Shown here: positions 1 through 34,741 of the stretch, one piece after another
Layout of the letters: each line of letters begins with the position of its first letter
How positions within the stretch are numbered: the first letter of the stretch is position 1
NCBI GenBank assembly: GCA_016282135.1
Contig: JAEEKA010000066.1
Span: forward strand, 1 to 34,741
DNA: 34,741 nt
Source: Oscillospiraceae bacterium
GTDB taxonomy: Bacteria > Bacillota > Clostridia > Oscillospirales > Oscillospiraceae
Direction: 5' to 3'
The notes under the pieces: model-generated
Databases searched by the model: none
What the model was told of the DNA's origin: nothing
Seen by the model: the letters and a program-made list of their open reading frames with translations, nothing else
Translations under genes and position numbers: made by a program

Positions 1-939
1 GCCTGTGACCGTATCTCCTGTGTTTAGAGTTTTGATACTTGCGTCAAGCAGCGCCTCAAAGCTTTCCTCCGTTGCAGCAGTATCTACTGTTTTGATTTCA
101 TCCATGGTTTGATTGACCTCCTTTATTATCCACGCAGGTGTCGACGCCCCTGCAGTGATGCCAATGGTATGAATGCCTGAAAAATCGCAGTCCGCCAGCT
201 CGGCGGCGTTGTCCACCGCGAAAACCCGCTGACAGTGGGCTCTGCAAATAGCCGCAAGCTGTCGGGTATTGGAGCTGGTCCGGTCGCCTACCACCACCAT
301 GGCGTCGCTTTTCGCGGCCAGGGCTGCGGCGGCAGTTTGCCGATTCTCAGTCGCTTCGCATATTGTATCAAATATTTTGCAATTTGTACAGAGTGAATTT
401 GCAATTTCTCGCACTTTTTTCCACAAATTTTGGTTTGAAGTGGTCTGCGCCGCCAAAATCAGGGGCGTTTCGCCCCGTTTTGGCTCCTCCCGGAGCCAGT
501 TTTCCAGCTCCTCCGGGGTCTCCACCACCAAGGGATCGGCACACCAGCCGCAGATTCCCACCACCTCGGGGTGGGTTTTGGCGCCGAAGAGGATCGGCTT
601 GCGGCCCTCGGTCTCCGCCTTCCGGACCAGATTGTGAATGCGCTCCACAAAGGGACAGGTGGCGTCCACCACCCCCAGCCCCCGGGCCGCAATGGCCTCG
701 TAGACCGCCCGGCCCACTCCGTGGGCCCGGATGATCACCGTGGCCCCGTCGGGGATTTCCCCCACTCCGGCAGCCTCCCGGACCCTCAGGCGCTCGAAGC
801 GCTCCGCCACGTGCCGGTTGTGGACGATGGGCCCCAGGGTCACCACCGTCTTCCCCGCTGCGGCGGTCTGCTCCACCAGCTCCACCGCCCGGCGCACGCC
901 AAAGCAAAAGCCGGCGGTTTCCGAAAGCGTTATCTTCAT
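1..939 (-). CDS. ispH: IspH, fused to ribosomal protein S1 domains (3' part outside window)
   Basis: 4-Hydroxy-3-methylbut-2-enyl diphosphate reductase, the last step of the MEP isoprenoid pathway, a cytosolic [4Fe-4S] enzyme. Translating the minus strand from the ATG at 939 gives 313 residues with no stop before the window edge. The three cluster cysteines are visible: C12 in GFCFGV, C95 in DATCPF and C194 in TICEAT. The substrate-binding histidines H40, H73 and H123, E125 (THPEVVG) and the GDRTSSNT motif are also present. The IspH domain ends near residue 275. The frame then continues through an acidic linker into LNTGDTVTG, which looks like the start of an S1 RNA-binding domain. This matches the IspH-RpsA fusion known in Clostridia. 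The start has GAGAGG five bases or so upstream. It is the last visible gene of the cmk-plsC-ispH run. The fusion partner is inferred from only a few residues; the IspH part is certain. Confidence 0.93.
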   Translation of the reverse strand, partial: MKITLSETAGFCFGVRRAVELVEQTAAAGKTVVTLGPIVHNRHVAERFERLRVREAAGVGEIPDGATVIIRAHGVGRAVYEAIAARGLGVVDATCPFVERIHNLVRKAETEGRKPILFGAKTHPEVVGICGWCADPLVVETPEELENWLREEPKRGETPLILAAQTTSNQNLWKKVREIANSLCTNCKIFDTICEATENRQTAAAALAAKSDAMVVVGDRTSSNTRQLAAICRAHCQRVFAVDNAAELADCDFSGIHTIGITAGASTPAWIIKEVNQTMDEIKTVDTAATEESFEALLDASIKTLNTGDTVTG

Positions 940-1011
940 ACTTACCTCTCTCATATAACGAAAAACGAAAAAGGAAAAATTACGGTGTCCCTGCGGGACG
1001 AATTGAATCCC

Positions 1012-1038
1012 ATTTTTCAATTCGGCGAATTGAAAAAT
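1012..1038. repeat. Perfect inverted repeat between plsC and ispH
   Basis: Two 12-base arms, ATTTTTCAATTC and GAATTGAAAAAT, flank a GGC loop. It lies just downstream of the plsC stop and upstream of ispH. A smaller palindrome (TCCCTGCGGGA, about 989-999) lies beside it. It could fold in the mRNA, but no clear T-run makes it a terminator. It belongs to the palindrome-rich intergenic DNA seen across the window. Confidence 0.7.
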
Positions 1039-1055
1039 ACTTCAATTTTACATTT

Positions 1056-1679
1056 TTACTTCTTCACTTTTTTCACTTCCGCCCCCAGGGCGTAAACCTT
1101 CTCCATCATTTCCTTGGTCGCCTGCTCCAGTTCCTCGCCGCTGGGACGGCGGGAGCTGAATTCGGGGGTGTAGGCCTCGCCCACCACCACCCGGACCCGG
1201 CTGAAGGGCTTGCGGTTGTGGCTGATGTAGATGGGCACGATGGGAACCCCCGCCCGGTTGGCCAACATCACGGCGCCGGACTTGGGCTCGGACTTCTTTC
1301 CCTTCTTGATCCGGGTGCCCTCCGGGAAGATCAAAAGCTGATGGCCCTCCTTCAGCACGGAAAGGGACTTCTTGATGGCCGTCAGGTCCGGATTGTCCCG
1401 GTCCACCGGGAAGGAGCCGAAAAAGGGCAGCAGCTTCCGCAGCAGCGGCTTCTCAAACAGGGACTTTCTTCCCATGCTCCAGGGGGGATAGTCCTCGTTC
1501 AGCATCAGAAAGACCCAGAGGGGGTCCGCAAAGCCGGAGTGGTTGCCGCAGAGCATGCAGGGCCCCTCCGGGACCCGCTCCCGACCGATGAACTTGGAGG
1601 GATGATAGAAGAAAAAGATAATCCGGAAAAACCACCAGAAGATTCGGTAGCAGATATGGGTTTTCTTATCGTATTTCAT
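1056..1679 (-). CDS. plsC: 1-acyl-sn-glycerol-3-phosphate acyltransferase
   Basis: Membrane-bound acyltransferase that adds the second acyl chain to lysophosphatidic acid in phospholipid synthesis. The 207-residue product has an aromatic hydrophobic segment near residues 11-25. The catalytic HX4D motif is H47...D52 within NHSGFAD, and the substrate-binding FPEGTR motif lies at 118-123. A further conserved block (SGAVMLANRAGVPIVPIYI) follows. Length is normal for the family. The ATG at 1679 overlaps the cmk stop codon (ATGA), so the two are probably translationally coupled. A longer reading from 1775 is possible but would lie inside cmk. The cmk-plsC-ispH order is common in Clostridia. Confidence 0.92.
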   Translation of the reverse strand: MKYDKKTHICYRIFWWFFRIIFFFYHPSKFIGRERVPEGPCMLCGNHSGFADPLWVFLMLNEDYPPWSMGRKSLFEKPLLRKLLPFFGSFPVDRDNPDLTAIKKSLSVLKEGHQLLIFPEGTRIKKGKKSEPKSGAVMLANRAGVPIVPIYISHNRKPFSRVRVVVGEAYTPEFSSRRPSGEELEQATKEMMEKVYALGAEVKKVKK

Positions 1680-2374
1680 TGGGCGGTCTTCCTCCGGATG
1701 ATTTCCTTCACCTCCGCCACCACCTGATCCACGGTGAGATAGGAGCAGTCCAGAAGCTCCGCGTCGTCGGCGCACTTCAGGGGAGCGATCTTCCGGTTCA
1801 TGTCCTGCTCGTCCCGCTTCACCACGTCGGTGTATACGTCCTCAAAGCGGACCTGCTCACCCTTGGCGGTGAGCTCCTTCCAGCGGCGATCCGCCCGGAC
1901 CTCCGCGGAGGCGGTGAGATAGACCTTCACCTGGGCGTGGGGCAGGACCACGGTGCCGATGTCCCGGCCGTCCATCACCACGTTGTGAGTCCGGGCAAGC
2001 TGCCGCTGCATGTCCAGCAGATAGGCCCGGACGCAGGGCTGGGCCGAGACTCCGGAGGCCATCATGGACATCTCCGGCGTGCGGATCAGCTCGGTCACGT
2101 CCTGGCCGTTAAGGATCATGTGCTGAACCCCATCCTGATAGACGATCTCAATGTTTACGTCGTCGATGCAGCGCTCGATGCCGTCCTTGTCCTTGGGGCC
2201 GATGCCCATGAGGCTCATGTGGTAGCCCACGGTGCGGTAGATGGCGCCGGTGTCCACATAGAGAAAGCCCAGCTCCTGGGCCACTCGCCTGGCAATGGTG
2301 CTCTTCCCCGCCCCGGCAGGGCCGTCAATGGCCACGGCAATACAGGGAGTTTGGTTCATGTTCTGTTCGTTCAT
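1676..2374 (-). CDS. cmk: Cytidylate kinase
   Basis: Phosphorylates CMP and dCMP using ATP in the cytosol. The 232-residue product shows the P-loop GPAGAGKST (18-26), DTGAIYR (41-47), the CMP-binding DGRDIGT (135-141) and the lid-region sequence RADRRWKEL. The start is set at the ATG at 2374 because AGAAGG lies about 10 bases upstream. A second ATG five codons later (2359) is the minimal alternative. An upstream in-frame extension to 2455 would run through repeat DNA and is unlikely. It overlaps plsC by four bases. About 700 bases of repeat-rich DNA separate it from the lipoprotein gene upstream. Confidence 0.93.
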   Translation of the reverse strand: MNEQNMNQTPCIAVAIDGPAGAGKSTIARRVAQELGFLYVDTGAIYRTVGYHMSLMGIGPKDKDGIERCIDDVNIEIVYQDGVQHMILNGQDVTELIRTPEMSMMASGVSAQPCVRAYLLDMQRQLARTHNVVMDGRDIGTVVLPHAQVKVYLTASAEVRADRRWKELTAKGEQVRFEDVYTDVVKRDEQDMNRKIAPLKCADDAELLDCSYLTVDQVVAEVKEIIRRKTAQ

Positions 2375-3070
2375 ATTATGCAAACCTTCTTTCGGTTCAG
2401 AATTCACCGCAAGGGACGAGGAACCCGTCCCGTGGTTCAGGGTTCGCAGGGACAAGCATCGCTTGTCCGCCGATGTTCATGTGTAAAACCATGTGGATTC
2501 CACGTGCGTTCCTGTGGAAACCACAAAATTTGCTGTGAAAAATCCTGTGGAAATCCATGCTTTTGGACGCCTGCTTTTGCAAAACGCCGGGGAGTCTCCC
2601 CTGGAGTTCGTCCCCCTCTGTGCCGGACGACGCCAAACTGACCCGCCCTTTCTCAGGTTCCTTTGAACCGCCTCAAAACCTTTGACCGTCCCTCGTGCGG
2701 TTCTTTGCAATTCTTTCAAGGCCGGCCGGTATGGATTTTGAAAGGGCGATTCATTTTTTCAAATTTTCTCCGTCCGAAGCCGAAAAAACCCAGGCTTTTC
2801 AAGGGGGTTTCCGTGTTCTCTCACGCTCGCCTGACGCATGAAGAGAAAGAATAAGTAAAAGTGTAAGAGTAAGAGTAAGAGTAAGTGTAAGTGTAAGATA
2901 TAGCGTAAGGCAAATAGAAAGGATTTCTCCGAAAAGAGAGAAATCGGGGTCGGGCGCTGAAGCACGGGACGGGAAACCCGTCCCCTGCGGCTCCGCTCCT
3001 GCGACTTGTTCCCGCGTCTCCTGTGTCTCGCTCCCGCGTCTCCTATTGCCTATTGCCTATTGCCCTGCGC
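2375..3070. other. Gene-free, repeat-rich spacer between lipoprotein gene and cmk
   Basis: I see no convincing gene here. It contains a copy of the GGACAAGC/GCTTGTCC palindrome (about 2447-2470) and two CTGTGGAAA direct repeats (about 2511-2553). It also contains a GTAAGA/GTAAGT hexamer run (2851-2910) and a CCTATTG heptamer run (3041-3075). Short open frames in it have no ribosome-binding sites and no recognisable protein. The cmk leader presumably lies here, but I cannot pick out a convincing promoter. Confidence 0.6.
2851..2910. repeat. Tandem hexamer run GTAAGA/GTAAGT
   Basis: About eight imperfect copies of GTAAGA or GTAAGT follow one another between the lipoprotein gene and cmk. Such a simple run can change length by replication slippage. 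It does not encode anything recognisable. Confidence 0.75.
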
Positions 3071-4117
3071 CTATTGCGGCTCAAAGGGAATATTGTTCTC
3101 CCGGGCATAGCGCTCCGCCTCGGAGTCGGCAACGCCATGAATCACAAGGGCGTCACACCACTCAAACGCATAAATTCCGATGCTGGTCACGCTGGCAGGA
3201 ATCGTCAGGCCGGTCAGGGCGGCGCAGCGGGAAAACGCGGCTTCCCCGATTTCAGTCACGCTGCCCGGAATGGTCACGTCGGTCAATGCCTCGCAGCCCT
3301 CAAACATGCCGCAGCCGATCTCCGTCACACCGTCCGGGATCGCCATGCTGCGCAAGGATTTGCAGCCCGCAAACGCACGGTAGCCGATGCTGGTCATGCT
3401 CTCCGGGATCGTCACGTCGGTCAAGGATTCGCAGAACTTAAACGCCCCTTCCCCAATGACGGTCACGCTGTCCGGGATCGTCACACCGGTCAGCGCGGTG
3501 CAGCACTCGAATGTGCCGCGGTTGATGGCGGTCACGCCCTCCGGGATCGTCACGCCGGTCAGGGATTTGCAGCCTGAAAACACAAATTCCCCGATCTCGT
3601 TCACGCTGTCCGGAATCGTCACGTCGCGCAGCGCGGCGCAGCTTGCGAACGCACCGTCCCCGATGCGGTACGTGTGATTCGACATCGACACACTTCTCAA
3701 CGCCTCGCAGCCCGCAAACGCATGGCTGCCGATGCTGGTCACGCTGTTTGGGATCGTCACATTGGTCAAAACCTTGCAATTGGCAAACGCATAGTCCCCG
3801 ATGCGGGTCACGCCCTCCGGGATTGTCACGTCGGTCAGTGCCTCGCAGCCCTCAAACGCGTAGTTTCCGATGCCGGTCACACCGTCCTGAAGTTTGACAA
3901 CCTGGATTTTCTTCTTGGGGTTGTTTTGGACGCCGTCGTCCCAGGGTGCGTTGCCGCGCATATAGTCCTCCATATCTCCGGTGCCGGAAATGGTCAGCAC
4001 GTTATCCCGACCCATCGACCAGGTCAGGTTCCTGCCGCAGCTTTTCTGGGCGCAGCCGCCCAGCGCCGCCAGCAGCAGCGCAAAGCATAGGAGAATGATG
4101 ATTTTGCGTTGTTTCAT
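3071..4117 (-). CDS. Leucine-rich-repeat (BspA-type) lipoprotein
   Basis: Predicted cell-surface lipoprotein of 348 residues. A signal peptide with a hydrophobic stretch (residues 6-20) ends in the lipobox LGGC, giving lipidated C22. A short N-terminal region (LTWSMG...LTISGTG) is typical of this family. It is followed by 11 tandem 23-residue repeats of the type VTxIGxxAFxxCxxLxxVTIP (LRR_5), and a C-terminal cap ending PFEPQ. Such proteins usually bind host or bacterial surfaces; the ligand here is unknown. The start has AAGGAGC seven bases upstream. It sits between two genes (HI0933-type flavoprotein and cmk) that are often adjacent in Clostridia, and is flanked by repeat DNA, so it may be an insertion. 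The repeats make it prone to length change. Confidence 0.88.
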   Translation of the reverse strand: MKQRKIIILLCFALLLAALGGCAQKSCGRNLTWSMGRDNVLTISGTGDMEDYMRGNAPWDDGVQNNPKKKIQVVKLQDGVTGIGNYAFEGCEALTDVTIPEGVTRIGDYAFANCKVLTNVTIPNSVTSIGSHAFAGCEALRSVSMSNHTYRIGDGAFASCAALRDVTIPDSVNEIGEFVFSGCKSLTGVTIPEGVTAINRGTFECCTALTGVTIPDSVTVIGEGAFKFCESLTDVTIPESMTSIGYRAFAGCKSLRSMAIPDGVTEIGCGMFEGCEALTDVTIPGSVTEIGEAAFSRCAALTGLTIPASVTSIGIYAFEWCDALVIHGVADSEAERYARENNIPFEPQ

Positions 4118-4133
4118 GAATGTTGCTCCTTGT

Positions 4134-4163
4134 CACTCGTTATTTGTCACCTGTCACTTGCCC
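4134..4163 (-). repeat. GTGACAGGTGACA element over the flavoprotein stop codon
   Basis: Read on the minus strand, CAAGTGACAGGTGACAAATA runs across the end of the flavoprotein frame and supplies its last residues (QVTGDK) and the stop. Similar elements end the carboxypeptidase, the M50 protease and SpoIIID genes. Confidence 0.65.
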
Positions 4164-5588
4164 TGCCGCTGCGTTTGCCGCCGCGTAGGCCGTGCTCCAG
4201 GCGATTTGCAGGTTGAAGCCGCCGGTGTAGGCGTCTACGTCGATGACTTCCCCGGCGAAGTAGAGGCCGGAGACCAGCTTGCTCTCCATGGTCTTGGGGT
4301 CGATCTCCTTCGTGCTGACGCCGCCGGAGGTGATGATGGCCTCCTCCACCGGGCGCAGGCCGGAAATCTTCACGGTAAAATGCTTCGTCAGCTCCAACAG
4401 CGCCCGGCGCTGCTCCCGGGTGACGGCGTTCACCTTGGTATCCCCCGGAATGCCGGAGCGGGCCACCATCACCGGGATCATAGTCTTTGGATAGAGGCCG
4501 GAAAGGGCGTTCTCAAAGCTGCGGTTTTTGCTGTCGGCAAAGTCCCGGAGGATCCGGGCGTCCAGCTTCTCTTCATCCAAAGCTGGCTTCAGGTCGATTT
4601 CAATTATGTAAACTTTCCCCTGCTCCATGTGGGCGGAGGCAGAGAGGATCACCGGGCCGGAGAGGCCGAAATGGGTGAAGAGCAGCTCGCCGAACTCCTC
4701 AAAGACAGGCTTGCCCCGTTCCTGCGTGTAGGGACGAGCATCGCTCGTCCGCGGACAAGCAATGCTTGTCCCTACGGCGGGATCAGCAGGCGCTTCATAG
4801 AGCCGGACGTTCACGTTTTTCAGGGCCAGGCCCTGCATTTGGGCGCACCAGGGGCCCTCCTCCACCAGGGGGACCAGGGAACCCACGGGCGGCACGATGC
4901 TGTGGCCCAGGGCCTTGGCCATCCGGTAGCCGTCGCCGGTGGATCCGGTGGCGGGATAGGACTTGCCGCCAGTGGCCAGGATCACCGCCGGGGCAAAGAA
5001 ATCGCCCTTGTCGGTATGGACGCCAACGACCCGCAGCCCTGCGTTCATTGCCTTTCCTTGGAGGGAAAGACTTTTGGGGATGGGGGATGCGGATTCTTCG
5101 CTTTGCTCAGAATGACAGACTGGGGAAGCCTCTGCGGGCTGCGGGCGGCCGGTGACCGCCCCTGCCGCACTTTCCGTCAGGATTTCCCTGGCCCGGGTCC
5201 GGACGATCTCCACCCCGGCGTAGTCCAGGGCGGTTTTCAGGGCCTCCAGCACCGAGGCAGATTTGTCCGTCACCGGGAAGACCCGGTTGCCCCGCTCGGT
5301 TTTGGTCTCACAGCCGTGGGACTCAAAAAAGCTGATGGCGTCCTCGGGGGTAAAGCCCGAGAGGGCCGAGTAGAGAAAGCGGGGGTTCCGGGGGACGTTT
5401 TTCAGTACCTCCTGCCAGGGGCAGTTGTTGGTGAGATTGCAGCGTCCCTTGCCGGTGATAAGCAGCTTCCTGCCCAGCCGGTCGTTGGGCTCCAGCAGCA
5501 GCACCTTCGCCCCGGCATAGCCCGCCTGGATCGCGGCGAACATGCCGGCAGCCCCGCCGCCAATCACAATTACGTCGTAGTTATTCAT
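4140..5588 (-). CDS. HI0933/YhiN-type NAD(P)/FAD-dependent oxidoreductase with repeat-derived inserts
   Basis: Flavoprotein of the HI0933 family (aminoacetone oxidase-like); the substrate is not established. The N-terminal FAD-binding Rossmann motif is VIGGGAAGMFAAI (residues 8-20), followed by GRKLLITGKGRCNLTN, a family signature. ATGGKSYPATGSTGDGY and the C-terminal GGVSTKEIDPKTMESK and GLYFAGEVIDVDAYTGGFN blocks complete the fold. At 482 residues it is about 70 longer than I expect. The excess sits in two stretches of repeat DNA read in frame: about residues 140-182 (GRPQPAE, CHSEQSEESA, LSLQGKA) and about 267-290 (VGTSIACPRTSDARPYT). No good Shine-Dalgarno is seen; a GAATTGAGAATT repeat occupies that place. 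It lies upstream of the cmk cluster, interrupted by the lipoprotein gene. Confidence 0.88.
   Translation of the reverse strand: MNNYDVIVIGGGAAGMFAAIQAGYAGAKVLLLEPNDRLGRKLLITGKGRCNLTNNCPWQEVLKNVPRNPRFLYSALSGFTPEDAISFFESHGCETKTERGNRVFPVTDKSASVLEALKTALDYAGVEIVRTRAREILTESAAGAVTGRPQPAEASPVCHSEQSEESASPIPKSLSLQGKAMNAGLRVVGVHTDKGDFFAPAVILATGGKSYPATGSTGDGYRMAKALGHSIVPPVGSLVPLVEEGPWCAQMQGLALKNVNVRLYEAPADPAVGTSIACPRTSDARPYTQERGKPVFEEFGELLFTHFGLSGPVILSASAHMEQGKVYIIEIDLKPALDEEKLDARILRDFADSKNRSFENALSGLYPKTMIPVMVARSGIPGDTKVNAVTREQRRALLELTKHFTVKISGLRPVEEAIITSGGVSTKEIDPKTMESKLVSGLYFAGEVIDVDAYTGGFNLQIAWSTAYAAANAAAGQVTGDK
4728..4777. repeat. Double palindrome inserted in the flavoprotein gene
   Basis: Two related palindromes lie back to back: GGACGAGCATCGCTCGTCC, then GGACAAGCAATGCTTGTCC, flanked by GTAG and CTAC. 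They are read in frame as VGTSIACPRTSDARPYT. Relatives of these palindromes occur near 2450, 9970, 14350 and 16550. Confidence 0.85.
5045..5165. repeat. Composite repeat insert in the flavoprotein gene
   Basis: This block holds a GGCGGCCGGTGACCGCC palindrome with its flanking GCGGGCTG (5131-5165). It also holds one copy of the TCATTCTGAGC...GCGAAGAATCC unit in minus orientation (about 5092-5118), the same unit that forms the tandem array at 33,190-33,475. A CCTTGGAGGG remnant follows. All are translated in frame in the flavoprotein. Confidence 0.8.
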
Positions 5589-5625
5589 GGTTTCAATTCT
5601 GAATTCTCAATTCTCAATTTCTCTA
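5586..5625. repeat. GAATTGAGAATT run in the flavoprotein leader
   Basis: Tandem TTGAGAATTGAGAATTCAGAATT sequence directly precedes the flavoprotein start on the minus strand and replaces a normal ribosome-binding site. Similar runs lie near 8150, 17,145, 18,874-18,955 and 20,983-21,015. Confidence 0.75.
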
Positions 5626-6129
5626 CTGCTCCCAGGGGGCGGGCTTGTCCTGTTGGGCAGCCGCCTTCCGTTCCTGCATCCGGGGGCGAAGCCGGAACAA
5701 ATACAGCGTAATGCCGCCGATCAGGGTAAACACCAGGCCGATGAAGCCGCAGATCAAGCTGCCCAGCCAGCCCCAGAAGCCGATCAAAATCACATCCTCG
5801 GGGTTCTCCGGGTCATAGGCCACCCGGAGCTCGTCTCCCACGGAAAACGTGGCCGAATACACCCCCACCGTGGTCTGCCGAGGGCTTCCCTCCACCAGGT
5901 ACTCCACCACGGTCCTGTGGGTGTCCGAGTCGTCGTGATGCTCCACGTCAAAGCCGACGATCACCGCATCGGTCCTTACGTAGCTTTCCAGCTTGTGGGC
6001 ATGCCGGACCGCCAGGAACCCGGCAATCGCCAGCAGGATCAGCCCCGCCGCCAGAAATACCAGGAAAATCCATTTACCGCCGGTGCCGCGGGGATCCATG
6101 CTTTTGTTGCTTCCATAACTCGTTTGCAT
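5623..6129 (-). CDS. DUF3592 family membrane protein
   Basis: Small membrane protein of 168 residues with the DUF3592 layout. One transmembrane helix comes near the N-terminus (WIFLVFLAAGLILLAIAGFL), then a soluble beta-rich domain (AVIVGFDVEHH...TVVEYLVEG...SVGDELRVAYDPENPEDVIL), then a second long hydrophobic segment (WLGSLICGFIGLVFTLIGGI). The tail is charged. Function is unknown. AAGGAG lies ten bases before the ATG at 6129; an upstream TTG at 6138 would be too close to that site. It stands among other small membrane proteins between the pseudouridine synthase and the flavoprotein. Confidence 0.82.
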   Translation of the reverse strand: MQTSYGSNKSMDPRGTGGKWIFLVFLAAGLILLAIAGFLAVRHAHKLESYVRTDAVIVGFDVEHHDDSDTHRTVVEYLVEGSPRQTTVGVYSATFSVGDELRVAYDPENPEDVILIGFWGWLGSLICGFIGLVFTLIGGITLYLFRLRPRMQERKAAAQQDKPAPWEQ

Positions 6130-6241
6130 GTAATTCAAACTCCTTGTGCGAGCAAAGTCAGGGCTTTTTCCCTTCTTGAGAGGACACAGCAGTCCCCCAA
6201 TATACCCGGTCTTGCCCTGAAAAATCTCCTGATTCCCTCTG

Positions 6242-6493
6242 TTATGAAGATTGGGAAAGCAAAGAAGCGGTCATCAGTCCGGCCAGGACGACCGCGGCCG
6301 CTGCGCCGATCCAGGCCACGACGAGATAACAGTCGCATTTCTTCCGCAGATCCAGAATCGTTGTTTTTTTCTTGGCCTGTATCAGACGCTTTTTGGTTTG
6401 AAAATAGTAGAAGAAACTAAGAAATGATTTGACCGCCAAAAGCACCATGAGAAAGCCATAATACAGAGCTGCGCTGTGAGAATCAATATTCAT
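6242..6493 (-). CDS. Small two-helix membrane protein, unknown
   Basis: An 83-residue protein that I cannot assign to a family. Two hydrophobic segments (about residues 10-30 and 58-77) flank a basic cytosolic stretch (QTKKRLIQAKKKTTILDLRKKCD). GGGAGG lies eight bases before the ATG. The gene overlaps the end of the next gene upstream (6483-7112) by 11 bases, so the two are probably co-translated and may act together. Nothing in the sequence indicates a specific role. Confidence 0.7.
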   Translation of the reverse strand: MNIDSHSAALYYGFLMVLLAVKSFLSFFYYFQTKKRLIQAKKKTTILDLRKKCDCYLVVAWIGAAAAVVLAGLMTASLLSQSS

Positions 6494-7112
6494 TATAGCA
6501 TCCTCCCGTCGGCGCGGAAAGGGTGACGTATGGCAGCGAATGCGACCCGCGGTATTCGTCCAGCTTTGCCCAAGATTGCGCCGTAATGCACAGCACAGCG
6601 GTGTTGGGATTTGATATCTTCGCTTTCTTCCACAGGTAGACTGTCAGCATCACCTGCCGTCGCTGCTCCTCCGTCATGCTGGAGCCGTCGTAACCGTAAT
6701 GCGCCGCAACGCTTGCCAGCTCTTTTGCGTGTTTTCCTGCAAACGACCGGATCTTCTCGGCGGAGGAGACGCAGAAAAACAGCATTGGCTCCGCGCCGTC
6801 TTCCTGATAGCGACCCATGGCGTACAGATCCGCCAGGCGGAATTTCCGGTAAGTATATCGTTTCCGCTTCACCGTAACATTGTCTGCGTCGATCAGACAG
6901 CGTGGCTTGTCAAACCAGCTCGGAAGCTCAATCGCAAGAAGAATCGCGGCAAAGATCAGCCCGGATTTCCAATGAACCAGGAAATATGCTGCAAGCAACA
7001 GGACAGGCAAAAAAGCGTACTCCAAATAGGATATCGGCCAGTTTTCCTCCCTGCGGCGATAGAAGAGCGCGGGACAGCTTAGAACCAGCTTTTCGTTATT
7101 CGTTTCCTTCAT
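6483..7112 (-). CDS. Membrane protein of unknown function
   Basis: A 209-residue protein with two close hydrophobic segments near residues 28-62 (YLEYAFLPVLLLAAYFLVHW and GLIFAAILLAIEL). A soluble region follows, possibly PH-like, beginning CLIDADNVTVKRKRYTYRKFRLADLYAM. I do not recognise a catalytic motif. Its ATG overlaps the rluB stop (ATGA), so it is read in the same transcript, and its end overlaps the 83-residue gene. The pair may form a small membrane unit. Base composition here is slightly lower in GC than in rluB. Confidence 0.75.
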   Translation of the reverse strand: MKETNNEKLVLSCPALFYRRREENWPISYLEYAFLPVLLLAAYFLVHWKSGLIFAAILLAIELPSWFDKPRCLIDADNVTVKRKRYTYRKFRLADLYAMGRYQEDGAEPMLFFCVSSAEKIRSFAGKHAKELASVAAHYGYDGSSMTEEQRRQVMLTVYLWKKAKISNPNTAVLCITAQSWAKLDEYRGSHSLPYVTLSAPTGGCYNEY

Positions 7113-8122
7113 GGTTTTCCATACTCAATTTCTGTTGATTCAGCTGCAAGGCGTTTCAGCTCCGCCGCCGTCAGGGGCCGCCACTGGCCGGGCTTCAGAT
7201 CGCCCAGTTGGACAGGACCCTCGGAAATGCGCTTCAGACGGGTGGTTTTCAGCCCCGCGGCCTCCGCCATCCGGCGAATCTGCCGGTTGCGGCCCTCGTG
7301 GATGGTGATTTCCAGCAGGGCGGTTCCGGCACGTGCTGCCGCAGCGGCGCACGCCGGTGCGCCATCCGAAGCAATCCGTTGTCGGAGCACCACCTCATCC
7401 GCCCCCTGCGGGGGCACCTTCCCCTCAAGGGGAAGGCATTTCCGGGTCTCTGCGGGCTGGGGGCGGCCGATGACCGCCCCTACGGATTCGGGCGTCTCGG
7501 GCGGGCGGCCAATGACCGCCCCTACGGGCTCTGAACCCTGAACCCTGACCCCTGAACCACACCCTGATCCCTGATCCCTGACCCCTGATCCATCATTTTG
7601 CATCCCCCCGGCCCAGATCAGCCGCACCTGGGGAGGCTTGATGCGATAGCCGTCCAGGATGATGGGACGGCGGAGCTTTTCCAAAGCCCCGTCATGCCAG
7701 CCGGACACCCAGAGAAGATAGGTCTTGCAAACCTCCCCCCTGGGATGGGTCAGGCGGTTGGCCAGGGCCCCGTCGTTGGTCATCAGCAGCAGGCCCTCGG
7801 AGAACTGGTCCAGCCGACCCACGGGATAGAGCCGCCCCAGCTCGGCAGGCAGAAGCTCCGCCACGGTGGGTCGGCCCTTTTCGTCCTGCATGGTGGTGAC
7901 CACGCCCCGGGGCTTATAGAGCAGGACGGTGGCAGTCCGGGCCGAGGCCTTGGGCAGCGGGCGGCCCTCCACCAGGATTTCGTCGGTCTCCGGGTCCGCC
8001 GTATCGCCAAGCCGGGCAAGGTTCCCATTGACGGTAACCTTGCCCCGGATGATCCATTCCTCCGCCGTCCGCCGGGAGCAGAGCCCGGCAGCGGCGATCA
8101 ATTTTTGCAGTCGTTCGTTCAT
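7109..8122 (-). CDS. rluB: RluB/RsuA-family rRNA pseudouridine synthase with large repeat-derived insert
   Basis: Converts a specific uridine in rRNA to pseudouridine. An S4 RNA-binding domain covers residues 1-60 (RLQKLIAAAGLCSRRTAEEWI). The catalytic aspartate is D105 in GRLDQFSEGLLLMTNDG, and ALLEITIHEGRNRQIRRM is the C-terminal family motif. At 337 residues it is about 90 longer than usual. The excess (about 172-265) is entirely repeat DNA read in frame: a CCCTGAA/CCCTGAT run (GSGVRDQGSG), two GGCCGCCC palindromes (VGAVIGRP twice) and a 96-bp composite repeat (LPLEGKVPPQGADEV...SDGAPACAA). The insert falls between two conserved blocks, presumably a surface loop. Shine-Dalgarno is weak (GAAAAGAA). 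rluB is chosen over related family names by context; the rRNA target site is not certain. Confidence 0.87.
   Translation of the reverse strand: MNERLQKLIAAAGLCSRRTAEEWIIRGKVTVNGNLARLGDTADPETDEILVEGRPLPKASARTATVLLYKPRGVVTTMQDEKGRPTVAELLPAELGRLYPVGRLDQFSEGLLLMTNDGALANRLTHPRGEVCKTYLLWVSGWHDGALEKLRRPIILDGYRIKPPQVRLIWAGGMQNDGSGVRDQGSGCGSGVRVQGSEPVGAVIGRPPETPESVGAVIGRPQPAETRKCLPLEGKVPPQGADEVVLRQRIASDGAPACAAAAARAGTALLEITIHEGRNRQIRRMAEAAGLKTTRLKRISEGPVQLGDLKPGQWRPLTAAELKRLAAESTEIEYGKP
7341..7436. repeat. 96-bp composite repeat, copy 1 (inside rluB)
   Basis: A GGCGCACGCCGGTGCGCC palindrome, about 25 variable bases, then GCCCCCTGCGGGGGC and CCTTCCCCTCAAGGGGAAGG palindromes. A second copy of the same length and order lies at 14,137-14,232 in copA; I count about 83 of 96 matching positions by hand. 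Both copies are translated in the same frame and orientation, giving the identical peptide LPLEGKVPPQGADEV. Confidence 0.88.
7449..7528. repeat. Two GGCGGCC...GACCGCC palindromes inside rluB
   Basis: Two related units, GGCGGCCGATGACCGCC and GGCGGCCAATGACCGCC, each followed by CCTACGG. They are read as VGAVIGRPQPAE and VGAVIGRPPET. A related unit in the flavoprotein gene (5131-5165) gives AGAVTGRPQPAE. Confidence 0.85.
7531..7592. repeat. CCCTGAA/CCCTGAT tandem run inside rluB
   Basis: Seven- to eight-base units (CCCTGAA, CCCTGAC, CCCTGAT) repeat across about 60 bases and are read on the minus strand as GSGVRDQGSG...GSGVRVQGSE. A shorter relative at 10,043-10,100 encodes GSEVQDQGS at the end of the DUF2953 protein. 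Confidence 0.8.
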
Positions 8123-8175
8123 GTTCTTTTCGTTGTCGCCAAAGGCGGCTCAGAATTGAGAATTGAGAGTTATCG

Positions 8176-8205
8176 GAGTTTCGCAAATTGCAATTTGCGA
8201 AACTC
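8176..8205. repeat. Perfect 30-bp palindrome between the carboxypeptidase gene and rluB
   Basis: Arms GAGTTTCGCAAATTG and CAATTTGCGAAACTC meet with no spacer. It lies downstream of the carboxypeptidase stop. There is no T-run typical of a terminator. It could form a cruciform or long RNA hairpin, or be a protein-binding site. Confidence 0.85.
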
Positions 8206-8221
8206 ATTCAATTGTCACTTG

Positions 8222-9244
8222 TCAATTGCTGCCCCAAACGACTGGAATCTCCCCCACGGGTTTCCCGTTCAGGAAAACCTTCACCGTTCCTGCGGCCGCG
8301 CCGGAGAGCAGGTCGGAACTCAAACCGGGGCAGAAGACCAGCCGGGGTTCCTCGTCGGGGGCCAGGCGGAGGGTCAGATCGGCCTGGGCAACCAGCGGCG
8401 CTCCCATGGGCGCGGTAAGCAGGGTCTCGCCCTTCACCGCCACGGGCCGGGCCTCATAGCGGGCGAAGCCCCAATCCAGCAGGGCAACGTGGTCCTGCCA
8501 ATCGGCGGGATCGTTGACGGTGACGCAGATCAGGGTCCGGCCCTCCCGCCGGGCGGCGCTCACCAGGAGTCGGCCCGCGGCCCGGGTATAGCCGGTCTTC
8601 ACCCCGATGCAGCCAGGGCAGCGCCAGAGCAGCTTGTTGTGGTTGGTCAGCACCCGCTCCCCCGCCACCTTGACGGACTTTGTGCCGCAGATTCGCAGAA
8701 AATCCGGGTTTTCCAGAGCCTTGGCCGTCAGCAGTGCCAGGTCCCGGGCGGTGCTGTAATTGCCCTCGCTGTCCAGGCCGTGGGGATTGGCGTAGTGGGT
8801 ATTTTGCAGGCCAAGACGGCGGGCCGCCTCGTTCATCCGCTCCACAAAGGCCGCCTCGCTGCCGCCTACGTCAATGGCCAGGGCCAGGGCGGCGTCGTTG
8901 CCGGATTGGACCATGGCGCCGTAGAGCAGCTCCTCCCGGGTCAGGGTCTCCCCCTCCTTCAAATACAGGGAAGTTCCCTCCACCCCAACGGCCTCCGCCG
9001 GGACGGTGACGGGCCGGTCCAGGTCTCCGGCCTGACAGGCCAGCCAGGCCGTCATGATCTTGGTGGTGGAGGCGATCAGCCCCGGGTTGTCCGGGTGGCG
9101 GGCATAGAGCAGCGCCCCCGTGTCCGCGTCCATCACCACGGCGCAGCCTGCGGAAACGGCGGGCGCTGGGCTCCCGAAAGCGGGCAAAGGAAGCCAGCCG
9201 ACGGCGATGCATAGTACCGTCAGCAAAACAACGATTCGTTTCAT
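8222..9244 (-). CDS. D-alanyl-D-alanine carboxypeptidase (penicillin-binding, S11 family)
   Basis: Removes the terminal D-Ala from peptidoglycan stem peptides outside the membrane. The 340-residue product has a signal peptide (residues 1-24), then the three active-site motifs of the S11 serine peptidases: SxxK at S59-K62 (STTK), SGN at 114-116 and KTG at 216-218. A C-terminal beta-rich domain follows (VKGETLLTAPMGAP...). No clear C-terminal amphipathic anchor is seen. GGGTGA lies upstream of the ATG. It follows ytfJ, a placement usual for the DacF/DacB sporulation-linked type, so a spore cortex role is plausible. The last residues (GSN) and stop come from an AATTGACAAGTGACAATTGA repeat. Confidence 0.92.
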   Translation of the reverse strand: MKRIVVLLTVLCIAVGWLPLPAFGSPAPAVSAGCAVVMDADTGALLYARHPDNPGLIASTTKIMTAWLACQAGDLDRPVTVPAEAVGVEGTSLYLKEGETLTREELLYGAMVQSGNDAALALAIDVGGSEAAFVERMNEAARRLGLQNTHYANPHGLDSEGNYSTARDLALLTAKALENPDFLRICGTKSVKVAGERVLTNHNKLLWRCPGCIGVKTGYTRAAGRLLVSAARREGRTLICVTVNDPADWQDHVALLDWGFARYEARPVAVKGETLLTAPMGAPLVAQADLTLRLAPDEEPRLVFCPGLSSDLLSGAAAGTVKVFLNGKPVGEIPVVWGSN

Positions 9245-9316
9245 ATTTCATCACCCGGGAACAGGATGCCCCGGATAGCGACAAAATATGCGCGTTCAGA
9301 CAATCGGCAACAGGCG

Positions 9317-9724
9317 TCAGGCCTCCGGGTCCGCCTCCGGCTTGGCCTTTCGGCCGTCCAGGAAATCAGCCAGCTTGTCCATGAGCTCGGGGGCCTGCTC
9401 CACGATGCGGTCCACGGTGGAGGAGGCGGGCTCGGCCACGGGGAGCATCCGGACGGTCTTGCCCTGGATCACCAGGAAGGCCACGGGGTCGATGTTCACG
9501 CCCGCGCCCATGCCGCCGCCGAAGGGGTCCTTCTTGGCAGCCACGGAGCTCTTGGTGGCAAAGTCGGTGCCGCCGCCGCCCATGCCGATATGGACCTTGG
9601 AAATGGGAATGATGGTGACGTCCTCGCTCACCTTTACCGGCTGGCCCACGATGGTGTTTACGTCCACCATCTTCTGCATCCGCTCCATTGCGGAGGAGAT
9701 CATCTCGGAAATGTTGTTTGTCAT
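9317..9724 (-). CDS. ytfJ: Sporulation protein YtfJ (GerW family)
   Basis: Small cytosolic protein of 135 residues of the spore-associated YtfJ/GerW family, needed in Bacillus for normal spore germination. Visible signatures are an N-terminal helix (ISEMISSAMERMQKMVDVNTIVG), KVSEDVTIIPISKV, the glycine-rich GMGGGGTDF, GGGMGAGVNIDPVAFLVI, and an acidic tail. The ATG at 9724 is chosen because GGTGG precedes it by about eight bases and the family usually starts here; a longer reading would cross repeat DNA. It lies between the DUF2953 gene and the carboxypeptidase gene, the usual clostridial order. It supports a spore-forming host. Confidence 0.92.
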   Translation of the reverse strand: MTNNISEMISSAMERMQKMVDVNTIVGQPVKVSEDVTIIPISKVHIGMGGGGTDFATKSSVAAKKDPFGGGMGAGVNIDPVAFLVIQGKTVRMLPVAEPASSTVDRIVEQAPELMDKLADFLDGRKAKPEADPEA

Positions 9725-10042
9725 GTTCGGGTACCACCTTTCCGTTATTTTCACATTAAAGGATTGCGGATCAGCGATTGCGGGAGGCAGGCGCACGCTG
9801 CGCGCCCCTGCTGCGCTGTAACACTCAAAACTTGACGCAGGGACAGGTGCCTGTCCCTTCATGGGTATTGCTTGCCCGGCATTCGGAACGAATGCAATTT
9901 GCAGGAGGCAAATCGATTCGGATGAACGCAGAATCGCCTGACGGCGATTGTTTGCTTCGCAAACGTGGACGAGCAATGCTCGCCCCTACGCTGTAAACTT
10001 TTTGCGGTTACATGATCCTACATACCCTGATCCCTATGGCCG
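9725..10042. other. Repeat-rich spacer between DUF2953 gene and ytfJ
   Basis: No gene is seen. The spacer is a chain of short palindromes: GGCGCACGCTGCGCGCC (about 9788), GGGACAGGTGCCTGTCCC (about 9840), and ATTCGGAACGAAT followed by ATTTGC...GCAAAT (about 9880-9915). These are followed by CGCCTGACGGCG (about 9936), then TTTGCTTCGCAAA with GAGCAATGCTC (9948-9990). The last unit recurs in reverse at 16,541-16,586, and the ATTCGGAACGAAT unit recurs in reverse at about 16,658-16,694. Confidence 0.75.
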
Positions 10043-10774
10043 TCAGCTTGCCGACGCTGCGGACTCCGATCCCTGATCTTGGACCTCTGAACCCGCGCCG
10101 ACCTTGGCGGCCTGCTTCTTGGCCTTTCTCTGCTTCAAGTACAGCCGCAGGGCCCGCCAGGCGTATTTCAGGCCCAGCAGGATCACGCCGCCCACCCGGA
10201 TGCGGATGGCCAGCTCGGCCTCTACGTCCGTCTTGGAGGCGGTAAAATCGGGATAGACCGCAATCCTCCGCTCCTTGATGCGGAAGCCCCGCTCCAGAAT
10301 GGGAACGGCCACACCGATGGTTTCCCATGCCTTGCCCACGGTCAGGGCGGTCTTGGCCGGATCGCCTCCCGCCAGCGCCGCCCGGATGCGCAGCCGGGTG
10401 ACGGTGAGCTTCCGGCGGAAGAACTCGCCCACAAAATTCGCGCCAAGCTTGGCCCAGGGGATCAGCGCCGCGATCTTGTCGGTGAGGGGCTGCTTGGGCT
10501 TGGGGGGCTCCGTGGGCTTGGCAATCAGAGTCTGGGCGGCGGCATCCTTCTTCTTTTTCGCCTTGGCCTCCGCCTTTTTGGCGGCCTTGGCTGCCTTCTT
10601 GGCCTCCTGCTTTTCCCGCTTCTTCCGGGACAGAGGCTTCTTGGGAATGATGCCGATTTTCACAAAGAGGATCGAGAGCCGCAGCTCGATCCGTTCATGA
10701 TACGCGAAGTAAACGCTGACCGGAATGCAGCCGATCAGGAAGAATACGGCGGCGATGATCAGCAGAACTTTCAT
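10043..10774 (-). CDS. DUF2953 domain membrane protein
   Basis: A 243-residue protein. An N-terminal transmembrane helix (residues 3-22) is followed by a long Lys/Ala-rich, probably helical, charged region (about 48-85: KKREKQEAKKAAKAAKK...). The DUF2953 domain follows (TVTRLRIRAALAGGDPAKTALTVGKAW...ITERRIAVYPDF), with a C-terminal hydrophobic stretch. Function is unknown; the family is found beside ytfJ in spore-forming Clostridia. The ATG overlaps the scpB stop (ATGA). The last 19 or so residues (GSEVQDQGSESAASAS) are encoded by CCTGATCC-type repeat DNA and match the insert in RluB, so the original C-terminus has probably been replaced. Confidence 0.85.
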   Translation of the reverse strand: MKVLLIIAAVFFLIGCIPVSVYFAYHERIELRLSILFVKIGIIPKKPLSRKKREKQEAKKAAKAAKKAEAKAKKKKDAAAQTLIAKPTEPPKPKQPLTDKIAALIPWAKLGANFVGEFFRRKLTVTRLRIRAALAGGDPAKTALTVGKAWETIGVAVPILERGFRIKERRIAVYPDFTASKTDVEAELAIRIRVGGVILLGLKYAWRALRLYLKQRKAKKQAAKVGAGSEVQDQGSESAASAS

Positions 10775-11397
10775 TGTTGAATGCCCTCCATGACCGTTTG
10801 GGCCGGAGCGGCGCCCGCGTCGCTCCCGGCGGGTGGGGTGGAGGCGTCGGCCTCCGCGGGCTCCGCCTCGGCAGAGGCGCTGAACTGGACCTTCTCCATC
10901 TCCGGCAGCCCCTCCAGAGATTCCAGGCCGAAGGTGCGCAGGAAGTCCGGGGTGGTGCGGTAGAGGATGGGGCGGCCCGGGGCGTCCAGACGACCGTTCT
11001 CCTCGATGAGCTTCTTATTCAGCAGGGCCGCCACGGAATAGGCGCTGTCCACCCCCCGGAGCTTCTCCACGAAGGCCTTGGTGGTGGGCTGATAATAGGC
11101 GATGATGGTGAGGGTCTCCAGTTGGGAGGCGGAGAGCTTGGGGGGCTTCCGGGTCTCCAGAGCCTTGGTGACCCAGGGGGCCAGGTCGTTCTGGGAGCAC
11201 ATCTGCCAGCTGTCCTCCAGCCGGAGGATGCGGATGCCCCGGCGTTCGAAGGCGTAGAGATCCGCCAACTCCCGCAGGGCCTCCCGGACCTCGTCGGGAT
11301 CGGTCTCGGCAACGAAGCTCAGCCGCTCCGTCTCCACCGGCTCCCCGGCGGCAAAGAGGATCGCCTCGCAGATCCGCTGCAATTCCTTACGCTCCAT
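10771..11397 (-). CDS. scpB: Segregation and condensation protein B
   Basis: Winged-helix partner of ScpA in the SMC-ScpAB condensin that organises and segregates the chromosome. The 208-residue product shows two winged-helix regions: ELQRICEAILFAAGEPVETERL at the N-terminus, then LSASQLETLTIIAYYQPTTKAFVEKLRGVDSAYSVAALLNKKLIEE...GRPILYRTTPDFLRTFGLESLEGLPEM, the family signature. A Glu/Ala-rich tail follows. Its start overlaps the end of scpA by 11 bases and its stop overlaps the DUF2953 gene start, so the three are one translational unit. Confidence 0.95.
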   Translation of the reverse strand: MERKELQRICEAILFAAGEPVETERLSFVAETDPDEVREALRELADLYAFERRGIRILRLEDSWQMCSQNDLAPWVTKALETRKPPKLSASQLETLTIIAYYQPTTKAFVEKLRGVDSAYSVAALLNKKLIEENGRLDAPGRPILYRTTPDFLRTFGLESLEGLPEMEKVQFSASAEAEPAEADASTPPAGSDAGAAPAQTVMEGIQQ

Positions 11398-12184
11398 TGG
11401 CTTCCTCCTCGTTGTCCGGGACCCGGATCAGACGGAGGCTGGTCTCTCCGCCCGCTTCCTCCAGCTCCACGGCATTGTTTCTGCACAGCTCCAGCACGGC
11501 CAGGAAGGTGGCCACGATCTCCGACCGGCTCCGACAGCCCTTGAACAGGCGGCGCAGGGCGCTGACGCCCCGGAGCAGGAGCTTTTTCAGCAGCTCGGCG
11601 GTCTTTTTGCCCACGGGATAGGGCTCCCGGCCCACAATGCCCTCAAAGCTGGCCTTGGGGGGCGGCAGGAGCTTTTTACTCCGCTCGGAAAGGGTCTCAA
11701 AGGCCCGGAGCAGGTCCGTGGGCTCGTGGCGGTACCGGTAGGTCCGGTCCCGCTCAAAGGGCTCGGGACCCTTGGTGAATAGGCCCAGACCCAGCTCGTT
11801 CCGTCCCTCCAAAAAGGCGGCGGCGCTGCGGATCTTTTCGATGGCGTCCGCCCGCTGGCGCTCCTGGAGGGATTGGATCAGGAGCTCCATCTCCGACTGG
11901 GCCTCCGCCTGCTCGGCGGCGGAGAGCAGCATCTTCGTCTTGATGAGCATCAGATGGGAGGCCATGGCGATAAATTCGCTGGCAATCTCCATATCCATCC
12001 GCTTCATCTCGTCCAGGTAGGCCAGGTACTGCTCCAGAATGGCGGCAATCGAGATGTCTTCGATTTCTATTTTGTTCTTGCTCAGCAGGAGCAGGATCAC
12101 GTCCAGGGGCCCGTCGAAGTCCTCCACGGTCTCGTCCCGGGATTTCACCACGCCTGTGAGGTGGTATTTGGGTTCGTCTGTCAT
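11387..12184 (-). CDS. scpA: Segregation and condensation protein A
   Basis: Kleisin subunit that bridges SMC heads in condensin. The 265-residue product has the family start (DFDGPLDVILLLLSKNKIEIEDISIAAILEQYLAYLDE), the following helical block (ASEFIAMASHLMLIKTKMLL) and the C-terminal winged helix (AVFLAVLELCRNNAVELEE region). The ATG at 12,184 is chosen because MTDEPKYHL is a typical beginning and AAGAAG lies eight bases upstream. A longer frame to 12,319 would be read through repeat DNA. It is followed at once by scpB. Confidence 0.95.
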   Translation of the reverse strand: MTDEPKYHLTGVVKSRDETVEDFDGPLDVILLLLSKNKIEIEDISIAAILEQYLAYLDEMKRMDMEIASEFIAMASHLMLIKTKMLLSAAEQAEAQSEMELLIQSLQERQRADAIEKIRSAAAFLEGRNELGLGLFTKGPEPFERDRTYRYRHEPTDLLRAFETLSERSKKLLPPPKASFEGIVGREPYPVGKKTAELLKKLLLRGVSALRRLFKGCRSRSEIVATFLAVLELCRNNAVELEEAGGETSLRLIRVPDNEEEANGA

Positions 12185-12343
12185 AGGTTTGTCTTCTTGT
12201 CGATCGGTAGATATTGTAGCGGCGCACACCGGTGCGCCACGGTTCAAGGTTCCGCCTGCTGTGGCGCGGGCAATCCGCCCGCAGACAACACAGGGGACTG
12301 TTCCCTGTGTTCGTGTCACCCGTCAACTGTCACCTGTCAATTG
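12185..12343. repeat. Repeat cluster between M50 gene and scpA
   Basis: Contains GTAGCGGCGCACACCGGTGC with its palindromic partner (12,217-12,242; same family as 7341 and 14,137), GCGGGCAATCCGCCCGC, ACAGGGGACTGTTCCCTGT (about 12,290-12,310) and a GTCAACTGTCACCTGTCAAT element (about 12,322-12,343). The last of these abuts the M50 stop codon. No gene is seen. Confidence 0.75.
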
Positions 12344-13060
12344 TTATCCGCCGGCAAGGAGCTGGGCCAGGGGACGGGCGATGGCGCCGATGCCGCTGAT
12401 GAGGCCCTTCACCAGGAAAGACAGGGGCCCGGTCAGGACGCCCATCCAAAGCAGGGCGATCAGCAGGAGCATCCCGTAGCGCTCATACTGCATCAGCAGG
12501 GCGTATGAATCCTCCGGCAGCACGATGGCCAGGATCTTAGAGCCGTCCAGCGGGGAAATGGGGATCAGGTTGAACACCGCCAGACCCGCGTTGAGGCTCA
12601 GGCAGGCCCAGAGAAGCTGGCTGAGATAGCCCATCGCGCTGCCCTTTGGCCCGGCCAGGAAGTAGTATTCCCCATTGTAATCGGCGCCGATCCCCCAAAA
12701 CGCCAGGCCAAACAGCAGGGCCAGCAGCAGATTGGAAATCGGCCCCGCCGCGGCGGTGAGGGCCATACCCAGCTTGGGGCTCTTGATCTTTGTCATCCGG
12801 TAGGGATTGATAGGAACGGGCTTGGCCCAGCCGAAGTGGGCCACCACCATCATCACAAAGCCCACCGGGTCCAGGTGGCGCAGGGGATTAAGGCTGATGC
12901 GCTTCATGCGCTTGGCGGTATCATCCCCCAGCCAGTAGGCAGACAGGGCGTGACTGCTCTCGTGAACGGAAATGGAAATCATCGCCGCGGCAGCGAACAT
13001 CAGCCATTCAATGATCCGGTCCGGGTTGATTCCCTGGAACCATCTGCTTAATTCGGACAT
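12344..13060 (-). CDS. Site-2 protease family (M50) membrane metalloprotease
   Basis: Intramembrane zinc protease of 238 residues. The zinc-binding motif is H33-E34-S-S-H37 in the first membrane segment, and the second conserved motif NPLRHLDPVGF supplies the third ligand. Several hydrophobic segments follow (AAAGPISNLLLALLFGLAFWG; LLWACLSLNAGLAVFNLIPISPLDGSKIL). NLIPISPLDG is the family's NxxPxPxLDG-type motif. The type resembles YwhC/RseP-like proteins next to scpAB in many Firmicutes; the substrate is unknown. GGGAG lies seven bases before the ATG. It is the first gene after the promoter at 13,133-13,161. The stop codon lies in a GACAGGTGACAG repeat. Confidence 0.92.
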   Translation of the reverse strand: MSELSRWFQGINPDRIIEWLMFAAAAMISISVHESSHALSAYWLGDDTAKRMKRISLNPLRHLDPVGFVMMVVAHFGWAKPVPINPYRMTKIKSPKLGMALTAAAGPISNLLLALLFGLAFWGIGADYNGEYYFLAGPKGSAMGYLSQLLWACLSLNAGLAVFNLIPISPLDGSKILAIVLPEDSYALLMQYERYGMLLLIALLWMGVLTGPLSFLVKGLISGIGAIARPLAQLLAGG

Positions 13061-13132
13061 TACATTACTCCCGACGGGAAGCCCGCAGCCGAAAAAGGCT
13101 GCTGCTCCTCCAGATTACATAGTTTGTATAAT

Positions 13133-13161
13133 ATTGTATCACAGTTTTTCCCGTTTCGCAA
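13133..13161 (-). promoter_or_regulatory. Promoter of the M50-scpA-scpB operon
   Basis: On the minus strand TTGCGA (13,156-13,161) is separated by 17 bases from TACAAT (13,133-13,138). The first gene downstream is the M50 protease. A GCAGCC-GAAAAA-GGCTGC hairpin (13,085-13,102) lies in the leader. Confidence 0.65.
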
Positions 13162-13172
13162 GTATCGTAAAC

Positions 13173-15938
13173 TCATTTCACAGTTTTTTTGAATTTGTAG
13201 CCTGCGGCCTTGACGGCGGCCCGCAGGGCGGCCTCCGGGACCTCGCCCCGGATTTTTACCAGGCCGGTCCGGAAATCGGCCTCCGCAGATTCCACCCCCG
13301 GCAGAGCCTCCAGGGCCTCCCGCACATGGCGCTCGCAGTTGTGACACATCATGCCCTTGACCATGACCACGACGGCGTGTTCCCCTGCTGCTTCCTCTTC
13401 ACGTCTCCTATTGCCTGTTGCCTGTTGCTTATTGCCTAACTTCACCCAATTCAGCCGCAGGGCGTTGGTCACCACGCAGAAGCTGGACAGGCTCATGGCT
13501 GCCGCGCCAAACATCGGGTTCAGGGTCCAGCCAAAGGCCTTGATAAAAGCGCCGGCGGCCAGGGGGATGCCGATGGTGTTGTAGAGGAAGGCCCAGAACA
13601 GATTTTCGTGGATGTTCCGCAGGGTGGCCCGGCTCAGCCGGACCGCGGCGGGGACGTCGGAGAGCTTGCTCTTCATCAGCACCACGTCCGCCGCGTCCAC
13701 GGCCACGTCCGTGCCCGCGCCGATGGCGATGCCCACGTCCGCCCGGGTCAGGGCCGGGGCGTCGTTGATGCCGTCCCCCACCATGAGGACGGGCCCCCGA
13801 GCCTGGAGCTGCCGGATTACCGCCTCCTTGCCCTCGGGCAGGACCCCGGCCACTACCTCGTCCACTCCCGCCTGGTCCGCGATGGCCCTGGCTGTGCGTT
13901 CGTTATCGCCAGTTAACATAACTACATGAATTCCCATGTTTTGTAACTCTTTGACGGCAGCGGGGCTTTCCGGCTTGAGCACGTCCGCCACGGCGATCAG
14001 TCCCAGCAGACGGTCTGCGTGAGCAAAGAGCAGGGGCGTTTTACCTTGAGCGGCCAGGGCGTCGGCGCTTTGCAGGACGGACGGACGGCAGAGCGCCGTC
14101 CTTGCAGCGGTCTGTGCATCGTTCGCACCGTCCCCTGTAGCGGCGCACACCGGTGCGCCACCGGAAGCAGTTCCTTGTTGCGTCTCCACCTCATCCGCCC
14201 CCTGCGGGGGCACCTTCCCCTCGAGGGGAAGGTTTTGCAGGCGCTCGCTGACGAATTTGACGCTGCCGCCGATGAGGGGCTTGCCGTCCAGCATCGCCTC
14301 CAGTCCATTGCCGGGCAGGGCGCGGAAGTCGGTGACGGCATTCTGCGGACAAGCAATGCTTGTCCCTACACACTCTGAACTCCGAACCTGCGGGACAGGG
14401 AACCCGTCCCCTACGGACTCTGAACCGCCAGCGTCCCGTGGCGCACCGGTGCGCGCCGCTGCATGGGCCGCGGCATAATCCACAATCGCCCGGGCCAGGG
14501 GGTGCTCGCTGCGCTGCTCCAGGGCCAGGGCGGCGGCGAGGAGCTCCTCCTCCGTGACGCCCGCCGCAGGCAAAATGTCCGTGACGGTGGGGGCCCCGGT
14601 GGTAATAGTGCCGGTCTTATCCAGGGCCGCGATTTTCGCCTTGCCGGTCTGCTCCAGAGAGACGGCGGTTTTGAAGAGGATCCCGTTTTTCGCGCCCACT
14701 CCGCTGCCCACCATGATGGCCACTGGGGTAGCCAGGCCCAGGGCGCAGGGGCAGGAGATCACCAGCACGGAGATGCCCCGGGCCAGGGCGTAGGAAAATT
14801 CCCGCCCCACCAGGAGCCAGATGACCGTGACGATGACCGCGATGGAGATCACGGCGGGAACGAAGATTCCCGAGACCCTGTCCGCCGCCTTGGCGATGGG
14901 GGCCTTGGTCGCCGCCGCGTCGGAGACCATTTTGATGATCTGATTCAGGGTGGTGTCCTCCCCCACCCGGGTGGCCCTGGCCTTCAGCCAGCCGGACTGA
15001 TTGACGGTGGCGGCGGAGAGGCTGTCCCCTGGGGCCTTATCCACAGGAATGGATTCCCCCGTCAGGGCGGATTCATTGACGGCGGAGCTGCCCTCCAACA
15101 CCACTCCGTCCACCGGGACGGCCTCCCCCGGCCGGACAATGAAAAACTCATCCTTCCGCAGCTGGGCCACAGGGACCGTAAGCTCCGCTCCCTCCCGGAG
15201 CACCGTTGCGGTCTGGGGTGCCAGCTTCATCAAGCCCTTCAGGGCGTCGGTGGTCCGGCCCTTGGATTTTGCCTCCAGCATCTTTCCCACGGTAATCAGG
15301 GTCAGAATCATGGCGGCGGATTCAAAATAAAATTCCTCCATGTATTCCATCACCTCGGCGGCGTCCCCGTCGACCTGGGCACGGGTCATGGCGAAGAGGG
15401 CGTAAACCGACCAGACAAAGGAGGCTGCGGAGCCCAGGGCCACCAGGGTATCCATATTGGGCGCCCGATGGGCCAGGGCCTTAAAGCCGGAGAGAAAGAA
15501 GCGCTGGTTGATGACCATGACGATAGCCGCCAGCAGAAGCTGGACCAGGCCCATGGCCACGTGGTTATCCTTAAACCATTCTGGCAGGGGGAAGCCCCAC
15601 ATCATGTGGCCCATGGAAAAGTACATGAGGACCAGCAGGAAGCCCAGGGACCAGAACAGCCGCTTTTTCAGCTTTGGAGTCTCCCGGTCCGCCAAGGCGT
15701 CTGCGGCCTGGGAGGAGGCGGAGGCGGCGTGTTCGCCGCTTTCCTTTTGGGAGGCCCCGTAGCCCGCCGCGGTGACGGCAGCGATGACGGCGGCAGGATC
15801 GGCGCTGCCCTCCACCCCCATGGAGTTGGTCAGAAGACTCACGGCGCAGGATTCCACACCGGGCACCGCCTTCACCGCCTTTTCCACCCGGGCCGAGCAG
15901 GCGGCGCAGCTCATGCCGGTGACGTCGTATTGTTTCAT
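13173..15938 (-). CDS. copA: Copper-translocating P1B-type ATPase with repeat-derived inserts
   Basis: Exports Cu(I) across the membrane using ATP. An N-terminal heavy-metal domain carries MSCAAC (C11, C14). The membrane region is followed by the CPC metal site (SCPCALGLATP, about 395). The phosphorylated aspartate is D440 in DKTGT. SEHPLARA is the nucleotide-binding HP motif, and GDGINDAPAL lies near 720. A second, C-terminal metal domain carries MMCHNC (about 862-867). Length is 921, far above the usual 750-830. The excess lies in the nucleotide-binding domain at about 488-533 (GAPRDAGG, VGTSIACP) and about 568-626 (LPLEGKVPPQGADEV...), plus a linker (about 834-853, GNKQQATGNRR). All are repeat DNA read in frame. 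csoR lies upstream in the same transcript. Confidence 0.93.
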   Translation of the reverse strand: MKQYDVTGMSCAACSARVEKAVKAVPGVESCAVSLLTNSMGVEGSADPAAVIAAVTAAGYGASQKESGEHAASASSQAADALADRETPKLKKRLFWSLGFLLVLMYFSMGHMMWGFPLPEWFKDNHVAMGLVQLLLAAIVMVINQRFFLSGFKALAHRAPNMDTLVALGSAASFVWSVYALFAMTRAQVDGDAAEVMEYMEEFYFESAAMILTLITVGKMLEAKSKGRTTDALKGLMKLAPQTATVLREGAELTVPVAQLRKDEFFIVRPGEAVPVDGVVLEGSSAVNESALTGESIPVDKAPGDSLSAATVNQSGWLKARATRVGEDTTLNQIIKMVSDAAATKAPIAKAADRVSGIFVPAVISIAVIVTVIWLLVGREFSYALARGISVLVISCPCALGLATPVAIMVGSGVGAKNGILFKTAVSLEQTGKAKIAALDKTGTITTGAPTVTDILPAAGVTEEELLAAALALEQRSEHPLARAIVDYAAAHAAARTGAPRDAGGSESVGDGFPVPQVRSSECVGTSIACPQNAVTDFRALPGNGLEAMLDGKPLIGGSVKFVSERLQNLPLEGKVPPQGADEVETQQGTASGGAPVCAATGDGANDAQTAARTALCRPSVLQSADALAAQGKTPLLFAHADRLLGLIAVADVLKPESPAAVKELQNMGIHVVMLTGDNERTARAIADQAGVDEVVAGVLPEGKEAVIRQLQARGPVLMVGDGINDAPALTRADVGIAIGAGTDVAVDAADVVLMKSKLSDVPAAVRLSRATLRNIHENLFWAFLYNTIGIPLAAGAFIKAFGWTLNPMFGAAAMSLSSFCVVTNALRLNWVKLGNKQQATGNRRREEEAAGEHAVVVMVKGMMCHNCERHVREALEALPGVESAEADFRTGLVKIRGEVPEAALRAAVKAAGYKFKKTVK
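13400..13438. repeat. CCTATTGCCTGTTGCC heptamer run inside copA
   Basis: Tandem CCTATTG/CCTGTTG/CTTATTG units encode the linker GNKQQATGNRR between the last membrane region and the C-terminal metal domain of CopA. A similar run at 3041-3075 is intergenic. Confidence 0.75.
14137..14232. repeat. 96-bp composite repeat, copy 2 (inside copA)
   Basis: Same order and length as 7341-7436: GGCGCACACCGGTGCGCC, a 25-base variable part, GCCCCCTGCGGGGGC, then CCTTCCCCTCGAGGGGAAGG. It is read in frame and yields LPLEGKVPPQGADEV and SGGAPVCAA in CopA. Confidence 0.88.
14330..14470. repeat. Composite repeat insert in the CopA nucleotide-binding domain
   Basis: Includes GGACAAGCAATGCTTGTCC (14,345-14,366), GGGACAGGGAACCCGTCCC (about 14,391-14,410) and GGCGCACCGGTGCGCGCC (about 14,440-14,457). 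They are read in frame as VGTSIACP, VGDGFPVP and ARTGAPR. Confidence 0.82.
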
Positions 15939-16055
15939 GTGATTCCCCTTTCAGCCAATAAAAGGCAAGCAGTAACAAGCGAAGAAGGAAGAATTAAGCG
16001 GTGAAAATCCACCCTGTTCTGAAACAACTTACTTCTTACTTTTTCTTCTGAACTC

Positions 16056-16358
16056 TTACTTCATCATCTTCTGCATGGTCGCCAGCAGCTCGTCCACCAC
16101 GGTCTCGTCGCCTGCTTGCAGGCGGTCCTTGACGCAGCTGCGGACGTGATCCGCAAGAAGCTCCCGCTCAAAGGCGTTCAGGGCGGCGTTGACCGCCGCG
16201 CACTGGATCAGGATGTCGTTGCAGTAGATATCCTGCTCCACCATGCCGCGGATGCCCCGGATCTGGCCCTCCAGCCGATTCAGCCGGTGGATCAGGCGCT
16301 TTCGCTCCTCCTCGGACCGCGGAACGGCCTTCTTGCGGCAGCAGCTTTGCTCGTTCAT
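16056..16358 (-). CDS. csoR: CsoR-family copper-sensing repressor
   Basis: All-helical DNA-binding repressor of 100 residues that releases DNA on binding Cu(I). The three ligands of CsoR are present: C46 (DIYCND), H71 and C75 (ADHVRSC). RLNRLEGQIRGIRGMV is the family signature. Extra N-terminal cysteines (QSCCRKK) are seen. The ATG at 16,358 has AAGGAGG seven bases upstream; an overlapping ATG just before it is out of frame and too close. The gene precedes copA by about 117 bases and follows a promoter with a CsoR-type operator, so it most likely represses its own operon. Confidence 0.93.
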   Translation of the reverse strand: MNEQSCCRKKAVPRSEEERKRLIHRLNRLEGQIRGIRGMVEQDIYCNDILIQCAAVNAALNAFERELLADHVRSCVKDRLQAGDETVVDELLATMQKMMK

Positions 16359-16395
16359 AGCATGACCTCCTTGTGTCAGTCTTATTCCATTTGCT

Positions 16396-16424
16396 AATAT
16401 ATACCCCCATGGGGTATTTGTCAA
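16396..16424 (-). promoter_or_regulatory. csoR-copA promoter
   Basis: On the minus strand TTGACA (16,419-16,424) and TATATT (16,396-16,401) are 17 bases apart, a near-consensus sigma-A promoter. The csoR start codon is about 38 bases downstream of the -10 box. Confidence 0.88.
16401..16417. promoter_or_regulatory. CsoR operator in the promoter spacer
   Basis: ATACCCCCATGGGGTAT is a near-perfect inverted repeat of the GC-tract type known for CsoR (ATACCCC...GGGGTAT). It fills the spacer between the -35 and -10 boxes, so bound CsoR would exclude RNA polymerase until copper is sensed. Confidence 0.88.
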
Positions 16425-16868
16425 GAGGGAACAGTTAATGCATAATGCATAGTGCATAATGCATAATTGAGCCCGCCCCACACGCACCCGCCGTAGGGGC
16501 GCACAGTGTGCGCCCGCCCGGGCAGAGGCTTCCTGTTACCGCCGTAGGGACGAGCATTGCTCGTCCGGTTTGCGTAGCAAACAATCTTATGCGTCAGCAG
16601 ACGATCCAGCCGGGTGCGTTGTATTGCACCGGTCGCGGCGTTGCGGCCCGGCTGGATTTGCCTTGCGGCAAATTGCGTTCGTACCGAACGCCGGAGCGAT
16701 GTGGGCATCGCTCCCTACGGGGGACGGGGCGTCGTGGGCGCCGCCCCCTACAAGCGGTGCCTGGTGACTGGTGACTGGTGACTGATCCCTCATTTTGCCC
16801 CTTGCATCCTGCATTCCTCCCCCGGTGGCTGCATAGACTTGCGTAACCCATGCTTGGGAGGTGCGGAT
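16425..16868. other. Gene-free mosaic of palindromic repeats between csoR and spoIIID
   Basis: No gene is seen. In order: an ATGCATAATGCATAGTGCAT run (16,436-16,466); GGGGCGCACAGTGTGCGCCC (about 16,496-16,515); GGACGAGCATTGCTCGTCC with TTTGCGTAGCAAA (16,541-16,586); and a stem of ATCCAGCCGGG and CCCGGCTGGAT (16,604-16,657). Then come TTTGCC-TTGC-GGCAAA, GTTCGGTACGAAC-like sequence (to about 16,694), GAGCGATG...CATCGCTC (about 16,695-16,713), GGGGCGTCGTGGGCGCCGCCCC, and a GGTGACT run (16,759-16,785). The spoIIID promoter should lie at the right end, but I cannot define it. Confidence 0.75.
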
Positions 16869-17129
16869 ATGACAGATACCATCGACAAGCGGGCCAGGGA
16901 GCTGGCGGAATATGTGTTGGAGACCGGGGCCACCGTCCGGGCCGCGGCGGAGCGCTTCGGCGTCTCCAAATCCACGGTACACAAGGACCTCACCCGGCGG
17001 CTGGAGCAGGCAGATCGAAGCCTCTGGCTCCGGGTTCGGGCCGTGCTGGAGCGAAACAAGGCCGAGCGCCACCTGCGAGGCGGAGAGGCCACAAGGCGGA
17101 AGTACAGGCAATTGACCAGTGACAGGTGA
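16869..17129 (+). CDS. spoIIID: Sporulation transcription regulator SpoIIID
   Basis: Mother-cell DNA-binding regulator of sporulation, 86 residues. The helix-turn-helix is VRAAAERFGVSKSTVHKDL (about 22-41), followed by the family tail VLERNKAERHLRGGEATRRKY. GGGAGGTG lies five bases before the ATG. The last residues (QLTSDR) and the stop are encoded by a CAATTGACCAGTGACAGGTG repeat, so the natural C-terminus may have been slightly altered. Spore-forming ability of the host is strongly suggested. Confidence 0.94.
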   Translation: MTDTIDKRARELAEYVLETGATVRAAAERFGVSKSTVHKDLTRRLEQADRSLWLRVRAVLERNKAERHLRGGEATRRKYRQLTSDR

Positions 17130-17163
17130 CAATTCCATTTTGGGCAATTCTCAATTCTCAACT
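17108..17163. repeat. Stop-codon repeat and GAATTCTCAATTCTCAA run after spoIIID
   Basis: CAATTGACCAGTGACAGGTG covers the spoIIID stop, and CAATTCTCAATTCTCAAC follows at about 17,145-17,163. Both belong to families seen elsewhere in the window. Confidence 0.7.
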
Positions 17164-17183
17164 TCATCTGCCGTGCAAAGTGA

Positions 17184-17212
17184 TTGACAAACCGGGTTTT
17201 TTCCGGCATAAT
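17184..17212 (+). promoter_or_regulatory. Promoter of the pyrophosphatase gene
   Basis: TTGACA (17,184-17,189), a 17-base spacer and CATAAT (17,207-17,212) stand about 42 bases before the ATG. The spacer contains CCGGGTTTTTTCCGG. Confidence 0.8.
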
Positions 17213-17253
17213 AGACAGGATGAAAGATTCCCTTCCGTACCAAGGAGGTATCT

Positions 17254-18870
17254 ATGGATCAGGTTTTTGTCACCGGGCACCGGAATCCGGACACGGACTC
17301 CATCGTCTCAGCCATGTCCTACACCGCCCTGCAAAACGCCCTGGGCGAACGGGGCTACACCGCCGCCCGGCTGGGCCATCTGAACGACGAATCCAAACGC
17401 ATCCTGGAACGCTTCGGCTTCGAGCCCCCGGTCCTCATCAAGGACATGCGGACCCAGGTGATGGATCTGGATTACGACACGCCCCCCGCCCTCAGCGCCG
17501 CCCTGACGGTGGCCCGGGGCTGGGATCTGCTGCGCGGCAACTCCTCCATTGCCGCTATCCCCGTCACCAACGAGGACGGGACCCTCTTCGGGATGCTTTC
17601 CTCCGGCGACGTGGCCGGCTACGATATGAAGACCATCGAAGACCCTGTGGTCCGGGACGTGCCCCTGTTCAACCTGCTCTCCGTACTGGAGGGCCGGGTG
17701 CTGAACGAGGCCGGGAGCTGCGTGGACACCGTCTCCGGCGAGGTGATCTTCGGCCTGCCCCGGGGCGCCGATCTGCGGCTGTTTGACCACGAGAACTACA
17801 TTGCCGTCTGCGGCGACCAGCCCGAGGTCATTCGCTGGGCTCTGGAATCCAACGTCCACTGCCTCATCCTCTGTGAGGCGGAGCTGAGCCCGGAGCTGCG
17901 GGAGCTGGAGACCAGAACCTGCATCATCTCCACCCCCTTCTCCGCCTACCGGGCGGCCCGGCTGATCTTCCAGGCCATTCCCATCGCCCGGATCTGCCAG
18001 ACGAAGGAGCTGGTCACCTTCCGGATGACGGACTATCTGGACGACGTGCGGGAGGTAGTCTCCAAGAGCCGCTACCGCTGCTACCCCATTCTGGACGACG
18101 ACGGCCGGGTGATGGGCACCCTGTCCCGCTACCATCTGCTGAAGCCCCGGCGGAAAAAGGTGGTGCTGGTGGACCACAACGAGGCGGCCCAATCCGTCCC
18201 CGGTCTGGACCAGGTGGAGCTGCTGGGCATCATCGACCACCACCGGCTGGCAGACATCCAGTCCGCCAATCCCATCTTCTTCCGCAACGAGATCGTAGGC
18301 AGCTCCACCACCATCGTGGCGGAAATGTACCAGGAAAAGGGCCTGATGCCCTCCAAAAAAATGGCGGGCCTGATGTGCGCGGCCATTCTCTCAGACACGG
18401 TCATCTTCAAATCCCCCACCGCCACGGCCCGGGACCGGACCATTGCCGAACGGCTGGCCCGGATCGGCTGCGTGGATCTGGAGGAGCTGGGCCGGTTCAT
18501 CTTCGCCGCCTCCCTGGGGGAGAACAAGAGCGCCCGGGAGCTGATGTACGCCGACTTCAAGGACTTCCACATCGCCGGCCACTACCTGGGCGTCAGCCAG
18601 ATCACCTGCGTGGAATCCGTGTCCATGCTGAACCGAAAGGACGAGTTCCTGGCGGAAATGGAGCTGGCCAAGAAGGAGCGGGGCTACGACATTATGCTCC
18701 TGATGCTCACCGACGTGCTGCTGGAGGGCACCCAGATCATCTTCCTGGGCAGCGCCGACGACATCGCCCAGGCCTTCGGCGTGGAGCCCCAAGGCAGCAC
18801 CTTCTTCCTCCCCGGGGTCATGAGCCGAAAGAAGCAGGTCATTCCCATGCTGTCTGCCCTGTGGGGATAA
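17254..18870 (+). CDS. ppaC: Manganese-dependent (family II) inorganic pyrophosphatase with CBS and DRTGG domains
   Basis: Hydrolyses pyrophosphate in the cytosol. The DHH-type catalytic domain starts with GHRNPDTDS (H9, D13, D15) and resumes after a regulatory insert with DHNE, IDHHR and RNEIVGSSTTIV. The C-terminal active-site SRKKQ is present near the end. Between residues about 70 and 300 lie two CBS-like halves (PPALSAALTVARGWDLLRGNSSIAAIPVTNEDGTLFGMLSSGDVAGYD; YRCYPILDDDGRVMGTLSRYHLL) around a DRTGG-like segment. Length 538 fits CBS-PPases, which are controlled by adenine nucleotides. AAGGAGG lies five bases before the ATG. It appears to be monocistronic or leads into trxB. Confidence 0.93.
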   Translation: MDQVFVTGHRNPDTDSIVSAMSYTALQNALGERGYTAARLGHLNDESKRILERFGFEPPVLIKDMRTQVMDLDYDTPPALSAALTVARGWDLLRGNSSIAAIPVTNEDGTLFGMLSSGDVAGYDMKTIEDPVVRDVPLFNLLSVLEGRVLNEAGSCVDTVSGEVIFGLPRGADLRLFDHENYIAVCGDQPEVIRWALESNVHCLILCEAELSPELRELETRTCIISTPFSAYRAARLIFQAIPIARICQTKELVTFRMTDYLDDVREVVSKSRYRCYPILDDDGRVMGTLSRYHLLKPRRKKVVLVDHNEAAQSVPGLDQVELLGIIDHHRLADIQSANPIFFRNEIVGSSTTIVAEMYQEKGLMPSKKMAGLMCAAILSDTVIFKSPTATARDRTIAERLARIGCVDLEELGRFIFAASLGENKSARELMYADFKDFHIAGHYLGVSQITCVESVSMLNRKDEFLAEMELAKKERGYDIMLLMLTDVLLEGTQIIFLGSADDIAQAFGVEPQGSTFFLPGVMSRKKQVIPMLSALWG

Positions 18871-18873
18871 TTC

Positions 18874-18957
18874 AGTTGAGAATTGAGGGTTGAGAATGAA
18901 AATTGGGGAAACGTCCTTATTCGTAATTCTCACTTCTCACTTCTCAATTCTCAATTC
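18874..18957. repeat. GAATTGAG/CAATTCTC repeats in the trxB leader
   Basis: TTGAGAATTGAGGGTTGAGAAT is mirrored 50 bases later by CTCACTTCTCAATTCTCAATT, so the spacer could fold into a long imperfect stem directly before the trxB ribosome-binding site. Confidence 0.7.
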
Positions 18958-18971
18958 TTTAGGAGGAACCT

Positions 18972-19874
18972 ATGATATATGATATTCTAATCATCGGCGC
19001 CGGGCCTGCGGGGCTGACGGCGGCCATTTACGCCAGACGGGCAGGAAAGTCCGTGCTGGTTCTGGAAAAGGATACCTTCGGGGGACAGATCACCTTCTCC
19101 CCCAAGCTGGAAAACTACCCGGGCTTTGAGACCATTTCCGGCAACGACCTGGCCCAGCGGATGCTGGAGCAGGCCATGGCCCTGGGGGCCGACGTGGACA
19201 TGGACACCGTGCTGGGCATCGAGGACGGCACCGTCAAAACCGTCATCGGCGAGGCGGGCCGCTACCAGGCCCGGGCCGTGATCATCGCCGCCGGAGCCCG
19301 GCACCGCCGCCTGGGTCTGCCCCGGGAGGAGGACATGATCGGAAACGGTCTGTCCTTCTGCGCGGTCTGCGACGGGGCCTTCTACCAGGACGCCCACGTG
19401 GCGGTCATCGGTGGGGGCAACACCGCCCTGCAGGAGATCCTGCTGCTGGCGGAGTCCTGCAAAAAGGTCACGGTGATCCAAAACCTGGCCTTCCTCACCG
19501 GCGAGCAAAAGATGATCGACCTGGTGCTGGCCCGGCCCAACGTGGAGATCCGGTACGCCACCCTCTGCGTGGGCTACGAGGGAGAGGAGCTCCTCACCGG
19601 CCTGCGGCTGCGAAACGATGAGACCGGGGCAGAGGACAGTCTGGCCGTGGACGGGGCTTTCCTGGCCATCGGCACCGAGCCGGAAAACCAGGCCTTTGCC
19701 GCCCTGGCCCCCCTGAACGAGGCGGGCTACATCCGGGCCGACGAGAGCTGCCTGACCCCCACCGCCGGGATCTTTGCCGCCGGGGACTGCCGCACCAAGG
19801 CCTACCGCCAGGTTGCCACCGCCGTGGCCGACGGCGCCGCCGCGGCCCTGAACGCCTGCCGGTATCTGGGGTAA
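18972..19874 (+). CDS. trxB: Thioredoxin reductase-like flavoprotein lacking the usual NADPH motif
   Basis: Low-molecular-weight thioredoxin reductase fold, 300 residues. The FAD motif is IIGAGPAGLTAAIYA (7-21); the redox pair is C130-A-V-C133; a second Rossmann motif reads VIGGGNTALQE; and the C-terminal FAD motif is GIFAAGDCRTKAYRQVATAVADG. NADPH-using enzymes have HRRxxFRA after the second Rossmann strand; here that place reads IQNLAFLTGEQK. The electron donor may therefore be something other than NADPH, such as ferredoxin, as in the clostridial ferredoxin-dependent enzymes. AGGAGG lies five bases before the ATG. A VanZ-like gene follows after four bases. Confidence 0.88.
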   Translation: MIYDILIIGAGPAGLTAAIYARRAGKSVLVLEKDTFGGQITFSPKLENYPGFETISGNDLAQRMLEQAMALGADVDMDTVLGIEDGTVKTVIGEAGRYQARAVIIAAGARHRRLGLPREEDMIGNGLSFCAVCDGAFYQDAHVAVIGGGNTALQEILLLAESCKKVTVIQNLAFLTGEQKMIDLVLARPNVEIRYATLCVGYEGEELLTGLRLRNDETGAEDSLAVDGAFLAIGTEPENQAFAALAPLNEAGYIRADESCLTPTAGIFAAGDCRTKAYRQVATAVADGAAAALNACRYLG

Positions 19875-19878
19875 GGCT

Positions 19879-20343
19879 GTGACTGCTATCCGAAAGCTGT
19901 GTTATGGCCTTTGGGCGCTGTATATCGCATTTCTGGTCTACGTGCTCTTTCTGCGGCGCATGGACAGAGACCTTCCGCTCACCTATCTGGAGTACCCTTC
20001 CCAGTGTTATAATCTGATTCCCGGAAAGGGAATCTATGAGTTTTTTACCATCCCCGTGAAATCATCCGCCTATACCCTTCGTTTTTTCACGAATTACGTC
20101 GGTAATTTGCTGCTGTTCCTTCCCTGGGGAATCCTGACACCTGCCGCCTTCTCCATGCAAAAAAAGAGATTTGTACTGCTGACAGTGGCCGTCATTCTTT
20201 CCGTGGAGCTGGCCCAGTACCTCTCCATGCTGGGAAGCTTCGATGTTGAAGACCTGATTCTCAATGTGATCGGCGCGATGATCGGGTTCGCGGTTTTCCG
20301 GTGGATCACAATGCGAAATGCACGTAAGCAGGACGAGACATAA
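19879..20343 (+). CDS. VanZ-like membrane protein
   Basis: A 154-residue membrane protein with the VanZ layout. The first helix is LWALYIAFLVYVLFLRR. The conserved YNLIPGKGIYEF and FFTNYVGNLLLFLPWGILTP follow, then a third helix (FVLLTVAVILSVELAQYLSMLGSFDVEDLILNVIGAMIGF). SFDVEDLILNVIG is the family's most conserved block. VanZ proteins are linked to low-level teicoplanin resistance in some strains, but most chromosomal copies have no known role. The start is GTG, four bases after the trxB stop, so it is probably translated from the trxB transcript. A terminator follows. Confidence 0.88.
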   Translation: MTAIRKLCYGLWALYIAFLVYVLFLRRMDRDLPLTYLEYPSQCYNLIPGKGIYEFFTIPVKSSAYTLRFFTNYVGNLLLFLPWGILTPAAFSMQKKRFVLLTVAVILSVELAQYLSMLGSFDVEDLILNVIGAMIGFAVFRWITMRNARKQDET

Positions 20344-20400
20344 CAGGGGCCAGCACAGCAGCGCCTTGACGGTCCGCCCGGTTTAGTTTGTTAGTAAATT

Positions 20401-20432
20401 AGAAAAGCACGGCGTAAGCCGCGCTTTTCTTG
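20401..20432 (+). terminator. Terminator after the VanZ-like gene
   Basis: AGAAAAGCACGGC and GCCGCGCTTTTCT form a stem with one mismatch around a GTAA loop, ending in TTTTCTTGT. Confidence 0.75.
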
Positions 20433-20579
20433 TATGCCGAAATATGACAGTGTGGTGAACATGTGGGCGTGTCCGGTTTCAGCACATCGGTAATAGAAAG
20501 TTTCAGGACATAGGTAAGGGTTTGTGTCAGCACATAGGTAAGACTTTACGGTATAATCGGCACAAGGGAGGTGTCGAAA

Positions 20580-20735
20580 ATGCCGTGGAAGGAGACCGAT
20601 GCGATGAAGGAAAAACGAGCGTTCATCGACGAAATGCTGAAGCAAAACAAACCGTTCCGAGAGTTGTGCCGGGAATATGGCGTCAGTGAGAAAACCGGGT
20701 ATAAGTGGCGAAAGCGATTCTACGAGCTGAGATAA
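20580..20735 (+). pseudogene. N-terminal fragment of an IS481-family transposase
   Basis: A 51-codon frame begins MPWKETDAMKEKRAFIDE and continues with ELCREYGVSEKTGYKWRKR, the helix-turn-helix of IS481-type transposases, then stops. The DDE catalytic part is absent. GGGAGG lies eight or nine bases before the ATG and a TATAAT (20,552-20,557) lies upstream, so the fragment could still be expressed as a small DNA-binding protein that recognises the element ends; this is inference. Confidence 0.8.
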
Positions 20736-20835
20736 AATCTGATTGAGACCAGAAAGATGATTCAGGCATTCTGGTTCACGACACTTCTGAATTGATCCCG
20801 ATCTATTCCGTAACCAGAGGGCAGCGGCCGCAATG

Positions 20836-20886
20836 CCGGGGTTCAAAGCCCGGAGGAGCGTAGTGACGAGGGGCTTTGAACCCCGG
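20836..20886. repeat. 16-bp perfect stem-loop inside the IS481-type element
   Basis: CCGGGGTTCAAAGCCC and GGGCTTTGAACCCCGG flank a 19-base loop (GGAGGAGCGTAGTGACGAG). An outer CAGAGGG/CCCTCTG pair extends the fold. It is the strongest hairpin in the window and occupies the place of the missing transposase. Confidence 0.85.
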
Positions 20887-20979
20887 CTATTCCCTCTGAC
20901 ACACCCTTACCCATACCTACCACTGCCTTACCCATGTTCTGACACAAATCCCTTACCGATGTGCTGACACAACAATCCT

Positions 20980-21017
20980 TCCGTCAATTCTCAATTCTCA
21001 ACTCTCAATTCTCAATG
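20980..21017. repeat. CAATTCTCAATTCTCAA run at the helicase 3' end
   Basis: Tandem TCAATTCTCAATTCTCAACTC directly follows the helicase stop codon (minus strand). It belongs to the same family as 5586-5625 and 18,874-18,957. Confidence 0.75.
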
Positions 21018-21019
21018 CC

Positions 21020-23170
21020 CTACACCCGCTCCAGCTTCGCCCGGAAGCTGATGGCCCGGGGGGTGGGCAGGTCGTCGAAGCGGACCAGGTGGGCAGCCCG
21101 ATCGGCGTCGATTCCCTCTACGGTGCCGGTGCCGAAGACGGCGTGGCGGACTCTTGTACCAATCTCCAGCGTGGAGGCGGCCCGGTTCTCCGGCATGTTC
21201 CGCTCCTGGGCGGCGATGAAGGCCCGGGCCTCCGCGATGAGGCCCTCCGGCCGGGGCTTCGTCAGCTCCAGGTGGGCCTCATCGATGTCCAGCAAAAACC
21301 TGGACGGATAGCGTGGAGAGCCGTCGTGATTCCGGCCCTCGGCCTCCGACAGACAGAGGCTTTGCTCCGCCCGGGTCATGGCCACAAAGCAGAGACGCCG
21401 CTCCTCCTCCATGGCCTCCAGGGTCCCGGTTTTCCGGCTGGGGAAGGAGCCCTCGTTCAGGCCCAGCAGGAAAACGTGGGGAAATTCCAGGCCCTTGGCC
21501 GCGTGGATCGTCATCAGCTTCACCCGGTCCGCGTGCTCTTCCAGGTCTGTGTTGGTATAGAGGGCCACATGGGCCAGGTAGTGGGGCAGAGTGGCCTCCT
21601 CGCCGCAGGTGGTCTCATACTCGTAAATTGACTGCTTCAGCTCTGCCAGGTTGTCCAGCCGCTCCTGGCTGCCCTCTGTGCGGAGCATTTCCTCATAGCG
21701 GCTCTCGTGGAGCAGGGCCGTCAGCAACTCGGAGACGGGCCGATTCTCCCAGGCGGCGGAGAAGTCCTCCACCAGCCGGACAAAGGCCGCCGCCTTGGTG
21801 CCCCGAAAGAGCTCCGTATCCAGATTCTTTTGCAGCGCCAGGAAGAGGGAGCAGTGGTTTTCCTCCGCCCAAGCCTGGAGGTACTCCATCCGCCGCTTGC
21901 CCAGGTTCCGTTTGGGCAGGTTGGCAACCCGAAGGAAGGAAAGGTCATCCCGGTAGGCGATAAGCCGCAGATAGGACAGGGCGTCCTTGATCTCCGCCCG
22001 GCCGTAGAAGGGGGTGCCGCTGTAAATCGTAAAGGGAATCTTTTCGTGGTTCAGCACGTCTTCCACCGGACGGGTCAGGTAGTGGGCCCGGTAGAGCAGG
22101 GTCATATCCCGATAATCCGTCCCTGCCGCGTGGAGGCTTTGAATCCGGGCGGCAATCCATTTGGCTTCCGATTCCGGGGTGTCCGCGTGGTGGCAGAGGA
22201 CTGCCGGGCCCTCCGGCAGGGTGGGAATCAGCTCTTTTTTCAGCCGGTTCCGATTCTTGTCGATCAGATCGTTCACCACGTTCAAAATCTGCGGGGTGGA
22301 GCGATAGTTCCGGTTCATAAAGATGGTCCGGGTGCCCGGGTGCTTCTGGTCGAAGTCCAGCAGGTAGCGGATGCTGGCCCCCCGCCAGGTGTAGATGGTC
22401 TGGTCCGGGTCTCCCACCACGAAGAGATTCTTGTGGTAGTCACAGAGGACCTCCATCAGCTCGTACTGGGGTTCGTCGATGTCCTGGAACTCGTCGATCA
22501 TAATGTATTCCAGCCGCTTTTGCCATTTCAGCCGGATGTCCGGGTTCCGGCGAAAGATATAGAGGGAGAATTTGATCAGGTCGTTGTAGTCCAGGCCGAA
22601 GCACTTTTTCTGCTGGTAGAGATAGCCGTAGAAGATGATGTTCTCCCTGGTCTCCGCCTTGTCGTACTTCTCCCGGAGGCCCTCCAGGGGCAGGTCGATC
22701 AGATCCTCGTAGTATTCCGGGTGAAAGCGGAGCTTCTGCATCTCGATCATGTCCCGGGCGTTGGCAAAGGTCATATCCCGCAGGGTCAGGCCCCGCTCCT
22801 CGTAGATGATCCGCAGCATGGCGTCGATGTCGGAATTGTCCAGTACCAGAAAGGCCTTGGGATAGCCCACCGCAAAGCTGTCCTCCTGGAGGACAGACAC
22901 GCAGAAGCCGTGGAAGGTGTTGATGTAGCCGGTGTCGTTGTCGCCGGTGAGGCTGTGGATCCGCTGGCGCATCTCGTTGGCCGCCTTGTTGGTAAAGGTG
23001 ACGCAGAGAATGTTCCCCGGCAGAATGCCCAGCTCCGTCACCAGCCAGGCAAAGCGGTAGGTCAGGGCCCGGGTCTTGCCGGAGCCGGCTCCCGCGACGA
23101 CCCGGACAAAGCCCTCGGTGGTCTGCACCGCCTCCAATTGCTCCCGGTTCAGTTTCGTGGTAAGGTCCAT
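21020..23170 (-). CDS. UvrD/PcrA-type superfamily 1 DNA helicase
   Basis: ATP-dependent 3'-5' DNA helicase for repair and replication, 716 residues. Motifs in order: Walker A GAGSGKT (27-33), Ia VTFTNKAANEMRQRI, II DEFQDID, III VVGDPDQTIYTWRGA, IV NYRSTPQIL, V TIHAAKGLEFPHVFLLGLNEGSFPS, and VI EEERRLCFVAMTRAEQSL. A C-terminal segment VGTRVRHAVFGTGTV is like that of PcrA. Start chosen at 23,170 because AAGGAGG lies seven bases upstream; a longer frame to 23,242 would include the upstream terminator. It is isolated from the pilus genes by that terminator. pcrA is a reasonable name, but UvrD-like paralogues cannot be separated here. Confidence 0.93.
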   Translation of the reverse strand: MDLTTKLNREQLEAVQTTEGFVRVVAGAGSGKTRALTYRFAWLVTELGILPGNILCVTFTNKAANEMRQRIHSLTGDNDTGYINTFHGFCVSVLQEDSFAVGYPKAFLVLDNSDIDAMLRIIYEERGLTLRDMTFANARDMIEMQKLRFHPEYYEDLIDLPLEGLREKYDKAETRENIIFYGYLYQQKKCFGLDYNDLIKFSLYIFRRNPDIRLKWQKRLEYIMIDEFQDIDEPQYELMEVLCDYHKNLFVVGDPDQTIYTWRGASIRYLLDFDQKHPGTRTIFMNRNYRSTPQILNVVNDLIDKNRNRLKKELIPTLPEGPAVLCHHADTPESEAKWIAARIQSLHAAGTDYRDMTLLYRAHYLTRPVEDVLNHEKIPFTIYSGTPFYGRAEIKDALSYLRLIAYRDDLSFLRVANLPKRNLGKRRMEYLQAWAEENHCSLFLALQKNLDTELFRGTKAAAFVRLVEDFSAAWENRPVSELLTALLHESRYEEMLRTEGSQERLDNLAELKQSIYEYETTCGEEATLPHYLAHVALYTNTDLEEHADRVKLMTIHAAKGLEFPHVFLLGLNEGSFPSRKTGTLEAMEEERRLCFVAMTRAEQSLCLSEAEGRNHDGSPRYPSRFLLDIDEAHLELTKPRPEGLIAEARAFIAAQERNMPENRAASTLEIGTRVRHAVFGTGTVEGIDADRAAHLVRFDDLPTPRAISFRAKLERV

Positions 23171-23200
23171 AGCGATTCCTCCTTGCCCCCAGCATATAAC

Positions 23201-23230
23201 AAAAACGGCCCCATAAATGGGGCTGTTTTT
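23201..23230 (-). terminator. Terminator of the pilM-N-O transcript
   Basis: AAAAACGGCCCCAT and ATGGGGCTGTTTTT form a stem with a two-base loop and flanking A and T runs, so it can work in both directions. It lies between pilO and the helicase gene. Confidence 0.85.
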
Positions 23231-23275
23231 GTGATTGGTCATAACCGGGCCGGATTTCGCCCCGACCGCGGAAAA

Positions 23276-23902
23276 TCAGTTGACTGTGGCAGCGGAATCC
23301 TTCGGCAGAGCCTGGTCCTCCTCGCCGCCGTGCATGGTCTCATAGAAGGTCGCGTTCAGGGTAACGGTGTAGACCTCCGTTTCGGGGCCATCCCAGCCGG
23401 AGCGGCTGCGGCCCGCAGTAAACTTCACATCCTCCAGCAGGCAGCGGGTGGGGCTGCTGGCAAACTTTTGCAAAGCCCACATCACTTTGTCATAGTCGTC
23501 GGTGCTGAACTTACAGGTGAAGGTACGGCGGATCTGGTCGCCGGTTCTCTTCAGGTCGGTTTCCGACTTCTCCCACTGATGATGCGGTAGCGATGAGCTG
23601 AAGGCGCGCGAAATCGTGGAGACGTAGTTGTTCTCTTCCTTTTCGGCGTTGTAGCTCGGCATCCGGACCGCGTCCGGGCCGTTGTTTTCCATTTCCGCCT
23701 TCTTCTGCTCCAGCTCGGCGATGACGCTGGTTGTTTTCGCCAACTCGTCCTGGATCGTTCCCTGCTCTGTCTTCTCGTTGGCGATCCGCTCATCCATCGG
23801 CTTCTTCACAAGGTAAAGATAGGCGAAGTACAGAATGACAATCGCCAACAGGATAATCAGGATTCTGTCCCGTTTGCTCAGATTCTGTCCAACGTTTTTC
23901 AT
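23276..23902 (-). CDS. pilO: Type IV pilus inner-membrane protein, PilO-like
   Basis: Bitopic membrane protein of 208 residues. A short cytosolic start is followed by a transmembrane helix (ILIILLAIVILYFAYLYLV, about 14-32) and a coiled-coil (about 38-72, NEKTEQGTIQDELAKTTSVIAELEQKKAEME). A soluble alpha/beta domain follows that includes FTCKFSTDDYDKVMWALQKFASSPTRCLLEDV, as in PilO. It would pair with PilN and with PilM at the membrane to form the pilus alignment complex. Its start overlaps the pilN stop by four bases. The assignment rests on topology and position more than on strong motifs. Confidence 0.75.
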   Translation of the reverse strand: MKNVGQNLSKRDRILIILLAIVILYFAYLYLVKKPMDERIANEKTEQGTIQDELAKTTSVIAELEQKKAEMENNGPDAVRMPSYNAEKEENNYVSTISRAFSSSLPHHQWEKSETDLKRTGDQIRRTFTCKFSTDDYDKVMWALQKFASSPTRCLLEDVKFTAGRSRSGWDGPETEVYTVTLNATFYETMHGGEEDQALPKDSAATVN

Positions 23903-24537
23903 TCGGAATCCGCCTCCTTCTTCGTCAGATTGGTCGCTTTCATATAGACCTCAAACTTACCGCTCATCATAGCCACGGTAATATCCGGGTCTTCCTCGCT
24001 GGGGACGTCAACGGTGTTATTCTTCTTGAGGGTGGACAGCTCCACTCTGGGGTCGGCATCCATCAGGTTCTTCAAGATGTTCAGCTCCGTCTGGTCTCTG
24101 GCGGTAACGTAGAGGGTCAGCAGGTTGCCGGTAACGGACCAGGAGTCTATTCTGACGCCGCGGGACTTCACAACGCTGTTGATCATGTCCAGAGTCTGCA
24201 CACGGTCCGCCCGCGTAAGCTCCTCGTTGGTCATGCCGGAATAAGTAAAGTGGGCGTACTGGTCGGCCAGGTCACCGAAGCTCTCGATTCTCTGCTGCGC
24301 CCGTTCCAGATCCATGCGCAGATCCGCCGTCGCCTGCTCTTCCCGCTTGACCTCATCCAGCTTGTCGATTATAAAGAACTTTGCAAACGCGCCAAGAGCA
24401 ACCAGGATAATCAGGATGAAGGGAACAACCTTCATGTAATTTTTCTTAACTTTCCCAACATCCGCAAAGTTGATCGCCCGTCTTGAGGGCGCGCGCCCGC
24501 GGGAGGCGCCGCCAGGCTTTTTAACGCTTAATGCCAT
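23899..24537 (-). CDS. pilN: Type IV pilus assembly protein, PilN-like
   Basis: Bitopic membrane protein of 212 residues. The cytosolic start is basic (KKPGGASRGRAPSRRAINFADVGKVKK) and takes the place of the PilM-binding N-terminus, INFxxxGxxKK. A transmembrane helix (VVPFILIILVALGAFAKFFII) follows, then a coiled coil and an alpha/beta domain (VQTLDMINSVVKSRGVRIDSWSVTGNLLTLYVTARDQTELNILKNLM). The ATG at 24,537 has AAGGAGG at eight bases; the ATG two codons earlier is only two bases from it. It lies 18 bases after pilM and overlaps pilO by four bases, so the three are co-expressed. Confidence 0.8.
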   Translation of the reverse strand: MALSVKKPGGASRGRAPSRRAINFADVGKVKKNYMKVVPFILIILVALGAFAKFFIIDKLDEVKREEQATADLRMDLERAQQRIESFGDLADQYAHFTYSGMTNEELTRADRVQTLDMINSVVKSRGVRIDSWSVTGNLLTLYVTARDQTELNILKNLMDADPRVELSTLKKNNTVDVPSEEDPDITVAMMSGKFEVYMKATNLTKKEADSE

Positions 24538-24555
24538 CGCCATTCCCTCCTTTGC

Positions 24556-25608
24556 TTAATACATCGCGATCCCGGAAGCCTGGATCGTGACATTGCCCTT
24601 TTTCGCGGTCTTTCCGGCGGAGAGAAGCTCGCTGGCCTGATGCACTTCCAGGTCCAGAGTCTCTTCAATCGCCTGCTTCAGAGGCGCCAGCATGGTACCG
24701 CCGCCGCAGAGCCAAAGGTCGGAAAGCTGACTGTCCGGATTACTGAAGCGATAGAAGTTTACGGCGCGCATCAATTCCACGGCGATGTTGCTGTAGGCTT
24801 CCTTGCAGCACTCCTTGTTCTGGCAGTCATCGTAGTTGGTCAGCAGATAGGTGTGGGCAAGATGGCTGTCCACGGAATATTCCTGGGCAATAACGTCGTC
24901 CAGAGTGGAAAGGCCGGTTTCCAGCAGGCGGGTGACGATGTATCGCTCGCCTCTGAACATGTGCATCCGAATGGCCCGGTAAGCCAGATCCAGAATGCAA
25001 TACTCACCGGTCCGATGGGTTTCCGCCTCAATGGCCCGAATCAGCGGGATGAAGCTGCACACCGCGGGGGCAATTTTCACCAGCTTCATGCCGGCTTTGC
25101 GGAAGAGGGTTCTGCTGTCCTCAACCAAAGCGCTCTGGACAGCGGCAGCCAGAAGCTCCATGTTCTGGCTGGAGGAAGCAGCGGTCTCTTCGCTGTCAAA
25201 GCCTTCATCGCCGCCCCCCATCTGGGATTCCTTTTCGCCGCTCTCCGGTGCGTCGGAGTACATGGCGTAGTCAAAGGAGTAGTCCTTGAGCTCCTCGGTG
25301 ATGTAGTCCCGGAACTCGTAGGGCAGGTTATAGGCCAACTGCTCAGCGTTCATGCTGGGCATGACCACGTTGCGGACGAACGCAACCTCGTTGGGGAGAA
25401 CCAGCGCGCCGTTACTGCAGCGCAGCCCGTTATCCCGCATGGCGGAACGAATCAGGTCGGCCATCGCTTCGATGGACACCACCCGTCCTTCCTTGACAAG
25501 ACTATGGGGCATTGGTACTGCAACAACCTTTTTTACCGCGTTACCGGTAACCAAGGCAAGCTTGAGGCTGTCAGAACCAATGTCCACACCCAAAATTGTT
25601 TTTGCCAT
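24556..25608 (-). CDS. pilM: Type IV pilus assembly protein PilM (actin-like ATPase)
   Basis: Cytosolic actin-fold protein of 350 residues that binds the N-terminus of PilN. The phosphate-binding motif ILGVDIGSDSLKLALV starts the protein. GALVLPNEVAFVRNVVMPSM and EYCILDLAYRAIRMHMFRGE are the second and third conserved blocks, and LWLCGGGTMLAPLKQAIEETL is the adenosine motif. About residues 125-150 form a Ser/Glu/Gly-rich linker (PESGEKESQMGGGDEG) that looks disordered. GAGGG lies seven bases before the ATG. A spacer of 93 bases separates it from pilD. Confidence 0.9.
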   Translation of the reverse strand: MAKTILGVDIGSDSLKLALVTGNAVKKVVAVPMPHSLVKEGRVVSIEAMADLIRSAMRDNGLRCSNGALVLPNEVAFVRNVVMPSMNAEQLAYNLPYEFRDYITEELKDYSFDYAMYSDAPESGEKESQMGGGDEGFDSEETAASSSQNMELLAAAVQSALVEDSRTLFRKAGMKLVKIAPAVCSFIPLIRAIEAETHRTGEYCILDLAYRAIRMHMFRGERYIVTRLLETGLSTLDDVIAQEYSVDSHLAHTYLLTNYDDCQNKECCKEAYSNIAVELMRAVNFYRFSNPDSQLSDLWLCGGGTMLAPLKQAIEETLDLEVHQASELLSAGKTAKKGNVTIQASGIAMY

Positions 25609-25700
25609 CTGTTATCCCTCACTATCTGTATTGAAGATTCAGAATTCAGATCCGGTGAATTGCTTCTCGACGGTTGACTCGGACTACATCACATTTCACG

Positions 25701-26519
25701 TCATAACAGTATTGCCGGGGTGGAAGAAACACCCATGAAGCCAAGATACCATTCCACCACCGCCTGGCCGCAGAACAGCATCACAACCGTGGCCACGGCG
25801 ATCCAGGGGCCGAAGGGGAAGGGTTCGCTGTTTCCCCGCTGCCGGGGCAGGTTGACTGCCAGGCCCAGAATGCAGGAGAGAATCAGCGCGAACATAGACG
25901 GGAGCAGGCCCAGATACAGGCCCACCACGGCGAAGAGCTTAACGTCTCCGCCGCCGAGGCTTTCCCGCTGAAGGACCTTGTCCATCACCAGGGAGATCAG
26001 CAGCATGCCGCCGCTGATGGCCACGCCGGTTCCCACATGGGCCAGGGTCCTGGTCCAGCTCTCAAAGAGGAAGGGCTCCGCCACAAGCCAGGCGCCTGCG
26101 GCAATCAGCAGGGTGCCGTTGGGGATGATCTTGCTTTCAAAGTCCACCAGCGACAGGCAGAACAGGCAGCAGATAAAAATCCAGTTCCGCAGGCAGAGCA
26201 CTGTCAGGTCGAAACGCAGCAGGCAGGCCACGGTGAGCGCCGCGAACAGCAGCTCGGTAATCAGGTATCGGGGAGAAATCTTCGCGCCGCAGTGGCGGCA
26301 TTTTCCCCGCAGGAACAGCCAGCTGAACACGGGCACCAGATCGAGCACGCTCAGGTCGTGGCCGCAGGCGGGGCAGTGGCTCCGGCCCTTGATAAAGGGC
26401 TGGTCCTTGGCCAGTCTGCCGGCGGCGCAGTTGAGGAAGCTCCCCAGAACCGCCCCCAGAATGGCAGCCACCACACAGGAAAAAATCAAAATCGCCGTAC
26501 TACTATATATAGAGATCAT
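25701..26519 (-). CDS. pilD: Prepilin peptidase/N-methyltransferase
   Basis: Membrane aspartic protease of 272 residues that cleaves prepilins after glycine and methylates the new N-terminus. It has the N-terminal GAVLGSFLNC motif, the tetracysteine zinc region (C49, C52, C74, C77) and two catalytic aspartates: D126 in SLVDFESKIIPN and D192 in GGGDVKL. Multiple hydrophobic segments fit the A24 family. The ATG overlaps the previous gene's stop (ATGA) and has AGGAGA about nine bases upstream. It should process the two prepilins in this locus. Confidence 0.94.
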   Translation of the reverse strand: MISIYSSTAILIFSCVVAAILGAVLGSFLNCAAGRLAKDQPFIKGRSHCPACGHDLSVLDLVPVFSWLFLRGKCRHCGAKISPRYLITELLFAALTVACLLRFDLTVLCLRNWIFICCLFCLSLVDFESKIIPNGTLLIAAGAWLVAEPFLFESWTRTLAHVGTGVAISGGMLLISLVMDKVLQRESLGGGDVKLFAVVGLYLGLLPSMFALILSCILGLAVNLPRQRGNSEPFPFGPWIAVATVVMLFCGQAVVEWYLGFMGVSSTPAILL

Positions 26520-27232
26520 TCGTAACTGTCTCCTGTCCAACTTTTCTTGGAGGACCAATTGGCGCAGTGCGCTTCGTCCGCGTAGCTGAAGTACCAAACC
26601 TCGCCCTCCGCCAGCTTGGACTCCTTGCCAAATTCACTGTGGCCAACAATGGAATAGTATACGACAATACCTTCATATCCATTGGTGGTATCGGTGCCGC
26701 GCCGCAGCCCGGTGTAGTCGTCCACCAGCAGGGCGGTAATATCCTTGTTGTGGAGCTTCACCGTGACGGATTCCGGATAGGGCACGCCTTTGTCCCGGGA
26801 TTTCTTGACCTCCTCCCGGATCTGATTGAGCACATTGCGGGCGTTGAGCTGGGTACAAAGCTTGGTGTCGGAGTCATGCAGGCCGCAAACCAGCTCAAAG
26901 GGCATGTTGTCGTCGCCGGACTCGTCTTCTACAATGTATACCGTGCCCATAGAGGGACACAGATCCTCCCATCCGTGCATGGCGTCGGCGACTACCTCTT
27001 TCATTCCCTCGGCGGTCTGGAAGCTGCTGGTGAGCATGAAGTCCTCCGCCATCCGGCGGCGGGCGGAATCCAGCGCGGTGCGGCAGGCGAAAGCGGCGGA
27101 CTCATGGAGGTAGTTCTTTACGATCGGAATTGCGGCGATGCCCAGCAGCACCACGATCACCAAAAGCAGGATCGTGACCGCCCGGCAGGCGCCCCGCCGG
27201 TCCTTGAACAGCCTCCGGACCCGATGAATCAT
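26516..27232 (-). CDS. Pilin-like or pilus-associated membrane protein, unknown
   Basis: A 238-residue protein. After a basic start (MIHRVRRLFKDRRGACRA) comes one long hydrophobic helix (VTILLLVIVVLLGIAAIPIV) running into ESAAFACRTALDSARRRM, the shape of a pilin N-terminus. The classical GFTLxE cleavage site is absent; RRG-ACRAV is the only candidate and has no Glu at position 5. A soluble domain of about 190 residues with four cysteines follows. It is the first gene of the leftward pilus operon and overlaps pilD by four bases, so it may be a minor pilin, tip subunit or assembly factor. An AGGGGGG site lies about nine bases before the ATG. Confidence 0.7.
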   Translation of the reverse strand: MIHRVRRLFKDRRGACRAVTILLLVIVVLLGIAAIPIVKNYLHESAAFACRTALDSARRRMAEDFMLTSSFQTAEGMKEVVADAMHGWEDLCPSMGTVYIVEDESGDDNMPFELVCGLHDSDTKLCTQLNARNVLNQIREEVKKSRDKGVPYPESVTVKLHNKDITALLVDDYTGLRRGTDTTNGYEGIVVYYSIVGHSEFGKESKLAEGEVWYFSYADEAHCANWSSKKSWTGDSYE

Positions 27233-27310
27233 GGTGAACCGCCCCCCTAACCGAAATAATAACGGAGAAAGAAATAATAATACGGCCAACAACTAAACCT
27301 ATACACATGG

Positions 27311-27339
27311 ATTATAGCATGCACCCCCCGGTTTTGCAA
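27311..27339 (-). promoter_or_regulatory. Promoter of the leftward pilus operon
   Basis: On the minus strand TTGCAA (27,334-27,339), a 17-base spacer with a G-tract, and TATAAT (27,311-27,316). The first gene starts about 80 bases downstream. Confidence 0.78.
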
Positions 27340-27379
27340 CTAATAAATTTAAAAAAGTTAAAATTTTTTTAAAAAACAC

Positions 27380-27408
27380 TTGCGTTTCTTGTCAGACCGG
27401 TGTATAAT
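27380..27408 (+). promoter_or_regulatory. Promoter of the pilB-pilT-pilC operon
   Basis: TTGCGT (27,380-27,385), a 17-base spacer and TATAAT (27,403-27,408), about 54 bases before pilB. The two divergent promoters are about 40 bases apart, across AT-rich DNA (27,340-27,378) that could take a shared regulator. Confidence 0.78.
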
Positions 27409-27461
27409 TTCAATTGTAATAGTCGCCGTGTTTTTTTATTCGATTTTTCTTGGGTGAAATT

Positions 27462-29165
27462 ATGGCAACATATAAAAGATTGGGCGAGCTGCTTTTGGCA
27501 GCGAGGACAATTACAGAAGAACAGCTCCAGCAGGCCCTGGCTCTGCAGAAGGAGTCCAAGGAACGTCTCGGCACCGTTTTGATTTCCAGCGGGATCATCA
27601 CGGAGGACGATCTGATTGCAGCGCTGCAGAAGCAGCTGGGCATTGAGTTTGTGGATCTGTCCAAGGTCGGCATCCCCACGCACCTGGCTCAGATGCTCCC
27701 CAAGACCATTGCCGAGAAGTACCAGGTTGTTCCGGTAAAGGCCGTCAACGACGAGCTCTATCTGGCGATGGCCGACCCCATGAACTTCTTCGCCATTGAG
27801 GAAGTCAAGAAGGCCGTCCGCCGCAGAGTCGTCCCCATGGTGTCCACCGCCAAGGCCATTGAGCACACCATCACCATTCTCTACGGCAATGAGGGCGCGG
27901 CCAAGGCCATTGAGGAGATGCGCCGGGAGGCGGTCTCCAGCGGTGAGATTTCCTCTCTGGATACTTCCTTCGTCTCCAACAAGCTGGACGACGGCAGCGA
28001 CGACAGCGCCCCCACCGTCCGCCTGGTCAACTCCATTCTGGAGCGCTCCATCTCCGAGCGTGCCAGTGATATCCACCTGGAGCCCCGGGAAAACGATCTC
28101 CGGGTCCGCATGCGTATCGACGGCGTGATGCGTGAGATCCTCACCGTGCCCAAAGAGCTGCAGAGCTCCGTCATCTCCCGTCTGAAGGTCATGAGCAGCA
28201 TGGACATCTCCGAGCGCCGTATCCCCCAGGACGGCCGTTTCAACGTCCGTGTCCGCAACAAAGACATTGACCTCCGTGTTTCCAGCCTTCCCACCGTCTA
28301 CGGCGAAAAGATCGTTCTTCGTCTGCTGGATAAATCCGGCACCAAGGTCACCAAGGAGCAGGCCGGTCTGGTGGGCCGGAACCTGGAGAAATACGATAAT
28401 ATGCTCCGCTGCCGAAGCGGCGTTATCCTGATTGCCGGACCCACCGGCTCCGGTAAATCCACCACCATGTACACCATGATCGACGACCTCAACACCCCGG
28501 ACGTCAATCTGGTTACGCTGGAAGACCCCGTCGAGTATAACGTGGACGGCATCAACCAGGTCCCCATCAACGAAAAGACCGGCATGACCTTTGCCAGCGG
28601 CCTGCGTTCCATTCTGCGTCAGGACCCTGACATCATCGCCGTCGGTGAGATTCGTGACGGTGAGACCGCGGATATCGCCATGCGAGCCGCTATCACCGGC
28701 CACGTGGTGCTCTCCACCATCCACACCAACGACTCCGTGGGCGTCATTGAGCGTCTGAACGACATCGGCGTCGCCACCTTCCTGACCTCCAGCGCGCTGC
28801 GCGGCGTCATTTCCCAGCGTCTGGTGCGCCGGGTCTGCCCCCGCTGCCGTCGGCCCTACACCCCCAGTGAAGAGGAGCTGGAGCTCCTGGGTGGCAATGT
28901 TCCCCCCGGCGCGCAGTTCTACCGCGGTCAGGGCTGCCCCGAGTGTTCCAACCGGGGCTACCGCGGACGTATCGCTGTGTATGAAATGCTTCTTATGACC
29001 CGCGCCATTCGCGCCCTGGTTTCCGCCGGCGCCAAGCGCGAGGAGATCGAGGCGCAGCTTCGGAAAGAAGGCTTTGAAACCCTGCATGAGGGCGCCGTGC
29101 GCCTGGTCCTGGACGGCATCACCACCGTGGACGAGGTCACCCGTGTCATTGCGCAGGATGACTAA
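27462..29165 (+). CDS. pilB: Type IV pilus extension ATPase PilB
   Basis: Cytosolic hexameric ATPase that powers pilus assembly, 567 residues. The N-terminal MshEN-type domain covers about 1-150 (GELLLAARTITEEQLQQAL...). Then come ASDIHLEPRENDLRVRMRIDG, Walker A GPTGSGKSTT (about 326-335), the Asp box TLEDPVEY, Walker B IIAVGEIRDGETADIAMRAA, the His box TGHVVLSTIHTND, and the zinc tetracysteine CPRC...CPEC (about 459-496). The ATG at 27,462 has only GGGTG in front; a TTG 12 bases earlier is in frame. pilT follows after 18 bases. Confidence 0.95.
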   Translation: MATYKRLGELLLAARTITEEQLQQALALQKESKERLGTVLISSGIITEDDLIAALQKQLGIEFVDLSKVGIPTHLAQMLPKTIAEKYQVVPVKAVNDELYLAMADPMNFFAIEEVKKAVRRRVVPMVSTAKAIEHTITILYGNEGAAKAIEEMRREAVSSGEISSLDTSFVSNKLDDGSDDSAPTVRLVNSILERSISERASDIHLEPRENDLRVRMRIDGVMREILTVPKELQSSVISRLKVMSSMDISERRIPQDGRFNVRVRNKDIDLRVSSLPTVYGEKIVLRLLDKSGTKVTKEQAGLVGRNLEKYDNMLRCRSGVILIAGPTGSGKSTTMYTMIDDLNTPDVNLVTLEDPVEYNVDGINQVPINEKTGMTFASGLRSILRQDPDIIAVGEIRDGETADIAMRAAITGHVVLSTIHTNDSVGVIERLNDIGVATFLTSSALRGVISQRLVRRVCPRCRRPYTPSEEELELLGGNVPPGAQFYRGQGCPECSNRGYRGRIAVYEMLLMTRAIRALVSAGAKREEIEAQLRKEGFETLHEGAVRLVLDGITTVDEVTRVIAQDD

Positions 29166-29183
29166 AAAGGAGGGTCTCCGCCT

Positions 29184-30227
29184 ATGACTGTTGACGAGCT
29201 TGTGTCCAAAGCCAGGGAGTGTAACGCCACCGACATTCACCTGATCTACGGTCTGCCCCCCAAGTTCCGCATTGACGGCGTGCTGGAGAGCATCGGAGAT
29301 AAGCCCCTTTCTATCCAGGACTGTGAGATTATTGCCCATAACCTGGCGGGCAGCAAATACGCAGAGATGGAGGAAATCGGCGAGCTTGACCTGGCCGGCA
29401 CCTACGCCGGCGTCCGCTGCCGTGTCCATATCTTCCGGCAGCAGGGGGCGCCCTCCGTGGCCCTCCGTCTGCTGCAGGACCGCATTCCCAAGCTGGAAAC
29501 CCTGGGCCTGCCCCCGGCGGCGCTGAAGCTGCCTGATCTGCACAAGGGCATCGTCCTGGTCACCGGCGAAACCAGCTCCGGCAAATCCACCACGCTGGCC
29601 GCCATTCTGGACCACATCAACCACCACATGCGCTGCCACATTGTCACCCTGGAGGACCCCATCGAGTACCTCTATCACCCCGACCTCTGCGCCATCAATC
29701 AGCGGGAGATCGGCAAGGATACCCGGAGCTTCTCCGACGGCGTCCGGGCCACCCTCCGTGAGGACCCCAACGTCATCCTCATCGGTGAGATGCGTGACCG
29801 CGACACCATTGAAACCGCCATTATCGCCGCTGAGACCGGCCACCTGGTCTTCGCCACCCTGCACACCGGCAGCGCCTCCGACGCGGTGGACCGTATCGTG
29901 CAGGTCTTTGAGGAGGGCAAGCAGACCCAGATCCGTCTGCAGCTTTCCATGGTTCTGCAGGCCGTGGTAACCCAGCAGCTTTTGCCCCGCAAGGGCGGCG
30001 GCCGTATTCTCGCCTGCGAAATGATGATCGTCACCGACGCCATTCGCAACCTGATCCGCGCGGGCAACACCCCCCAGATTGTCAACGCCATCGCCACCGG
30101 CGGCGCCATCGGCAACCAGTCCATGGACCAGTGCCTGATCCGCATGGTGCGCAACGGCGGCATTACCCGGGAGGTCGCCCTGCATTATGCCCACGATAAG
30201 GACTACGTAAAGAAGAACGCAGTATGA
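29184..30227 (+). CDS. pilT: Type IV pilus retraction ATPase PilT
   Basis: Hexameric ATPase that disassembles the pilus and drives twitching, 347 residues. It has the N-terminal PAS-like domain (ATDIHLIYGLPPKFRIDG), Walker A GETSSGKSTT (about 127-136; the usual form is GPTGSGKST), the Asp box TLEDPIEY, and Walker B VILIGEMRDRDTIETAIIAAETGHLVFATLHTG. The PilT signature AIRNLIR lies at about 286-292. AAGGAGG lies ten bases before the ATG. Its presence implies a retractable pilus and not a secretion pseudopilus. Confidence 0.94.
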   Translation: MTVDELVSKARECNATDIHLIYGLPPKFRIDGVLESIGDKPLSIQDCEIIAHNLAGSKYAEMEEIGELDLAGTYAGVRCRVHIFRQQGAPSVALRLLQDRIPKLETLGLPPAALKLPDLHKGIVLVTGETSSGKSTTLAAILDHINHHMRCHIVTLEDPIEYLYHPDLCAINQREIGKDTRSFSDGVRATLREDPNVILIGEMRDRDTIETAIIAAETGHLVFATLHTGSASDAVDRIVQVFEEGKQTQIRLQLSMVLQAVVTQQLLPRKGGGRILACEMMIVTDAIRNLIRAGNTPQIVNAIATGGAIGNQSMDQCLIRMVRNGGITREVALHYAHDKDYVKKNAV

Positions 30228-30258
30228 TTCCCAGCCATTGGGAAAGGAGGGAACCGCC

Positions 30259-31473
30259 ACGGTTACATATAAGTACACTGCCAGAGCCAAGAACGGCGAA
30301 AAAGTCTCTGGCGTGATCGAGGCCTACAACGAAATTGACGCCATGGAGCGAATCCGGCGTACTTGCGACGTTGTGGAAAAGATCACTCCCATGGGCGCTG
30401 ACAAAAAGTCCCTGATGGACATTCAGATCGGCGGCAACAAGATCAGCGACAAGGCTTTCACCCTGATGTGCAGCCAGTTCGCCATCATCCTGGGCGCCGG
30501 TATCCCTGTCGCCAGAACCGTCCGCCTGATTGCCGCCAAGACCAGCGACAAGACCCTCAAGCGGGTTCTGAATCAGGTGGGCGACGACGTGGAAGGCGGT
30601 CGCTCCATGTCCGCCAGCTTCAGCGACCGGGGCGGCGGCATGTTCCCCGATACCTTCATTGAGACGGTGCGGGCCGGCGAGGAAACCGGCAGCATCAACA
30701 AGTCCTTTGAGACCATGCACGAGCACTACGACAAGGTCCTGAAGCTGAAAAAGCGCATCAAGGGCGCCATGGCCTACCCTGCCTTCGTCCTGACCCTGGC
30801 TGTGATCGTCGTCATCATCCTGATGATCAAGGTGGTCCCCACCTTCATGGAGTCCTTTGAGGGCCTGGGTGTGGAAATGCCCGCCCTGACCAAGGCGCTG
30901 ATTGCCGTCTCCAATTTCTTCCAGAACTACATCATACACCTGGTGGTCGGCATCACGGTGATTGTGCTTGCCTTCAAGATCTACAGCGGCACAGACAGCG
31001 GCAAGATGAAGATTGCGGAAATGACCCGTGGCCTTCCCCTGGCCGGCAATGTCAGCATTCTCACCTCCGCCACCCAGTTCACCAACTCCATGTCCACCAT
31101 GCTGGGCGCCGGCCTGCCCATGGTCCGGGCGCTGAACATCACCGCCCGCACCATTTCCAACGCCTTTGTCAGCAAAAAAATCACTGAAATGGCCCAGCGC
31201 GTGGAGGAAGGCCGCCCCGTAGGCGCCACCTTGAAGGAGACCGCCACCATGCCCGACATCTTGGTGGACATGGTCACCGTGGGCGAGGCCTCCGGTGAAA
31301 TGGAAGACACCCTGAAAACCATCGGCGCGTACTATGACGTGGAGCTGGACTCCGCCATCTCCGCCACCATGGCCAAGCTGGAGCCTGCCATCATGGTCGG
31401 TCTGGCCGCCGTCGTCGGCTTCATCGTCATTGCCATCTATGGCGCTATGTTCGACATCTACGGTGCCATGTAA
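30259..31473 (+). CDS. pilC: Type IV pilus inner-membrane platform protein PilC, with ACG at the expected start
   Basis: Polytopic platform protein (GspF/PilC family), about 404 residues. It contains two T2SSF domains with the duplicated motifs FAIILGAGIPVARTVRLI and FTNSMSTMLGAGLPMVRALNI. The membrane segments include FVLTLAVIVVIILMIKVV, IIHLVVGITVIVLAF and IMVGLAAVVGFIVIAIYGAM. Family members begin M-x-T-Y-K-Y. Here AAAGGAGG (30,243-30,250) is followed eight bases later by ACG-GTT-ACA-TAT-AAG-TAC, that is, ACG where ATG should be. The only other in-frame start codon nearby is TTG at 30,238, which lies before the ribosome-binding site. Either ACG is used, TTG is used without a site, or the base is an error. 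Confidence 0.9.
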   Translation, partial: TVTYKYTARAKNGEKVSGVIEAYNEIDAMERIRRTCDVVEKITPMGADKKSLMDIQIGGNKISDKAFTLMCSQFAIILGAGIPVARTVRLIAAKTSDKTLKRVLNQVGDDVEGGRSMSASFSDRGGGMFPDTFIETVRAGEETGSINKSFETMHEHYDKVLKLKKRIKGAMAYPAFVLTLAVIVVIILMIKVVPTFMESFEGLGVEMPALTKALIAVSNFFQNYIIHLVVGITVIVLAFKIYSGTDSGKMKIAEMTRGLPLAGNVSILTSATQFTNSMSTMLGAGLPMVRALNITARTISNAFVSKKITEMAQRVEEGRPVGATLKETATMPDILVDMVTVGEASGEMEDTLKTIGAYYDVELDSAISATMAKLEPAIMVGLAAVVGFIVIAIYGAMFDIYGAM

Positions 31474-31530
31474 CGCTTTGCGCTCCCCTGCCTCGCCATT
31501 TCCCGGGGGATGCGAAGGGAGGCCTCTTGA

Positions 31531-31905
31531 ATGACGCGAAAACGAACGGGTTTCACCTTGTCCGAGCTGCTGATTGTCGTCGCCATTATCGCCGTTTTGG
31601 TTGCCATTCTTCTCCCCCAGTTCGTGATTACGCTGGAAAAAAGCCGGGAGTCCGCGGATCTCTCTGAAATCCGTGCCGCCTATGTGGAGGTGGTGAATCA
31701 CTACACTTCCGACGGCGAGGTGATTACTCGCAGCGTGGACGTTCACCAGAAGCTGGAGGATTGGCAGACGGATCCGCCTCCGAATCTGGATTTCCTGGGC
31801 AGCGGTCTCGGCTCCTACCCTGTTCCCGCCAAGACCTCCGGCCAGTATACCGTCACCATCCTGGTAGATCCCGAAACAGGCGATATCTCCCCCAGCATTG
31901 CCTGA
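31531..31905 (+). CDS. Type IV prepilin (minor pilin candidate)
   Basis: Prepilin of 124 residues. A short basic leader MTRKRTG is cut by PilD after G7; the mature N-terminus FTLSELLIVVAIIAVLVAILLP has Glu at position 5. A short, cysteine-free globular part (about 95 residues) ends DPETGDISPSIA. GGGAGG lies eight bases before the ATG. It follows pilC by 57 bases. The codon use is like its neighbours and not like the next pilin, so it is probably a less abundant subunit. Confidence 0.88.
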   Translation: MTRKRTGFTLSELLIVVAIIAVLVAILLPQFVITLEKSRESADLSEIRAAYVEVVNHYTSDGEVITRSVDVHQKLEDWQTDPPPNLDFLGSGLGSYPVPAKTSGQYTVTILVDPETGDISPSIA

Positions 31906-32109
31906 TCCCGAGATAGAACCTCCCCTGCCAAGGGGAGTGGGACCGGCGCAGCCGGTGGAGGAGTCGGCTCCCCAACGCATAACCCATTGTTCATTTCCCC
32001 GTTTCATCCGGTTTTTAAACTACTTCCCGGGTAGTTTGAAAATATATCGTATTTCCGCGGGCCGACGAACGGCCCAGCGCACGTTCAAATTTGAAAGGAG
32101 ATTTTCAGA
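31906..32109. promoter_or_regulatory. Structured leader of the major pilin gene
   Basis: The 204-base spacer has a TCCCCTGCCAAGGGGA palindrome with GACCGGCGCAGCCGGT (about 31,920-31,960), AAACTAC...GTAGTTT (32,017-32,037), a tight GGGCCG-ACGAA-CGGCCC hairpin (32,059-32,075) and TTCAAATTTGAA (32,084-32,095). The last lies directly before the AAAGGAG of the pilin gene. No clear terminator separates it from the gene upstream, and I cannot identify a promoter with confidence. Confidence 0.6.
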
Positions 32110-32553
32110 ATGAAAAACAATCGTAAAGGCTTTACCCTGGCCGAGCTGCTGATCGTCGTTGCGATCATCGCTGTCCTTGTTGCTGTCGCGATTCCCGTCT
32201 TCACCTCTCAGCTGGAGAAGTCCCGTGAGGCTACCGACGCTGCCAACATCCGTTCCGCTTACGCTGTCATCCAGTCCGCTGCTCTGATTCAGGACGACGC
32301 GACCACCATCGCCAAGAACAACAACAGCACCACCACGTTCACTACCTCAGGCAACGAAGGTTCCTTCGTATACCAGGCTGTTGTCAAGATGAAGCAGACC
32401 CAGAACGACTGGCAGTCCGGCGCCCAGGACATCGGCGGTATCGCTGTTGCTGCTACCGGCACCGTCCTTGGCAATGGCACCTGCACCGTCAAGTACGAGC
32501 AGTCCACCAACAAGACCACTCTTACTTGGGGCTCTGGCTCCACTGGTGGCTAA
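32110..32553 (+). CDS. pilA: Type IV prepilin, probable major pilin
   Basis: Prepilin of 147 residues. Leader MKNNRKG, then FTLAELLIVVAIIAVLVAVAIPVFTSQLEKSREATDAANIRSAYAVIQSAA, with Glu5 and Pro22 of classical pilins. The C-terminal domain is rich in Thr, Ser, Asn and Gly (NNNSTTTFTTSGNEG; GSGSTGG), with a single Cys. AAGGAG lies about nine bases before the ATG. Codons such as GCT, GTT, CGT and TCT are much more frequent than in the surrounding genes, typical of highly expressed proteins. A hairpin and a strong terminator follow. pilA is used as a generic name. Confidence 0.9.
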   Translation: MKNNRKGFTLAELLIVVAIIAVLVAVAIPVFTSQLEKSREATDAANIRSAYAVIQSAALIQDDATTIAKNNNSTTTFTTSGNEGSFVYQAVVKMKQTQNDWQSGAQDIGGIAVAATGTVLGNGTCTVKYEQSTNKTTLTWGSGSTGG

Positions 32554-32601
32554 TCTTTGAGATTTCTATCGACAGCGCATGTGGGCCCTAACCCATAACA
32601 C

Positions 32602-32640
32602 CCGCCACCCCTTCTCTCCGGGAAGGGGATGGGGTGGCGG
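32602..32640. repeat. CCGCCACCCC...GGGGTGGCGG hairpin after the major pilin
   Basis: Ten-base perfect arms (32,602-32,611 and 32,631-32,640) around a smaller CCTTCTCTCCGGGAAGGGG fold. It may protect the pilin mRNA 3' end or be another dispersed repeat. Confidence 0.7.
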
Positions 32641-32655
32641 TCAATATCCGAAAAG

Positions 32656-32698
32656 AAGAAGAACCCCCGCTCGTTTCTCGAGCGGGGATTCTTCCTTT
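32656..32698 (+). terminator. Terminator of the rightward pilus operon
   Basis: GAAGAACCCCCGCTCG and CGAGCGGGGATTCTTC form a long stem with a TTTCT loop, followed by CTTTCC. Confidence 0.85.
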
Positions 32699-32741
32699 CC
32701 TCCATCATGGTGAATGATAATGATCTGAGAAGGAGCCCGTT

Positions 32742-33176
32742 ATGAACACAACCACAAAACTGCGTCAGGAAACAGTATCCGAGGCAATTTACGACGTCTC
32801 CATCTCCGCCTCCCGCCGCGCCTGCACGCTAACGTTTTCCGTCACCCCGGAGGGCGGCCTTGGTTTTGACAATCGCCAGCCCGGCGCCCGGGCCTGCGCA
32901 AATCGCTCCGTTTCCCTTGCTCTTGCTGCGGAAATGGCCCGTGTCGCCCGGGAACGGATTCCCGGCGCCCTCCAGGGCAGAACCCAGCGGGGCCTTGCCT
33001 TTGAGCTCCGCATCCATAGCCGCTTCTATCGTCTTGGCCTCTTTCGCCGCCGCACCGTCACCACCGAAATGGGCAGTCCCCTGCCCGACGCCCCGGACTT
33101 CGACCATAACGCCGCCTGGTTTGAGCATCCTATCCGGAGCCTGCCCCGCATGATCAAGACCCTCTTCCGCAAATAA
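32742..33176 (+). CDS. Protein of unknown function
   Basis: A 144-residue protein that I cannot assign. AAGGAG lies six bases before the ATG. It is soluble, Arg-rich (several RRR runs), with a middle segment ANRSVSLALAAEMARVARERIPGAL that looks helical and an acidic patch (PLPDAPDFDHNAAWFEHP) near the end. No signal or membrane segment is seen. It follows the pilus terminator, so it probably has its own promoter; nothing links it to pili beyond position. The tandem repeat array begins a few bases after its stop. Confidence 0.7.
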   Translation: MNTTTKLRQETVSEAIYDVSISASRRACTLTFSVTPEGGLGFDNRQPGARACANRSVSLALAAEMARVARERIPGALQGRTQRGLAFELRIHSRFYRLGLFRRRTVTTEMGSPLPDAPDFDHNAAWFEHPIRSLPRMIKTLFRK

Positions 33177-33189
33177 AAGCGCACTACTC

Positions 33190-33475
33190 TCCCCCGTCAT
33201 TCTGAGCGCAGCGAAGAATCCGCGCCTCGTCCCCCGTCATTCTGAGTGCAGCGAAGAATCCGCGCCCCGTCCCCCGTCATTCTGAGTGCAGCGAAGAATC
33301 CGCATCCCCAGTCCCCCGTCATTCTGAGCGAAACGAAGAATCCGTGCCCCGTCCCTCGTCATTCTGAGTGCAGCGAAGAATCCGCGCCCCGTCCCCCGTC
33401 ATTCTGAGCGAAGCGAAGAATCCGCGCCCCGTCCCTCGTCATTCTGAGCGAAGCGAAGAATCCGTCTCCCGTGCC
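33190..33475. repeat. Seven-copy 40-bp tandem repeat
   Basis: GTCATTCTGAG occurs at 33,196, 33,236, 33,276, 33,318, 33,358, 33,398 and 33,438, so the period is 40 bases (one 42). Each unit is TCATTCTGAGCGAAGCGAAG, then AATCCG and about 13 bases of CGCCCCGTCCCC. The parts between cores are nearly the same, so this is not a CRISPR array. A single relative of the core lies inside the HI0933-type flavoprotein gene at about 5092-5118. Confidence 0.93.
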
Positions 33476-33535
33476 CCGTGTCTCGACACTTGCACGGGCC
33501 CTCACAAAAAAGGCCCTGATCCTCGCAAATAATCG

Positions 33536-33564
33536 TTGCTTTTTTCCTGTTTATCCGCTATAAT
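33536..33564 (+). promoter_or_regulatory. Promoter-like sequence upstream of tRNA-Pro
   Basis: TTGCTT (33,536-33,541), a 17-base spacer and TATAAT (33,559-33,564). The next recognisable gene on this strand is tRNA-Pro, 280 bases on. No gene is seen in between. Confidence 0.55.
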
Positions 33565-33845
33565 AGTCCCGCCTTCTGTTCCTCGCTCGCACAACGTACG
33601 CCGAATCGTCGGAACTACATTGTGACCAAATTTCTTTGGGCTTCCCTCAGTTTGGTATCGCGCTTCCCCCCATGTAACACCAAGTTCGAACACCTTTGGG
33701 AGCGTGTAACACCCCCAGGTTCGAAAAAAACCGAAGTCCCGAAATCCCTTGTAAAACCGAAGGTTTTCGCCCCTCCGCCCCTCGCAAATTCTCTCGAACG
33801 TGGCCCCTTGACCACATGTTTGACCACAACTGAAAAATCGAATAT
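33565..33845. other. Gene-free spacer with a partial tRNA-Pro copy
   Basis: No protein gene is supported. AGTTTGGTATCGCGCTT at 33,649-33,665 is identical to the D-arm region of the tRNA-Pro gene (33,859-33,875). Two related blocks, TGTAACACC...GTTCGAA, follow each other (about 33,674-33,730), and AAAACCGAAGGTTTT (about 33,756-33,770) is a small inverted repeat. Confidence 0.6.
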
Positions 33846-33922
33846 CCGGGTTTAGCGAAGTTTGGTATCGCGCTTGGTTTGGGACCAAGAGACCGTGGGT
33901 TCAAGTCCCGCAACCCGGACCA
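33846..33922 (+). tRNA. tRNA-Pro (anticodon TGG)
   Basis: A 77-base cloverleaf is seen. The acceptor stem is CCGGGTT/AACCCGG, the D stem GCGA/TCGC, the anticodon stem CTTGG/CCAAG with loop TTTGGGA (anticodon TGG), and the T stem GTGGG/CCCGC with loop TTCAAGT. The CCA end is encoded. The C1-G72 pair is usual for bacterial tRNA-Pro. Two terminators follow. Confidence 0.95.
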
Positions 33923-33925
33923 TAT

Positions 33926-33966
33926 AAGGACTCCAACTTTGATACAAAGCTGGAGTCCTTGTTTTT
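33926..33966 (+). terminator. Terminator after tRNA-Pro
   Basis: AAGGACTCCAACTTTG and CAAAGCTGGAGTCCTT pair with one mismatch around ATA, followed by GTTTTTG. Confidence 0.9.
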
Positions 33967-33975
33967 GCACCTATG

Positions 33976-34020
33976 AACCCTCAAAAGCCTATGCATCAAG
34001 GGCTTTTGAGGGTTTTTTTT
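33976..34020 (+). terminator. Second terminator after tRNA-Pro
   Basis: AACCCTCAAAAGCC and GGCTTTTGAGGGTT form a perfect stem followed by eight T. Confidence 0.9.
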
Positions 34021-34111
34021 ATTTTCTGCCGTTGCCCCGTGTAGGGATTAGTCTGATGCTGGCAACCATGTCCTGGCAGTCTGCTTTCTACAAACGGCAA
34101 CGGCAAGAAAA

Positions 34112-34147
34112 AATGGGTGCATCGGTTTTAGTCGAAATGCACCCATT
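34112..34147 (-). terminator. Terminator of the LexA-like small gene
   Basis: AATGGGTGCAT and ATGCACCCATT form a perfect 11-base stem. On the minus strand it is followed by a T-run (TTTTCTTG) and lies just downstream of the small regulator gene. Confidence 0.82.
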
Positions 34148-34168
34148 CTTGGGTGTTCTTTATTTCCC

Positions 34169-34342
34169 TTAACGCAGCATACCGAGATCATTCATGGCAA
34201 CCAGGTAGCGATAGGAGGTTGTCTTGGCAATCCCGACCCCCTTGGCGATCTCATTCACCGAAGGAGCCGTATGCCTCTCGCTATAGTACTGATCAACATA
34301 GGCGCTGATTTCATTCATCAGCTGCTGGCTTTTGGATCTCAT
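34169..34342 (-). CDS. Small LexA-like helix-turn-helix protein
   Basis: A 57-residue protein starting MRSKSQQLMNEISAYVDQYY, with APSVNEIAKGVGIAKTTSYRYLVAMNDLGML. This matches the three-helix DNA-binding part of LexA-type repressors (PSxxEIAxxxG...xxxxYLxxLxxxG). It stops just before the wing and has no peptidase domain. AAGGA lies nine bases before the ATG. It has its own promoter (34,396-34,423) and terminator, which favours a functional mini-regulator over a broken lexA. Target genes are unknown; self-control through the inverted repeat at 34,372-34,384 is plausible. Confidence 0.78.
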   Translation of the reverse strand: MRSKSQQLMNEISAYVDQYYSERHTAPSVNEIAKGVGIAKTTSYRYLVAMNDLGMLR

Positions 34343-34371
34343 GGCGGCATTCCTTTCATTGGATCTATCGA

Positions 34372-34384
34372 GAACGGTTCGTTC
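34372..34384. promoter_or_regulatory. Candidate operator of the LexA-like gene
   Basis: GAACG-GTT-CGTTC is a perfect 5+5 inverted repeat, similar to but spaced differently from the Gram-positive LexA box (GAAC-N4-GTTC). It lies just downstream of the -10 box. Confidence 0.55.
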
Positions 34385-34395
34385 CGGATAAGGCT

Positions 34396-34423
34396 ATTAT
34401 ACTCAGGATTCCGAAGAATGCAA
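34396..34423 (-). promoter_or_regulatory. Promoter of the LexA-like gene
   Basis: On the minus strand TTGCAT (34,418-34,423), a 16-base spacer and TATAAT (34,396-34,401), about 54 bases before the start codon. Confidence 0.72.
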
Positions 34424-34455
34424 TAGGTCGGAGGCAGTTTTTGCTCCGGGCAAGC

Positions 34456-34481
34456 ACGTTGACGGCTGCAGGCGTCAACGT
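34456..34481. repeat. Inverted repeat ACGTTGACG...CGTCAACGT
   Basis: Perfect nine-base arms with an eight-base loop, upstream of the LexA-like promoter. It could be a terminator-like fold of the small frame upstream or a protein-binding site. Confidence 0.65.
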
Positions 34482-34518
34482 AGAAGAAGACGCCAAGAGC
34501 CATTTGTTCTCGACCTTT

Positions 34519-34653
34519 TTACTCTTGAACGTTGATATTATTCTCAACTTGAAAAAGTTGGAATATACTGCTTGTTTCATATGGGTTACAGCAATCAATA
34601 TCAGTCTGGCGTCTTTTTCTTCCAAATTCTTTGTCTGTATGGTGCTTTTCCAT
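34519..34653 (-). CDS. Possible 44-residue small protein
   Basis: A short frame starts MEKHHTDKEFGRKRRQTDID and ends NINVQE. GGAGGAG lies six bases before the ATG, a strong ribosome-binding site, and an inverted repeat lies just upstream. The product is charged and not recognised. It could be a real small protein, a leader peptide or the remnant of a longer gene. Length alone gives little support. Confidence 0.4.
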   Translation of the reverse strand: MEKHHTDKEFGRKRRQTDIDCCNPYETSSIFQLFQVENNINVQE

Positions 34654-34672
34654 GATGCACTCCTCCAAATAA

Positions 34673-34698
34673 GAATGATTTCTGAAATTCAATCATTC
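34673..34698. promoter_or_regulatory. Inverted repeat upstream of the 44-residue frame
   Basis: GAATGATT and AATCATTC flank TCTGAAATTC. It stands 20 bases before the start codon, where an operator or a leader hairpin could lie. A second imperfect palindrome (TCTGATTACAGAAGTCAGA, 34,701-34,719) follows. Confidence 0.5.
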
Positions 34699-34741
34699 TA
34701 TCTGATTACAGAAGTCAGAAGGGAGGCATCTTCCATAAGAA

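Follow-up and report, generated by a model that had tools for sequence, protein, structure and literature searches.

Mobile Palindromes in Other Bacteria

GTAG-tagged REPs, including copies inside genes, were described in 2013 by Di Nocera et al. (PMC3733652). In the available text of that paper, these elements are palindromes of 20–40 bp with a GTAG tag that form head-to-head doublets, lie mostly between genes and have RAYT genes as neighbours, all of which holds for the repeats reported here. A minority resides within ORFs of enzymes, among them repair and tRNA enzymes, and takes the form of singles, dimers or groups that code for 20–82 amino acids. A word search of the main text returned neither “Firmicutes” nor “Clostridi”. 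The present host, by contrast, is a rumen Oscillospiraceae lineage, where about one third of the copies of one family (F1) fall in ORFs, several REP families are stacked with non-REP repeats in a single loop, and one and the same loop contains units that vary across species.

Dispersed inverted REP doublets together with a RAYT gene are also known as the REPINs of Pseudomonas (Bertels and Rainey 2011, PMC3116915). The accessible part of that study counts copies in extragenic space, whereas six of the 12 F1 doublets found here are in ORFs. The REPtrons of E. coli, Stenotrophomonas and Marinomonas, as outlined in the sections available (PMC8266576), resemble the loci discussed below in pairing an HUH transposase gene with neighbouring REPs of its own family; here the host belongs to the Clostridia. 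Coxiella elements with a GTAG REP appear in the accessible text of another paper (PMC5896051), and of four papers found that mention RAYTs together with Clostridi, one deals with RAYTs themselves (PMC6006769).

The Rickettsia palindromic elements (RPE), 105–146 bp long according to the text available (PMC2229807), share with the present inserts a tolerated in-frame fusion into conserved enzymes and a presence both in genes and between them. They differ from the elements here, which have other sequences, GTAG units of 22–27 bp, several stacked families and a transposase at hand. The inserts work like RPE but are not RPE, their GTAG units falling outside the RPE size range. No report of in-gene REPs or RPE-like inserts in this lineage was found in the literature searched, and a search for RAYTs, REP sequences and Firmicutes together returned nothing, subscription papers being mostly outside its reach. 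As kinds of element, in-gene REPs and RPEs have already been published. A few other bacteria show such a phenomenon, but in the present group of rumen bacteria it has an unusual density and variety and returns to the same points.

Inserts in Three Conserved Enzymes

The window analysed is a stretch of 34,741 nucleotides, and the three enzyme genes and their inserts lie on its minus strand. The HI0933-type flavoprotein gene (4140–5588, 482 aa; Pfam HI0933_like and HI0933_like_1st; TIGR00275, 435.8 bits) contains two inserts. The first (about aa 142–183, 5040–5165) consists of a unit of the GTAG-REP family F2 (AGAVTGRPQPAE), whose GTAG tag is degenerate in this copy, the F5 repeat CHSEQSEES, and a short unit, LSLQGKA, that resembles half of F3. 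The second (about aa 266–290, 4719–4793), delimited by orthologue alignment and an F1 search, holds an inverted F1 doublet (REPIN) at 4728–4775. The RluB-type pseudouridine synthase gene (7109–8122, 337 aa; TIGR00093; Pfam S4 and PseudoU_synth_2) has one long insert (about aa 171–264, 7331–7612), mapped by repeat comparison and orthologue alignment, with heptamer arrays at 7531–7592, two F2 units at 7461–7485 and 7503–7527, an F3 double hairpin at 7391–7435 and an F4-like unit at 7340–7365.

The same approach yielded two inserts in the CopA-type P-type ATPase gene (13173–15938, 921 aa; TIGR01525, 591 bits; E1-E2_ATPase; two HMA stretches). Insert 1 (about aa 493–532, 14343–14462) comprises an F4-like unit (14434–14460) and the GTAG-REPs F7 (14391–14416) and F1 (14347–14369); insert 2 (about aa 569–622, 14073–14234) comprises an F3 double hairpin (14187–14231), an F4 GTAG-REP (14137–14159) and an F8-like unit recognized by eye. 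A heptamer-type repeat, KQQATGNRR (with putative borders at 13402–13438, minus strand), lies N-terminal of the C-terminal HMA stretch (857–915).

All the recurring peptides of the original prediction were located in the translations: LPLEGKVPPQGADEV (F3) in RluB (230–244) and CopA (570–584), VGTSIACP in the flavoprotein (272–279) and CopA (524–531), VGAVIGRPQPAE in RluB (214–225) with its counterpart AGAVTGRPQPAE in the flavoprotein (142–153), and GSGVRDQGS in RluB (178–186) with GSEVQDQGS in the DUF2953 protein (228–236). At the DNA level, RluB and CopA share 108 nt at 83% identity. The description of the repeats as palindromic does not apply to all inserts; GSGVRDQ in RluB, for one, derives from tandem heptamers. 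Likewise, in-frame insertion was recovered for RluB, the flavoprotein and CopA, whereas the heptamer-type repeat of the DUF2953 protein (10067–10093, minus strand) forms a C-terminal tail and is not demonstrable as an insertion.

Between the genes of the window, an F1 copy with one mismatch lies at 2446–2468, two GTAG-REPs (GTAGGGGCGCACAGTGTGCGCCC and F1) at 16493–16566, and a tandem array of the F5 repeat GTCATTCTGAGCGAAGCGAAGAATCC with a unit of about 40 bp at 33194–33470, all on the plus strand. At 9967–9989 (minus strand), F1 sits on the 5′ edge of gene 9317–9976, a copy counted as intergenic. This case and 12216–12238 in gene 11387–12319 probably lie upstream of the true starts, and neither was taken as an insertion.

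In the AlphaFold models, the inserts of the flavoprotein and RluB are predicted as low-confidence loops on intact folds. Values of pLDDT below 50 cover residues 149–181 and 269–288 of the flavoprotein and 176–263 and 330–337 of RluB, and are partly due to a thin alignment at the inserts. From these models, the loops may be disordered inside the cell.

Orthologues with and without Inserts

Alignment with orthologues delimited the inserts of RluB, the flavoprotein and CopA against short segments, and the over-length of the three enzymes proved to consist of in-frame stacks of dispersed repeats. RluB had a match in 56 of 59 genomes, and 30 loci were examined. The segment that spans 128 aa in the window is 36 aa long in 12 of the 21 same-genus sequences and 32–37 aa in all nine from other genera; in the remaining nine of the genus, the window's included, it ranges from 61 to 168 aa. 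The segment around the first flavoprotein insert measures 73 aa against 29 aa in insert-free orthologues. When a loop at least 10 aa above base length is called long, 7 of 21 same-genus sequences have a long loop at flavoprotein site 1, 14 of 20 at site 2 and 9 of 17 in the CopA region, the CopA of genome G020 being excluded because the gene halves are in different frames in the contig. A recognizable repeat is present in some, not all, of the long segments.

The carriers of inserts, some of them essential enzymes, also include methionyl-tRNA synthetase (MetRS), DNA polymerase III alpha (DnaE) and carboxynorspermidine decarboxylase (NspC), and filled and insert-free orthologues could be aligned for five genes (RluB, flavoprotein, CopA, MetRS and NspC). 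One loop holds unrelated repeat families in different species, both in the RluB, flavoprotein and CopA set and in NspC. The original prediction of RPE-like in-frame inserts with other sequences and several stacked families was borne out in unrelated conserved enzymes. No pair of near-identical genomes turned up in which a site is empty in one and occupied by exactly one REP in the other. A RecG-domain protein carries a repeat at aa 211–229, far before its first RecG domain, and was discounted as a case of RecG insertion.

The same-genus genomes are fragmented into some 60–300 contigs, and assemblers are prone to fail at repeats, so that the inserts could be artefacts of the assembly or binning of MAGs. 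However, several MAGs hold different inserts at the same points of RluB, the flavoprotein and CopA, which disfavours assembly error. At the RluB point, eight further genomes of the genus have a long open-frame segment with lineage-specific content, and the carriers of flavoprotein inserts include named MAGs from different projects. An artefact is thus extremely improbable.

Anatomy and Distribution of the GTAG-REPs

Most of the palindromic families are GTAG-tagged REPs, in which GTAG precedes a short hairpin and which often form inverted doublets (REPINs). The original prediction recognized neither this nor the presence of RAYT genes in the same genome and genus. F1 (GTAGGGRCRAGCAYYGCTYGTCC, up to one mismatch) occurs in 66 copies in the 2.51-Mb genome, spread across many contigs, against none for the reversed-sequence control, and so is not a chance repeat. 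A GTAG preceding a hairpin was found at 184 sites in 887,629 bases, compared with 6–42 for ten other tags; the 123 sites of TAGG represent the GTAG element shifted by one base. The units are mostly 22–27 bp with stems of at least 7 bp, although the scan criteria themselves demanded such hairpins. The conserved 5′ tag, stem of 6–13 bp, short loop and unit of 20–40 bp agree with the GTAG-REP superfamily. Where adjacent F1 copies are separated by less than 160 bp, the pair is inverted with GTAG outside in 12 of 12 cases. The base before GTAG is C or T in 91% of 32 internal copies, and this pyrimidine fits the CT next to the REP at which the E. coli TnpA_REP cuts, as given in the available sections of PMC8266576. 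Around 171 GTAG units, the flanking sequences have little in common beyond about two bases.

The genome-wide count was carried out for F1. It did find in-gene copies: 24 of the 66 overlap an ORF and 21 are internal, two of them in a low-scoring ORF (L311:1474–2604) that may be no gene. The remaining 42 are intergenic although the sampled DNA is 84% coding, which amounts to a depletion in genes; 124 of the 184 GTAG hairpins are intergenic as well. In a self-BLAST, 293 segments fell into a single mixed repeat cluster: 212 lie between genes, 37 near gene ends and 44 inside genes, some of these last being possibly chance coding matches. A de novo 13-mer count returned short fragments only. No GTAG was found beside the palindromes or units of F3, F5 and the heptamer arrays. 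These three are not classed as REPs, and a mover was found for none of them.

RAYT Genes Beside the Same Families

The genome of the window (G000) has a probable RAYT (REP-associated tyrosine transposase) gene on contig C64 (28711–29190) between F1 copies at 28671–28693 (plus) and 29232–29254 (minus). Its product has an HIH motif; NF047646 (REP-associated tyrosine transposase) is its sole NCBIfam match, at 62.6 bits against a cut-off of 80, and it scores 22.2 bits against PF01797 (25.4 with its neighbours; cut-off 23). Two further RAYT genes, on contig C81, are flanked by elements of one family, F9. The HUH motif was found in 26 of 27 RAYT loci, the window's own genome included.

The flank scan covered 27 loci, each positioned by its match; of the 30 in all, L285–L287 were excluded as fragments. 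A GTAG hairpin lies within 250 bp of 21 of the 27, compared with 40 of 177 control genes of similar size (p = 4e-8), and on both sides of 16 of the 27, compared with six of 177 (p = 3e-12); the scan overlooks the F1 copies that flank the loci on C64 of G000 and C132 of G006, which the F1 search reveals. Families that flank RAYT genes also occur within genes: F1 (G001, G006 and the window's genome), F2 (G020), F7 (G021), F8 (G003), F9 (C81 of the window's genome) and, by its stem, F4 (G012 and G004). This association suggests that RAYTs are the movers of the REPs. RAYT presence and F1 load are only loosely coupled, as there was no RAYT match in G008 (17 F1 copies) or G038 (36 F1 copies).

Reading Frames, Conservation and Spread

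The original prediction inferred that selection favours elements whose insertion leaves genes intact. Such elements would be stop-free, in-frame modules shaped by their own selection, or would encode functional peptides. In line with this, the frame that reads VGTSIACP is used by 9 of the 11 internal F1 copies of the same orientation, and inverted F1 doublets span a multiple of 3 nt more often within genes (five of six) than between them (one of six; one-sided p = 0.04). The latter bias, however, looks like a survivor filter rather than an adapted element. In ten element consensuses, 48 of 60 frames are open against 50.2 expected from shuffles. Internal F1 copies occur in both orientations and fill four of five open frames, though unevenly (9, 2, 5, 5 and 0; p = 0.025, with copies that are not independent), so one frame per element was rejected. 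Given also the depletion in genes, the inferred selection found no support.

The conservation of shared inserts could still speak for adapted elements. These inserts are near-identical across species in which much of the carrier gene has diverged: in ten hand-picked pairs, pS is 0.14 in the inserts and 0.314 in the flanks, so that the insert DNA is conserved above the synonymous sites of the flanks, a pattern not expected from simple neutral decay. In the same pairs, however, pN/pS is 0.58 in the inserts compared with 0.18 in the flanks, and the peptide is thus weakly constrained. Taken together, adaptation for coding or peptide function is very unlikely.

The same conservation bears on whether transposition or, instead, recombination and slippage between repeats (through gene conversion or interspecies exchange) is the main way in which the repeats spread. 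G006 and G007 also have identical sequence over the 60 nt preceding the CopA insert, and a block that occurs once in the CopA of G006 has an additional near-copy in that of G007; between G016 and G021, the NspC loop differs by 21 nt within a heptamer array. These observations favour recombination. It explains less well why RAYT genes are flanked by the same families, why unrelated families occupy one loop across species, and why F1 is scattered over many contigs and GTAG units have such variable flanks. As the main route, recombination is possible but rather unlikely.

The account that very probably holds is that RAYT-mobilised REPs and other repeats insert regardless of genes and that purifying selection keeps the in-frame survivors. 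REPs, single or as REPINs, would be mobilised in trans by RAYTs, HUH transposases of the same genome and genus, and would land, like the heptamer arrays, F3 and F5, without regard to genes. Purifying selection would purge copies that shift the frame, add a stop or strike structured parts, leaving genic survivors in frame and in loops or linkers. The survivors would be translated, as unstructured peptides. A tolerant loop may then gather additional units, which would account for the stacks and for the finding that different families occupy one point in different species.

Implications for Rumen Clostridia

These findings extend mobile palindromes that are probably translated to a lineage of rumen Clostridia and connect the copies within genes with RAYT genes of that genome and genus whose flanks match. 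Since orthologues with and without inserts are at hand in five enzymes, the old question becomes testable whether such inserts are merely tolerated or can turn into new parts of proteins. The annotation of MAGs and the domain databases for this group may hold repeat-derived peptides. A more tentative and rather unlikely reading is that loops of housekeeping enzymes are open sites where several RAYT/REP systems and further repeats can land, so that essential enzymes bear disordered cassettes that are quickly renewed, with interspecies likeness that comes from conversion or exchange at the DNA level and heptamer arrays that could switch the frame. If this were true, the genus would offer a natural insertion scan of the tolerance of its core enzymes.

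In-frame inserts in RluB, the flavoprotein and CopA

The original prediction held that palindromic repeats lie in frame inside unrelated enzymes, and the peptides that it named were located, with their DNA repeats, where it had placed them. In RluB, the HI0933-type flavoprotein and CopA, orthologues align on either side of the extra residues. An alignment of 30 loci gave an RluB segment of 128 aa for the window protein; of the 21 same-genus sequences, 12 have 36 aa here and the other eight besides the window protein have 61–168 aa, and the nine sequences from other genera all have 32–37 aa. When a segment at least 10 aa above the base length is counted as long, the flavoprotein is long in 7/21 (point 1) and 14/20 (point 2) same-genus sequences, and the CopA region in 9/17. 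The original prediction would have been refuted by repeat-free orthologues with equally long, unrelated loops at these points; given these lengths, this check did not refute it.

At point 2 of the flavoprotein, an F1 doublet is common to the window and genome G002, while a different family is found in G006 and G007, an F5-like unit in G012, an LPLEGKVPPQGADEV unit in G014, and a heptamer unit with F5 in G020. AlphaFold predicted the surrounding folds well, with pLDDT < 50 (segments of at least three residues) only at 149–181 and 269–288 of the flavoprotein, and at 176–263 and 330–337 of RluB; the underlying alignments had 33 and 13 rows, respectively, and few of these cover the inserts.

RluB of G006 (locus L005) contains about six tandem units of about 16 aa of the PVGGGVLDAPNPSRTET type, within an aligned segment of 168 aa in total. 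In CopA of G020 (L070, contig positions 41640–42060), the reading frame changes between the two halves at a GGGATCA heptamer array; a phase switch, gene decay or misassembly could each explain this.

Identity of the elements

The majority of the palindromic families here consist of GTAG followed by a hairpin. GTAG preceded a hairpin at 184 sites in 887,629 bases, against 6–42 sites for each of ten other four-letter tags; an eleventh control, TAGG (123 sites), is the same element, shifted. The 184 hairpins comprise 124 intergenic, 38 internal and 22 near gene ends, and some of the genic ones are background, since the tag controls also yield sites. F1 neighbours separated by under 160 bp form 12 pairs, all of them inverted with the tags outside. 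The tag, hairpin and inverted doublets match the features published for GTAG REPs and REPINs (PMC3733652, PMC3116915). F3, F5 and the heptamer arrays are without a GTAG tag and are something other than GTAG REPs. An F5 tandem array was seen at 33194–33470 of the window, and the same unit reads CHSEQSEES inside the flavoprotein; a window protein at 3071–4117 has 69-bp tandem repeats with repeated VTIPDSVT-like units.

Carriers elsewhere in the genome

The genome has 2,508,389 bases in 120 contigs (85.6% complete; the window is contig C78), and the named MAGs closest to it, from rumen and gut, are labelled Oscillospiraceae, Ruminococcaceae or Clostridia. Genes were called with a finder trained on the sample itself. 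Self-BLAST of 793,547 bases returned a single cluster of dispersed repeats; of its 293 segments, 44 lie within called genes. All 66 genome copies of the F1 palindrome (GTAGGGRCRAGCAYYGCTYGTCC, at most one mismatch) were fetched and placed: 42 are intergenic, 21 internal and three N-terminal. F1 carriers include methionyl-tRNA synthetase (NF008900, 903 bits), a uracil-DNA glycosylase-family protein, an MsbA-like ABC transporter, a PdxR-type regulator, an RNA methyltransferase (PF04452), an Orn/Lys/Arg decarboxylase and NspC (TIGR01047, 392.5 bits, slightly below the cut-off of 409). DNA polymerase III alpha (NF005298, 1636 bits) has an F9 unit at aa 330–339, within the DNA_pol3_alpha domain. 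All 20 proteins submitted to Pfam match at least one family.

Among these other carriers, orthologues were compared for MetRS and NspC. The F1 copy of MetRS (about aa 583–592) lies between the anticodon domain, ending at 550, and the tRNA-binding domain, starting at 627. The aligned segment spans 26–65 aa across 18 MetRS sequences and 33–88 aa across 14 NspC sequences, filled in both by differing units. The NspC loops of G021 (L361) and G016 (L362) differ by 21 nt within a heptamer array, a frame-keeping step. In a protein with RecG domains (L101:2426–5872), about 470 aa precede the first such domain, with a repeat at aa 211–229; this long N-terminal part may reflect a fusion or a wrong start.

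Reading frame and conservation of the inserts

Ten element consensuses have 48 of 60 frames open, compared with 50.2 for shuffles; openness follows simply from the units being short and rich in G+C. Of the five open frames of F1, internal copies occupy four (9, 2, 5, 5, 0; p = 0.025 against even use, with copies that are not independent). F1 overlaps an ORF in 24 of 66 copies, whereas 84% of the sampled DNA, taken partly around F1 copies, is coding. Doublet spans are 48, 48, 69, 69, 69 and 76 in genes, and 48, 74, 74, 148, 148 and 149 between genes. Together, these observations are consistent with the loss of harmful copies.

Pooled over ten hand-picked, non-independent congener pairs with a common insert (among L001–L090 and L321–L364), pS was 0.14 in inserts against 0.314 in flanks, and pN was 0.081 against 0.058. 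By these ratios (pN/pS 0.58 versus 0.18), the insert peptide is under less constraint than its flanks. The insert DNA is more alike between congeners than the synonymous sites of its own genes, which argues against simple tolerance. Direct alignments display this likeness (RluB of G005/G020, flavoprotein of G006/G007), which extends to the nearest flank in some pairs. It could reflect constraint on the DNA itself, local exchange or conversion templated by other copies.

Predicted RAYT genes and distribution

A predicted RAYT gene at C64:28711–29190 of the same genome is flanked by F1 at 28671–28693 (+) and 29232–29254 (−). Its product has the HIH motif and matches PF01797; the sole NCBIfam match is REP-associated tyrosine transposase, with a score of 62.6 bits that falls short of the cut-off, 80. 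Two further RAYT matches lie on C81, and the query matched in 25 of 59 genomes, this one included. RAYT loci were positioned by query matches and 27 were scanned: a GTAG hairpin lies within 250 bp at 21 and on both sides at 16, a scan that overlooks the F1 pairs at C64 and at C132 of G006, seen in the F1 copy search. Of 177 genes of similar size from the same genome, 40 have such a hairpin within 250 bp and six on both sides. The flanking families include ones read within genes, namely F1, F2, F7, F8, F9 and, by its stem, F4. Another Y1 transposase gene adjoins another palindrome, CAATCAGGGGACGGTTCTCTGATTG, on C8 (L241, about 2478–2519 and 2589–2921), and this palindrome recurs intergenically in L228.

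F1 is present in the genome itself, 20/22 congeners and 1/36 genomes of other genera, and F5 in the genome itself, 15/22 and 2/36. F5 is most abundant in G003 (171 copies, the highest of 59 genomes searched; 21 in the window's genome). RAYT presence and F1 load show no tight coupling: G008 has 17 F1 copies, and G038, from another family of the order, has 36, both without a RAYT match.

Overall reading

A dense case of GTAG REPs and companion repeats that are predicted to be translated is well supported. Most likely, RAYTs would move these elements, and selection would then filter the copies inside genes. REPs inside genes (PMC3733652) and Rickettsia elements of the same kind (PMC2229807) are already known. 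Within the open papers searched, the new points here are the lineage, the way several families stack, loops that are filled differently from one species to another, and the presence of matching predicted RAYTs in the genus.
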